Assembly: GCF_000715505.1 (NCBI RefSeq) | Contig: NZ_JHEH01000024.1 | Coordinates: 1-45,725, forward strand | DNA from: Thioclava dalianensis | Lineage (GTDB): Bacteria; Pseudomonadota; Alphaproteobacteria; Rhodobacterales; Rhodobacteraceae | DNA length: 45,725 nucleotides | Direction of reading: 5' to 3' | Part shown: piece by piece, positions 1-45,725 of the stretch | How the letters are laid out: the number at the start of each line of letters is the position of its first letter | Numbering within the stretch: position 1 is the first letter of the stretch | Position numbers and translations under genes: made by a program | The notes under the pieces: generated by a model | Database searches by the model: none | Told to the model about the DNA's origin: nothing | Seen by the model: only the letters and a program-made list of their open reading frames with translations

Positions 1-30
1 ACTATTCTGCCCCCTCCGGCATCAGACCCC
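1..30 (-). repeat. Tn3-family-like transposon terminal repeat (copy 1)
   Basis: Read on the minus strand, the first bases are GGGGTCTGATGCCGG followed by a G-rich stretch. The same 30 bases recur at 29948-29977 with one mismatch. The GGGG start and overall shape resemble 38-bp ends of Tn3-family transposons such as Tn5393. Only the outer part lies in the window; the element would extend to the left. The family call is from memory of end sequences. Confidence 0.6.
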
Positions 31-282
31 AAGTTCATGCCCGCGAAACGGACACGGTACACGAAATATCGCCACGCGATATATGTTACATTCGAAGGTG
101 AGGGAGCAGAAAAATCGAAAATCGGTGCTTAGAGACAGAGGACCAATTTGCATGCAGTTCCGGGTACTTGGTGTGGCAAATGCTACTAGGGCGAGTAGCG
201 ATGACCGTCAATACACCATGACACGAAACAGCGTAAGTCACGCATAATCAAGGTTATGTAATATAGTGATTTCATTGGACAA

Positions 283-2625
283 TCATTCCTTCCAGAATTT
301 TGGCCGCGCGGCGTAGTCGGCACCAAAGGCATTCAGTCCGGCTTGACCACCGCCAAGTGCTGTCAAAAGTGGCCCCAGAGCTTTGAGATCGACATTCAGT
401 ACGGTCGAACTGCGCGGTGTGCGCGACAGCACCATGCGCTGGCCCGGGATTGGGCTGAGGACAAAATCCAACTCGCCGTCGGTCAGCCGGAAGCCGTCGT
501 AATCGGCACTGGCCGCTTCGCCGTTCGGGAACAGAAGCTGGTTCGGTAGCGCGTCTAGAATCGATCGGGCTTTCGAGCCCCGGATCTGGCTTAGAAACTG
601 GGTCATCATCACCACGACGACGTTCTTCTTTCGCGCGGTCACCAACCATTCCGCGAGTTTCTTGGCGAAGTATTCGTCGTCGAGAACCTTCCAGGTCTCG
701 TCGATCAGGATTAGCGTCGGGCGCTTTTCTTCGATCAGCATCTCGGTGCGGCGGAAGAGATAGCCGAGGATCGCGGTGCGCTCGGTGCCGAGATCGAGGA
801 TTTCTGTGAGATCGACGGCCGTCACATCGTGGCTGGTGAAATCCACCACCGGCTCGTCTGCCTCGCCAAAGACCCAGCCATACCGCCCTTCGGGTTCCCA
901 TTCGCTGATCCTCTGCGCCAGATCGAGGCCGTCGCCGACATCGCCGAAGAGTTCCTGAAACGCGCGGAAATTCCGCAACCCTTGCCGGGCTTTGCCGTTC
1001 TGGGAAATCGCTGACTTGAGGGCTTCGGATTGCAAGGGTGTCATCGGCCCGCTGCGCTGTTCGAGAAGTGCGACCAGCCAATCCAGAAACCATGCTTCGC
1101 CTCGCTCTCCAGACTCCGTGGCGAGCGGGTTCAGCCCGGTCGGACGTCCGGCACGGATTTCGGCATAGCGACCGCCAAGGGCGCGCACAGCCATTTTGAG
1201 GCCGGCTTCCTTGTCAAAGATGATCGTTCGGCCCCCTGCTCGTTGGGCCTGGGCTGCGAGGAAGGCGACAGTCGTGGTCTTGCCGCCGCCGGACTTGCCC
1301 AGGACGAGTGTGTGGCCGTTTGTCGGCTCCGCCATCGGATCGCCGGGTTCATGGAAGCTGAACCGGTGCAGCGAGCCTTGCAGCGTCTGGAACAGCGTCA
1401 GCGGCGTTTGCCACGGCAAGCGTGCGGCTTCCGTCCCGGTATCAGCCGCATGCAGTGCCGCCATGTCGGCAAAGTTCAAGGACGAGACCGTCATGTCCCG
1501 TGCCCGGTAATCCATATTGCCGGGGTGCATGGCGAAGAACGCAGCTTCGAGTGCCGTGACCTCGCGGACCAAGCGCATGCCGTTCTGATGGGCGATGCCG
1601 CGGATGCGGGCGACCTCGGTATCGAGTGCTGCCTGATCGCCAGCAAAGACCGTGATCGTCATCTGGTGGATGCCAAACCCGAGCTCGCCGTTTTCCGACT
1701 TGTCGGCAGCCTCGAAGAGTTGCGCCTCAATCGTCGCGGCAATGTCTTCGGAGGCCCGCATTTGGGCCATGCGGCGTTTCACGCGCTCGGTGATACTGCC
1801 GCGCTCAATCGGCGTGTAGCTGTGCGTGATGATGGTGTCGCGGCTGGCCCCAAGTGCATCAAGCATGCCGGGCCAAGTCGAGGTGGCGTAGGATTTGACA
1901 TAGAGGACGGCGCCGACGCGCGGCGTGTCTGCCCCCTCCTCCACCGTGAACTGGCCTTTGCCGAAATGGATGGCGGCATCGCTGGCATCTTCAGCGATGA
2001 TCCCAAAGGGGCTGCGGGATTTGCCGCGCAACTCGCCCGTCAGAAGAGAGGCACAAAAACCAATCAGGCTGCCATCGCTGATCTTGAGGCGGTGGGATTT
2101 CACACCAAGACCGGTCTCGAGGATCGAAACCACTTCGCGCAACTCTTCCAACCTGCGGTCGGTATCCTCGCCCCAGACCTTTGCTGCCGCCTTGCCGAAG
2201 AACGGCACGACCAGCGGCGTAACTTGGCGCCGGACCACTGTCAGGATGAGCACCGATTCCTGCAGATTGCGGCGCTGCAGCTCGGCGCCCCATGCTCGGT
2301 CGATGTCGGCGGCAAAGCTTTGGCCGTGGATGGGTTTCAGCTGGGCGTTGGCCGAACGCATCATCCGGTGCAAATAGAAGCTGAAACGCTCATCCAGCGT
2401 GTCGAGAAAGTGGGCGAATCCGGCCCGCAGGGCGGTGATGGCCGAAGACCCGGATGTGATCCCGTCGATGCCGGTCACCTCCAGCGAGATCATCAGCCCG
2501 TTGTCTCGCGTACGCACCACCTCGTCATCAAGCTCGATGACATAGGGCAGGTGCGCATAGATCTTCGGGTCCACCGGGATCAATGCCCGCGCCCTGCCCC
2601 GCAGACCCTCCCGTTCAAGAAACAT
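283..2625 (-). CDS. virB4: VirB4/TrbE-type conjugation ATPase
   Basis: This is the ATPase that powers a type IV secretion (conjugation) channel at the inner membrane. The 780-residue length is normal for VirB4. A Walker A motif (GKSGGGKT) lies at about residues 443-450 and a Walker B motif (LILIDE) at about 650, inside the C-terminal AAA-like domain. The start overlaps the end of virB3 by 11 bases, as expected for a coupled virB3-virB4 operon. The frame ends in KFWKE and a TGA, with only about 280 bases before the transposon end at 1-30, so the next secretion genes (virB5 onwards) are absent from this window. It may be an intact gene in a broken operon, and I cannot tell whether a few C-terminal residues were lost. 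Confidence 0.93.
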   Translation of the reverse strand: MFLEREGLRGRARALIPVDPKIYAHLPYVIELDDEVVRTRDNGLMISLEVTGIDGITSGSSAITALRAGFAHFLDTLDERFSFYLHRMMRSANAQLKPIHGQSFAADIDRAWGAELQRRNLQESVLILTVVRRQVTPLVVPFFGKAAAKVWGEDTDRRLEELREVVSILETGLGVKSHRLKISDGSLIGFCASLLTGELRGKSRSPFGIIAEDASDAAIHFGKGQFTVEEGADTPRVGAVLYVKSYATSTWPGMLDALGASRDTIITHSYTPIERGSITERVKRRMAQMRASEDIAATIEAQLFEAADKSENGELGFGIHQMTITVFAGDQAALDTEVARIRGIAHQNGMRLVREVTALEAAFFAMHPGNMDYRARDMTVSSLNFADMAALHAADTGTEAARLPWQTPLTLFQTLQGSLHRFSFHEPGDPMAEPTNGHTLVLGKSGGGKTTTVAFLAAQAQRAGGRTIIFDKEAGLKMAVRALGGRYAEIRAGRPTGLNPLATESGERGEAWFLDWLVALLEQRSGPMTPLQSEALKSAISQNGKARQGLRNFRAFQELFGDVGDGLDLAQRISEWEPEGRYGWVFGEADEPVVDFTSHDVTAVDLTEILDLGTERTAILGYLFRRTEMLIEEKRPTLILIDETWKVLDDEYFAKKLAEWLVTARKKNVVVVMMTQFLSQIRGSKARSILDALPNQLLFPNGEAASADYDGFRLTDGELDFVLSPIPGQRMVLSRTPRSSTVLNVDLKALGPLLTALGGGQAGLNAFGADYAARPKFWKE

Positions 2626-2881
2626 GACGCCGACCTTTCCGCAGGATGGCCATCGGCGTCACCTGCATCATGACCGCGAAGACATGATGCCCATTCGGGT
2701 TCAGCTTGGTGGCTACGCGCGCAAGCCCGTACCAGATCGGGGCGGTCAGGAACCACCAGACTGGCTTGAACAGAATGAAGGGCAGCACGGTCATCGCTCC
2801 CACTGCCATGGCATAGGGCATCGGCAGGCCAAGAAACTTGGCTTGCCGCGAGAGCCCGAGGATGACCGCGCTTTTCTCCAT
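2615..2881 (-). CDS. virB3: VirB3-type conjugation protein
   Basis: This is a small inner-membrane component of the type IV secretion channel. The 88 residues include a hydrophobic stretch from about residue 20 to 55, the size and topology expected of VirB3. It lies directly upstream of, and overlaps, virB4. The gene that would normally precede it (virB2, the pilin) is missing: the sequence upstream contains thiolase-like and transposase debris instead. Function follows from family and position. Confidence 0.85.
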   Translation of the reverse strand: MEKSAVILGLSRQAKFLGLPMPYAMAVGAMTVLPFILFKPVWWFLTAPIWYGLARVATKLNPNGHHVFAVMMQVTPMAILRKGRRHVS

Positions 2882-2902
2882 GGTTCCTGCCCTGCTTCAG
2901 CT

Positions 2903-3015
2903 AAAGGACGAGCGCAGGTTTGCGACGATGGCGGGACCGGCGATGCCTTGCGCGGCGAAGGCTTCGTTTAGTTCGATAACGTCCAAATCGGCAGTCGTCA
3001 GACCAAGACGGGGCG
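2903..3015 (-). pseudogene. thiolase-like gene remnant
   Basis: An open minus-strand frame without its own start reads LTTADLDVIELNEAFAAQ at about 2955-3010. This matches the conserved acyl-CoA thiolase block around ELNEAFAAQ. After AAQG the similarity stops and the frame ends at 2901-2903. The flanking residues do not look like thiolase, so only about 20 codons of a former gene remain, fused to unrelated sequence. It sits exactly where virB2 should be. The match is by eye and short. Confidence 0.45.
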
Positions 3016-3121
3016 CTTGTAGCTGATTTTCAATGTCTGCATCGACACCGCTTACGCACAGATCCATGAACCCGCAACCTCAAGCCCGTTAACGTGACAA
3101 TACCTAGTAAAGTTCTCACCG

Positions 3122-3358
3122 CTGATCGCGGCGCAGGCGCAAGCCCGCAAGCGGCAGACCGCTAAGTCCTGGCGAGTGGACGAGACCTACATCAAGGTGA
3201 AAGGCCGGTGGAGTTACCTTTACCGGGCCGTGGATCGCAACGGAAAAACCCTTGATTTCTTACTGTCAGAGCATCGGGACTTAGCGGCAGCGCGCCGGTT
3301 CTTGCATCGTGCGATTGCCACCAACGGCGTGCCAGACCGGGTGGTCATCGACAATTTG
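3122..3358 (+). pseudogene. IS6-family transposase fragment
   Basis: The frame encodes a DDE-transposase core of the IS6/IS26 group, recognisable by WRVDETYIKVKGRWSYLYRA followed by DFLLSEHRDLAAARRF. The first catalytic aspartate (VDETY) and the approach to the second (VVID) are present. The N-terminal helix-turn-helix and the C-terminal third, with the catalytic glutamate, are missing. Similarity ends near 3358, after which the frame runs into unrelated sequence. It is a dead relic marking the left border of the catabolic island. No terminal repeats of an IS6 element were found. Confidence 0.8.
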
Positions 3359-3389
3359 CGCGTCCGTCAGTCAGAATATGTTGGTCATA

Positions 3390-3415
3390 ATTCAGCCTCC
3401 TTGCGGAGGCTGAAT
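3390..3415 (-). terminator. hairpin at the end of the minus-strand catabolic operon
   Basis: A perfect 11-bp stem (ATTCAGCCTCC pairing with GGAGGCTGAAT) closes a 4-base loop. On the minus strand the loop reads GCAA, a stable GNRA tetraloop. It lies 45 bases beyond the stop of the last gene of the long minus-strand gene row. There is no clear T-run, so it may terminate or protect the mRNA end. Confidence 0.5.
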
Positions 3416-3460
3416 CACGCTGCACGGGCGAAATCAATAGACCCTGACCCCAAGCCTACG

Positions 3461-4087
3461 TCAGGCGGGGGACAAGAGCCCTTCCTCTTTCAGAGCTTGC
3501 AGGACAGCCGGTCGTCCACCGATCCGCTGCGCGTATTCGACGAGCTTCGGCCAAGGAGACATGTCCATCTTGAGGAAGTTGCACCAACCGAGCACCGTGA
3601 AGAGATAGGCGTCGGCAACGGTGAAGCTGTCGCCGACAAGATAGCCGGCACTTCCAATGCGCTTCTCTGCTTCGGTCAGACGGTTGGCAGCCATTTTTTC
3701 GAAGAAAGGACGGGCTTCGACCGGCAGATCAGGACGGAACAACGGCGCCATTGTCTTGTGAAGCTCTGTAGAGATGAAGTTCAGGGTTTCAAGAAGCTTC
3801 CAACGCTCATCTCCCGTCACCTTGCCGAGTTTTCCGTCTGCCTTGTCCGCAATGTATTGCAGCACTATGGCAGCCTCAGAGATCTTGGTCTCGCCATCGA
3901 CGATGGTGGGGACCAGACCCAGTGGGTTGATCTTGCTATAGTCCTCACCATCGACCTTGTTTCCCGCCGGGTCCATCACGACCATTCGGCAAGTTGTGGG
4001 TATCTCCGCCTCCAGACAACTGATGTGAGCAGCCAGCGAACAGGCCGCAGGTATGTAGTAGAGTTCCATTTTCACAGTGTTTCCCAT
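3461..4087 (-). CDS. glutathione S-transferase (beta-class-like)
   Basis: The protein is a soluble glutathione transferase of 208 residues. It has an N-terminal thioredoxin-like domain starting ELYYIPAACSLAAHI, the glutathione-site motif ISEAAIVLQYIAD near residue 70, and an all-helical C-terminal domain (GDSFTVADAYLF). Bacterial beta-class enzymes have this N-terminal pattern with a cysteine near residue 10-15. A second ATG at 4069 (MELYY) would match the family start better. Neither start has a strong ribosome site. It is the last gene of the minus-strand row and could conjugate reactive ring-cleavage or epoxide intermediates, as accessory GSTs in other aromatic clusters are proposed to do. 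The substrate is unknown. Confidence 0.85.
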   Translation of the reverse strand: MGNTVKMELYYIPAACSLAAHISCLEAEIPTTCRMVVMDPAGNKVDGEDYSKINPLGLVPTIVDGETKISEAAIVLQYIADKADGKLGKVTGDERWKLLETLNFISTELHKTMAPLFRPDLPVEARPFFEKMAANRLTEAEKRIGSAGYLVGDSFTVADAYLFTVLGWCNFLKMDMSPWPKLVEYAQRIGGRPAVLQALKEEGLLSPA

Positions 4088-4137
4088 CCTTGGAGTTGCG
4101 GCACAGATACTCTGAAACTGCTGCCGGAGTAAGTGTC

Positions 4138-4800
4138 TCAGAAGCGCCAGACCAGACCGGTCCCGACAAGCAGAGGATCGAGCGTCGCACTACCTGTCGC
4201 TGACGGCCCGCCGACGCCCAATGTGCCCTTGACGTCGGCATCGAGCCAGATTTTCTTGACGTCGAAGTAGATACCCATCCGCTCATTGATCATGCTTTCG
4301 AAACCGACCTGGAGGACGGCGCCCCAAGCGTTTTCCACATCGAATCCGGCAACATCGCGCGCTTTCGAGTCCAGTATCATAGTGTAATTGATACCCGCGC
4401 CAACATAGGGCTCGAACATCGGATTCCCGGTGGGAAACCGATACTGGAGCGCAAGAATCGCAGGGGCGTAAGTCACGTCCCCGAGATATGCTCCAGCAAG
4501 GGATCCGTCGCCGCGAATCTCTGCGGTAGGTGGGATTCCGAATGTGAAGGTGGCGGAAATCTGCTCGTTGACGCGATAGCCGACATCGAAGCTCAACGAG
4601 TAGTTGTCGTCGACCGAAACATCGGCGCCCGGAAATGGTGCACCTCCGACGGACAGATCGGCTCCGGGGCTGAAGAATATCCCCACGGGTCCGCCCCGGA
4701 GATACCAGCCGTTTTGGTCTGCATCCTGTGCTTGGGCAGCGCAAGTTTGGGCTAGAGCCAGACAAGCGCTGAGTGTTGCCGTATAGTAAGTTTTAAACAT
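4138..4800 (-). CDS. OmpW-family outer membrane protein
   Basis: This 220-residue protein has a signal peptide (about residues 1-24, cut near AQA-QD), alternating hydrophobic beta strands and a C-terminal phenylalanine, all typical of eight-stranded OmpW barrels. The family includes AlkL-like proteins that let hydrophobic hydrocarbons cross the outer membrane. Its place at the end of an aromatic-degradation operon fits a role in hydrophobic substrate uptake. GGGAGGAAA lies 6 bases before the ATG. The family call is firm; the transported compound is inferred from context. Confidence 0.85.
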   Translation of the reverse strand: MFKTYYTATLSACLALAQTCAAQAQDADQNGWYLRGGPVGIFFSPGADLSVGGAPFPGADVSVDDNYSLSFDVGYRVNEQISATFTFGIPPTAEIRGDGSLAGAYLGDVTYAPAILALQYRFPTGNPMFEPYVGAGINYTMILDSKARDVAGFDVENAWGAVLQVGFESMINERMGIYFDVKKIWLDADVKGTLGVGGPSATGSATLDPLLVGTGLVWRF

Positions 4801-4876
4801 GTGTTTCCTCCCTATGTGTTGGACTTCTTGTTGATGGCGTTGCCCAGGTCTTCGCCTGGTTGGGTATTCTTTGTGC

Positions 4877-6082
4877 TTACAGTAGCTTACGAAGGTCTGG
4901 TGCTGTGATCAGCGAGTCGTCAGTCACTGCGTAGCCTTTCGACATGAGGCGGCGAACGATCGCCATGTCGCGGGGCGCACCGAAACAGATGGCACCGACC
5001 AGCCGATCACCGATGGCCGAGAAACGGGTGAACGACTTTCCTTCGCCCTTCCGCACGAGCAAAGTTCCCCCAGCGGGCTGGTTATCGCCGATCATCTGAA
5101 TGTTGAGGTCGTACTGATCAGACCAGAACCAGGTGTTGACGGCATAGGGCTCGCTCTTCCCCAGCATGTTTCTTGCGGCCGCAGCGGCCTGGTCCTGCGC
5201 ATTGGCCCAGGATTCCATCCGTGTCGGCTGGCCACCGCCACCCCGCATGGCCGCCACATCCCCGGCCGCAAAAATCAGCGGGTCGGACGTGCGCAGAAAT
5301 TCATCTACGATGATGCCATTGCCCGTCTCCAGGCCAGCCTCCCGCGCGATCGCATCATTCGCAATCGCGCCGATCCCGACGACGACCATGTCAACCAGCA
5401 GCGTTTCCCCGTTTGACAGAGTCACGCTTTCAACCCGGTCATCTCCGCCTACCGTCACGATTGAGGTATTCAGATGGATCACGGTGCCATTGCCACGGTG
5501 CACATCAGCCAAAGCGACACCGACATCCTTTGGCAGACTGCGGGCGCAAAGCCGGTCGGCCAGTTCGACGACCACCGCTTCCATCCCGCTTTTTCGGGCT
5601 GTTGCTGCGACTTCAAGACCGATCCAACCCGCGCCAATCGACAAAAGCCGCTTTCCAGGCACCATTTGCGCGCGCAAACGCTCGGCATCAGCAATCGTAC
5701 GCAGATAGAAAACATTGGCTTTTCCCGCGAAGGGGCCATCAAGCATGCGGGCGCGACTTCCGGTCGCGATCAGCAGGCGGTCATAGGGCAGGCTTGCTCC
5801 CGAAGAGAGCCGTACCACATGCGCGTCGCGGTCGATTGCTTCGACGCGTTGGTTGAGCTGAAGGTCGATGCCAAGATTTTGCGCGGCCTCGGCGTTCAGC
5901 AAGCAAGTGCTCTGTGCATCTGCCGTACCCTGAAGAACCGCCTTCGACAGCGGCGGGCGGTCATAAGGGAACTGCCCTTCTTCGGAGAGGACCGTGACAG
6001 TGCCCTCAAAGCCTTCTGTTCGCAGCGTTTTCGCCGCGGAGACCGCAGCCAAACCACCGCCTATGATGATGATACGTTCCAT
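4877..6082 (-). CDS. FAD-dependent ferredoxin reductase (BphA4/putidaredoxin reductase type)
   Basis: This enzyme takes electrons from NAD(P)H through FAD to a ferredoxin. The 401 residues show the N-terminal FAD motif IIIGGGLAAVSA, a central dinucleotide motif SIGAGWIGLEVA (about 150-161) and the second FAD motif FAAGDVAAM (about 270). The order and length are those of reductases for Rieske dioxygenases and class I P450s. It is the only such reductase in the window, while there are two ferredoxins (9904-10227 and 22334-22639), so it may serve both the ring dioxygenase and the P450. A GAGGAAAA ribosome site precedes the ATG. The dual role is inference. Confidence 0.92.
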   Translation of the reverse strand: MERIIIIGGGLAAVSAAKTLRTEGFEGTVTVLSEEGQFPYDRPPLSKAVLQGTADAQSTCLLNAEAAQNLGIDLQLNQRVEAIDRDAHVVRLSSGASLPYDRLLIATGSRARMLDGPFAGKANVFYLRTIADAERLRAQMVPGKRLLSIGAGWIGLEVAATARKSGMEAVVVELADRLCARSLPKDVGVALADVHRGNGTVIHLNTSIVTVGGDDRVESVTLSNGETLLVDMVVVGIGAIANDAIAREAGLETGNGIIVDEFLRTSDPLIFAAGDVAAMRGGGGQPTRMESWANAQDQAAAAARNMLGKSEPYAVNTWFWSDQYDLNIQMIGDNQPAGGTLLVRKGEGKSFTRFSAIGDRLVGAICFGAPRDMAIVRRLMSKGYAVTDDSLITAPDLRKLL

Positions 6083-6105
6083 CGGAGTTTTCCTCAGACC
6101 ATGAT

Positions 6106-6142
6106 ACAGATGACGCGCAGACCTGTGCCGCGCGTCATCTGT
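6106..6142 (-). other. intercistronic hairpin, 13-bp perfect stem
   Basis: ACAGATGACGCGC pairs perfectly with GCGCGTCATCTGT across an 11-base loop, between the extradiol dioxygenase and reductase genes. There is no T-run, so it is more likely an mRNA-processing or stability element, or a partial terminator, than a full stop. Confidence 0.7.
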
Positions 6143-6181
6143 TGATTACTTGTCAGCGCCGCAGCGCGGCACTGTCCTGAG

Positions 6182-7087
6182 TTAGGAACCCACCTTGAAG
6201 CTCTCGGGGAACGGAGCCCCCCACGAGCTGAAGATGCCCGGCTTGTCCGCGCTCCAGATGAACGGGCCTGCCTTGTGGTCCACACAACGCGGCATTTCCC
6301 CCGAAAGCTCATACCTGTTGCCATCCGGCGTGAAGAAATAGGAGTAGAGATTCGAGCCTACACCGTGCCGACCCGGGCCTGCTTCCGTCATGACCCCACC
6401 GCGTGCGACCTGATCGAGCATGAGCTTCATGTATTCCATGTTCGGGATCGTCCATGCGAGATGGTCGAGCGTCTCATGCGGCGCGCCCGCAAACATTGCG
6501 ACGTCATGGTGATAGTCGCCGACATGCATCCAGGCCGCAAGACGCCCTGCGCCTCCGGGGAACTCGACAATGTCAGAGGCATAGAAATCGACATGCTTGC
6601 GCAGGAATTCGATCGTCTGGGTCGCATCCGGACCGACGCGCAGCGTGATATGGTCGAGGTCAAGCGGCGCCAGACCGCTCAGGTGGTTGGCCTTGCGAGC
6701 AGCCGGGTTATAGTAGTGCTTGCGCGCCTCAGACCGCAGCAATGCAATCTGCATCTTCTGGTTTTGGGGCGGCAGGTCGAATTCGATGATCTTCTCGACA
6801 CCCGGATCGCAGTCCGTCATCTCCCGGACCTGGACGCCGGCATCGGAAACCCGCTTGGTGTAGCGCTTGAGGTCTTCCTCATCATCCGCAGCGATCGCAA
6901 AGCTGATGACGCCGGTACCACCCTCGGTCACGGCCACATCGAAAGTTCCGTCGGTCCCACAGGTCAGGTAAACAGTACCGTCTTGCCGGGCAATTTCCTC
7001 AAGCCCCAGTACAGTTGTGTGAAACCGCACCGATTCCTCGAGGTTCTTAACCCGCAAGTGCGCGTGCGAAAGTTTTTGAAGAGCCAT
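6182..7087 (-). CDS. type I extradiol ring-cleavage dioxygenase
   Basis: This is a vicinal-oxygen-chelate dioxygenase that would open a catechol-type ring next to the two hydroxyls using Fe(II). It has 301 residues in two glyoxalase-like domains. The expected metal ligands are visible as H146 (LDLDHITLR), H209 (TLDHLAW) and E260 (NRYELSGE). By context, next to NahD- and NahE-like enzymes, the substrate should be 1,2-dihydroxynaphthalene or a similar bicyclic diol. The sequence is not close by eye to the classic NahC (its N-terminus is different) and looks more like catechol-2,3-dioxygenase types, so the substrate is inferred. GGGAGGAAT precedes the ATG. Confidence 0.88.
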   Translation of the reverse strand: MALQKLSHAHLRVKNLEESVRFHTTVLGLEEIARQDGTVYLTCGTDGTFDVAVTEGGTGVISFAIAADDEEDLKRYTKRVSDAGVQVREMTDCDPGVEKIIEFDLPPQNQKMQIALLRSEARKHYYNPAARKANHLSGLAPLDLDHITLRVGPDATQTIEFLRKHVDFYASDIVEFPGGAGRLAAWMHVGDYHHDVAMFAGAPHETLDHLAWTIPNMEYMKLMLDQVARGGVMTEAGPGRHGVGSNLYSYFFTPDGNRYELSGEMPRCVDHKAGPFIWSADKPGIFSSWGAPFPESFKVGS

Positions 7088-7120
7088 ACTATTCCTCCCT
7101 ATGGATGGATGGCGTTGATG

Positions 7121-7717
7121 TCAAAGCTCCTGCTGGAGCGTTCTTTCCATAAATGTGATGCGGTCATTCCCCCACCACATCTGATCACCCACTATCATCG
7201 TGGGCGTACCAAACACACCTGCCTCATGCGCGGCCTGCGTGCTCGCCTCGTATTGGTCTGTAGCATCCTTCGATGAAACCCAAGCCGACAGAGCATCGGG
7301 ATTCCAGCCGAACTGCTTCGCCAATTCATCCAGCAACGCCGGGTCAGCCAAGTCTGCACCCTCTCCCCAGACCCGGTCCCACGCAGTCCGGATGAAGGCT
7401 TCTCCCTCGCCTTTCGCCATTGCATAAAGAAAAGCCTTGTTGAGCTTCTCGGACGCGAGTGACTTCGGAAAGGTCAAAGGCAAACCATATTCCTCAGCCC
7501 AACGGTTGAGATCCTTGCTCAAATAGCGAATCTTCAACGGCAGGCTGACATTTGGTGGTGCGGTATTCCCCGCCATGAGTTTGAGTTGCGGCAGGTTCAC
7601 GACATGGGGCCGAAACTCCAGACCGTATTGCTTGCAGATCCCCGGCACCTTGTGAAAGGCCAGATAAGCGAAGGGGCTCATGAAATCGAAGTAGAAGTCA
7701 AGATGCCGACCGGTCAC
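7121..7717 (-). CDS. nahD: 2-hydroxychromene-2-carboxylate isomerase (NahD type)
   Basis: This DsbA-like, glutathione-dependent enzyme isomerises 2-hydroxychromene-2-carboxylate to trans-o-hydroxybenzylidenepyruvate in naphthalene breakdown. The 198 residues begin with [15 protein letters not shown], in which S14 takes the place of the DsbA cysteine and is the residue thought to activate glutathione. The C-terminal [19 protein letters not shown] is the usual thioredoxin-fold cis-proline region. The start ATGA overlaps the stop of the upstream nahE-like gene by 4 bases, so the two are translationally coupled, and the next pathway enzyme is its direct neighbour. Confidence 0.92.
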
Positions 7718-8709
7718 TTGCCGCTCTCCGCCTCAAGCTCCGCAGCGAGTTTTGCCCATTGACGCCCGGACTCGCGCGCGCCTTCCAGAGCCGTTGCGGG
7801 AACCAGGTGGTAGGGCGGACGGCAAGGTCCAGCGACCATCCAACCTGCCGCATCCATACGGGCCTTCTCGATGCCGATGTTATAGACCGAGAATTCCTTG
7901 AACGAGCCGTTGGGGAAGAGGGTCCGATAGGTCAAACCAATCCTGTCGGTCAGTTTTTTGGCTTGGGTCCAATCGCCAGTCTCTACCGCCTTGGCCACAA
8001 GGTCGCGAAGCTGGATCACAGGTGCTGGCCCGCAAACCGCGCCACTGGTCCAGAACGCCGTGCAGTGTTCGGGGTCGAGCCGGGCGGCGGCGTAATAGTC
8101 CACATCAAGCGGCATCAGTCGAATGCGGCGCTTGGTCAGGTTCAGGTCCGTATAGAGCGCTGCCGTGTTTATGTACTTGGCAGATACGATCTGCGGAATT
8201 TCGGAGATCTGCGCCCAGAAAGCACGCGGGAACTCGAACTTGAATGCCTCGGGGTTGGCATATGCACAGATAGCCATGTCCGGGCACGCCTCGGCCACAT
8301 CACGAAAGAACTGAACTGCTGTCGGCACATCAGGCTGAACCCACATCGGCGGCCCCATCATCACCCCGTTAAGCCCGATCTCGCGCGCGGCACGGGTCAT
8401 GCTGATGGAGTCGCGGGTGTTAAGGGCGGTCGCCCCGCCGAAGATGGGAATGCGACCGCGACCGGCTTCGACCAGCGTGCGCATGAAGGCTTGCTTCTCT
8501 TGCCATGTTGTCGTGGCTCCCTCTCCCAGGGTGCCGAGAGAAAGAATCCCGTTCACACCAGAGGCGATCAGAGCCTCGACGACACGGGCCGTTTCGTCCA
8601 GATCGACCGTGTCTTCAGCGCGCGGATCCGACGCGTTGGGCTTGGACGGCGTGGGCATGATCGCCCAGCAACCTGTCACGTCATCGACCGTGAGCAGTTC
8701 ATGTTTCAT
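7714..8709 (-). CDS. nahE: trans-o-hydroxybenzylidenepyruvate hydratase-aldolase (NahE type)
   Basis: This DHDPS-family class I aldolase hydrates and cleaves trans-o-hydroxybenzylidenepyruvate to salicylaldehyde and pyruvate. The 331 residues match the family length. The Schiff-base lysine is K178 (IVSAKYI) and the partner tyrosine Y150 (CAYANPEAF). [16 protein letters not shown] near residue 54 is the typical substrate-carboxylate loop, and the WxxMPTP-like N-terminus is characteristic of this branch. It overlaps nahD by 4 bases. Related aldolases act on other benzylidenepyruvates (for example in phenanthrene breakdown), so the exact ring size is not fixed by sequence. Confidence 0.92.
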
Positions 8710-8751
8710 GGCTTGAAGTCCCGATTTATGTGAGTTTTTTTTGCGTGGATT

Positions 8752-8782
8752 GGCATGGTGCGCAGCTAGGGCGCACCATGCC
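8752..8782 (-). other. intercistronic hairpin, 12-bp perfect stem
   Basis: GGCATGGTGCGC pairs perfectly with GCGCACCATGCC around a 7-base loop, just after the stop of the gentisate-dioxygenase-like gene and before nahE. On the minus strand it is followed by an A-rich run, not a T-run, so it is not a classical terminator. Confidence 0.7.
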
Positions 8783-8793
8783 GGACAGTGTCA

Positions 8794-9858
8794 CTATGCG
8801 CCGAGCGGAACCGCGTTTCCACGGTCTTCCCGCCAAAGCCCGAGTTTCTCCTGGCAGACGCGATCGGAGTAAGAGAACAGCACTGCATCGCCGTCCGCCT
8901 CATGCGTGACGGTATGCCAGCTCGGAACGACGAACAGATCCTTCGGACCCCATTCGTAAGTCTTTCCATTGATCACACTGCGACCGGTGCCTTCAGTGAC
9001 GACAAAGACCGTTGCGTCTGTCGACCGATACGGCCGCGACTTGAAGCCTTTCGGAAGCAGTTGAAGGCAGGGCGAAATCGTCGGCATCGCCCAGCCGCCG
9101 TCGACCGGGTTGACATAGCGCATCTTGATACCGTGGAAGGGGTCGACCTCACCCTGCTTCAAAAGATGCTCGAGGCCTTCGCGCGAGCGTTCGTAAGGGT
9201 AATTGAAGATCGGCGACGCTATTCTGGTCGCCTCGTAGTCGACCGGAAGCATGTTGGCACCGTAGCGCCAGCTGCTGTCTTCGGGCTGGCGGGTAATTGG
9301 CTGCTGATCCGCGTGATGCTCTTCTGCGAAAGAGGCGTCGAACACCGACACGATTGGAATATCCAGACCGTCGAGCCAGATCATCGGCGCGTCGCTGTCA
9401 TTGCCGTGGTCGTGCCAGGCTCCCGGCGGAGTGATTACGAAATCGCCAAAGTTCATCACTGTGCGCTCGCCATCGACTGACGTATGCGCGCCGTTGCCCT
9501 CCATCACGAAGCGCAAAGCTGACTGGCTGTGGCGGTGCGCGGGGGCAACTTCGCCCGGCAGGACGATCTGAAGGCCAGCGTAAAGCGACGTCGTAATCCG
9601 GGACTGACCGCGCAGGCCTGGATTTTCAAGCACAAGGACGCGCCGCTCGGCTTCCTTCGCCGTGATCAGACTGCCCGCTTCCAGCAGGTAGGCCTTCGCT
9701 TCGTCGAAATGCCAAAGGTGCGGCAAGCAACCGCTTTTGGGCTCAGGAGTGATGATGTTCGACAAAACAGTCCAAAGTGGGGTATAGGACCCGCTATCGA
9801 TCTTGTCATAGAACATCTTTCGTTCTGCTGTTTCCACAGGCTTTTCGGTCAGCGACAT
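8794..9858 (-). CDS. gentisate 1,2-dioxygenase-type bicupin dioxygenase
   Basis: This Fe(II) cupin dioxygenase opens the ring of gentisate to maleylpyruvate. In 354 residues there are two cupin domains. The N-terminal one holds the metal-site signature PGEVAPAHRHSQSALRF (H108, H110) and the downstream PPGAWHDHGN (H149, H151). The same family includes salicylate and 1-hydroxy-2-naphthoate 1,2-dioxygenases, so direct cleavage of salicylate or hydroxynaphthoate cannot be ruled out. The presence of NagL- and NagK-type genes at 15728-17082 supports the gentisate reading. GGAGGAT lies 7 bases before the ATG. Confidence 0.88.
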   Translation of the reverse strand: MSLTEKPVETAERKMFYDKIDSGSYTPLWTVLSNIITPEPKSGCLPHLWHFDEAKAYLLEAGSLITAKEAERRVLVLENPGLRGQSRITTSLYAGLQIVLPGEVAPAHRHSQSALRFVMEGNGAHTSVDGERTVMNFGDFVITPPGAWHDHGNDSDAPMIWLDGLDIPIVSVFDASFAEEHHADQQPITRQPEDSSWRYGANMLPVDYEATRIASPIFNYPYERSREGLEHLLKQGEVDPFHGIKMRYVNPVDGGWAMPTISPCLQLLPKGFKSRPYRSTDATVFVVTEGTGRSVINGKTYEWGPKDLFVVPSWHTVTHEADGDAVLFSYSDRVCQEKLGLWREDRGNAVPLGA

Positions 9859-9903
9859 ATTTATCCTCCGTTTGGCGCGATCAGATAGAAAGCGTTACAT
9901 ATA

Positions 9904-10227
9904 TCAGAACTGGAACTCTGGGGTGGTGACGGTGAGACCATCGAGATCTGCTGTCAGGCGAATCTGGCAAGCAAGCCGGCTGCTGTCCTGCCTGTTGGCC
10001 GCAAACTCCAACATACTGGCTTCACCTTCGCTGGTCGGCGGAAGCAGAGAAAGCCACTTGGGGTCAACATAGACCTGACAGGTCGCGCATGCGCAAGCGC
10101 CGCCACAATCCGCATCAATTCCCGGCACGCCAGCCATCGTCGCAGCCTCCATCAGAGACTGCCCCTCGCGCGACGATACCTCACGTCGCTCTCCCATCGA
10201 ATCAATGAACACCACTTGGATCGACAT
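9904..10227 (-). CDS. [2Fe-2S] ferredoxin, adrenodoxin/putidaredoxin type
   Basis: This small electron carrier (107 residues from the ATG at 10227) has the C-x5-C-x2-C cluster motif in DADCGGACACATC and a fourth cysteine in SRLACQIRL, as in ferredoxins that serve class I cytochromes P450. The longer open frame upstream has no matching family sequence, and MSIQVVFIDS is the normal start. It lies next to the gentisate-type dioxygenase. Because the ring dioxygenase has its own Rieske ferredoxin, this protein most likely feeds the P450 at 12140-13384. That pairing is inference. Confidence 0.88.
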   Translation of the reverse strand: MSIQVVFIDSMGERREVSSREGQSLMEAATMAGVPGIDADCGGACACATCQVYVDPKWLSLLPPTSEGEASMLEFAANRQDSSRLACQIRLTADLDGLTVTTPEFQF

Positions 10228-10609
10228 AGATATTCTTCCTCCCAGCACGTCGTTCGAATCGAAACTGCTCCACTCAAGGCAGGCTTGCCCACCCATTTGG
10301 GAACAATAACGACGAACTTACTCCTCCGTTTGGCTGCCTTTTTCGTGCCCAATCCCGCCTGACCATGGTCATTCAGGCGGATCAATGGCTTAAACTAAGC
10401 ATGCATACTACATTGTTCGCATATCTTGCTGCTCCTAGTCAAGCGATTGATGGCCAAGGCCCCGACTCAGACATGACCAAACCCGAGCCCGGGTTTTCCG
10501 GTAACGCGCTCCAAGGGTAAAGACGTCCATCTGCTGCCCGAGATTGTCAGTGGTATCGAAGGGTGTTATGCTATAAGCGGGCAACAACGAAAAAGAAGAT
10601 GGTCGGCGC
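10228..10609. promoter_or_regulatory. divergent control region between ferredoxin operon and marR
   Basis: The 382-base gap separates the minus-strand ferredoxin operon from the plus-strand marR. It contains TAAGCATGCAT at 10396-10406, sharing the AAGCATGC core found in the P450 and ring-dioxygenase promoters, and an 8-bp inverted repeat (CCGCCTGA at 10355-10362, TCAGGCGG at 10373-10380) around CCATGG. I could not place convincing -35/-10 boxes. No gene was seen in it. Confidence 0.55.
10397..10406. promoter_or_regulatory. putative operator, AAGCATGC core (copy 1)
   Basis: AAGCATGCAT lies 170 bases before the ferredoxin gene and 204 bases before marR. The same core occurs at 13437-13444 and 20206-20213, both inside promoter spacers. 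It is a candidate binding site for the neighbouring MarR protein, which would give autoregulation. Confidence 0.5.
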
Positions 10610-11134
10610 ATGAAAGATGATACTGAGCGGAGACCGCCCGAAACCTTGGGTGGCGACGCCGATTTTCGGGTCATTATGGACCATCCCGCGCATCTGATTC
10701 GGCGTAGCTACCAAATCTTCTTGTGTGCCTTCGACGAGGCTATGGCTGGCCTGCCGTTGTCGCCTGTGAGCTGGATCATTATCGCAACAGTGCGAAATTT
10801 CCCGAGCCTGTCCGTGACTGAAGTTGCCCGGCGCGCCGCAATAGACAAGGCGAGCTGTGGACGAACTGCAAGCGCGCTTGAGAAGCGCGGGCTGCTTTCG
10901 ATCAAGAAGAGTGATACGGATGGCAGAGAGAAACTGCTCGACATCACCCCTGCTGGCGAGGAATTGTACGGCAAGGCGTTTATTCAGGTCATGAAGCTGA
11001 AGTCGCTGCTCCTGGATGAAATTGATCCAGAGGTGCAGCGTCAGTTCCTGACTTCCATGGCAGCGTTTGTTTATGCAACACGCAAGAACACACGACCGTC
11101 AATTCCGACCGCACGTGACGCCGACATGGATTGA
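10610..11134 (+). CDS. MarR-family transcriptional regulator
   Basis: This 174-residue winged-helix regulator carries the family core: a helix-turn-helix at about residues 65-90 (SVTEVARRAAIDKASCGRTASALEKRGLL, whose last part is the recognition helix) and a wing with the typical DGREKLLDITPAGEELY. MarR proteins bind palindromes as dimers and usually release DNA on binding an aromatic ligand. It is the only regulator within the catabolic island and is divergent from the ferredoxin operon, so it probably controls the island. Its likely site is the AAGCATGC palindrome. The ribosome site is weak (AAGAAG). Confidence 0.9.
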   Translation: MKDDTERRPPETLGGDADFRVIMDHPAHLIRRSYQIFLCAFDEAMAGLPLSPVSWIIIATVRNFPSLSVTEVARRAAIDKASCGRTASALEKRGLLSIKKSDTDGREKLLDITPAGEELYGKAFIQVMKLKSLLLDEIDPEVQRQFLTSMAAFVYATRKNTRPSIPTARDADMD

Positions 11135-11152
11135 GACAGTCATAGCGATTGC

Positions 11153-11186
11153 AGCTGGCCACCCACAAGCAGATGGCCAGCTTTTC
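11153..11186 (+). terminator. rho-independent terminator after marR
   Basis: AGCTGGCCA pairs perfectly with TGGCCAGCT around a 12-base loop and is followed by TTT on the plus strand. It sits 19 bases past the marR stop, between convergent marR and the minus-strand hydrolase gene. Confidence 0.75.
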
Positions 11187-11192
11187 TTGGCG

Positions 11193-12050
11193 TCAGGTGA
11201 CGTCGATTTCCATCGAGCCGATCCGGTCGATCCAGGCATGGATCTTGTTGCCCGGCTCAATCTGCCCGACGCCCTCGGGAGTCCCGGTGAAGATGACGTC
11301 GCCCACTTCCAGTGTATAGAATCGGCTGGCCATCTCGATCAGTTCCGGCACGCTCAGCACAAGATCACGCGTATTGGCCTTCTGCCTGGTGACGCCGTCC
11401 ACCTTCAGTTCGAAGTCGAGCTGGGACGGATCGGTGATTTCATCGGCTGTTACAAGCCACGGTCCCAGCACCGAATAGCTGTCTATGGACTTGCGCATGC
11501 TGCGTTCCTCGGCGCCGCGCACCGTCATGTCAAGCCCGATCGCATATCCTGCGACGTACTCCAGCGCGCGCTCCGCTGACACCCTGTCGGCGCGTTTGCC
11601 GATGATGACCGCAAGTTCGATTTCGTGATCGCTGCGCCGATCAGGGAAGCGCAGTGTCACCGGCTCGGAGGGGCCGATAAGACTGCTGGTAGCCTTCAGA
11701 AACAGGCCGGTCTCGTGGATCACCCGCACTTGGGCTGCATTGCCCTGGTGCAGATCCTTCTGCGCGCGCGCCTCTTCCAGGTGCTTGACGTAGTTCACAG
11801 GCGCCGCGACAAGCTTGCCGGGGTTTGCAACCGGTGAATCGAAGGCCAGTTCACGGACTGGTCTGCGCTCTCCGGTCCTGGCAGCCACAAGGAATGCCTC
11901 CTTGAGCTGATCGAGATGTGCGATCAACGGGTCATGCCGCGGCAACGGGTAGCGCAGTTGCGGCAAAAGGTCGAGGGCCGAGGTGACATCGACAACCTCA
12001 TCGTCCTGAACAAGACCGATACGGTCCTTGTGGAAGCGACAAATCTTCAT
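11193..12050 (-). CDS. fumarylacetoacetate-hydrolase-family protein (second FAH hydrolase)
   Basis: This 285-residue FAH-fold enzyme has a small N-terminal domain and a C-terminal catalytic domain. The metal-binding acidic residues are in DHEIELAVIIG (about 138-148), and the family loops GLDMTVRGAEER and VGDVIFTGTPEGVG are intact. FAH enzymes cleave C-C bonds of diketo acids (fumaryl- or maleylpyruvate) or hydrate and decarboxylate related acids. A separate NagK-type hydrolase is at 16372-17082, so this copy may act on maleylpyruvate directly or on an alkylated analogue. AAGGAGAA precedes the ATG. The family is secure and the substrate is not. Confidence 0.85.
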   Translation of the reverse strand: MKICRFHKDRIGLVQDDEVVDVTSALDLLPQLRYPLPRHDPLIAHLDQLKEAFLVAARTGERRPVRELAFDSPVANPGKLVAAPVNYVKHLEEARAQKDLHQGNAAQVRVIHETGLFLKATSSLIGPSEPVTLRFPDRRSDHEIELAVIIGKRADRVSAERALEYVAGYAIGLDMTVRGAEERSMRKSIDSYSVLGPWLVTADEITDPSQLDFELKVDGVTRQKANTRDLVLSVPELIEMASRFYTLEVGDVIFTGTPEGVGQIEPGNKIHAWIDRIGSMEIDVT

Positions 12051-12072
12051 TTCTTCTCCTTATCAACGGACA

Positions 12073-12111
12073 CCCGGCCCGGCGATCCTGGGGTCGGGTC
12101 GCCGGGCCGGG
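12073..12111 (-). other. intercistronic hairpin, 13-bp GC-rich stem
   Basis: CCCGGCCCGGCGA pairs perfectly with TCGCCGGGCCGGG around a 13-base loop, between the P450 stop and the FAH start. It is very stable and lacks a T-run. It may attenuate read-through or stabilise the P450 message. Confidence 0.7.
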
Positions 12112-12139
12112 GTGACTAGTTCTCAGCGGTCGTCGCGGA

Positions 12140-13384
12140 TCAAGCCAAACGCACGGGGAGTTCTTCCAGACCTCTGAACCGTGTGTTGTGCTGAAAGCGA
12201 GCTTCGCCGTTGCGCACCAAGGTCGGCAGTTCCTTCAGCACGGACGCAAGGGCGATCGGGGCCTCCATCCTGGCAAGCGGCCGACCGAGGCAGACATGGA
12301 TCCCCGCACCGAACGCGACATGATTGTTCGGGCGGCGCGCAAAATTCAGCCTGTCGGGGTCTTCGAACACACGCTCGTCCCTGTTCGCCGAAGCCTGGGC
12401 AAGAACCACCTCGGTGCCCGCCGGGATCGTGCCATTACCACTGGCAAGTTCCACATCGTTCGTCGTTCGCCGCCCCTGAAGCTGGAGCGGCGTGATGAAG
12501 CGGATCAACTCTTCGAGTGCCGTGGGCAGAGCAACCTCACCCTCGACCAGCTGACGCTTGCTCTCGGGGTCATCCATCAGGAAATGCATCGACTGAGAGA
12601 TGAGGTTTGTCGTGGTCTCATGGCCGCCATTGAGCGTCACGATGCACATGTGAAGAATTTCGGCGTCACTGACCTCAACGCCATTTCGCTGCGCCGCAGC
12701 CATTGCGCAGAGGATGCTCTCGCTCGGGTCGATCGTGCGGCGCGCCTTGATCTCGTCGAGAAATGGCAGGAGATAGCCCATGAATTCCGTTACTGCTTCA
12801 TGGCCCTGCTTGATCGCTTCGACCGACACCTGCGGGTTGAGCGGGAAAAGCACCTTGCGCCCCACGCCCTGGATATAGTCAGCATCTTCAACCGGAATGC
12901 CGATGACCCTGCAAATGAGTGCAACCGGGATGCGGAAAGCGAAATCGCGCACGAAGTCGAACTCGCCCATTTGCTTGACCTTCTTGATCTCACGGTCAAT
13001 CACGTCTTGGGTAAAGTCCGTCAGAGACTTGATGGATGTCTGAGAGAAAAAGGGGTTGACGATATCGCGCAACCGGTCGTGATCGGGGTTGTCACGGAAG
13101 AGCATCGTCGATGTGTGATGCTCCAGCAGGGGGCCCTTGCCAAATTTCTTCTCAAAGTACTCGCCCTTGTAAACGAGACCTGACAGGTCGCGCCAAACCT
13201 GACGCACATCGTCATAGCGCGTCAGAAGAACTGTGCCATCTGCTTGCCGGTGAACAGGATCACCATCGCGCAACAGGCGAAAATACTTGCTCGGATCGTC
13301 GAAATAGTCATCCGGCGGAGCCAATAGATTGAAAGCTTGCGCTTTCTCAGAGTCTGTTTGATCAATTCTCGCGGTTCCGGTCAT
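12140..13384 (-). CDS. cytochrome P450 (class I, bacterial)
   Basis: This soluble 414-residue P450 shows all hallmark motifs: the I-helix oxygen-binding GGHETT (253-258), the K-helix ExxR (E292-R295) and the heme-ligand loop FGAGIHVCLGR with C365. Bacterial P450s of this kind need a [2Fe-2S] ferredoxin and an FAD reductase, and both occur in the island. It has its own promoter (13422-13450) with the putative island operator in the spacer, so it is a regulated part of the pathway. The island lacks a salicylate 5-hydroxylase of the Rieske type, so aromatic hydroxylation of salicylate is a candidate role. Hydroxylation of a side chain or of the parent hydrocarbon is equally possible from sequence. 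Confidence 0.93.
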   Translation of the reverse strand: MTGTARIDQTDSEKAQAFNLLAPPDDYFDDPSKYFRLLRDGDPVHRQADGTVLLTRYDDVRQVWRDLSGLVYKGEYFEKKFGKGPLLEHHTSTMLFRDNPDHDRLRDIVNPFFSQTSIKSLTDFTQDVIDREIKKVKQMGEFDFVRDFAFRIPVALICRVIGIPVEDADYIQGVGRKVLFPLNPQVSVEAIKQGHEAVTEFMGYLLPFLDEIKARRTIDPSESILCAMAAAQRNGVEVSDAEILHMCIVTLNGGHETTTNLISQSMHFLMDDPESKRQLVEGEVALPTALEELIRFITPLQLQGRRTTNDVELASGNGTIPAGTEVVLAQASANRDERVFEDPDRLNFARRPNNHVAFGAGIHVCLGRPLARMEAPIALASVLKELPTLVRNGEARFQHNTRFRGLEELPVRLA

Positions 13385-13421
13385 TTTTCCCCCCTGTATT
13401 CCACATCAATGAACAGCTTGT

Positions 13422-13450
13422 AACATAGGCATTCGTAAGCATGCTGTCAA
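13422..13450 (-). promoter_or_regulatory. P450 promoter with embedded operator
   Basis: On the minus strand TTGACA (13445-13450) and TATGTT (13422-13427) are separated by exactly 17 bases. The spacer contains AAGCATGCT on the plus strand (13437-13445), directly abutting the -35 box. A protein bound there would block polymerase. The start codon is 38 bases downstream of the -10 box. Confidence 0.75.
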
Positions 13451-13556
13451 TTTTCAACTTGGACTCGCCCTTGCTTTTGTCCATGTCCGAAGATGAAGCT
13501 TCAGCCTTTCGCGCTATCCCCACGTGCGCGGCACGCTCCTCTGCGGCGATCTGCCT

Positions 13557-14420
13557 TTAGCCGCAAGTCGCGCCCGGAAGGGCCTGGACGAATGCGGCGA
13601 TCGGGGCAAGGGCTGCAAGGTCCACGCCGGTTTCAACGCCGCAATCCCGGAACAGGCTCACGACATCCTCGGTGGCGACGTTGCCGCTGGCACCGGGAGC
13701 ATAAGGGCAGCCGCCAAGCCCACCAATCGCGGAATCGAAGACGCGTACACCCTGATCATAAGCCGCGCGCACATTCGCCGTGCCATGGCCGTAGGTATCA
13801 TGCGCATGCATCGCCCAAGCGGAAACGGAGGGAAAGCGCGCCATCGCCGCCCTGAACAATTCCGCGACCTGCGCCGGTTCGCCGCGGCCAGTCGTGTCGC
13901 ATAGGCAGATCTCGGCATCGGGGCAGATTTCCAGCGCGCGTTCCAGAAGATCGAGCACGGCGTTGGCAGGTGTCACCCCCTCGAACGGGCAATGGAATGC
14001 GGTGGCGAGGTTGAACCGCAGCCGCAGCCCATCGGGCGCCTCGGCGACAAGCCGGGCGTAATCGGCGAGGGCCTCATCCGGCGTGGCGCGCACGTTCGAA
14101 CGGCTGTGGCTTTCCGAGACCGAGATGACATAGGACAGAAACTCCGCTCCCGCCGTGATTGCCTTCAGGCCATAGCGGGCATTGGGAACCAGGACCTGCG
14201 GCACGACATGACCCTGGGCCAGAACATCGGCCAGAACCTCGCCGGCGTCGGTGAGTTGAGGAATGGCGCGCGGACTGACGAAGGAGGTGATCTCCATCCG
14301 TTTCAATCCTGCAGCGGCAAGGTCGCGGATCACGGCGATCTTGGTCTCGGTCGGGATGAAGGGGCCGATGTTCTGGAACCCGTCGCGCGGGCCGACTTCG
14401 ACGATCTGGACGGCAGTCAT
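13557..14420 (-). CDS. HMG-CoA-lyase-like enzyme
   Basis: This TIM-barrel CoA-ester lyase of 287 residues has the family signatures EVGPRDGFQN near the N-terminus, the metal site HAHDTYGHG, and GGLGGCPYAPGASGNVATED with the catalytic cysteine. It overlaps the upstream CoA-transferase gene by 4 bases (ATGA), so the two work together: the transferase would make a CoA ester that this enzyme splits. In a gentisate-type pathway the substrate could be a citramalyl- or malyl-like CoA ester from direct hydrolysis of (alkyl)maleylpyruvate. Leucine-type HMG-CoA cleavage is less likely because no other leucine genes are near. The substrate is inference. Confidence 0.85.
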   Translation of the reverse strand: MTAVQIVEVGPRDGFQNIGPFIPTETKIAVIRDLAAAGLKRMEITSFVSPRAIPQLTDAGEVLADVLAQGHVVPQVLVPNARYGLKAITAGAEFLSYVISVSESHSRSNVRATPDEALADYARLVAEAPDGLRLRFNLATAFHCPFEGVTPANAVLDLLERALEICPDAEICLCDTTGRGEPAQVAELFRAAMARFPSVSAWAMHAHDTYGHGTANVRAAYDQGVRVFDSAIGGLGGCPYAPGASGNVATEDVVSLFRDCGVETGVDLAALAPIAAFVQALPGATCG

Positions 14421-15661
14421 GCTATTACTCCCTTCTGGTAGAGCAACTTGATTTCATCCTGCGAGTAGCCCGCGATCTCTGCCAGAACGGCTGCGGTATC
14501 TTGTCCGACCTCCGGGCCGGTGCAGCGGATCGTGCCGGGGGAATCGGGGAAATGCGGCACAATGCCGGGATGAAGCAGGTCGCCATGTAGCGGGTCGCTG
14601 ACTTCGCGCACCATGCCACGCGCGCGGAACTGCGGATCATCGGCAATTTCTGCGGCAGTGTAGATCAGCGTCGAAGGGATGTCTGCCTTGGCCAGAAGCT
14701 CTGTCAGTCGTCCGGCATCGAACCGCCGGGACCAGGCGGAAATGGCCTCGTCGAGTTCGTCGACGTGCTTGAGGCGGCCCGCATTGGTCTGCAACTCCGG
14801 TCGTACCGCCAGATCCTCGCGCCCGATCAACGCTGTCAGCCGCTGAAACAGAAGATCTGAATTCGCAGCGACAATGACCCAACGGCCGTCTGCCGAGGGA
14901 TAGGCGCTGGTGGGAGCCGCCGACGCGATGCGCGCGCCGACGGGTTGGCGCACAAGGCCGAGCGCACCGTACTCCGTGACGATCCCTTCCGTGAGCGACA
15001 GCACGGCTTCTGTAAGCGCTACATCGACGGTGTTGATGTCCCCATCCTCGGCTCCGCCGCTGCCCGTCCGGCCGTCTCGGCGCAAAAGACCGGCGAGAAC
15101 GCCGATCGCGGCGTAAAGTCCGGCAACGGAATCGCCGATGCTGATGCCGACGCGTGGCGGCGGCAGATTGGTGGTGCCGGGAGCATGGTCGGTCAGGTGA
15201 CGCAATCCGCCGATCGCCTCGCCAATGACGCCAAAAGCGGCGCGGTCACGCAATGGGCCAGTCTGTCCGTAACCCGAGACATGGGCCACTACGAGACCTG
15301 GTCGCAGTTCCTGCAGCCTTTTACGATCGAAGCCGAGACGCGCCAGGCCCCCGGGGCGCTGATTCTCGATCAGCGCATCAGAGCGCGCGATGATCCGTCC
15401 CACGGCCTCGACTCCTTCGGGGCTTTTGAGATCAACCGCGACCGAACGCTTGTTGCGGCCATGAACGCTCCACCACAGTGACGCGCCGTTGGATTGCGCG
15501 CCCCAGCCCCGCACAGGATCCCCATCGGGCGGTTCGATCTTGATGATCTCGGCGCCAAGATCGCCGAGAATGCGAGTGGCGAACGGAGCGGCGATGAAGT
15601 GGCCGATTTCGACAATGCGGAGGCCGCTAAGGGGTGGCGGGGCTTCTGGTCTGGTGTTCAT
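14417..15661 (-). CDS. family III CoA-transferase (CaiB/BaiF)
   Basis: This enzyme moves CoA between acids without free CoA. The 414 residues contain the N-terminal GLRIVEIGHFIAAPFATRILGDLGA nucleotide-binding half, ENQRPGGLARLGF, and GISIGDSVAGLYAA, where the aspartate of GDS is the expected catalytic residue. It is translationally coupled to the HMG-CoA-lyase-like gene downstream. Family members of this arrangement often use succinyl-CoA as donor for a dicarboxylic acid. GAGGACAC precedes the ATG. The acceptor acid is not identified. Confidence 0.88.
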   Translation of the reverse strand: MNTRPEAPPPLSGLRIVEIGHFIAAPFATRILGDLGAEIIKIEPPDGDPVRGWGAQSNGASLWWSVHGRNKRSVAVDLKSPEGVEAVGRIIARSDALIENQRPGGLARLGFDRKRLQELRPGLVVAHVSGYGQTGPLRDRAAFGVIGEAIGGLRHLTDHAPGTTNLPPPRVGISIGDSVAGLYAAIGVLAGLLRRDGRTGSGGAEDGDINTVDVALTEAVLSLTEGIVTEYGALGLVRQPVGARIASAAPTSAYPSADGRWVIVAANSDLLFQRLTALIGREDLAVRPELQTNAGRLKHVDELDEAISAWSRRFDAGRLTELLAKADIPSTLIYTAAEIADDPQFRARGMVREVSDPLHGDLLHPGIVPHFPDSPGTIRCTGPEVGQDTAAVLAEIAGYSQDEIKLLYQKGVIA

Positions 15662-15727
15662 GTGTCCTCGTCGAGATATCCGGCGTCTCGCTCGCTTCAG
15701 GAGAGTCCGGCTTCTGTTGGTGTTGCG

Positions 15728-16375
15728 TCATACCGCATCTGGTTGGTGTGCTGGCGCGGCCTCACGGAAAGCGGGCAGCGCATCGGCTGCATCGAATATC
15801 CGCGCGATGGTGGGCCAACGGCTTGTATCAATGTCGAAACGTCGGTTGTTCCAGACCTGGGCATAGAGGCAGCAATCCGCGAGCCCCGGCGTATCACCAT
15901 GACAGAAACGCCCGGTGCGACTGTCCTGCGCCAGCATGATTTCAAGCGGATCAAAGGTGGTTTCGACCCATTCCGTGAACCAGGCTTTCTGAGCAGCCTC
16001 GTCGGCACCGAATTGCTCGGTCAGGCGAGTCAGGACGCGCAGGTTGTTCAGGGGGTGGATCTCGCAGGCGATCATGTATGAAAGCGCGCGCACACGTGCC
16101 CGCCCGTCTGCCCCCTCAGGCAAGAGCCGCGGTCCGGGTTGGGTTTCGTCGAGCCATTCGATGATGGCAAGCGACTGCACAAGAACCTGGCCATCGTCGC
16201 TTTCCAGAACCGGCACAAGTCCGGCGGGGTTCAGCGCCAGGAATTCGGGCGTACGGGTTTCACCTTTGCGCAGGGCATAGGGCACATATTCATAGGCGAT
16301 GCCCTTGAGGTTGAGGGCAGCGCGCAGCCGCGTCGAGGTCGATGAGCGGAAGAAATTATGAAGGCGGAAGGTCAT
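15728..16375 (-). CDS. nagL: maleylpyruvate isomerase, zeta-class GST fold (NagL type)
   Basis: This glutathione-dependent isomerase converts maleylpyruvate to fumarylpyruvate. From the ATG at 16375 it has 215 residues and begins FRLHNFFRSSTSTRLRAALN, containing the zeta-class catalytic serine motif. It continues with ALNPAGLVPVLE and SLAIIEWLDETQP, the glutathione-binding elements. This start overlaps the nagK stop (ATGA) and has AAGGGA 9 bases upstream; the longer frame upstream lies inside nagK and is not used. It follows nagK in the same operon. Maleylacetoacetate isomerase is the close alternative, but the neighbouring gentisate dioxygenase favours maleylpyruvate. Confidence 0.9.
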   Translation of the reverse strand: MTFRLHNFFRSSTSTRLRAALNLKGIAYEYVPYALRKGETRTPEFLALNPAGLVPVLESDDGQVLVQSLAIIEWLDETQPGPRLLPEGADGRARVRALSYMIACEIHPLNNLRVLTRLTEQFGADEAAQKAWFTEWVETTFDPLEIMLAQDSRTGRFCHGDTPGLADCCLYAQVWNNRRFDIDTSRWPTIARIFDAADALPAFREAAPAHQPDAV

Positions 16376-17082
16376 TCGACGTGTCCCTTCGCGCGCGGCC
16401 CGATGGTCGTGGTAATCTCTCCAAGCCCACTGATTGAGACGACGCATACATCGCCCACCTGCATCGCGCCGACGCCCGCAGGCGTGCCTGTCATCACCAG
16501 ATCGCCGGGCCGGATCTCCATTGACTGCGACAGGATCGAGATGATCTCTGGCACCGACCAGATCAGGTCTTGCAGATCGGCGCTTTGCTTGACGGCACCA
16601 TTTAGCGTCAACTGGATCCGGCCCTGCTCGGGCTTGCCGACCGGCGCGCCAGTGTGGATCGGACCGATCACCGCCGAGCGATCAAACGCCTTGCCCCAGT
16701 CCCAGGGCCGTCCTGCCGCACGGGCAGCAAGCTGCAAGTCCCGTCGCGTCAGGTCGTTGCCGATGGCGTAGCCGAAGATGTGGTCGCGCGCCTGTTCCTC
16801 GGGAATATCCGTGCCAGCCTTGCCGATGGCGATCACCAGTTCGGCTTCATAGTGGAAGTTCTGCGTTTCGGGCGGATAGGCGACGACCTGCCCATCTTCG
16901 ACAACGGCATCGGCGGGTTTGGTGAAGAAAAACGGCGGATCGCGATCCGGGTCCTTGCCCATCTCTCGTGCATGCTCGGCATAGTTGCGTCCGACGCAGA
17001 AGATCCGACGCACAGGGAAACGCTCGTCCCGACCGGCGATAGGCAGGCTGACGGCAGGCGGCAGCGGGAAACTGTAATTCAT
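16372..17082 (-). CDS. nagK: fumarylpyruvate hydrolase (NagK type)
   Basis: This FAH-family hydrolase splits fumarylpyruvate into fumarate and pyruvate, the last step of the gentisate route. From the ATG at 17082 it has 236 residues. It contains CVGRNYAEHAREMG, PPFFFTKPADAV, the metal-site HYEAELVIAIG and the C-terminal GDLVMTGTPAGVGAM, all typical of this small FAH group. The start was chosen because GAAAGGA lies 11 bases upstream and the protein begins MNYSFPLPP; the extra 21 codons upstream have no family match. It overlaps nagL by 4 bases. Confidence 0.9.
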   Translation of the reverse strand: MNYSFPLPPAVSLPIAGRDERFPVRRIFCVGRNYAEHAREMGKDPDRDPPFFFTKPADAVVEDGQVVAYPPETQNFHYEAELVIAIGKAGTDIPEEQARDHIFGYAIGNDLTRRDLQLAARAAGRPWDWGKAFDRSAVIGPIHTGAPVGKPEQGRIQLTLNGAVKQSADLQDLIWSVPEIISILSQSMEIRPGDLVMTGTPAGVGAMQVGDVCVVSISGLGEITTTIGPRAKGHVE

Positions 17083-17141
17083 GGAGGTTATTGTCCTTTC
17101 CTCGTGGTCGTAATTCAGTAATGTGGCATCGTAGGATGCAG

Positions 17142-19082
17142 TCATGTCGGCACTATCGCCCTGCGCAGAAACCGAAGTGCCACCATGATTGCGACACCCA
17201 GGCCATGGAGCATGAGGGTGTATCCGCCACCCAATGCTTCCGGCATAAGAAGCAGCACTCCGCCAAAGCCCAGAGCTGCGCGTTCGTAGCCTGACAACAT
17301 GCCCCCGAACCAGCCAACCATGGCGGCGGATATGGCATAAACCCCAATTGCCGCAGCAGACGTGGCCAGAAAGATTTCAACCGGGGTTCCCTGCATCAGC
17401 AGGGCGGGCGAGACCACGAAGATGAAGGGAATGATGTAGGCTGTCCAGCCTAGCCGCATCGCAACGAATGCTGTCTGCATCGGCGGGGCCCCGGCCAGCG
17501 CGGCGGCAAAGAAGGCGCCGATGCCGACAGGCGGGGTCACCATTGACATCATGCCGAGGTAGAAGATGAAGAAATGGGCGGCCATCGGTGTGATCCCGGC
17601 CTCTACCAGAGGCGGGGTAAGAAGGACCGCCAGCAAAAGATAGACGGCAACCGTCGGCATCCCCATGCCAAGAACAACACTGGCAATGGCCGTGAGGAGC
17701 AAGAGCAGCGGAAGGCTGCCCCGACCGATCTCGGCCAGCGCGAACGTGCCGGCAAAGCCCAACCCGGTGATGTTGAGAACACCGATGATGAAGCCGGCGG
17801 CAGCGGCGATCATCAGGATCTCGGTCATGGAGATGCCGGCTTCGGCGAGCGATTGCCAGATCATGCGCAGAGTGATGCGCCGGCCACCATAGCCGTATGC
17901 GACGCCGCAGATCAGGGCAACGCCGGCCGCCCAGAGGGCCGCCGTTTCCGGTCGCTGGCCCAGCCAGAACATGCCGACCACGATCACTGCAAACGGCAGG
18001 ATGAAGATACCCCCGCGACGCAGAGTGTCGAGCGCAGAAGGAATTTCATCCTCACGCAGGGGGGCGATGTTGGCCTTGGCGGCCTCAAGATCAACCTGAC
18101 AGTACACCGCAAAGTAATAGAGCGCGGCCGGGATGATCGCTGCAATCGCGACCTGCGCATAGGAAACGCCCAGGAAATCGGCCATAAGGAAAGCGACTGC
18201 GCCCATGACCGGGGGGGCGATCTGCCCTCCGGTCGAGGCGACGGCCTCGACTGCGGCAGCCATCCGGGGCCGATATCCCGAGCGGATCATCAGCCGGATG
18301 GTGACGACGCCGGTCGCGACGATGTTGGACACCACAACCCCGGAGATCGTGCCGAAAAGCGTCGAGGCCAGGATCGAGATCTTGGCCGCTCCGCCGCGGC
18401 GGCGCCCCAGCGCGGCAAGCGCGATGTCGTTGAAGAACTCGCCCCCCCCCGCCCGCACGAGGATCTGCCCGAACAGCACGAACGCGGCGACGACCGTTAC
18501 CGACACGTTCATGGTAAGGCCGAGCATGCCATTGGCATCGAACCCGATATAGGAAAGCAGACGATCCGGTGAGACCTGCCGCGTTTGCATCGCACCCTGA
18601 ATCATGTGGCCGATCATCCCGTAGCCCCCGATGAAAAGCACCACCACGACGAGCGCCCAGCCCACCACCCGCCGCAGCCCCTCAAGCACCAGCAGGACAA
18701 GCATCCCGGACATGATCACGATATCGACCGGGGCGGACATCACCCGCGAGACGATATCGGCATAGTTTATGGCAACATATAGCGAAAGACCAAGCCCCAG
18801 GACGGCAAGAATCCAGTCGATGGTTCTACCACCGTCCGCCGGAACATTCTCGTCGCTGCCGCGTGGATCCTTCTCGCCGACGCTGCTTCTGTCGATCAGG
18901 AACACCAGGCCCAGCCCAAGCCCCAGGGCGACGGCCAATATCTGCTCGACATAGACGCTCAGCCCGAGGCGGCTCGGCGCGTCGAACCCCACAGCGACGG
19001 CCAGCAGCGAAAGTGCCACCGCCTGGGTTTGGACGGCAATCCGACGAAATGTTGGCAGCCGACTGCCAGTTGTCTGAGTCAA
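17142..19082 (-). CDS. TRAP transporter fused permease (4TM/12TM)
   Basis: This large integral membrane protein of about 646 residues has some 18 or more hydrophobic helices, combining the DctQ-like small and DctM-like large subunits as in TAXI-type TRAP systems. Conserved blocks include SGVVVSNIVATGVVTIRLMI, GGQIAPPVMGAVAFLMADFL and GMMSMVTPPVGIGAFFAA. It works with the solute-binding protein encoded just upstream (19164-20135) and is driven by a sodium or proton gradient. The ATG-free 5' end uses TTG; TTG at 19082 has GGAGGAA 8 bases before it and is preferred to TTG at 19100. It probably imports an aromatic or organic acid intermediate; the ligand is unknown. Confidence 0.9.
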   Translation of the reverse strand: MTQTTGSRLPTFRRIAVQTQAVALSLLAVAVGFDAPSRLGLSVYVEQILAVALGLGLGLVFLIDRSSVGEKDPRGSDENVPADGGRTIDWILAVLGLGLSLYVAINYADIVSRVMSAPVDIVIMSGMLVLLVLEGLRRVVGWALVVVVLFIGGYGMIGHMIQGAMQTRQVSPDRLLSYIGFDANGMLGLTMNVSVTVVAAFVLFGQILVRAGGGEFFNDIALAALGRRRGGAAKISILASTLFGTISGVVVSNIVATGVVTIRLMIRSGYRPRMAAAVEAVASTGGQIAPPVMGAVAFLMADFLGVSYAQVAIAAIIPAALYYFAVYCQVDLEAAKANIAPLREDEIPSALDTLRRGGIFILPFAVIVVGMFWLGQRPETAALWAAGVALICGVAYGYGGRRITLRMIWQSLAEAGISMTEILMIAAAAGFIIGVLNITGLGFAGTFALAEIGRGSLPLLLLLTAIASVVLGMGMPTVAVYLLLAVLLTPPLVEAGITPMAAHFFIFYLGMMSMVTPPVGIGAFFAAALAGAPPMQTAFVAMRLGWTAYIIPFIFVVSPALLMQGTPVEIFLATSAAAIGVYAISAAMVGWFGGMLSGYERAALGFGGVLLLMPEALGGGYTLMLHGLGVAIMVALRFLRRAIVPT

Positions 19083-19123
19083 AGCCTGTTTCCTCCACAA
19101 TGAGCGAATGCAAAAAGGACTGC

Positions 19124-19141
19124 GCCGGGAAATCTCCCGGC
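19124..19141 (-). other. intercistronic hairpin
   Basis: GCCGGGA pairs with TCCCGGC around AATC, between the TAXI binding-protein stop and the permease start. In binding-protein-dependent operons such stems often raise the level of the first gene relative to the permease. That role here is inference. Confidence 0.55.
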
Positions 19142-19163
19142 CCAGCCCTCCGTCATAACCGTG

Positions 19164-20135
19164 TCAGTCAACAGCGCGAATGGCGACGCCCCGCTCGGCG
19201 AAGAAGGCCGCTGCACCAGGGTGATATTCCACACCCGGATAATCGACATAGGCGGTTTCAATGTTCATCACGCGAAGCGGAGGATAGGCATCGCCGATCG
19301 CACCCACATTGTCGAAAATCGAGGCCAGCAGCGCCTTGACCTGTTCGTCGGACACATGCTCACCAGCAACAAGGACGTTGTCCCATGTCAGCATCATCAT
19401 CGGCGCATCGACACCCACCCGCACCGGCGAGGGCGTCACCTCTGAGAAGTAATAGGCCGGGCGAAACTTGCGAATCGTTTCGAGCGCCTGCTCATCCGAG
19501 GCGACCTGAAGATAGCGGACCCCGCCCACCATTGCGCCGACCTCAGCGACCTTCGGCCCGCCGACAGCGAAGAAGGCCGCATCCGTCAGACCCGAGGCCA
19601 GAGCATCGACATTGCGAATGATATCGGGGATCGGCACTTCAACCACTTCACCATAGCTGATCCCGTCCGCCTCGAGAAGCGCACTCACCAGCGGACGGTT
19701 CAGCGGGAAAGCCTCCCAGCCCGAGGGCACACGCTTTCCGGCAAGATCGGAGACCCGCGTCATGCCGGAATCTGCCCGGACGAACAGCCCTACCGCAAAG
19801 GGATTGATCTTGGCCACAACACGCAGATTCGGCAGAGCCGCCGAGTAGTCACCCTCCCCGGCGACCGCTACGATCATGTCATTGATGTCGGTCATCGTGA
19901 ATTCGGCGTCTTTGCTGTCGACGGCCTGAAGCATCTGCGCGTTGCCGCTATATGCCTGAACAACCAGCCGCCCGCCGCCGCTTTTCTGGGCCTCGGCCGC
20001 AATGACCGAAGCCATCGTATTCCACACCGAACCCGCAGGAGGTGTCGTGATCGATGTAACCTGTGCGGAGGCACCGCCAGCCGCCGTCACTGCAAATACC
20101 ATCGCGCCAAAAACGCGCGTCAAAAACATCCTCAT
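19164..20135 (-). CDS. TAXI-family TRAP solute-binding protein
   Basis: This periplasmic receptor for the fused TRAP permease has 323 residues from the ATG at 20135. A signal peptide (MRMFLTRVFGAMVFAVTAAG, cut after ASAQ) is followed by the TAXI domain with a glycine-rich start (TPPAGSVWNTMASVIAAEA) and YSGNAQMLQAVDSKDAEFTM. An upstream in-frame ATG at 20171 would add 12 residues before the signal and is not favoured. It starts the long minus-strand gene row and is divergent from the ring-dioxygenase operon. The ligand is unknown; many TAXI proteins bind dicarboxylates or amino acids. Confidence 0.88.
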   Translation of the reverse strand: MRMFLTRVFGAMVFAVTAAGGASAQVTSITTPPAGSVWNTMASVIAAEAQKSGGGRLVVQAYSGNAQMLQAVDSKDAEFTMTDINDMIVAVAGEGDYSAALPNLRVVAKINPFAVGLFVRADSGMTRVSDLAGKRVPSGWEAFPLNRPLVSALLEADGISYGEVVEVPIPDIIRNVDALASGLTDAAFFAVGGPKVAEVGAMVGGVRYLQVASDEQALETIRKFRPAYYFSEVTPSPVRVGVDAPMMMLTWDNVLVAGEHVSDEQVKALLASIFDNVGAIGDAYPPLRVMNIETAYVDYPGVEYHPGAAAFFAERGVAIRAVD

Positions 20136-20196
20136 CTTCTCGCCCCCTATGCTGAACTCGCTCCTCCGCAAGCGCTTCTTCTTACCAGTTACGGCC

Positions 20197-20225
20197 TTGC
20201 TTGGAAAGCATGCTTTCCATATTGC
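20197..20225 (+). promoter_or_regulatory. ring-dioxygenase promoter with 18-bp perfect palindrome
   Basis: TTGCTT (20197-20202) and TATTGC (20220-20225) are separated by 17 bases. The spacer is almost entirely the perfect palindrome TGGAAAGCATGCTTTCCA (20202-20219), whose centre is the AAGCATGC core seen in two other control regions. A dimer bound here would cover the promoter. It lies 90 bases before the alpha-subunit gene and in the shared gap with the divergent TAXI gene, so it could control both. Confidence 0.78.
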
Positions 20226-20314
20226 CAGCGGCCCCGCAAAGCGGTAACACTCCTTCCCACGCGTCTGCGAGGAGCTGGTGCGGCGGAAATTGATTCCAGA
20301 GGGAGGAGCCTACG

Positions 20315-21679
20315 ATGAACGTAAAGGCAAATGTTGGCGCGACGGGCGCTTATTCTGATGCCGAAATTCTTGCAATGATTGACGAGAAGAACGGCAAGTT
20401 CGACCCTAAGATCTATGTTGACGAGTCGCTTTATCGCCTTGAGCTTGAGCGCATTTTTGCGCGCACCTGGGTTTGCATGGGTCACGAGTCGCATATCCCG
20501 AATTCGGGCGACTTCACGACCGCCTATATCGGCGAGGATCCTGTGGTCGTTGTGCGCCAGAAAGACGCCAGCATCCGCGTGTTCCTGAATCAGTGCCAGC
20601 ACCGCGGAATGCGCATCTGCCGCGCCGATTCGGGCAACGCCAAGGCATTTACTTGCACCTACCATGGTTGGGCATACAATCAGGGCGGTGATCTGGTCAG
20701 CGCCCCGATGGAGAAGGAAGCCTTCGGTGGTTGCCTGAACAAGGCAGAGTGGGGGCCGAAGCAGGCGCGCGTCGAAACCTACAAGGGTCTCATTTTTGCG
20801 AACTGGGATGCCGACGCGCCGGGACTCGACGAATATCTGGGTGATGTCAAATTCTACATGGACATCATGCTCGACCGCTGTGAGGCCGGAACCGAGGCGA
20901 TACCCGGGATCCAGAAATGGGTCATTCCCTGCAACTGGAAGTTCGCGGCCGAGCAGTTTGCTTCGGACGCTTATCATGCGGGCACCACCTCGCACTTGTC
21001 CGGCATCATGGCCGGTGTGCCGGAAGATGTGGATATTACCCAGGTTGCCCCTCCGACGGATGGTTTGAATGTCCACATGGAGAACGGCCATGGTTGCGGC
21101 CTCTTCTTGCGCAACCCGATGTTCTACATGACTATTGTTGGGCCGAAGGTGACGGAATACCTGACGACCGGGCCAGCATACGAGGAGGCAGTGCGGCGTT
21201 TGGGTCAGGGACGAGCGGACGTGAACCTTTGCCATACCAACGTCTTCCCGAACCTGTCGTTCCTGGCAGGGATCAACACGGTCCGGATGTGGCAGCCTCG
21301 CGGCCCGAACGAGATCGAGGTCTGGACCTTCACTCTCGTTGACAAAACTGCCCCGCAGGAGATCAAGGACGAATGGCGTCGCCACACATCGCGCACATTC
21401 TCGGCGGGCGGCGTGTTCGAGCAGGATGATGGCGAAAACTGGTGCGACATCCAGCAAGTGCTGCAGGGTCATGTTGCACAAAACCAGAAGTTCAACATCG
21501 AAATGGGCTCGCATACAGTGACGGCCGATAATCCCGAGGGCTTCCCCGGGCTGAGCTTCGCATACACCTATAGTGAGGAGTCGGCGCGAGGCCTGTACCG
21601 TTATTGGACGCAGATCATGACCGCACCGGATTGGGATGCAATCCGCCGGATCGATCAACGGCCGCTCGCGGCAGAGTAA
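20315..21679 (+). CDS. ring-hydroxylating dioxygenase, alpha subunit
   Basis: This is the catalytic subunit of a Rieske non-heme iron dioxygenase that adds O2 to an aromatic ring to form a cis-dihydrodiol. In 454 residues the Rieske cluster ligands are C94, H96, C114 and H117 (CQHRG and CTYHGW). The mononuclear iron site is H221, H227 and D378 (SDAYHAGTTSH and NWCDIQQVL). The AEQFxSDxYHAGTTSH pattern is that of biphenyl/toluene-type enzymes rather than classical NahAc. It leads an operon with the beta subunit, Rieske ferredoxin, diol dehydrogenase and aldehyde dehydrogenase. GGGAGGAG precedes the ATG. The context suggests a naphthalene-like substrate. Confidence 0.95.
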   Translation: MNVKANVGATGAYSDAEILAMIDEKNGKFDPKIYVDESLYRLELERIFARTWVCMGHESHIPNSGDFTTAYIGEDPVVVVRQKDASIRVFLNQCQHRGMRICRADSGNAKAFTCTYHGWAYNQGGDLVSAPMEKEAFGGCLNKAEWGPKQARVETYKGLIFANWDADAPGLDEYLGDVKFYMDIMLDRCEAGTEAIPGIQKWVIPCNWKFAAEQFASDAYHAGTTSHLSGIMAGVPEDVDITQVAPPTDGLNVHMENGHGCGLFLRNPMFYMTIVGPKVTEYLTTGPAYEEAVRRLGQGRADVNLCHTNVFPNLSFLAGINTVRMWQPRGPNEIEVWTFTLVDKTAPQEIKDEWRRHTSRTFSAGGVFEQDDGENWCDIQQVLQGHVAQNQKFNIEMGSHTVTADNPEGFPGLSFAYTYSEESARGLYRYWTQIMTAPDWDAIRRIDQRPLAAE

Positions 21680-21717
21680 CGTTCAATCGGCGGCAAATGT
21701 CCGCTTATGTATCAAAC

Positions 21718-21741
21718 GTCTGCCGATACGCCTCGGCAGAC
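21718..21741 (+). other. hairpin between alpha and beta subunit genes
   Basis: GTCTGCCGA pairs perfectly with TCGGCAGAC around TACGCC, 25 bases before the beta-subunit start. There is no T-run. It may be an mRNA-processing or stability element setting subunit ratios. Confidence 0.7.
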
Positions 21742-21765
21742 ACTTTACGATGAGGGAGGAATAAG

Positions 21766-22639
<874 letters not shown>

Positions 22640-22670
22640 AAAACAGCGTCAAAAACAGGGAGGAATTACA

Positions 22671-23504
22671 ATGCAACTCAAGGATCAAGTCGCGCTCGTG
22701 ACGGGCGGAGGGTCCGGTCTTGGACTCGCCATCGTGGAACGCTTCGTCGAGGAAGGCGCACGTGTTGCAATCTTTGACCGCTCGCAAGAGCGCATCGACG
22801 ACGCGGTGAAAGCGTTTGGCGACAAGGTCGTCGGCATCGCGGGCGACGTTCGCAAAGTGGACGACAACAATCGGGCGGTGGCCGAGTGCGTCAGCGCCTT
22901 CGGCAAGCTCGACACGTTCGTCGGAAATGCGGGCATCTGGGACTACTCGAAAACCATGGTCTCGACAGAAGATGACGAACTGTCATCTGCTTTCGACGAG
23001 ATGTTCGCCATCAACGTCAAGGGCTATGTCCTTGGAGCCAAGGCGGCATTGCCAGAGCTTTACAAGACCAAGGGCCACATGATCTTTACCGCGTCGAACG
23101 CTGCCTTTTATCCAGGCGGTGGCGGTGTTCTTTACACGGCAACGAAGCATGCGGTGGTCGGCATGATCAAGCAGATGGCGCATGAATTTGCACCGCACGT
23201 ACGGGTCAATGGCGTCGCGCCAGGTGGTATCGGTGGCAGCAACCTCGCCGGAACCAGTGCCCTTTCGCAAGAGGGAATCAAGTTTTCCGATATTCCGCTC
23301 GACGACCTGATGAAGCAAATGCTGCCGCTTGAACGTGCATTCAATGCGCGGGAATATGCTGGCGCCTACGCCTTCTTCGCCAATCGTCGCGACAATACGC
23401 CGGGCACTGGTGCCGTACTGAATTTCGACGGCGGTATCGGCATGCGGGGCTTTGGGTCTCCGAATATGGGCGCAGAGCTCGTTGCAAAGTTCGGCGCAAT
23501 TTAA
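22671..23504 (+). CDS. nahB: cis-dihydrodiol dehydrogenase (NahB/BphB type SDR)
   Basis: This NAD-dependent short-chain dehydrogenase re-aromatises the cis-dihydrodiol to a catechol-like diol. The 277 residues show the nucleotide motif TGGGSGLG (11-18), NAG (86-88) and the catalytic S142, Y155 and K159 (YTATK). The length equals that of BphB. The motif GGIGGSNLAG near residue 190 is typical of the dihydrodiol branch. The start has AGGGAGGAAT upstream. It follows the ferredoxin gene by 31 bases. The symbol is used for role; the sequence may be as close to BphB. Confidence 0.9.
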   Translation: MQLKDQVALVTGGGSGLGLAIVERFVEEGARVAIFDRSQERIDDAVKAFGDKVVGIAGDVRKVDDNNRAVAECVSAFGKLDTFVGNAGIWDYSKTMVSTEDDELSSAFDEMFAINVKGYVLGAKAALPELYKTKGHMIFTASNAAFYPGGGGVLYTATKHAVVGMIKQMAHEFAPHVRVNGVAPGGIGGSNLAGTSALSQEGIKFSDIPLDDLMKQMLPLERAFNAREYAGAYAFFANRRDNTPGTGAVLNFDGGIGMRGFGSPNMGAELVAKFGAI

Positions 23505-23512
23505 CCATAGCC

Positions 23513-23537
23513 GTGCGCACGGATAGGCCGTGCGCAC
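23513..23537 (+). other. hairpin between diol dehydrogenase and aldehyde dehydrogenase genes
   Basis: GTGCGCACGG pairs perfectly with CCGTGCGCAC around ATAGG, 9 bases after the nahB-like stop. It also makes two tandem copies of CCGTGCGCAC. No T-run follows. Confidence 0.7.
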
Positions 23538-23631
23538 AGTTGAAACTGGGTCGTTCTCTGGACGAATCCTCGCGAGGCTTTTGGCTGACGCAGGTTTCAA
23601 GAACAGAGAAGTAAACTTAAGAGGACATGGA

Positions 23632-25083
23632 ATGACTATTCAGCTCTATATCGACAATGAGGCGCAGAATGCCACAGGCAACGCCACATTTGAACGCCGC
23701 TCACCTGTAAGTGGCGAAGTCGTGACGCGTGGCGCAGCTGCCACGCCAGGGGATGCCGTGGCCGCGATCGAATCTGCCGAACGCGCCTTTGCGTCCTGGT
23801 CGCAGACTGGTCCGGGCCATCGCCGCGCCCTGCTCATGAAGGCCGCGGAAGAGATCGAAAAGCGCACGGAAGATTTCGTTGTCGCCATGAAAGCCGAAGT
23901 CGGGGCAGGCGAACTCTGGGCACGCTTCAATGTCATGCTCGCGGCGAATGTTTTCCGCGAAGCCGCAGCGATGACCACGCAGATTCAGGGCAGCACTATC
24001 CCGTCTGACAAGCCGGGCACGTTGTCGATGACCGTGAGACAGCCGGTAGGTGTGATCCTGTCGATCGTGCCTTGGAACGGGCCGATTGTGCTGGCAGCGC
24101 GGGCCATTGCCTATCCGCTGATGTGCGGCAACACCGTTGTTTTCCGCGCCTCGGAAACCTCTCCCAAGACCCATGTGCTGGTTGCTGAGGCCGTCCATGC
24201 GGCCGGTTTTCCCGCAGGAACGCTCAACTTCGTGATCAACGACCCAAAGGACGCACCCGAAGTCGTAGAGGCAATGATCGCGCATCCAGCCGTGCGGCGT
24301 GTCAACTTCACCGGTTCGACGCATGTTGGCCGGATCATTGCTGCGGCTTGTGGCCGCCATCTCAAGCGTAGCCTGATGGAACTCGGCGACAAGTCCCCCA
24401 TGGTGGTCCTCGCGGATGCGGATATCGACGGCGCAGTGAATGCGACCATCTTCGGTGCCTTCCTCTATCAGGGCCAGATCTGCATGACGACAGAGCGTGC
24501 CATCGTCGATGAGTCTGTCGCCGATGCGTTCGTCGAGAAACTCGCCGCGCGGGCAGCACAGCTGGAGGCGGGCGATCCACGCACTCAGGCGGCTTGCGCG
24601 CTTGGTCCGATCATCAGCCAGGGCGCAGTTAATCACCTGAACGGTTTGCTTGCCGACGCGACCGAAAAAGGTGCGAAGATACGGACTGGCGGGCTTGCAG
24701 ACAGCACCCTGATGTCGCCGACTGTGCTCGATGGTGTCACATCCAAGATGCGCATCTACTCCGAGGAAGCCTTTGGTCCGATCTTGCAGGTGATCCGTGT
24801 CAACGGCGCGGACGAAGCTGTTCGGGTGGCCAATGACACTGAATACGGCCTGTCTGCTGCTGTCTTCGGGACAGACATGGTCCACGCACTTGATGTCGCA
24901 ATGCGCCTTCAGACGGGTTCAGTGCACATCAACGGCTCCACCGTCTCGAATGAAGCCCAAGCGCCTTATGGCGGCACGAAGGCCAGCGGTTGGGGCCAGT
25001 TCGACAGCACTGCGGTGATTGATGAATTCACCGAGCTGAAGTGGATTACGATCGAACAGCCGTCCCAACAGTATCCCCTGTAA
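23632..25083 (+). CDS. nahF: salicylaldehyde dehydrogenase (NahF type)
   Basis: This NAD-dependent aldehyde dehydrogenase would oxidise salicylaldehyde to salicylate, closing the upper pathway. From the ATG at 23632 it has 483 residues, the usual NahF length. The catalytic residues are C284 (GQICMTTER) and E250 (MELGDKS), with N149 in VPWNG. The start was chosen because AGAGGA lies 8 bases before it; the longer frame from 23530 crosses the intergenic hairpin. It is the last gene of the plus-strand operon. Vanillin or benzaldehyde dehydrogenases are close relatives, so the substrate rests on context. Confidence 0.9.
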   Translation: MTIQLYIDNEAQNATGNATFERRSPVSGEVVTRGAAATPGDAVAAIESAERAFASWSQTGPGHRRALLMKAAEEIEKRTEDFVVAMKAEVGAGELWARFNVMLAANVFREAAAMTTQIQGSTIPSDKPGTLSMTVRQPVGVILSIVPWNGPIVLAARAIAYPLMCGNTVVFRASETSPKTHVLVAEAVHAAGFPAGTLNFVINDPKDAPEVVEAMIAHPAVRRVNFTGSTHVGRIIAAACGRHLKRSLMELGDKSPMVVLADADIDGAVNATIFGAFLYQGQICMTTERAIVDESVADAFVEKLAARAAQLEAGDPRTQAACALGPIISQGAVNHLNGLLADATEKGAKIRTGGLADSTLMSPTVLDGVTSKMRIYSEEAFGPILQVIRVNGADEAVRVANDTEYGLSAAVFGTDMVHALDVAMRLQTGSVHINGSTVSNEAQAPYGGTKASGWGQFDSTAVIDEFTELKWITIEQPSQQYPL

Positions 25084-25095
25084 GGCAGGCCAGAA

Positions 25096-25165
25096 ACCGG
25101 GCGGATGAGGTTGGGAAAATGATTGCCATCGGTGATGGTGATGATCCTATTCGCATCCGCCCGGT
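25096..25165 (+). terminator. long hairpin after the aldehyde dehydrogenase gene
   Basis: ACCGGGCGGATG (25096-25107) is the exact reverse complement of CATCCGCCCGGT (25154-25165), with 46 bases between. It lies 12 bases after the operon stop and ends where the IS5-type fragment begins, so it may be a terminator or part of an insertion-sequence end. Confidence 0.45.
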
Positions 25166-25518
25166 CAGAATCTGTCGGCTGGAGTGGGCAAAAGCTGGTG
25201 GGTCTCATCCGGAATGCGGTCATCGCCCAGTTCGATCCCGGCAAAGCGGCGCATCGCCTGGCTGTCGTAGAGGGTCTCCTCGGCCATCGGGTCGCTCAGA
25301 GCATACCAGTTCCGAAGGAAATAGACCCGCAGCATCACCTCCAGAGCCATCGGTGGCCGACCGCCCTTTGGCCCGGCCTTGGGATAGTGCGGCACGATCA
25401 GCGCAAGCAGCCGAACCCACGGCACCACCGCATCCATCTCCGCCAAGAACAACTCCCGCCGCGTCCGTTTCTTCTTCATGGCGTCGCGCAGGCCGGGAAG
25501 AGCGGGCTGTTTCGGCAT
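25165..25518 (-). pseudogene. IS5-family transposase, truncated
   Basis: The protein starts MPKQPALPGLRDAMKKKRTR and contains the N-terminal helical domain of IS5-type transposases (PKGGRPPMALEVMLRVYFLR, GIELGDDRIPDET). After PDET the sequence diverges and ends, so the catalytic DDE core is gone. Likely right-end sequence lies at about 25545-25590, touching the stop codon of the next gene. It is a dead fragment at the right border of the catabolic island. Confidence 0.8.
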
Positions 25519-25590
25519 CGCAAGGACTCCTTGCAGGGACACCCAAGTCTACCAGATCACGCCAAAAGTGGTGGGTTTTTCAGACGTTCC

Positions 25591-27963
25591 TTAAACAACG
25601 GCAATCTTGCGCCCTGTTGTCAAGCCATTGATCTTCTCTATCATACTTTGCGCATCAATTTTGTAGTATTGGTACAGCTCGCCAATAGTCCCAGTCTGCC
25701 CAAAGCGTTCCACACCCAACGGAATCGTCTGGTGGCCCTGAACCGCACCGAGCCATGACAATGTCGCGGGGTGTCCGTCAATTACCGTGAGAAGGCGGCA
25801 ATGCGGCGGCAAATCTTGCAAGAGGCGTTCAACATGACTAGTCGCGCCCTGCTGGCCACGTGCCCGAGCGCGCTGTGCCGCCGTCCAGCCCGCGCTCAGC
25901 CGATCCGCCGAGGTAACGGCCAGCACGCCGATGTCACGCCTCGCATCGGCCATCGCGCCTGCGGCGCGGATCGCTTCGGGCGCAATGACACCTTGATAAG
26001 CGATCACCACCTCGCAGTTGGGTCCGGGCCGACGCAACCAATAAGCGCCGTCTATAGTTCCTTGCTGCCAATCCCCATTCGGGCGCTTGCCGGGCTGTTC
26101 CACCGGGTTCGTCGAGAGCCGCAGATAGACGGAGCCGCCGGCTTCATCGCGCAGCCAGGTGCGCTCGTCAGGATTGCCTGAACCGTCCCGCTGGAGATAG
26201 CCTAAGGCCCACTCCATGATAACTGCCAATTCATCGGCAAAGGCGGGCTCAAAGGCGGCCAGTCCGTCTTGGCTCATCCCGATCAAGGGTGTGCCGATAG
26301 ATTGATGCGCACCGCCTTCGGGTGCCAGCGTAACGCCCGAGGGCGTACCTACCACCATGAACCGCGCGTCCTGATAGCAAGCGTAGTTCAAAGCATCGAG
26401 CCCGCGCGCCACGAAAGGATCGTAGAGTGTCCCGATCGGGATCAGCCGCTTGCCGAACAGTGAATGCGACAGCCCCGCCGCCGCCAGCAACAGAAACAGG
26501 TTCATCTCGGCGATGCCAAGTTCGATGTGTTGACCTTTCGGCGTGAATTCCCATTTCGCGGTTGAGGGGATGCGATGCTCGATAAAGGCATCGGCCTGCT
26601 CAGTGCGGGCAAACAGCTTGCGCCGGTTCACCCAGGGGCCGAGATTGGTGGTGCCGGTCACGTCGGGCGACATCGTCACGATGCGCTCCGCCATAAGGCT
26701 GTCGCCTTTGGACAAATCATCAAGGATCTTGCCGAATGCCATCTGTGTCGATATCTCGCGGTCAGATGACAGGGCAATCTCGGGAACCGGCAATACCGCG
26801 TCGGTGAAGCGGCGACGACCTTTGGCAAAAAAGGGCACCTTGTCGAGGAACTTTTGCAGCGCGGCGGCGTCTGGCACGGTGGCGAACTTGTCCCACTCCT
26901 GCCCCGCCGGCACGCCCATATGTTGTTGCCAGTCGGCCATCTGGTTCTTGGTCATTAAGCCACCGTGGTTGTCCTTGTGGCCCGCAATGGGTGTGCCCCA
27001 GCCCTTGATCGTATAAGCAAGAAAACATGTGGGACGGTCGTCGGTGACATTGGCAAACACCTCGGCCATGGTCTCGACACAGTTGCCGCCAAGATTCTCC
27101 ATCAGCGCCGCGAGTTCCGTATCATTGCGCTTGCCGATCAGCGCCGTCACCGGCCCCTGATCACCAAGATCATCCATCAACCGTTTGCGCCAGACCGCGC
27201 CGCCCTGATAGGTCAGGGCGGAATATTGCTGGTTCGGGCAGGCGTCGATCCAATCGCGCAGGGCGTTGCCACCCTCTTCTTCAAAGGCCGCGCGCTGCAG
27301 AGCGCCGTACTTCACGCGAATGACATTCCAGCTGAAAGCTTCGAAGATTTTTTCTACTCGCGAAAACAGGCCTTCGCGCACCACACCGTCTAATGACTGG
27401 CGGTTGTAGTCGATGATCCACCAGCAGTTGCGCAGATCGTTCTTCCAGCCCTCTTGCAACGCTTCATAGATATTACCTTCGTCCAGTTCGGCATCGCCGA
27501 CCAGCGCCACATGGCGGCCAGCAGCCAGGTCGCTGCTCCAGTCTTTGGCCATCAAGTAATCCTGTACGATCGACCCGAAAGCGGTAATCGCCACGCCCAA
27601 CCCTACAGAGCCGGTCGAATAATCCACGTCGTCCACATCCTTGGTGCGGCTGGGATAGCTTTGCACGCCCTCGAACCCGCGAAAGTTCTTCATCTTATCA
27701 AGCGTTTGATGACCCATCAGGTATTGCATGGCATGAAAGATCGGCGAGGCGTGCGGCTTTACCGCTACGCGATCTTCGGGTCGCAGCGCGGAAAAGTATA
27801 GCGCCGTCATGATCGACACCATCGAGGCCGAGCTGGCTTGATGGCCACCAACCTTGATTCCGTCTACCTTTGGCCGGATGTGGTTGGCGTGATGAATCAT
27901 CCAATGCGACAACCACAACAAACGGTCCTGAAGCGTTTTGAGATGGACTGTGTCAGATGTCAT
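25591..27963 (-). CDS. 2-oxoacid dehydrogenase E1 homologue (transketolase/AceE-like, MdeB type)
   Basis: This thiamine-diphosphate enzyme of 790 residues resembles the homodimeric E1 of pyruvate dehydrogenase but is shorter than AceE. The ThDP site is visible as GDAELDEGNIYEALQ followed by IDYNRQSLDG. IRPKVDGIKVGGHQASSASM is the N-terminal transketolase-type block. It is divergent from an Lrp/AsnC regulator, the same pairing as mdeB and mdeR in Pseudomonas putida methionine catabolism, where MdeB was proposed to act on 2-oxobutyrate. No methionine gamma-lyase gene is present here. The ATG at 27963 has GAGGG upstream and is preferred to 27978. The substrate is uncertain. Confidence 0.85.
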   Translation of the reverse strand: MTSDTVHLKTLQDRLLWLSHWMIHHANHIRPKVDGIKVGGHQASSASMVSIMTALYFSALRPEDRVAVKPHASPIFHAMQYLMGHQTLDKMKNFRGFEGVQSYPSRTKDVDDVDYSTGSVGLGVAITAFGSIVQDYLMAKDWSSDLAAGRHVALVGDAELDEGNIYEALQEGWKNDLRNCWWIIDYNRQSLDGVVREGLFSRVEKIFEAFSWNVIRVKYGALQRAAFEEEGGNALRDWIDACPNQQYSALTYQGGAVWRKRLMDDLGDQGPVTALIGKRNDTELAALMENLGGNCVETMAEVFANVTDDRPTCFLAYTIKGWGTPIAGHKDNHGGLMTKNQMADWQQHMGVPAGQEWDKFATVPDAAALQKFLDKVPFFAKGRRRFTDAVLPVPEIALSSDREISTQMAFGKILDDLSKGDSLMAERIVTMSPDVTGTTNLGPWVNRRKLFARTEQADAFIEHRIPSTAKWEFTPKGQHIELGIAEMNLFLLLAAAGLSHSLFGKRLIPIGTLYDPFVARGLDALNYACYQDARFMVVGTPSGVTLAPEGGAHQSIGTPLIGMSQDGLAAFEPAFADELAVIMEWALGYLQRDGSGNPDERTWLRDEAGGSVYLRLSTNPVEQPGKRPNGDWQQGTIDGAYWLRRPGPNCEVVIAYQGVIAPEAIRAAGAMADARRDIGVLAVTSADRLSAGWTAAQRARARGQQGATSHVERLLQDLPPHCRLLTVIDGHPATLSWLGAVQGHQTIPLGVERFGQTGTIGELYQYYKIDAQSMIEKINGLTTGRKIAVV

Positions 27964-27991
27964 TTTCGGCCCTCGCATTCAAAGCTTGAAG

Positions 27992-28010
27992 TGTTGCGAG
28001 ACTAGCAACA
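27992..28010. promoter_or_regulatory. inverted repeat in the E1-lrp intergenic region
   Basis: TGTTGC and GCAACA are separated by 7 bases within the 127-base gap between the divergent E1-like and AsnC-family genes. It is a plausible regulator site; no consensus is claimed. Confidence 0.4.
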
Positions 28011-28090
28011 ATAGTCTGACGCTTCTCGCCTATTTTACGAAGATTTTATGTGTTATGTGGTGACAGTAGCCACTATTTCGGAAAAACTTG

Positions 28091-28612
28091 ATGATTAGCA
28101 CCAACCTTGATTCTTACGATGTGGGTATTCTGCATGTCCTGCAGCGTAACGGACGTGCCACAATCAACGAACTGGCCGAAGCCGTCGGACTTAGTCCATC
28201 CCCGGTGGCCCGCAGGCTGCGCATTTTAGAGAATGCGGGCGTGATCACAGGCTATGCTGCGCTGATCGACGAAACTGCTTTGGGTTATGAATTTTCCGTG
28301 TTTGTCTCGGTCAAACTTGACCGTCAAGTGGACGACGCACTGGCCAGCTTCGAAGCCGCGGTGTGCAGCTTTCCTGAAGTTGTCGATTGTTGGCTGATGA
28401 CCGGCAACCGCGACTATCTGCTGCGCATTGCAACGCGCGGGCCTTCCGATTTTGAACGCTTCCTAACCAGCACCTTCACCAAAGTTTCAGGTGTAGCATC
28501 TATTGAAAGCTCAATCCCACTGAGACGCGTCAAGGCAGGCTTGTCACGCACGCTGAAACTTGATGCCAAAGGATATCAAAGGCAAACAACAACTGGGCGT
28601 GGTGGATCCTAA
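28091..28612 (+). CDS. Lrp/AsnC-family transcriptional regulator
   Basis: This 173-residue regulator has an N-terminal helix-turn-helix (GRATINELAEAVGLSPSPVA, about residues 20-40) and a C-terminal RAM ligand-binding domain (VVDCWLMTGNRDYLLRIA). Lrp-type proteins form octamers and respond to amino acids. Its position, divergent from an E1-type enzyme, suggests it activates that gene in response to an amino acid or 2-oxo acid. The ATG at 28091 follows a possible TTG by one codon and has GGAAAAA upstream. Confidence 0.9.
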   Translation: MISTNLDSYDVGILHVLQRNGRATINELAEAVGLSPSPVARRLRILENAGVITGYAALIDETALGYEFSVFVSVKLDRQVDDALASFEAAVCSFPEVVDCWLMTGNRDYLLRIATRGPSDFERFLTSTFTKVSGVASIESSIPLRRVKAGLSRTLKLDAKGYQRQTTTGRGGS

Positions 28613-28897
28613 ACGAGATCTCTTGGCACTGTCATTTGTGGACGTATATGGACCCCGCCTGATTGCAACAGGCTAACTTGGTCTGGTTCGGCGATCACGA
28701 TTGCAGACGTATATCCGGCTTCCTTGAGCGGCCCGATGTTTCGTCGCCGCGAGCCCCGATGGATTTCCGCGCGCTTCTTCCTCATTGGCTCCAAGGCATC
28801 GGCTTTCGCCGCGCCGGTCCACACATCAGGTTCAAGAAGCGATCAGGGTGACCCTTTCACCATCTCCTGCCAGTTGTTGCAACCTTTCGGGGAGCGC
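28613..28897. other. unassigned spacer
   Basis: Between the AsnC-family gene and the IS21 end there are 285 bases. The minus strand holds a 71-codon open frame (28609-28824) with a basic start and the segment GPLKEAGYTSAIVIAEPDQV, which I do not recognise. It may be the tail of a lost gene. Confidence 0.4.
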
Positions 28898-29042
28898 GTG
28901 TCAACGGCGGAGTAAAAACCAGCCACGTGGCGGCGCAAAATCAGGCCAATGACGGGCGCCAGGCGCCATGGCGCGCGCGCTTGTCACATAGCTGGCGCGT
29001 GCCATGGCGCTTGGCCCGCAGGGCCAATCCTGTGGCGGATGA

Positions 29043-29807
29043 TCAGGTTGGGGCTTCGGCCTTTCGGGCGCGGCTTTGGGCGAGCCGATAGCTGTCGCCG
29101 TTCATCTCGAGGATGTTGACGTGATGCGTCAGTCGATCGAGCAGTGCGCCAGTCAAGCGTTCGGTGCCGAAGGTCTCGGTCCATTCGTCGAACGGCAGGT
29201 TGCTGGTGATCAGCGTGGCCCCGCGCTCATAGCGCTGCGAGATCACCTCGAACAGTAGCTCGGCACCGGTCTTGGAGAGCGGCACGAAGCCCAACTCGTC
29301 GATGATGAGCAGCTTGACGGCGGCCAGCTGCTTTTGCAGGCAGAGCAGGCGACGTTCGTCGCGGGCCTCCATCAGTTCGTTGACCAGCGCGGCGGCGGTG
29401 ATGAAGCTGACCGGCAGCCCCTTCTGGCAGGCGGCCAGCCCCAGCCCGAGGGCAATATGGGTCTTGCCTGTGCCGCTGGGCCCCAAGGCGATGACGTTCT
29501 CGCGTCGGTCGATCCATTCGCAGCGGGCAAGTTCCAGCACCTGCATCTTGTTGAGCTTCGGGATCGCCTTGAAGTCGAAGCTGTCGAGGCTCTTTGTGGC
29601 TGGGAACTTCGCAGCCTTGATCCGCCGTTCGATCATCCTACGCTCGCGGTCGATCAGTTCCAGCTCGACGAGACGCGCCAGGAACTGGACGTGATCCCGA
29701 CCCTCGGCGGCGCATTGGCGGGCAAGCTTGTCGTATTCCCGAAGGAAGGTGGGCAGCTTCAGCGTCTTGAGATGATCCGCGAGCAGGATCTTCGGGGCCA
29801 CGGTCAT
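29043..29807 (-). CDS. istB: IS21 helper ATPase IstB
   Basis: This AAA+ helper protein of 254 residues loads target DNA for the IstA transposase. Walker A (GPSGTGKTHIA) is near residue 110 and Walker B (LLIIDELGFVPL) near 170, followed by the sensor-like TLITSNLPFDEW. The ATG overlaps the istA stop as ATGA, the normal IS21 arrangement. The gene looks intact, but its partner istA is lost here, so it is probably idle unless another copy supplies IstA. Confidence 0.95.
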   Translation of the reverse strand: MTVAPKILLADHLKTLKLPTFLREYDKLARQCAAEGRDHVQFLARLVELELIDRERRMIERRIKAAKFPATKSLDSFDFKAIPKLNKMQVLELARCEWIDRRENVIALGPSGTGKTHIALGLGLAACQKGLPVSFITAAALVNELMEARDERRLLCLQKQLAAVKLLIIDELGFVPLSKTGAELLFEVISQRYERGATLITSNLPFDEWTETFGTERLTGALLDRLTHHVNILEMNGDSYRLAQSRARKAEAPT

Positions 29808-29905
29808 GCTGCATCCTCCGACAGCAGGGACATGTAGCTGGCCGCGGACGTGGTCTCGACGTTCGCCCGAGGCACGTAGGGGTAGACATCGAGGTCCAGC
29901 TTCGG
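29804..29905 (-). pseudogene. istA C-terminal remnant
   Basis: The frame reads KLDLDVYPYVPRANVETTSA then ASYMSLLSEDAA before a TGA that overlaps the istB start. This is the usual IstA tail. All upstream codons are replaced by the Tn3-like end at 29906. Confidence 0.8.
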
Positions 29906-29977
29906 GGGGTCTGATGCCGGGAAAATCAAAAACGCTCATGAGAGCGTACTATTTTGCCCCCTCCGGCATCAGACCCC
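29906..29977. repeat. 72-bp pair of inward-facing Tn3-like ends
   Basis: GGGGTCTGATGCCGG at 29906-29920 is inverted exactly at 29963-29977. The inner parts of both arms continue as diverged Tn3-type ends that meet at ACGCTCATGAGAGCGT. The right arm repeats bases 1-30 of the window. The unit lies between truncated istA and truncated merF, with no 5-bp duplication (TTCGG left, TAGAT right). It may be an extreme deletion derivative or a recombination scar. Confidence 0.65.
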
Positions 29978-30162
29978 TAGATGGTCAGGCCGATAAAAAA
30001 CGCCAGCGCGGGCAGCAGCACATAGTCGAGCCAACCCAGCCAGGCCGACAGGCCCACGGCGCCGAGAAGAACGACCAGGATCGGCGTGAAGCAGCAGAGC
30101 GCTGCGATGACGGTGCCGACGACACCTGTTGCAATCAGCTTGCGGTCTGTCCGCTCGGTCAT
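29977..30162 (-). pseudogene. merF: MerF mercury transporter, 3'-truncated
   Basis: MerF is a two-helix inner-membrane Hg(II) importer. From the ATG at 30162 the protein has the first helix with the metal-binding vicinal cysteines (ALCCFTPILVV) and the second helix (DYVLLPALAFFIGLTI), then stops. The usual C-terminal tail with its second cysteine pair is missing, because the stop TAG is created by the first G of the Tn3-like end at 29977. About 20 residues are lost. It follows merP by 4 bases. Confidence 0.85.
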
Positions 30163-30166
30163 CCCG

Positions 30167-30472
30167 TCAACCCGAGACGCGCGCCGGGTAGCCTGCATTG
30201 GCCGACGCGGTCGCGATCGCCTCGGCGCTGGTCGCGGCGGTGTCGAAGACGACAGTAGCGGTGCGCGCCTCGAAGTCGATCTCGACCGCGTGCACGCCTT
30301 CGACGCCCTCCATCGCGCGCTTCACGGTGACCGGACACAGCGCACAGGTCATATTGTCCACCGCGAAGGTGAGGGTCTGCTCGGCGGCGACGGTTTGCGC
30401 GACGGCAGGGATGGCCGTGATGGGTGCTGTGGCGGTCAGGCCGAACAGAACAAGGGCAAGGATCGTCTTCAT
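30167..30472 (-). CDS. merP: MerP periplasmic mercury-binding protein
   Basis: MerP captures Hg(II) in the periplasm and passes it to MerT. The 101 residues begin with a signal peptide (cut near AVAQ) and contain the heavy-metal-associated domain with MTCALCPVTV, whose two cysteines bind the ion. GAAAGGACA precedes the ATG. It lies between merT and merF in the usual order and looks intact. Confidence 0.95.
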   Translation of the reverse strand: MKTILALVLFGLTATAPITAIPAVAQTVAAEQTLTFAVDNMTCALCPVTVKRAMEGVEGVHAVEIDFEARTATVVFDTAATSAEAIATASANAGYPARVSG

Positions 30473-30490
30473 GAGGGTGTCCTTTCGAGA

Positions 30491-30880
30491 TCAGTAGAGA
30501 AGCGGAGCCCACCAGTCGATGGTGAGTGCAGCGAGGACGAGGATCAGGGAGGTCCAGAGAGCGGACTTGGTGATGCGCGCCGAGGATGGGCGCGCGCAGT
30601 AGGAACCGGGCTCGCAGACGGTCGGTTTGCGGAAATAGACCTGCCGGAATCCCGCCCCGATGAAGCCGAGCGCAATCACGGCGAAGATCGGCTTGAAGGG
30701 CTCCAGCGCCGTCAGGTTGCCGATCCAGGCCCCCGAGATGCCGAGGGTCAGCAGCACCAATGGTCCGACACAGCAGGCCGAGGCGAGAAAGGCGCCCATC
30801 ACCCCGCCCGCCGCAAGCTAGCCCTTTCGGGCGGGGCGATCCGCTGCTGAGGTGTCAGTTCTGTCGTCTGTCAGCGCCAT
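30491..30880 (-). pseudogene. merT: MerT mercury transporter interrupted by an in-frame TAG
   Basis: From the ATG at 30880, with AAAGG about 10 bases upstream, the frame encodes a MerT N-terminus (MALTDDRTD...RKG) and then a TAG at 30818-30820, codon 21. It continues in the same frame with LAAGGVMGAFLASACCVGPL and the rest of a normal three-helix MerT, including cysteines in CEPGSYC. Related proteins have a residue such as tryptophan there, so one base change (TGG to TAG) explains it. Restart at the ATG at 30802 would give a 103-residue protein lacking part of the first helix. Function is doubtful. Confidence 0.88.
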
Positions 30881-30911
30881 GTCGCGCACCTTTCGTCTGT
30901 GGTTGACGATG

Positions 30912-30942
30912 GGTGTAGGGTCTGTAGTAGCTACAGGCTCAA
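30912..30942 (-). promoter_or_regulatory. mer promoter with 19-bp spacer and MerR operator
   Basis: On the minus strand TTGAGC (30937-30942) and TACACC (30912-30917) are 19 bases apart. The over-long spacer is the hallmark of MerR-activated promoters. The spacer holds the perfect dyad CTGTAG-CTA-CTACAG (30922-30936). It drives merT-merP-merF and overlaps the merR leader. Confidence 0.88.
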
Positions 30943-30955
30943 GAGGAAAACCCCC

Positions 30956-31372
30956 ATGATCGATCACGAAAGCGAGAGCAGCTTAACACGCGGCGACCTG
31001 GCCCGGGCGACCGGATGCAACATCGAGACGATCCGCTATTACGAGAAAACCGGCCTGCTGCCCGACCCGCCGCGCAGCGCCGCAGGCTACCGGATATATT
31101 CCGCCGCACACGCCACGCGCCTTCGCTTCATCCTGCGCGCCCGCGAGCTCGGGTTCTCGATGGAGGACATTCGCGGGCTGATGGGGCTCAACGATGGTGC
31201 CGCGCCGACCTGCGCCGAGGTCAAGGAGCGGACAGAACGTCACCTTGCGGACGTGCGGGCGAAGATCTCGGATCTCCGGCGGATCGAATCCGTCCTCGCT
31301 GCAACGGCATCCAGGTGTTCTGGCGCCGAAGTCCCCAACTGTCCGGTGCTCGACGCGATTTCTGGAAACTGA
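30956..31372 (+). CDS. merR: MerR mercury-responsive regulator
   Basis: This 138-residue regulator twists the 19-bp-spacer mer promoter to activate it when Hg(II) binds. The winged helix (LARATGCNIETIRYYEKTGLL) is followed by a dimerisation helix and three cysteines in the expected order: one at PTCAEVKE, one at SRCSGAE and one at PNCPVLD. These are the Hg(II) ligands. The ATG at 30956 with AAGAGGAAAA upstream is preferred over the longer frame, which runs through the operator. It is divergent from merTPF. Confidence 0.95.
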   Translation: MIDHESESSLTRGDLARATGCNIETIRYYEKTGLLPDPPRSAAGYRIYSAAHATRLRFILRARELGFSMEDIRGLMGLNDGAAPTCAEVKERTERHLADVRAKISDLRRIESVLAATASRCSGAEVPNCPVLDAISGN

Positions 31373-31429
31373 AAACTATGACACGAACTTCCCGAACTCT
31401 TGAAGCTCCCATGCATCGAACTGGAAGAT

Positions 31430-32383
31430 TCAAGATCGTGCCGCTACCCATATCTTGAATCGCCCCTGGCCGGTCACCTCGCGGATAAGGCCTCGCGCTT
31501 CCATCCAGGCAATATTGCGTTGAACGGCGGCACGGCTAGCGTTGGTCAGGACCTCGCCCATCGGGGCAGAGACAAGGGGCCATTCGGTAAGCACAGCGCG
31601 CAAGGCGCGCGGAGTCTTTCCCGAGAGCGCGGTCATCTCGGTTTCTGCCCGCGCTGACCATGCCTCGATATCGTCAAGGTGCCGCATTGCGGTCAGGCAT
31701 GCGGTCTCCATCCCGTCAAGCCAGCGCGCCAGACGGTCAGCGGGTGGGCCGCTGGCGCGCAGCCCCCCTGCCCCGCCCATAGCCAGAGGTGCAAAGACGG
31801 CGCCCCCGCCCTCGCTGGCCACAATCCGCGCGGCTGTGACTGCCGCTTCCATTCGATCGCCCTGCTGCCCAAGGCCCGCAAGGCTCCAGAGGTGATAACC
31901 CGCGCAGGCACGGGTTATCGGGTGCAGCTCGGCGGCTTGCGCCATCAGGTTCAGCCAACCGCCCGCGCGATCCGCGAAAGGCTCGGCGTCATCGACCATG
32001 TTCTTGGGATCGCGACGATCGAGGAAGGCAGAAAGGTCCACCTTTGGGCCTGGTCCCCCTGTCAGACGACGTACCGCCCAACCGACACGCGCCAGTGCTG
32101 CGGGGTCCTCTTGAACGCCTGACAGGCGCATGGATATCCAAATAGCAATGCGATCCGGGCCAATGCGGTCACCCGCGAACCAGCTGAGGTCGGCAGCCTC
32201 GATCAGGGCAAGCCTGTGCCGCCATCCTTCCGGGCTGCGCTTCAGGCGGTCGTCCAGCGCGCCGACGCGACCGGCCACACGGGCAAGACGCGCGGCATGA
32301 CCCGCCTCTGCTTTCCGCCAATCGTCGAGGACCTCGCCTTCACGCAGTTCGGCCCGTGGTCCTGGTGGCAAGGTGATCCGCAA
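31430..32383 (-). CDS. DUF1612/RHE_PE00001-type plasmid protein
   Basis: This 317-residue protein resembles the RHE_PE00001 family known from rhizobial plasmids. It has a helical N-terminal part (VGALDDRLKRSPEGWRHRL), a middle block and a C-terminal winged-helix-like part (TEWPLVSAPMGEVLTNASRA, then AVQRNIAWMEARGLIREVTGQGRFKIW). The C-terminus looks like DNA binding, so it may be a regulator. No function is established. The start is uncertain: the frame opens at a TTG and continues upstream without a stop, so the true N-terminus may be longer. It is divergent from the large ParB gene. Confidence 0.65.
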   Translation of the reverse strand: MRITLPPGPRAELREGEVLDDWRKAEAGHAARLARVAGRVGALDDRLKRSPEGWRHRLALIEAADLSWFAGDRIGPDRIAIWISMRLSGVQEDPAALARVGWAVRRLTGGPGPKVDLSAFLDRRDPKNMVDDAEPFADRAGGWLNLMAQAAELHPITRACAGYHLWSLAGLGQQGDRMEAAVTAARIVASEGGGAVFAPLAMGGAGGLRASGPPADRLARWLDGMETACLTAMRHLDDIEAWSARAETEMTALSGKTPRALRAVLTEWPLVSAPMGEVLTNASRAAVQRNIAWMEARGLIREVTGQGRFKIWVAARS

Positions 32384-32406
32384 TTGGAATAGAGCCAGAG
32401 AAAGGG

Positions 32407-32425
32407 AAGCCCGGGTGCCGGGCTT
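32407..32425 (+). other. leader hairpin before the ParB gene
   Basis: AAGCCCGG pairs perfectly with CCGGGCTT around GTG, 51 bases before the ParB start. It resembles the leader hairpins of the genes downstream. Confidence 0.55.
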
Positions 32426-32476
32426 GAAAGGATAGAGAGAGTCTCATCCGGGTCCGGCGTGACAAGGACCCTGACC

Positions 32477-34648
32477 ATGGCCAAGACCTCAACCCGCCCG
32501 AAACCCGCCACCGCGAAGAAAACCGGAGCCGCCGGATCGACCGCGACTGACGGCGCTACCGACATCCGTCTAATCCCGCTCGATCAACTGGAACCGAGCC
32601 CTCTCAACGTTCGAAAAGTTGCGGCAAGTGCCAGCGACGACGCTGAACTGCTCGCCAGCATCCGCGAGACAGGCATTAAGCAGAACCTGGTGGTTCATGT
32701 GTTGTCAGAGACACGATTTGCGGTCGATGCCGGCGGCCGTCGCCTCAAGGCGCTGAAGCAGCTTGCCGAAGACGGCGTGATCCCCTCAGACCACCCGGTG
32801 CCTTGCCTCGTCGAGGACGAGCGCAACGCCATCCTCACCTCTGCCACGGAGAACCTCCAGCGCGCTGCGATGCACCCAGCAGACCAGTTCGAGGCTTTTG
32901 AGGCGCTGATCGGTGAGGGTCGCACCGAGGACGAGATCGCGCTGAAATTCGGTGTCTCCGTCGACCTGGTGCGCCGCCGCCTCAAACTCGCCCGTGTCGC
33001 GCCCGAGATCATCGAACAGTTCCGTGCGGGTGGCCTTACCCTCGAATGCGTCATGGCCTTCACGCTGACAGACGATCATGATCGCCAGCTGGCGGTCTGG
33101 AACGCGGTGAAGGGTGGTTATCACATCCATCCCCAGAGCATCAAACGTCAGCTGACCGAGACTGCGCATTCGGCGAACTCCGCCCTGGGGCGCTTTGTCG
33201 GCATCGAGGCCTATGAGGCGGCGGGCGGGGTTCTGCTGCGCGATCTCTTTGACGATCGGGCCAGCGCCCATATGGAAAACCCCGAGCTCCTCGAGCGCCT
33301 CGCCATCGAGAAGCTGCAGGCTGCGGCCAAGACTTTTGAAGGGACGTGGAAATGGGTCGAGGTTCACCTCTCGGTCGACTACGGCGCATTTCGCAGTTTC
33401 GGGCGGGTCTATCCGCAGGATATCGACCCTGATCCGGACCTGCTAGCCGAGGAGGAAAGTCTTATCGCACGCGAGGAAGAACTGGCGGCGCAGAATGACG
33501 GCGAGGATTGGACCGACGCTGAAACGGAAGAATACTACGCGATCGAGCCGCGCCTGCGCGAGATTGAGGCCTTGCAGCGAGAGCGGCAGCCTTTTGCAGA
33601 CGCTGATCGCGCCATCGCCGGTGTGGTTCTGACCATCGGTCATGGCGGGGCACTGCGCGTCGAGAAAGGCCTCGTGCGTCCCGAAGATATTCCTGCGGCA
33701 CCCGAGCCCGAAGAGGTCACCACGGATGCGGGTGATGCCCCATCCCCTGCCCGCCCGCACGTGACGCCGCCGACCTCCTCGACACCGGTGCCGACTTCCG
33801 ATCCGGCCGCGACTTTGCGCAAGGCGGACGGTATTTCGGCGAGCCTGGCCGACGATCTCCGGGCCACGCGCCAGCACATTCTGCGGGCACATCTGGCGGC
33901 GGATTTCGAGGTGGCGTTCGATGCGATGCTCTACGCGCTCTGCGAACAAGCATTGGGGCGGTCCTACAACAACGAGGCGCTCGACATCTCGATCCGGCCC
34001 TTCCAGGCGCAAAACCGCGAGGTACTGCATGCGGATACCGTCGCCCAGAAAATGCTCGAGGCGCTGGAACAGGACCTCGCCACCGACTGGATGACCTTGG
34101 AGAAACCAGAGGACTTCCAGGCGATGTCGGCGCTGCCTCTTGCCGACAAGCAAGCGCTTTTCGCCTGGGCGACGGGTCTGGCAGTCAAGCCGCAGCTTTC
34201 CTCCGACAATCGCCCCTCCCCGATCATCGAGGAGATCGGCGGGCGGCTTGACGTCGATGTGGCGGCATGCTGGCGCCCGACCGCGCAGAACTACTGGGGT
34301 CGGGTCAACAAGGGCCATGCCGTGGCCACGGCGCGCAAACTGATTGGTGACGATTACGCCGAGGATCGCAATCGCGAGCGCAAGGGCGATATCGCAGCCG
34401 CGATGGAACGGGCTTTCGCGGAAACGGCCGGCGAGACGGAAGGCTTCGACGCCGCAACGGTTGCCAGGACGACGCGCTGGCTGCCTGACGGGCTGCTGTT
34501 TGCCGGTGCGACGGAGGCCGGTGCCGACTTGGGCAACGATGCGCCGGAGGCCGAGGAGGGGGATTTGTCCGCCGAAGATTCTCTGACCGACGCCGAGAGC
34601 GATGAACCGTCGTCCTTGCCCGCCTTCCTGAGCGAGGATGCGGCCTGA
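32477..34648 (+). CDS. large ParB/Spo0J-domain protein
   Basis: The 723-residue protein begins with a ParB N-terminal domain (about residues 30-125: IRLIPLDQLEPSPLNVRK and DAGGRRLKALKQL), then a KorB-like helix-turn-helix (TEDEIALKFGVSVDLVRRRL). It continues with long acidic and low-complexity regions and a C-terminal part rich in negative charge. It is much larger than partition ParB proteins, and no parA lies next to it. Such long forms are common on alphaproteobacterial plasmids and may act as DNA-binding regulators or CTP-switch proteins. AAGGA lies 8 bases before the ATG at 32477; the GTG at 32459 is not favoured. The role is not established. Confidence 0.85.
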   Translation: MAKTSTRPKPATAKKTGAAGSTATDGATDIRLIPLDQLEPSPLNVRKVAASASDDAELLASIRETGIKQNLVVHVLSETRFAVDAGGRRLKALKQLAEDGVIPSDHPVPCLVEDERNAILTSATENLQRAAMHPADQFEAFEALIGEGRTEDEIALKFGVSVDLVRRRLKLARVAPEIIEQFRAGGLTLECVMAFTLTDDHDRQLAVWNAVKGGYHIHPQSIKRQLTETAHSANSALGRFVGIEAYEAAGGVLLRDLFDDRASAHMENPELLERLAIEKLQAAAKTFEGTWKWVEVHLSVDYGAFRSFGRVYPQDIDPDPDLLAEEESLIAREEELAAQNDGEDWTDAETEEYYAIEPRLREIEALQRERQPFADADRAIAGVVLTIGHGGALRVEKGLVRPEDIPAAPEPEEVTTDAGDAPSPARPHVTPPTSSTPVPTSDPAATLRKADGISASLADDLRATRQHILRAHLAADFEVAFDAMLYALCEQALGRSYNNEALDISIRPFQAQNREVLHADTVAQKMLEALEQDLATDWMTLEKPEDFQAMSALPLADKQALFAWATGLAVKPQLSSDNRPSPIIEEIGGRLDVDVAACWRPTAQNYWGRVNKGHAVATARKLIGDDYAEDRNRERKGDIAAAMERAFAETAGETEGFDAATVARTTRWLPDGLLFAGATEAGADLGNDAPEAEEGDLSAEDSLTDAESDEPSSLPAFLSEDAA

Positions 34649-34684
34649 CGCGGCGAAGACCGATCTGATCACGACATGAACTTT

Positions 34685-34714
34685 GGGCCGCCCTCGCGCA
34701 GAGGGCGGCCCTTT
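34685..34714 (+). terminator. terminator-like hairpin before the DUF3768 gene
   Basis: GGGCCGCCCTC pairs perfectly with GAGGGCGGCCC around GCGCA and is followed by TTT. It stands between the ParB stop and the next start. The sequence just after it, CCCGCTGACGGGTT, recurs in similar form after the next hairpin. Confidence 0.7.
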
Positions 34715-34774
34715 CCCGCTGACGGGTTTCACGCAGCCGGTGTCGGATCGGCTGGCCCGTCCCGGAGATATCCC

Positions 34775-35155
34775 ATGACCACCACACTCGATCTCGATCC
34801 CGTCAAGGAAGCCGCACTGATTGCCGCTCATAATGATGCCTTTCGCCGCTCCATCCTCGGGACCACCCCCTCCGTCGATGCGCCGCAGGGCCAGTTCGTC
34901 ATGACGCGCGGCGTTTCAGCACTTGGGCCTGAAGCCCAGCTTGTTCTCACCCGCCGCGTTGCTTCGTTTGATGCGTTCAACGCTGACAGCGATCCTCATG
35001 GCTGGCACGAGATGGGGGTCATCGACCTCGATGGCACGACAGTCTGGTTCAAGCTCGACCTGTTCGACACCGACTACATGTACGGCTCGCCCGAGCCATC
35101 CGACCCGGAACAAACGCGCCGGGTCCTGACCCTGCTTCTGCCGTCGGAATACTGA
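34775..35155 (+). CDS. DUF3768-type protein
   Basis: This is a small soluble protein of 126 residues. The conserved points are AAHNDAFRRSILG near the N-terminus, VMTRGVSALG, FNADSDPHGWHEMGVID and the C-terminal PDPEQTRRVLTLLLPSEY-like end; these fit DUF3768, found on alphaproteobacterial plasmids. No function is known. GGAG lies 7 bases before the ATG, and the longer frame through the hairpin is not used. It belongs to a row of small genes between the ParB and methylase-helicase genes. Confidence 0.7.
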   Translation: MTTTLDLDPVKEAALIAAHNDAFRRSILGTTPSVDAPQGQFVMTRGVSALGPEAQLVLTRRVASFDAFNADSDPHGWHEMGVIDLDGTTVWFKLDLFDTDYMYGSPEPSDPEQTRRVLTLLLPSEY

Positions 35156-35180
35156 CGCCCCTCTTCACCAACATCTCCTC

Positions 35181-35210
35181 GGACCGTCCTTGCACCAAGG
35201 GCGGTCCTTT
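35181..35210 (+). terminator. terminator-like hairpin before the 35271 gene
   Basis: GGACCGTCCTTG pairs with CAAGGGCGGTCC (one T-G wobble) around CAC and is followed by TTT. The following CGCGCTGGCGGGTTCC matches the post-hairpin sequence before the DUF3768 gene, so the two leaders look duplicated. Confidence 0.7.
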
Positions 35211-35270
35211 CGCGCTGGCGGGTTCCAAGGGGCGCGATACCCGCGTCCCGCCCGCCGCAGGAGACCAGAG

Positions 35271-35567
35271 ATGGCCAAGACACTCGACTACCAGATCACC
35301 CTCTATCCCGCACATCGCGATGGCGCCTTCGTTGTTACCCAGTTCCAGATGCTGGCGAGCTACCCCGAGAAGCGCATTCAAGCCGCGGGCATGGACGACC
35401 TGATCGACCAGGTGACGCAGTTCGCGATGGAGCACGGCGAGAGCTGCAGCGCCTCGGTGCGCTGTCTCGCCCCGCGCAAACCGCCGGGGTTCAAGCGCGC
35501 GACCGACAACCTCTATTTCAACCTGGTTGACCGGACGGCTGAGCAGCGCGGCGCGGCGGCAGCCTGA
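35271..35567 (+). CDS. small conserved plasmid protein, unknown
   Basis: The 98-residue protein begins MAKTLDYQITLYPAHRDGAF. It has no membrane segment or signal peptide and no motif I recognise. AGGAG lies 7 bases before the ATG. It is flanked on both sides by terminator-like hairpins and sits in the small-gene row of the plasmid module. The clear ribosome site, the codon use like its neighbours and the conserved context make it a likely real gene. Confidence 0.65.
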   Translation: MAKTLDYQITLYPAHRDGAFVVTQFQMLASYPEKRIQAAGMDDLIDQVTQFAMEHGESCSASVRCLAPRKPPGFKRATDNLYFNLVDRTAEQRGAAAA

Positions 35568-35587
35568 AGCCCCGCAGGAAACTTCCT

Positions 35588-35620
35588 GGGCGACCTCGCG
35601 TAATGGTCGCCCTCCCCTTT
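35588..35620 (+). terminator. terminator-like hairpin before the 35645 gene
   Basis: GGGCGACC pairs perfectly with GGTCGCCC around 9 bases and is followed by a pyrimidine tract ending CCCCTTT. Confidence 0.65.
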
Positions 35621-35644
35621 CCTCAATTCCAAAGGATCAAAGAC

Positions 35645-36028
35645 ATGACACAAGAGACTGATTTCTACGCGCAGATACTAGAATCCCAGAGGCGTGCTGC
35701 CGAACAGCGGGTAGAAACCCGCGCGGCGCTTCTTTCCGAACTGCGCACCCTCGGCGTAACGAACATCGAGGTGCAATACGAAGGCTACGGCGATTCCGGC
35801 AATGTCGAGGATGTCGTTGTGACCCCTGACACGATCACCCTGACGGAAGAGCTGCGGCGCCGGGCCGAAGATTTCGGCTGGGACTTTGCCTATGCGCTGA
35901 GCCCTGGGTTTGAGAACAACGAGGGCGGCTATGGCGAACTCACCTGGGCGCTCGAGACCGACAAGATCGATGTCAGCCACTCGAACCGCTATATCGAAAC
36001 CAATACCACCGAACATGAAGGGCTCTGA
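35645..36028 (+). CDS. small plasmid protein, possibly DUF6878
   Basis: The 127-residue acidic protein has a helical start (QILESQRRAAEQRVETRAAL), then VTNIEVQYEGYGDSGNVEDV and an aromatic C-terminal half (WDFAYALSPGFENNEGGYG). The GYGDSG block suggests the DUF6878 group, by memory only. AAAGGA precedes the ATG. The next gene starts 1 base after its stop, so they form one unit. Confidence 0.6.
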   Translation: MTQETDFYAQILESQRRAAEQRVETRAALLSELRTLGVTNIEVQYEGYGDSGNVEDVVVTPDTITLTEELRRRAEDFGWDFAYALSPGFENNEGGYGELTWALETDKIDVSHSNRYIETNTTEHEGL

Positions 36029-36029
36029 C

Positions 36030-36506
36030 ATGGCACATCCCCTCCACCACGCCGAAAGCTCTGCCCGAAAATTCGGCGGTGTTCCAGACGACTATCAGTT
36101 CGTGCATGACTGGTTTGACTCATCCAAAGAGCACCTAGGCCTTTTCGTTCACAGAGCCCAAAAACACCATACCGTCGGGATCTATGATGCCGAGCGGGTG
36201 TTCGGTCGCAGCCTGACCAACAGCGCGGGCCGGGTCGTCCCGATCCGCTGGATTGGCGAGCAGCATGTGCGCGAAGATTGCCAGGGACGTATCCCTTCGC
36301 TGGTAGACTGGCTCGGGCGCATTCAGCCGGAGCCGTGGATGGCCAATGGCCGGATCGACAACGACCCGACGCAGATCGGCAGCGATCCGCGCGCGGTCTG
36401 GATCGAGGCGGTGGCCTATCACCAGACCATTCTCGGGTTTGAGGATTGGCTTCTCAAGGTCTCGGTCGAGCACGTCCAGCATCGCCAGAACCGCGCCGCC
36501 GCCTGA
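36030..36506 (+). CDS. small plasmid protein, possibly DUF6915
   Basis: The 158-residue protein is rich in histidine and tryptophan. It contains HPLHHAESSARKFGG, IHDWFD-like VHDWFDSSKEH, HRAQKHH, FGRSLTNSAGRVVPIRWIGEQHV and PSLVDWLGRIQPEPWM. The spaced His residues could bind a metal. The pattern fits the DUF6915 group, by memory only. It starts 1 base after the previous stop. Confidence 0.62.
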   Translation: MAHPLHHAESSARKFGGVPDDYQFVHDWFDSSKEHLGLFVHRAQKHHTVGIYDAERVFGRSLTNSAGRVVPIRWIGEQHVREDCQGRIPSLVDWLGRIQPEPWMANGRIDNDPTQIGSDPRAVWIEAVAYHQTILGFEDWLLKVSVEHVQHRQNRAAA

Positions 36507-36548
36507 TCCACTGGGCGGCACATTCACCAACCATCTGATCCCATCCAG

Positions 36549-36593
36549 ATCGACCCGCCTGAGCCCCAATCGGCTTGGCGGGTCGATTTCGTT
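36549..36593 (+). terminator. terminator-like hairpin before the 36612 gene
   Basis: ATCGACCCGCC pairs perfectly with GGCGGGTCGAT. The inner AGCC and GGCT extend the stem. TTCGTTT follows. It ends 19 bases before the next start codon. Confidence 0.7.
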
Positions 36594-36611
36594 TCAAGAA
36601 AGGATATCGAC

Positions 36612-37256
36612 ATGCAAGACCCTGTCTACGAGGAGGCCTACCAAGGCCACGTCATCAAGATCTATCACGACCCCGATTCTGAGAGCCCAAGGGAGTGGTC
36701 CAACCTCGGAGCGCTGATCTGTTGGCACCACCGATACCGGCTGGGGGACAGCCACCGGTTCGACTGCCCCGAGGCGTTCCTGCGAGATCTTGCGGGCGTC
36801 TCGGATCAGAGCGATCTCTCACTGGATCGCCTCCGCGAGCGCGCCGAGCGCAAGGCAATCATCTTGCCCGTGTATCTCTACGACCATTCCGGCCTCGCGA
36901 TGAACACCATCGGGTTCCATTGTCCGTGGGATTCCGGCCAAGTTGGCTTCGTATACGTAACGCTCGAAACGGTTCGAAAGGAGTTCGGCGCGAAGCGAGT
37001 CACCAAGGCGATGCGCGAAAAGGCCAAGGACATTCTGCGCGCTGAGATCGTCACCTTCGATGCCTACCTCGGCGGACGGGTTTATGGCTATGTCGTCGAG
37101 CGTGACGGTGAAGAGATCGACGCCTGTTGGGGGTTCTTCGAGCACTATAAGCTGGACTGCCTGTCCGAGGCTCGGGCGGTTGTAGATCCTCTGATTTTGC
37201 GAGAGGTACAAAGACCCGCCGCTGCGGAACAGGGCGCAAGCCCACCCCCGAGTTGA
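36612..37256 (+). CDS. conserved hypothetical protein of plasmids and phages
   Basis: The 214-residue soluble protein has recognisable blocks: YEEAYQGHVIKIYHDPDSESPREW, GALICWHHRYRLGD, ILPVYLYDHSGLAMNT, and FHCPWDSGQVGFVYVT with a conserved tryptophan. I recall similar proteins in phages and plasmids without a known role. It has no signal peptide or membrane segment. AAGAAAGGA precedes the ATG. It is the last of the hairpin-separated row before parDE. Confidence 0.65.
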   Translation: MQDPVYEEAYQGHVIKIYHDPDSESPREWSNLGALICWHHRYRLGDSHRFDCPEAFLRDLAGVSDQSDLSLDRLRERAERKAIILPVYLYDHSGLAMNTIGFHCPWDSGQVGFVYVTLETVRKEFGAKRVTKAMREKAKDILRAEIVTFDAYLGGRVYGYVVERDGEEIDACWGFFEHYKLDCLSEARAVVDPLILREVQRPAAAEQGASPPPS

Positions 37257-37265
37257 AACGCCCAC

Positions 37266-37294
37266 AATACTCATATATCTTATTCATGCGTATT
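37266..37294 (+). promoter_or_regulatory. parDE operator, imperfect inverted repeat
   Basis: AATACTCAT and ATGCGTATT form an inverted repeat (8 of 9 bases) across an A/T-rich centre, 13 bases before the antitoxin start. ParD-type antitoxins repress their own promoter through such repeats. Confidence 0.55.
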
Positions 37295-37306
37295 ACGGAG
37301 GTGAGC

Positions 37307-37558
37307 ATGGCAAGCACAAGCGTCACACTTGGCCCCCATTGGGACGAATTCATCGCCCTGATGCTTAAAGAGGGGCGTTACGGGTCAACCAGCGAGTTGA
37401 TCCGCGCCTCTCTGCGCCTGATGGAGGAGCAGGAAGGTCAGCGGGCGCGGCTTCGCGTTGCGCTGATGGAGGGCAAACAATCCGGTGACGCCGGTCCGCT
37501 TGACATGGATGAGATCAAGCGCGACGCGCGGAGCCGCTCTGGCGCTTCTGATGCGTGA
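37307..37558 (+). CDS. parD: ParD-type antitoxin
   Basis: This 83-residue ribbon-helix-helix antitoxin has the family N-terminus MASTSVTLGPHWDEFIALML followed by GRYGSTSELIRASLRLMEEQE. The flexible C-terminal tail is the part that wraps the toxin. The ATG at 37307 has GGAGGTGA upstream. Its end overlaps the toxin gene by 8 bases. It helps keep the plasmid by neutralising ParE and represses its own operon. Confidence 0.92.
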   Translation: MASTSVTLGPHWDEFIALMLKEGRYGSTSELIRASLRLMEEQEGQRARLRVALMEGKQSGDAGPLDMDEIKRDARSRSGASDA

Positions 37559-37850
37559 CATTCATCACTCTCAGGCGGCAAAATCCGATCTCCTCGACAT
37601 CTGGGTCGAGACCGACCGACAGTGGGGCGAGGCGCAGGCGGATCGTTATCTCGACGACATCGAGCGTGCCCTGCAGGGATTGATCGCCAATCCTCAAATT
37701 GGGTCTGACTGTTCCGATCTCTTGCAGGGTGCGCGCAAACTGATCACGGGTCGGCACCTCGTGTTCTACGAGGTGGACCCGGACAGGATCTTCGTGATCC
37801 GGGTCCTGCATCAGTCCATGGATGTGCCGCGGCATCTGCGGCCGTTCTGA
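37551..37850 (+). CDS. parE: ParE-type toxin
   Basis: This 99-residue RelE/ParE-fold toxin has HHSQAAKSDLLDIWVETDRQWGE, the central YLDDIERALQGLIANPQIG and the C-terminal LVFYEVDPDRIFVIRVLHQSMD, all typical of ParE, which poisons DNA gyrase. The start at 37551 lies inside the antitoxin's last codons, the usual coupling. The gene looks intact. Confidence 0.92.
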   Translation: MRDIHHSQAAKSDLLDIWVETDRQWGEAQADRYLDDIERALQGLIANPQIGSDCSDLLQGARKLITGRHLVFYEVDPDRIFVIRVLHQSMDVPRHLRPF

Positions 37851-37901
37851 CACCGGTCAAACACGCAGCGGGGCATTGCCATGAAAGAGCAAGAGGCAGG
37901 G

Positions 37902-37922
37902 CGGGAGGGGTGACCCCTCCCG
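37902..37922 (+). other. leader hairpin before the methylase-helicase gene
   Basis: CGGGAGGGG pairs perfectly with CCCCTCCCG around TGA, 54 bases before the start codon. There is no T-run. Confidence 0.6.
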
Positions 37923-37976
37923 GGTGAGAGAGTGCGCGCGGGGCTTGGGGCCAACCCTCAACCCCGGAGATTGCCG

Positions 37977-40900
37977 ATGAACGCTCACCCCCATTCCGTC
38001 CAACTTGCAACCGAGCCCGACGCCCCTGCCCTGCCAGAGGCTCCGGGCTTCGCCCAACACCTGATGCAGGTTGCGAAAGCCCTCGTCCCCCTGTTCGAGG
38101 CGGGCAGGTCCATCGACGCCGCCGCCCTTCGCACTGCGATGGAGCAAGCCTTCGGTGCCAGCGACACCAGCGGCTCCTGGATCTGGAAGGATGCTTACGA
38201 AGCCGCAGAGGTCGCCCAGATCCTGATGCTCGCGCGCTATGGCGCGCTGATGCAACGTCAGGCCGCCTCGCCGCACGCCTTCCTCACCATGATCGAGCGT
38301 CTCGCCGGTCTGGCCCCCTCCCACACGCGGCGTTCAGAAGACAGCGTACGCTTGCAACAATTCTCAACCCCCATGCCCCTCGCGGCCATTGTCGCCCAGG
38401 CTGCGGGGTTTCGCGTCGACGATCTGGTGCTCGAACCTTCGGCCGGCACCGGCATGCTGGCGATCTTCGCCCGGATTGCGGGCGCGCGGCTGGCGCTCAA
38501 CGAATTTGCGGAAACCCGCCGCGCATTGCTGGGACATCTGTTTCCGGAGGCTGTTGTCACGGAACACGACGCTGCCTCGATCGATGACCGGCTAATTCGC
38601 TCGATCACGCCCTCGGTCATTGTGATGAACCCGCCCTTCTCTGCCGCCAACCATGTCGAAGGCCGATTTCGACAGGCGACTAGTCAACATGTGCTTTCCG
38701 CCTTGGCGCGCCTCGCGCCGGGTGGGCGGCTTGTCGTCATCACCGGCGAGAGCTTCCGCCACTCGACGAAATCCTTTCAGTCGACGTTTCAGCGGATCGC
38801 ACAAAGCGCCGATGTGGTATTTTCCGCCGCTATCGACGGCAAGGTCTTTGCGCGGCATGGCACCACGATCGACACGCGGCTGACGGTGATCGACAAGCGT
38901 GCGACTGGCGCTGATGAGATCGCATCGGTCGAAAGCGAGGCCGTCTACCATCCGATCTGCGCGACCACGGGTGAACTTCTCGCGTCAGTTCTGACCCATT
39001 GCCCGGTGCGCCGCAGCCCTCCACCCTGCCCAACCAGCACAGCCCTGTCGGCTCCGACCGCTTCGACCCGCACCAACCTGCAGGCCCTGCGCAATGCCGC
39101 GCGCAAGGAAACCCGTGCCCTTGCCGAAGAACGCGCAAGGCACCCGTTTGACGATATCGCGACGGCCCCGATCGACTACCTGCCGAAGGCTTGGAGCCAA
39201 CCCGACGGCACGCTGCAGGACACGGTCTACGAGGCCTATGACCTTCAGGCGATCAGGATCGATGGCGCGGCGGAACATCCGACCGCGCTGGTGCAATCCA
39301 CCGCTATGGCCTCGGTGCCGCCGCCCGTGCCGACCTATCGTCCCATCCTGCCGAAGAACCTCGTTCAGGACGGCCTTCTTTCTGCGCCGCAGCTGGAAAG
39401 TGTCATCTATGCGGGCAACGCGCATGAGACGCATCTCAAGGGCTGGTTCAAGCGCGGCGAGATCGAAGGCCAGTTGATGGCGGCGGCCGAGGGCGACGAA
39501 GGCGCGTTTCGCCTGCGCAAGGGCTGGTTCCTGGGTGACGGCACCGGCTGCGGCAAGGGGCGGCAGGTCGCGGGCATCATCCTCGACAACTGGCTGCAGG
39601 GACGCCGACGGGCGGTCTGGGTCTCGAAGAGCGACAAGCTCATCGAGGATGCGCGGCGCGACTGGATGGCGCTTGGGGGGCGCGAGATCGATATCGTGCC
39701 ACTGTCGAAATTCCGCCAGGGGAGCGATATCCGTCTCCCAGAGGGCATCCTCTTCGTCACCTATGCCACCCTGCGTTCTGCTGAACGCGACGGGAAAGCC
39801 TCCCGCCTCGATCAGGTGACGTCCTGGCTTGGCGAGGGGTTCAACGGGGTCATCGCTTTCGACGAAAGCCACGCCATGGCGAATGCCGCCGGCGAAAAGT
39901 CCGACCGCGGCGACAAAAAGGCCTCCCAGCAGGGTCTTGCGGGCCTCGCGTTGCAAAACGCGGTTCCGGATGCGCGGGTGCTCTACGTCTCGGCCACCGG
40001 CGCGACGGTCGTCGGCAATCTCGCCTATGCTTCCCGCCTTGGCCTTTGGGGCACCGGGGATTTTCCCTTCGTGACAAGGCCTGAGTTTGTCGCCGCGATG
40101 GAGGCCGGGGGAATTGCGGCCATGGAGATGATCTCGCGCGACCTGAAGGCGCTCGGGCTTTATCTGGCACGCTCGCTCTCCTATGCCGGGGTCGAGTACG
40201 AAATGCTGGTGCATGAGCTGACGCCCGCACAGATCGCGATCTATGACAGCTATGCCGACGCCTACCAGATCATCCACACCAACTTGGAGGCCGCCCTTCA
40301 GGCCTCGGGTATTTCCTCCGAGACCGGTACGCTGAACCCTCAGGCGAAATCCGCTGCGCGCTCGGCCTTCGAGAGCAACAAGCAGCGTTTCTTCAATCAT
40401 CTCATCACCGCCATGAAATGCCCCTCGCTGATCCGCTCTATCGAGGCGGACCTCGCGGCGGGGCATTCTGCAGTGATCCAGGTGGTTTCGACCAGCGAAG
40501 CGGTGATGGAACGGCGACTCGAGGATATCCCGCCTTCGGAGTGGGATGATCTGCAGGTCGATTTTACGCCCAGGGAGAACATCATGGATTACCTGATGCA
40601 CTCCTTCCCGACGCAACTCTTCGAGCCCTACACCGACGAGAACGGCGATCTGCGCTCGCGCCTTGCCCTCGATGGCGATGGCAACCCGATCATCTGCCGC
40701 GAGGCGGAGCGGCGGCGGGACGATCTTGTCCAGCATCTGGGTGCCCTCGCCCCGGTGCAGGGCGCGCTCGACCAGATCCTCTGGCATTTCGGCGGGGAGG
40801 CGGTGGCCGAGGTCACCGGACGCAAGCGGCGCATCGTAAAAACGCGTGAGGGGCGGCTCAAGGTCGAGAACCGCCCCGCCTCCTCCAACCTCGGCGAGAC

Positions 40901-42374
40901 GCAGGCCTTCATGGATGAAGCCAAGCGCATCCTGATCTTCTCCGATGCCGGTGGCACCGGGCGCAGCTACCACGCCGATCTTGGGGCAAAGAACCAGCGC
41001 CTCCGGGTGCATTACCTCCTGGAACCCGGCTGGAAGGCCGACAATGCGATCCAGGGGCTGGGGCGTACCAACCGCACCAATCAGGCGCAACCACCGCTCT
41101 TTCGACCCGTTGCGACCAATGTGAAGGGGGAGAAGCGGTTTCTTTCCACCATCGCGCGTCGCCTCGACACGCTGGGGGCGATCACCAAGGGGCAACGCGA
41201 GACGGGCGGCCAGAACATGTTCCGCGCAGAGGACAATCTCGAAAGCCCCTACGCCCGCGCTGCGCTGCGCCAGTTCTTCTACAAGCTGCGGGCGGGCAAG
41301 ATCGATGCCTGCTCCTACGCGAAGTTTCAGGAGATGACCGGGCTGACGCTCGATGAGGTGGATGGCACGATGAAAGAGAATCTGCCGCCGATCCAGCAGT
41401 TCCTGAATCGCTGCCTTGCGCTGAGGATCGACATGCAGGACGCGATCTTTGAGGCCTTCGGCGGGTTTCTTTCGGCAATCATCGAGGACGCGCGCCAGGC
41501 AGGCACGCTCGATATCGGTCTCGAAACCTTGCGCGCGGAGAAGTTCGAGATCGTCGATCGCAAGGTGATCTTCGAGCACGAGGCGACGGGCGCAACGGCG
41601 ACCGCGCTGACCGTCGAGCGCACCGATCGCAATGATCCGCTGACCCTGCCCCGGGTCAAAGCCATCTGCTCCGATACAAAAGGTGCGACGCTCTGCTGGA
41701 ACACCTCCTCCAAACGCGCGGCCCTGATGGTGAAGGCGCCGGCCTTCATGGACGAGGATGGTGTGCCAATCCTTCGGGTGAAGCTCTTGCGGCCCATGGC
41801 CACCGAGATCCTCGCGCTGACCGAGTTCTCGAAATCGCACTGGGAAGAGATCGATGATGCCATGTTCGAACAGCTCTGGCAGGCCGAGGTTGACGCGGTG
41901 CCGGAGTTCACCACCTCGAAGATCACGCTGATCTGCGGCCTCCTTCTGCCGATCTGGGATCGGCTTCCCGCTGACAACATGCGCATCTACCGCCTGCAGA
42001 CCGAGGATGGGGAACGCGCCATCGGCCGTCTTGTCAGCCAAGAGCAGCTTCTCAATGTCTACGCGCGGCTCGGCCTCGATTGTCAGATCGAGATGAAACC
42101 GCAGGAGGTCTTCGCCGCGGTGATGGAAGCCAGAACGACCCTGAACCTCCTCGGCGGCTATCAGCTGCGCCGGTCGCTGGTCATGGGGCAGCCGAGGCTT
42201 GAGCTGATAGGTGCTTCAGGCGCGGCCCTGCCCGGACTGAAGGCAATGGGCTGTTTCACGGAAGTGATCCAGTGGAAGACGCGGGTGTTCATTCCGGTCG
42301 ACGGCATCGAGGTGCTGACACGGATCCTTGCCGAGCATCCGGTTGGCGCCGGCACATCGGAGGCCGCCGCATGA
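37977..42374 (+). CDS. methylase-helicase fusion, strawberry notch family
   Basis: This 1465-residue protein joins two enzymes. The N-terminal third is an N6-adenine-type methyltransferase: the AdoMet motif VLEPSAGTGMLAIFA at about 150-165 and the catalytic NPPF at about 218. The rest is an SF2 helicase of the strawberry notch type: Walker A GDGTGCGKGRQ near 520, DESH box (VIAFDESHAMAN) near 628, and motif VI (GLGRTNRTNQAQ) near 1026. Such proteins occur on alphaproteobacterial plasmids; roles in plasmid maintenance, transfer or defence are proposed but not shown. It overlaps the Toprim gene by 4 bases. GGAG precedes the ATG at 37977. Confidence 0.92.
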   Translation: MNAHPHSVQLATEPDAPALPEAPGFAQHLMQVAKALVPLFEAGRSIDAAALRTAMEQAFGASDTSGSWIWKDAYEAAEVAQILMLARYGALMQRQAASPHAFLTMIERLAGLAPSHTRRSEDSVRLQQFSTPMPLAAIVAQAAGFRVDDLVLEPSAGTGMLAIFARIAGARLALNEFAETRRALLGHLFPEAVVTEHDAASIDDRLIRSITPSVIVMNPPFSAANHVEGRFRQATSQHVLSALARLAPGGRLVVITGESFRHSTKSFQSTFQRIAQSADVVFSAAIDGKVFARHGTTIDTRLTVIDKRATGADEIASVESEAVYHPICATTGELLASVLTHCPVRRSPPPCPTSTALSAPTASTRTNLQALRNAARKETRALAEERARHPFDDIATAPIDYLPKAWSQPDGTLQDTVYEAYDLQAIRIDGAAEHPTALVQSTAMASVPPPVPTYRPILPKNLVQDGLLSAPQLESVIYAGNAHETHLKGWFKRGEIEGQLMAAAEGDEGAFRLRKGWFLGDGTGCGKGRQVAGIILDNWLQGRRRAVWVSKSDKLIEDARRDWMALGGREIDIVPLSKFRQGSDIRLPEGILFVTYATLRSAERDGKASRLDQVTSWLGEGFNGVIAFDESHAMANAAGEKSDRGDKKASQQGLAGLALQNAVPDARVLYVSATGATVVGNLAYASRLGLWGTGDFPFVTRPEFVAAMEAGGIAAMEMISRDLKALGLYLARSLSYAGVEYEMLVHELTPAQIAIYDSYADAYQIIHTNLEAALQASGISSETGTLNPQAKSAARSAFESNKQRFFNHLITAMKCPSLIRSIEADLAAGHSAVIQVVSTSEAVMERRLEDIPPSEWDDLQVDFTPRENIMDYLMHSFPTQLFEPYTDENGDLRSRLALDGDGNPIICREAERRRDDLVQHLGALAPVQGALDQILWHFGGEAVAEVTGRKRRIVKTREGRLKVENRPASSNLGETQAFMDEAKRILIFSDAGGTGRSYHADLGAKNQRLRVHYLLEPGWKADNAIQGLGRTNRTNQAQPPLFRPVATNVKGEKRFLSTIARRLDTLGAITKGQRETGGQNMFRAEDNLESPYARAALRQFFYKLRAGKIDACSYAKFQEMTGLTLDEVDGTMKENLPPIQQFLNRCLALRIDMQDAIFEAFGGFLSAIIEDARQAGTLDIGLETLRAEKFEIVDRKVIFEHEATGATATALTVERTDRNDPLTLPRVKAICSDTKGATLCWNTSSKRAALMVKAPAFMDEDGVPILRVKLLRPMATEILALTEFSKSHWEEIDDAMFEQLWQAEVDAVPEFTTSKITLICGLLLPIWDRLPADNMRIYRLQTEDGERAIGRLVSQEQLLNVYARLGLDCQIEMKPQEVFAAVMEARTTLNLLGGYQLRRSLVMGQPRLELIGASGAALPGLKAMGCFTEVIQWKTRVFIPVDGIEVLTRILAEHPVGAGTSEAAA

Positions 42375-43417
42375 GCGCGCGCCACAGTATCGCGGACCTC
42401 TCGGCCGATCTGGCAGACCATGCCGAGAGTTTCTGCCGCCAGTATTTCCCCGAGGGGCGCAAGCTGGGTAATTATTGGCAGGTCGGCGACACGTCCGGTG
42501 CAAAGGGCCAGAGCCTCGCCATCCGTCTGCAGGCGCAGGGTGGTCGTAAAGCCGGGTCCTGGCAAGATTTCGCGACGGGTGAATATGGCGACCTGATCGA
42601 CCTGCTGCACGAGCGGCTCGGTTCAACCACGTTGAAGGAAACGCTGAGAGCAGCCCGATCCTTTCTCGGCGAAGCTCCCTGCCCTGCCGTACCTCGAGAC
42701 ACCCAAAGGGCTGAGCGCCCGGATGCAGCCTCCAGCAAACGCATCGCGCGGGCGCGCAAACTTTTCGCCGCGGGCAAGCCGGTCCTTGGAACCCTCGCCG
42801 CCACCTATCTGCAAGGGCGCGGCATCACGCGCTTCGGTCCCGCGATCCGCTATCACCCACGGGTCTTCCTCAGGCAGGGCGAGGACGGCGCCGATCCGCC
42901 GGAACGGGCCCCTGCCCTACTCGCAAAGATCACCGACAATCGGGGTCAGATCACCGGATGCGCAAGGGTCTATCTCGACCCGTCCACCGGCGGTTTGGCC
43001 GAGATCGAGAGCCCGAAACGGATCCTCGGGCAGCTGCACGGCCATGCCATCCGCTTCTGGTCCGGCTCACCTCGCAGCGATCTCATCGTCGGCGAAGGGC
43101 TCGAGAACACCCTCTCGGTCGGAACCGCCCTGCCAGAATTCGACCTCGCCTCCTGTCTCACCGCCACCCATCTCGGCCTCTTCATCCCGCCGCCGGGGAT
43201 CACGCGCATCTGGATCGTGCGAGACAATGACGAAGCTGGACGTAACGCATCAACGAGATTTCGTAACCAATTGGAATCTATTGGAATTGCCTGTGGTGAT
43301 CTCGTGCCGAACATGGGCGATTTCAACGACGATCTGCGGGCTTTTGGCAAGGATGCGCTGCGCCGCTCCCTGCTCGAGGCCATGAAAACACAAGGTCTGG
43401 AGATCGAGGACGGCTGA
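42371..43417 (+). CDS. Toprim-domain primase-like protein (DUF7146 type)
   Basis: The 348-residue protein has an N-terminal zinc-free region (SWQDFATGEYGDLIDLL, like the bind site in plasmid primases), a middle DUF7146-like part (ATYLQGRGITRFGPAIRYHPR) and a C-terminal Toprim domain. The Toprim domain has the glutamate in LIVGEGLENTLS and the aspartates in WIVRDNDEAGR. Toprim proteins make or cut nucleic acids using Mg ions. The ATGA overlap with the methylase-helicase gene suggests they act together. It may serve plasmid replication priming. Confidence 0.85.
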   Translation: MSARHSIADLSADLADHAESFCRQYFPEGRKLGNYWQVGDTSGAKGQSLAIRLQAQGGRKAGSWQDFATGEYGDLIDLLHERLGSTTLKETLRAARSFLGEAPCPAVPRDTQRAERPDAASSKRIARARKLFAAGKPVLGTLAATYLQGRGITRFGPAIRYHPRVFLRQGEDGADPPERAPALLAKITDNRGQITGCARVYLDPSTGGLAEIESPKRILGQLHGHAIRFWSGSPRSDLIVGEGLENTLSVGTALPEFDLASCLTATHLGLFIPPPGITRIWIVRDNDEAGRNASTRFRNQLESIGIACGDLVPNMGDFNDDLRAFGKDALRRSLLEAMKTQGLEIEDG

Positions 43418-43462
43418 CCGCCAACCTCCCCGGGGATGTCCGACTGGGCAAAGGGTCCGCAG

Positions 43463-43701
43463 GTTCGATCTGATCCCGTTTGGAAAAGGGGAGCGATGGA
43501 CCGGCGGGTCGGGGCTGAGTGCCCCTCGCCCGGGCAGCAATGCGCCCCGAACCAGAAAATTCCCCTGAGCCTTCGGCTCATTCCTCGCGGGAACAATTTT
43601 CCGGCCCGCGGCGCATTCTCCGCTGCGCTCCGATCCTGACGGATGCGGCCCGGTCGCCGCCGGTCCTGGTATCGCCCCATCCAAATCGGGTCAGATCAAA
43701 C
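43463..43701. repeat. 239-bp imperfect inverted repeat
   Basis: The gap between the Toprim and DUF2493 genes folds back on itself. The outer arms GATCTGATCCCG-TTTGG (43467-43483) and CCAAATCGGGTCAGATC (43681-43697) pair with few mismatches. GGACCGGCGG pairs with its complement at about 43659-43668. ATGCGCC pairs with GGCGCAT, and the tip is TGAGCC-TTC-GGCTCA (43566-43580). It could be a cruciform, a structured RNA, an origin-like element or a small mobile repeat. Confidence 0.65.
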
Positions 43702-43715
43702 AGAGGAACCAGACA

Positions 43716-44627
43716 ATGCCCCATCAGACAGACATCCAAGAGGAAACCGGCGTCACCTCCGCCATCCTCGACCACCTGGCACTTCACGGCGCAACACCGG
43801 GACCCGGCGAGACCGATCACCGCCCCCTGCCCCAACCTGATGAGGTCGATCTCGCCATGGCGACCCTCTTCGACACCACCATCGGCCTCCTCACCGGCAG
43901 CCAATTGGAAGACAATCTCGAAGAGATGCTCTGGTCCCTCACCTCGATCTTCCATCGCCGGCTGACCCATATCCAGAAGCTCCTCGACGACAACGAATTC
44001 GAGGTCCGGGAAAGTCTGGCAATCCAGGACGGCTCCGAGGTCGCCTCGGTCGAGCTCGAGCGCCTCCAGATGATCGGGCTCAAGCTCTGGGACCATCGTG
44101 ACGCCTTCGAACAGATGCGCGATCTGGCCGTGGACCACTTCTCGGCCGCCACCGGTTCACCCTGGCTGCCCCGCACCGGATCAAAGGTCTCCCATCGCGG
44201 TCTCACCTCCGCCGTGGTGGACAGCCGGGCCTATCTCTCGGCCAAGCGCCGCAAGGAGACCGAGGTACACTGCCCCGAAGGCACGCGGATCGCTTTCTCG
44301 GGCGGGGACTATCAGGCTTACGATCTGATCTGGTCCGTCCTCGATGCCACCCATGCGAAATACCCCGACATGGTGCTCTTGCACGGAGGCACGCCCAAGG
44401 GCGCCGAGATGATCGCGGCCCGCTGGGCAGATACCCGTGGCGTCACCCAGGTGGTCTTCAAGCCCGACTGGAAGAACCACGGCAAGGCCGCCCCCTTCAA
44501 GCGCAACGACAAGATGCTCGAGACCATGCCGCAGGGTCTGATTGCCACGCCCGGTTCGGGCATCACCGAGAACATCGTCGACAAGGCCCGCAAGCTCGGA
44601 ATCCGCATCAAGAGGATCGGGGCTTAG
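43716..44627 (+). CDS. DUF2493 (SLOG-like) protein
   Basis: The 303-residue protein has an N-terminal helical half and a C-terminal Rossmann-like DUF2493 domain from about residue 190: RIAFSGGDYQAYDLIWSVLD, VLLHGGTPKGAEMIAARWA and the end GSGITENIVDKARKLGI. DUF2493 belongs to the SLOG group of nucleotide-binding folds (related to DprA and YspA), thought to sense or process nucleotide signals. It follows the Toprim gene after the long inverted repeat. AGAGGAACC precedes the ATG. The function is unknown. Confidence 0.85.
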   Translation: MPHQTDIQEETGVTSAILDHLALHGATPGPGETDHRPLPQPDEVDLAMATLFDTTIGLLTGSQLEDNLEEMLWSLTSIFHRRLTHIQKLLDDNEFEVRESLAIQDGSEVASVELERLQMIGLKLWDHRDAFEQMRDLAVDHFSAATGSPWLPRTGSKVSHRGLTSAVVDSRAYLSAKRRKETEVHCPEGTRIAFSGGDYQAYDLIWSVLDATHAKYPDMVLLHGGTPKGAEMIAARWADTRGVTQVVFKPDWKNHGKAAPFKRNDKMLETMPQGLIATPGSGITENIVDKARKLGIRIKRIGA

Positions 44628-44635
44628 GCCCCGGT

Positions 44636-44929
44636 TCACGCCCCGCGCAAGAGGTCCTGTACGACGGAAGGCTTCTTGGCGATCAATGCCAGCAGAACCT
44701 GTGCTGGGCCTGTCGGGTGCCGGCGCCCGTGTTCCCAGTTCAGGAGCGTACCTTTCGCGACGCCAATGCTCTTCGCAAACTCGGCCTGGGACAGGCCCGT
44801 CCGTTGCCGGACTTCGGCGACATCGACCTCCGCCACGGACACTTCATGCACTTTGGCGTCGGCCAAATCACCATTCGCGAAGGCCAGAGCCTCTTCGAGG
44901 CCCTTGGATACGGATTCAAATGCACTCAT
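44636..44929 (-). CDS. XRE-family antitoxin (HigA type)
   Basis: The 97-residue helix-turn-helix protein has VAEVRQRTGLSQAEFAKSIG then VAKGTLLNWEHGRRHPTGPA, the XRE recognition region, at about residues 38-75. Its start overlaps the end of the upstream RelE/HigB-like toxin by 4 bases. The toxin-then-antitoxin order is the HigBA pattern. It should neutralise the toxin and repress the promoter at 45277-45305. Confidence 0.9.
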   Translation of the reverse strand: MSAFESVSKGLEEALAFANGDLADAKVHEVSVAEVDVAEVRQRTGLSQAEFAKSIGVAKGTLLNWEHGRRHPTGPAQVLLALIAKKPSVVQDLLRGA

Positions 44930-45267
44930 GTTGCGTCTCCATATTTCGCGACAAGCGCCTTGCTCATCTCTACCGCAGCAGCCTGTTCGGTCTTTGACAG
45001 GTTGGCTTTCTCATTCTTGGCGAAGACCGTGATCAGAAAGATCGGCATATGGGTCCCGCCAAAGACATACACCGTCCTGAAGCCGCCGCTCTTGCCGCTC
45101 CCCTCTCTCGGAATGCGGACCTTGCGCAGCCCGCCGCCGAGAGAGATGCCCGCTTCCGGATTGGCGGCAATGAAGTTGATCGCCGCCTCACGTTCCTGGT
45201 CCGACATGATTGCCTTGGCGCGCCTTTGGAATTCGGGCAGTTCGACCACTGTTTGCAATCGCGTCAT
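44926..45267 (-). CDS. RelE/HigB-type toxin
   Basis: The 113-residue protein has ELPEFQRRAKAIMSDQEREA, the central GISLGGGLRKVRIPREGSGKSGG and FRTVYVFGGTHMPIFLITVFAK, the pattern of RelE-like mRNA interferases of the DUF1044/HigB-2 group. The ATG at 45267 is preferred, since the promoter -10 box covers the ATG at 45279. Its stop overlaps the antitoxin start by 4 bases. It looks intact. Confidence 0.88.
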   Translation of the reverse strand: MTRLQTVVELPEFQRRAKAIMSDQEREAAINFIAANPEAGISLGGGLRKVRIPREGSGKSGGFRTVYVFGGTHMPIFLITVFAKNEKANLSKTEQAAAVEMSKALVAKYGDAT

Positions 45268-45276
45268 GTTAAGTTC

Positions 45277-45305
45277 CATATAGGTTTCGGCGGCGTATGT
45301 GTCAA
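45277..45305 (-). promoter_or_regulatory. promoter of the HigBA-type pair
   Basis: On the minus strand TTGACA (45300-45305) and TATATG (45277-45282) are separated by 17 bases. The predicted start of transcription is only a few bases before the toxin ATG at 45267, so the message may be nearly leaderless. Confidence 0.65.
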
Positions 45306-45725
45306 TGACGTATAGCATGCACACTGGAAGGGCAAGTCAGCGACGGTTGCACGAGTCAGGCAGTATGCCCTTTCAGTTGGTTGCGGCGACCAATGGCCAA
45401 GTGTCCTGTCGTATGTATTGACCGAACCGACCAGCCGGGCTCTCATTTCGGGCGATTGGATGGTTGCGGTGTCACGTGACGACCCGGCCTTTCGTTCCAC
45501 GCTCTGACCGCCTCGAGTACTCATCTGCATCGTGGGCGCTTTCGCGAAGACAATGGGCGCGGTAGTGATCCTGTGGATGCGACTTTGACGTCTGGGTTTT
45601 GTCTTATCAGCGATCAGTTTAGAAGGGTGCCAAGGTCCCTGGCATCTCCCTCGTCTGTTCACTCACCTTCCTTCGTGGCCCCCGCACTTCTCCCTTTGTC
45701 TGAGTTGCATGACATGCTGGTCGCA
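45306..45725. other. no gene recognised
   Basis: About 420 bases to the window end contain open frames on both strands, but none has a recognisable protein motif or a ribosome site that I trust. I see no repeat or RNA gene. Confidence 0.5.

What the first reader, a model, noticed from the sequence alone, without database searches (positions are those of the whole stretch)
10397..20225. Shared AAGCATGC operator in three control regions of the catabolic island
The core AAGCATGC occurs at 10397-10404, 13437-13444 and 20206-20213, each in an intergenic control region. At 20202-20219 it is the centre of an 18-bp perfect palindrome that fills the 17-base spacer between TTGCTT and TATTGC. At 13437-13445 it abuts TTGACA in a TTGACA-N17-TATGTT promoter. 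Placement inside promoters on both strands suggests one repressor, and the only regulator in the island is the MarR protein at 10610-11134. This would be a small, testable regulon.
Basis: partly seen in the sequence, partly recalled or inferred. Interest (0 to 1): 0.7.

Follow-up and report, generated by a model that had tools for sequence, protein, structure and literature searches.

The report
Shared operator of hydrocarbon-degradation gene cluster
A short, near-symmetrical DNA word sits in three control regions of a transferable gene cluster for degrading polycyclic aromatic hydrocarbons and is conserved in the related clusters compared, so it is most likely the docking site of the cluster's own MarR-type repressor, an ordinary kind of control that I did not find described for this cluster.

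Summary
The three AAGCATGC sites, the 18-bp palindrome (20202-20219) and the TTGACA-N17-TATGTT promoter are real. Extended to WAAGCATGCW, only the three intergenic sites remain in the window, of 16 places in the 4.18-Mb genome.

Comparison decides it. In five further clusters (Actibacterium x2, Celeribacter persicus, Salipiger abyssi, Neorhizobium petrolearium) all three sites are intact, although flanks agree only about 57% with Neorhizobium. Invariant blocks: TAAGCATGCATACTA, TAAGCATGCTGTCAATTTTCAACTTG, AAAGCATGCTTT. The catabolic genes presumably form four units behind these sites. A more distant cluster type (Sagittula MA-2, G449) has related words at its own control regions.

The likely binder is the MarR at 10610-11134. 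A Polymorphum plasmid keeps a truncated marR with one site about 90 bp before it. The co-travelling Lrp/AsnC gene (28091-28612) is absent from that plasmid and from Sagittula's. Binding, ligand and sign of control are untested. The cluster is published (PMC11705938); my searches of an open-licence library found no described regulator. New member of a known kind: a MarR-controlled aromatic regulon.

The parts
10396..10410 (.). Operator O1: TAAGCATGCATACTA; read towards the ferredoxin gene TAGTATGCATGCTTA, downstream of the candidate -35 and of the presumed -10 region
   Evidence: 15-base run invariant in six clusters; one of 3 WAAGCATGCW places in the window
10436..10451 (-). Invariant block TAGTCAAGCGATTGAT that holds the candidate -35 TTGACT (10437-10442, minus strand) of the ferredoxin-gtdA promoter P1; its -10 is not clear in this window
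13436..13461 (-). Operator O2 and promoter block TAAGCATGCTGTCAATTTTCAACTTG, overlapping the -35 (TTGACA 13445-13450) and abutting it in the spacer of P2 (cytochrome P450)
   Evidence: 26-base run invariant in six clusters; promoter hexamers
13422..13427 (-). Candidate -10 TATGTT of P2
   Evidence: sequence match only, not invariant across the six clusters
20202..20219 (.). Operator O3: perfect 18-bp palindrome TGGAAAGCATGCTTTCCA between TTGCTT and TATTGC in the divergent TAXI/dioxygenase region P3; AAAGCATGCTTT is the invariant core
   Evidence: the TTGCTT hexamer is not conserved in Neorhizobium
10610..11134 (+). MarR-family regulator (174 aa), the proposed binder
   Evidence: Pfam MarR_2 1.5e-9 and MarR 1e-7; present in all six type B clusters
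10544..10572 (+). Candidate marR promoter TTGTCA-N17-TATGCT, without an AAGCATGC site
   Evidence: sequence match only
3461..10296 (-). Presumed unit behind O1: ferredoxin, gentisate 1,2-dioxygenase, hydratase-aldolase, 2-hydroxychromene-2-carboxylate isomerase, extradiol (VOC) dioxygenase, ferredoxin reductase, OmpW, GST
   Evidence: co-transcription inferred
11193..13384 (-). Presumed unit behind O2: cytochrome P450 and a fumarylacetoacetate-hydrolase-family enzyme
   Evidence: co-transcription inferred
13557..20132 (-). Presumed unit left of O3: TAXI-TRAP transporter, FAH-family hydrolase, GST-type isomerase, CoA transferase, HMGL-like lyase
   Evidence: co-transcription inferred
20315..25083 (+). 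Presumed unit right of O3: ring-hydroxylating dioxygenase alpha and beta, Rieske ferredoxin, dihydrodiol dehydrogenase, aldehyde dehydrogenase
   Evidence: the Rieske ferredoxin by analogy with the Actibacterium annotation; co-transcription inferred
28091..28612 (+). Lrp/AsnC-type regulator travelling with the cluster; rival binder, judged unlikely
   Evidence: Pfam AsnC_trans_reg 9.9e-18; not found on the Polymorphum and Sagittula plasmids

Best explanation
The three sites are operators of one small regulon that covers the catabolic cluster. Shown from sequence: a near-palindromic word (WAAGCATGC with a variable right arm) sits downstream of the candidate -35 of the ferredoxin-gtdA promoter, over the -35/spacer of the P450 promoter, and in the shared region of the divergent transporter and dioxygenase units; it is conserved as a block in each of the six type B clusters examined. 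Inferred: a dimer of the cluster's MarR protein binds the word and keeps RNA polymerase off the promoters until an aromatic substrate or pathway intermediate binds MarR and releases it.
For: All three sites intact in 6 of 6 clusters, with flank identity to Neorhizobium of only 0.56-0.58 over 152-200 positions; the three regions have 6 invariant runs of 9 or more bases and one in each region is the operator. In Celeribacter persicus the sequence left of O2 differs strongly, but the block from TAAGCATGC on is intact. On the Actibacterium plasmid all WAAGCATGCW hits (4 hits, 3 places, 157 kb) are these sites; on the Neorhizobium plasmid 3 of 4 places in 380 kb. Polymorphum plasmid: the single WAAGCATGCW hit in 70 kb lies about 90 bp before a truncated marR. 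Between window and Neorhizobium the presumed DNA-binding part of MarR is better kept (54 of 65 residues) than the C-terminal part (36 of 64). The more distant type A cluster (Sagittula p6, G449) has related words at 3 control regions, one of them TAGTAAGCATGCGTAG, against TAGTATGCATGCTTAG here. In Sagittula MA-2 three genes of the homologous cluster are induced 27.8- to 33.0-fold by phenanthrene (PMC11705938, section read), so a cluster of this kind is inducible.
Against: No binding or expression data for MarR. marR has no AAGCATGC at its own promoter in Neorhizobium, and the window site is 205 bp from marR and belongs to the ferredoxin promoter. The type A MarR is only 34-37% identical and lies about 8 kb (G449) or about 32 kb (Sagittula, round the plasmid) from that cluster. 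A 41% MarR relative in G450 has no cluster and no AAGCATGC in the 40 kb examined. In the three whole host genomes WAAGCATGCW also occurs elsewhere: 3 of 10, 3 of 14 and 3 of 13 places are the island sites (G1038, G1039, G1040). Five of the six type B clusters are closely similar DNA, so independent comparisons are few. O1 and O2 are imperfect palindromes. Lrp was sought only on the plasmids of Polymorphum and Sagittula.
Confidence: 0.72

Rival explanations
1. The shared operator is real but is bound by another regulator: the co-travelling Lrp/AsnC protein or a host-encoded factor. The MarR protein then does something else.
For: Lrp/AsnC is on the same replicon or contig in 6 of 6 type B clusters, the window's included. 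A different MarR-family gene in the host genome (G000:C16) has AAAGCATGCA overlapping its first possible start codon. Chromosomes of the Polymorphum and Sagittula strains were not searched for Lrp.
Against: Lrp was not found (E <= 1e-20) on the Polymorphum and Sagittula plasmids, which carry a marR relative and the word. Lrp plus the transketolase-like gene occur in G450 without the cluster, and without the word in the 40 kb examined. The C16 MarR has no match (E <= 1e-15) in 15 other genomes of the genus and no detectable BLASTP similarity to the cluster's MarR; it was not sought in the other cluster-bearing genomes.
Confidence: 0.17
2. The word is part of conserved promoters or of recently transferred DNA and is no regulator site; agreement between the three regions is chance plus shared ancestry.
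For: The bare 8-mer also occurs three times inside genes. Some common 8-mer arises in 290 of 20000 shuffles. Five clusters are closely similar DNA.
Against: The word holds different places in the three promoters, so it is no promoter element as such. In Neorhizobium it is kept in all three while flanks fall to about 57%. It is symmetrical, rare on the plasmids, and the only WAAGCATGCW on the Polymorphum plasmid lies before marR.
Confidence: 0.06
3. MarR binds these sites as an activator or dual regulator, not as a plain repressor.
For: O1 and O2 lie next to further invariant DNA (TAGTCAAGCGATTGAT; TTTTCAACTTG upstream of the P2 -35) that may serve another protein.
Against: The words overlap or lie beside the presumed polymerase-binding region, the usual place for a repressor (review PMC5487221, passages seen).
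Confidence: 0.1

Closest known systems
MarR-family repressors of aromatic catabolism: HcaR, CouR, FerC, PcaV (PMC5487221, passages seen)
   Same: Winged-helix MarR protein encoded with catabolic genes; palindromic sites in promoters; repression lifted by a pathway compound is the usual scheme. PcaV (4fht) is among the closest solved sequences, 4e-9.
   Different: Here three operators for presumably four units spread over about 10 kb, with O1 nearer the catabolic promoter than marR; a PAH/gentisate pathway; ligand unknown. NCBIfam equivalogs (Saro_0803, HpaR and others) match far below their cut-offs.
PAH cluster of Sagittula sp. MA-2 (type A) and relatives of types B and C (PMC11705938; abstract, sections 6 and 11 and search passages read)
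   Same: The window carries the same set of catabolic genes. The paper lists C. persicus DSM 100434, S. abyssi SY10-16, C. naphthalenivorans DSM 105040 and N. petrolearium (another strain than the plasmid record used here) as type B, and the window has the gene order of those loci.
   Different: The words MarR and regulator do not occur in the paper's main text; I saw no operator described in the parts read.
NahR/LysR-type control of naphthalene genes (recalled, not searched)
   Same: Induction of a naphthalene-type pathway by an aromatic compound.
   Different: NahR is a LysR-type activator responding to salicylate (recalled); here the regulator genes recognised beside the catabolic genes are of MarR and Lrp/AsnC type.

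Membership tests
MarR transcription factor family | MarR winged helix-turn-helix domain | tested here: met
   Pfam MarR_2 1.5e-9, 38.3 bits against cut-off 27; MarR 1e-7, 32.2 against 24.6
MarR transcription factor family | Dimer that binds a palindromic DNA site in promoters | tested here: inconclusive
   One perfect and two imperfect palindromic words, conserved in the promoters; dimerisation and binding not testable here
MarR transcription factor family | Release from DNA by a small ligand | not testable with these tools
   No ligand data
Autoregulated, divergent MarR locus | Operator at the marR promoter itself | tested here: inconclusive
   Divergent ferredoxin/marR region in the window, but the site is nearer the ferredoxin promoter and no AAGCATGC lies before marR in Neorhizobium; in Polymorphum the site is about 90 bp before the marR fragment
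Single regulon (shared operator) | Same word in each promoter, conserved against diverged flanks | tested here: met
   3 of 3 sites in 6 of 6 clusters; flank identity 0.56-0.58 to Neorhizobium
NCBIfam regulators HpaR, Saro_0803, SlyA and others | Score above the curated equivalog cut-off | tested here: not met
   Best 41.0 bits against a cut-off of 200
Lrp/AsnC operator (rival) | Lrp gene on every replicon that carries the word with a marR | tested here: not met
   No Lrp at E <= 1e-20 on the Polymorphum and Sagittula plasmids

The most novel reading that the evidence does not exclude
A self-contained, portable regulon: one subfamily of MarR (conserved HPxHLIRRSYQ and DKxSxGR) and its operator have moved together with PAH-degradation clusters between Rhodobacterales and Rhizobiaceae. 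The two cluster types A and B, rearranged and about 48-77% identical in their proteins, still use relatives of one ancestral operator (TAGTAWGCATGC / ATGYWTACTA) at their main control regions, so that regulator and operator can be seen drifting together.
Probability: 0.4. Interest if true: 0.45.

Novelty: new member of a known kind. Interest (0 to 1): 0.36.

Why it matters
If right, it names the switch of a PAH-degradation cluster found across marine bacteria, one relative of which has been shown to be inducible (PMC11705938, Sagittula) but for which I found no described regulator. It gives exact operators for binding tests, reporter strains and a PAH biosensor, and a case for following how a regulator and its sites stay matched during horizontal transfer.

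Tried and rejected
Considered and rejected: (1) chance, which within-window statistics alone would not exclude (290 of 20000 shuffles) but conservation does. (2) A wider regulon in the host genome: outside the window WAAGCATGCW has 13 places in G000; in a crude open-frame check 9 of 13 lie within open frames of 270 aa or more (one of them, L016, near the start of its frame) and 4 (L007, L014, L015, L017) lie in short frames or at frame edges. All-against-all BLAST of the loci I held (17 and 30 of the 50 rows) showed no non-island site shared between genomes, only one within-genome pair, L003/L008. Of the 20 rows not in that comparison, 4 were looked at in L065-L067: they lie inside open frames, and one of them has the same surrounding sequence in G1039:C24 and G1040:C8, so those two genomes do share other DNA with the word, as the matching spacing of their three hits also suggests. 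The other rows are island sites or were not examined. The reversed control pattern had 0-2 hits except in G1039 (50). (3) Lrp/AsnC as binder. (4) The second MarR gene of the genome at C16.

Led nowhere: search for the word in print (38 papers hold AAGCATGCTT, 20 listed; none of the listed titles or abstract openings concerns a MarR operator; none with MarR, GCATGC, inverted repeat and aromatic). Searches with MarR plus naphthalene or gentisate, with Actibacterium, and with Martelella gave listings; no listed title or abstract opening was about this cluster's regulator; of these papers I opened only PMC5487221 (passages). The library holds open-licence papers only. Wider genome searches, own genome included: MarR at E <= 1e-18 in 3 of 390 genomes of the order and 1 of 385 of the class; dioxygenase at E <= 1e-60 in 3 of 101 relatives, the other two at 39-42% identity, and at E <= 1e-120 in 1 of 394 of the family. 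PADLOC gave only two weak hits. The PWM scan was trained on 9 distinct versions of the sites it recovers, so its top three in the window are no independent evidence; no fourth site of similar score appeared (18.1 against 9.6). The type A pattern ATGYWTACTA was chosen after seeing the Sagittula sites. In one search my Rieske ferredoxin coordinates were out of frame; that row is not used. Structure prediction was not run. Type C (C. indicus P73), Martelella, Rhodovulum and Thioclava clusters were not reached.
Full report
What is there. The window (45.7 kb; contig C24 of a 4.18-Mb, 98-contig genome) carries a cluster for polycyclic aromatic hydrocarbon degradation: ring-hydroxylating dioxygenase, dihydrodiol dehydrogenase, extradiol (VOC) dioxygenase, 2-hydroxychromene-2-carboxylate isomerase, hydratase-aldolase, aldehyde dehydrogenase, gentisate 1,2-dioxygenase (TIGR02272, 563 bits against a cut-off of 442), FAH-family hydrolases, GST-type isomerase, P450, TAXI-TRAP transporter and OmpW (some names taken from the annotated Actibacterium copy). 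The same gene set is described for Sagittula sp. MA-2 (type A) and, in another gene order, as type B in several genera whose loci have the order seen here (PMC11705938; abstract, sections 6 and 11, and search passages read).

The observation. The three intergenic AAGCATGC sites, the 18-bp palindrome and the two spacer distances are as stated. The intragenic copies are flanked by C or G, the intergenic ones by A or T on both sides, so WAAGCATGCW keeps only the three. In the genome WAAGCATGCW has 17 hits at 16 places and AAGCATGC has 69 hits. Some 8-mer shared by the three regions arises in 290 of 20000 shuffles.

Comparison. Relatives of the MarR were found on plasmids of Actibacterium sp. EMB200-NS6 (95%), Neorhizobium petrolearium (71%), Polymorphum gilvum (63%, truncated) and Sagittula MA-2 (35%) and in Celeribacter persicus, Salipiger abyssi and Actibacterium naphthalenivorans (98, 98, 95%). 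In all six type B clusters (window included; the right end of three of them was cut by the fetched stretch) each of the three control regions has the word. Aligned, the invariant runs of 9 or more bases are: P1 TAGTCAAGCGATTGAT (candidate -35), TAAGCATGCATACTA and GCATATCTT; P2 TAAGCATGCTGTCAATTTTCAACTTG; P3 AAAGCATGCTTT and AGGGAGGAG (a likely ribosome-binding site). Flank identity to Neorhizobium is 0.56, 0.57 and 0.58 (n = 200, 152, 173). Between these two clusters the catabolic and transport proteins are about 84-97% identical and MarR 71%. Five of the six clusters are closely similar DNA, so Neorhizobium, the strongly different left flank of P2 in C. persicus, and the relic and type A below carry the weight. 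The -35 hexamer of P3 (TTGCTT) and the -10 of P2 are not kept in all six, so those promoter assignments are weaker than the operators.

Rarity. On the Actibacterium plasmid (157 kb) the only WAAGCATGCW places are the three operators; on the Neorhizobium plasmid (380 kb) 3 of 4 places; in the whole genomes behind C. persicus, S. abyssi and A. naphthalenivorans 3 of 10, 3 of 14 and 3 of 13 places. So the word is no signature of the cluster genome-wide, but it is concentrated there.

Which promoter each site serves. In Neorhizobium the ferredoxin-gtdA operon lies about 5 kb from marR with Lrp, transketolase-like and transposase genes between; site O1 is with the ferredoxin operon. So O1 belongs to that promoter. 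O2 overlaps and abuts the -35 of the P450 promoter; O3 fills the spacer of the dioxygenase-side promoter and lies between the divergent units. If each unit is co-transcribed, as gene spacing suggests but nothing here proves, the catabolic genes from 3461 to 25083 stand behind one of the three operators.

Which protein. MarR is in every type B cluster examined. In the 40 kb of the Polymorphum plasmid that I compared with 24 window proteins, only a marR fragment and a FAH-enzyme fragment (90% identical over 135 residues) matched, and the single WAAGCATGCW hit of that 70-kb plasmid lies about 90 bp before the marR fragment; the bare AAGCATGC has two more places there, both within the FAH fragment. 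That plasmid and the Sagittula plasmid have no Lrp relative at E <= 1e-20; their chromosomes were not searched. In G450 the Lrp (83%) and the transketolase-like gene (86%) are present, with no gentisate dioxygenase at E <= 1e-80 in the genome and no AAGCATGC, TAGTAWNCAT or its complement in the two 20-kb stretches read; G450 also has a 41% MarR relative there. This last point counts mildly against a universal link of this MarR subfamily with the word. Between window and Neorhizobium, residues 46-110 of MarR agree at 54 of 65, residues 111-174 at 36 of 64 (the domain limits are my estimate).

The distant cluster. Type A (Sagittula p6 L031; G449 contig C12, nearly the same DNA in the stretches compared, so one independent case) has proteins about 48-77% identical to the window. 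ATGYWTACTA occurs 3 times in the 162-kb plasmid and 3 times in the whole G449 genome, in each case all at control regions of the cluster: before the hydratase-aldolase, between gtdA and the dioxygenase, and before the ferredoxin. The pattern was derived from those sites, so only its absence elsewhere counts; the reversed control has 3 hits in G449 and none on the plasmid. In G000 the pattern has 3 hits, one of them O1; in G1038 2, one of them O1; on the Neorhizobium plasmid 1, O1. Read on one strand the type A sites are TAGTAAGCATGCGTAG, TAGTATACATGT and TAGTATGCATAG, against TAGTATGCATGCTTAG for O1 of the window. Two of them lie shortly downstream of a TTGACA. I take this as homologous operators with drift; it is the weakest part of the case, because the type A MarR is only about 35% identical and lies outside the cluster, about 8 kb away in G449 and about 32 kb in Sagittula.

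How it most likely works. MarR dimers sit on O1-O3, block polymerase at P1, P2 and P3 and keep the pathway off; a substrate or intermediate releases them. Shown: words, their conservation, their position. Inferred: binder, sign of control, operon limits. Unknown: ligand. In the MarR regulators of the review (PMC5487221, passages) inducers are often early intermediates, in several cases CoA thioesters. Expression of the Sagittula genes for the ring-hydroxylating dioxygenase, the ring-cleaving dioxygenase and gentisate dioxygenase rises 27.8- to 33.0-fold with phenanthrene.

Verdict. Very probably a real, small, cluster-wide regulon, ordinary in kind, not found described in my searches.

Noticed in passing
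10416-10427: Just beyond O1, four of the six type B clusters have ATGCATATCTT (a second TATGCATA-like word that may also hold the -10 of P1), while this window and Salipiger abyssi have TTCGCATATCTT; the P1 promoter may differ between strains.
   Followed up: no
L023:19905-20330 and 23110-23514: The Polymorphum gilvum plasmid holds what looks like a relic of the cluster: a truncated marR followed by transposase genes, a FAH-enzyme fragment, and one intact AAGCATGCTT site.
   Followed up: partly
25591-28612: A transketolase/PDH-E1-like gene with a divergent Lrp/AsnC regulator travels with the cluster but also exists in G450 without it (84-86% identity); its role in PAH degradation is unclear.
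   Followed up: partly
G000:C16:51345-51354 (L007:1501-1510): AAAGCATGCA overlaps the first possible start codon of another MarR-family gene that has no match in 15 other genomes of the genus; probably chance.
   Followed up: partly
10227-10296: The ferredoxin start is uncertain: the open frame begins at 10296, but the annotated Actibacterium copy uses a shorter form that corresponds to a start at 10227, behind a GGAGGAAG ribosome-binding-like site.
   Followed up: no
1-30 and 29948-29979: The same sequence (actatt[ct]tgccccctccggcatcagacccc) appears at the window start and beside an IstB gene (29043-29939); VirB4/TrbE-like and MerR genes are also nearby, so the cluster seems to sit in mobile DNA.
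   Followed up: no
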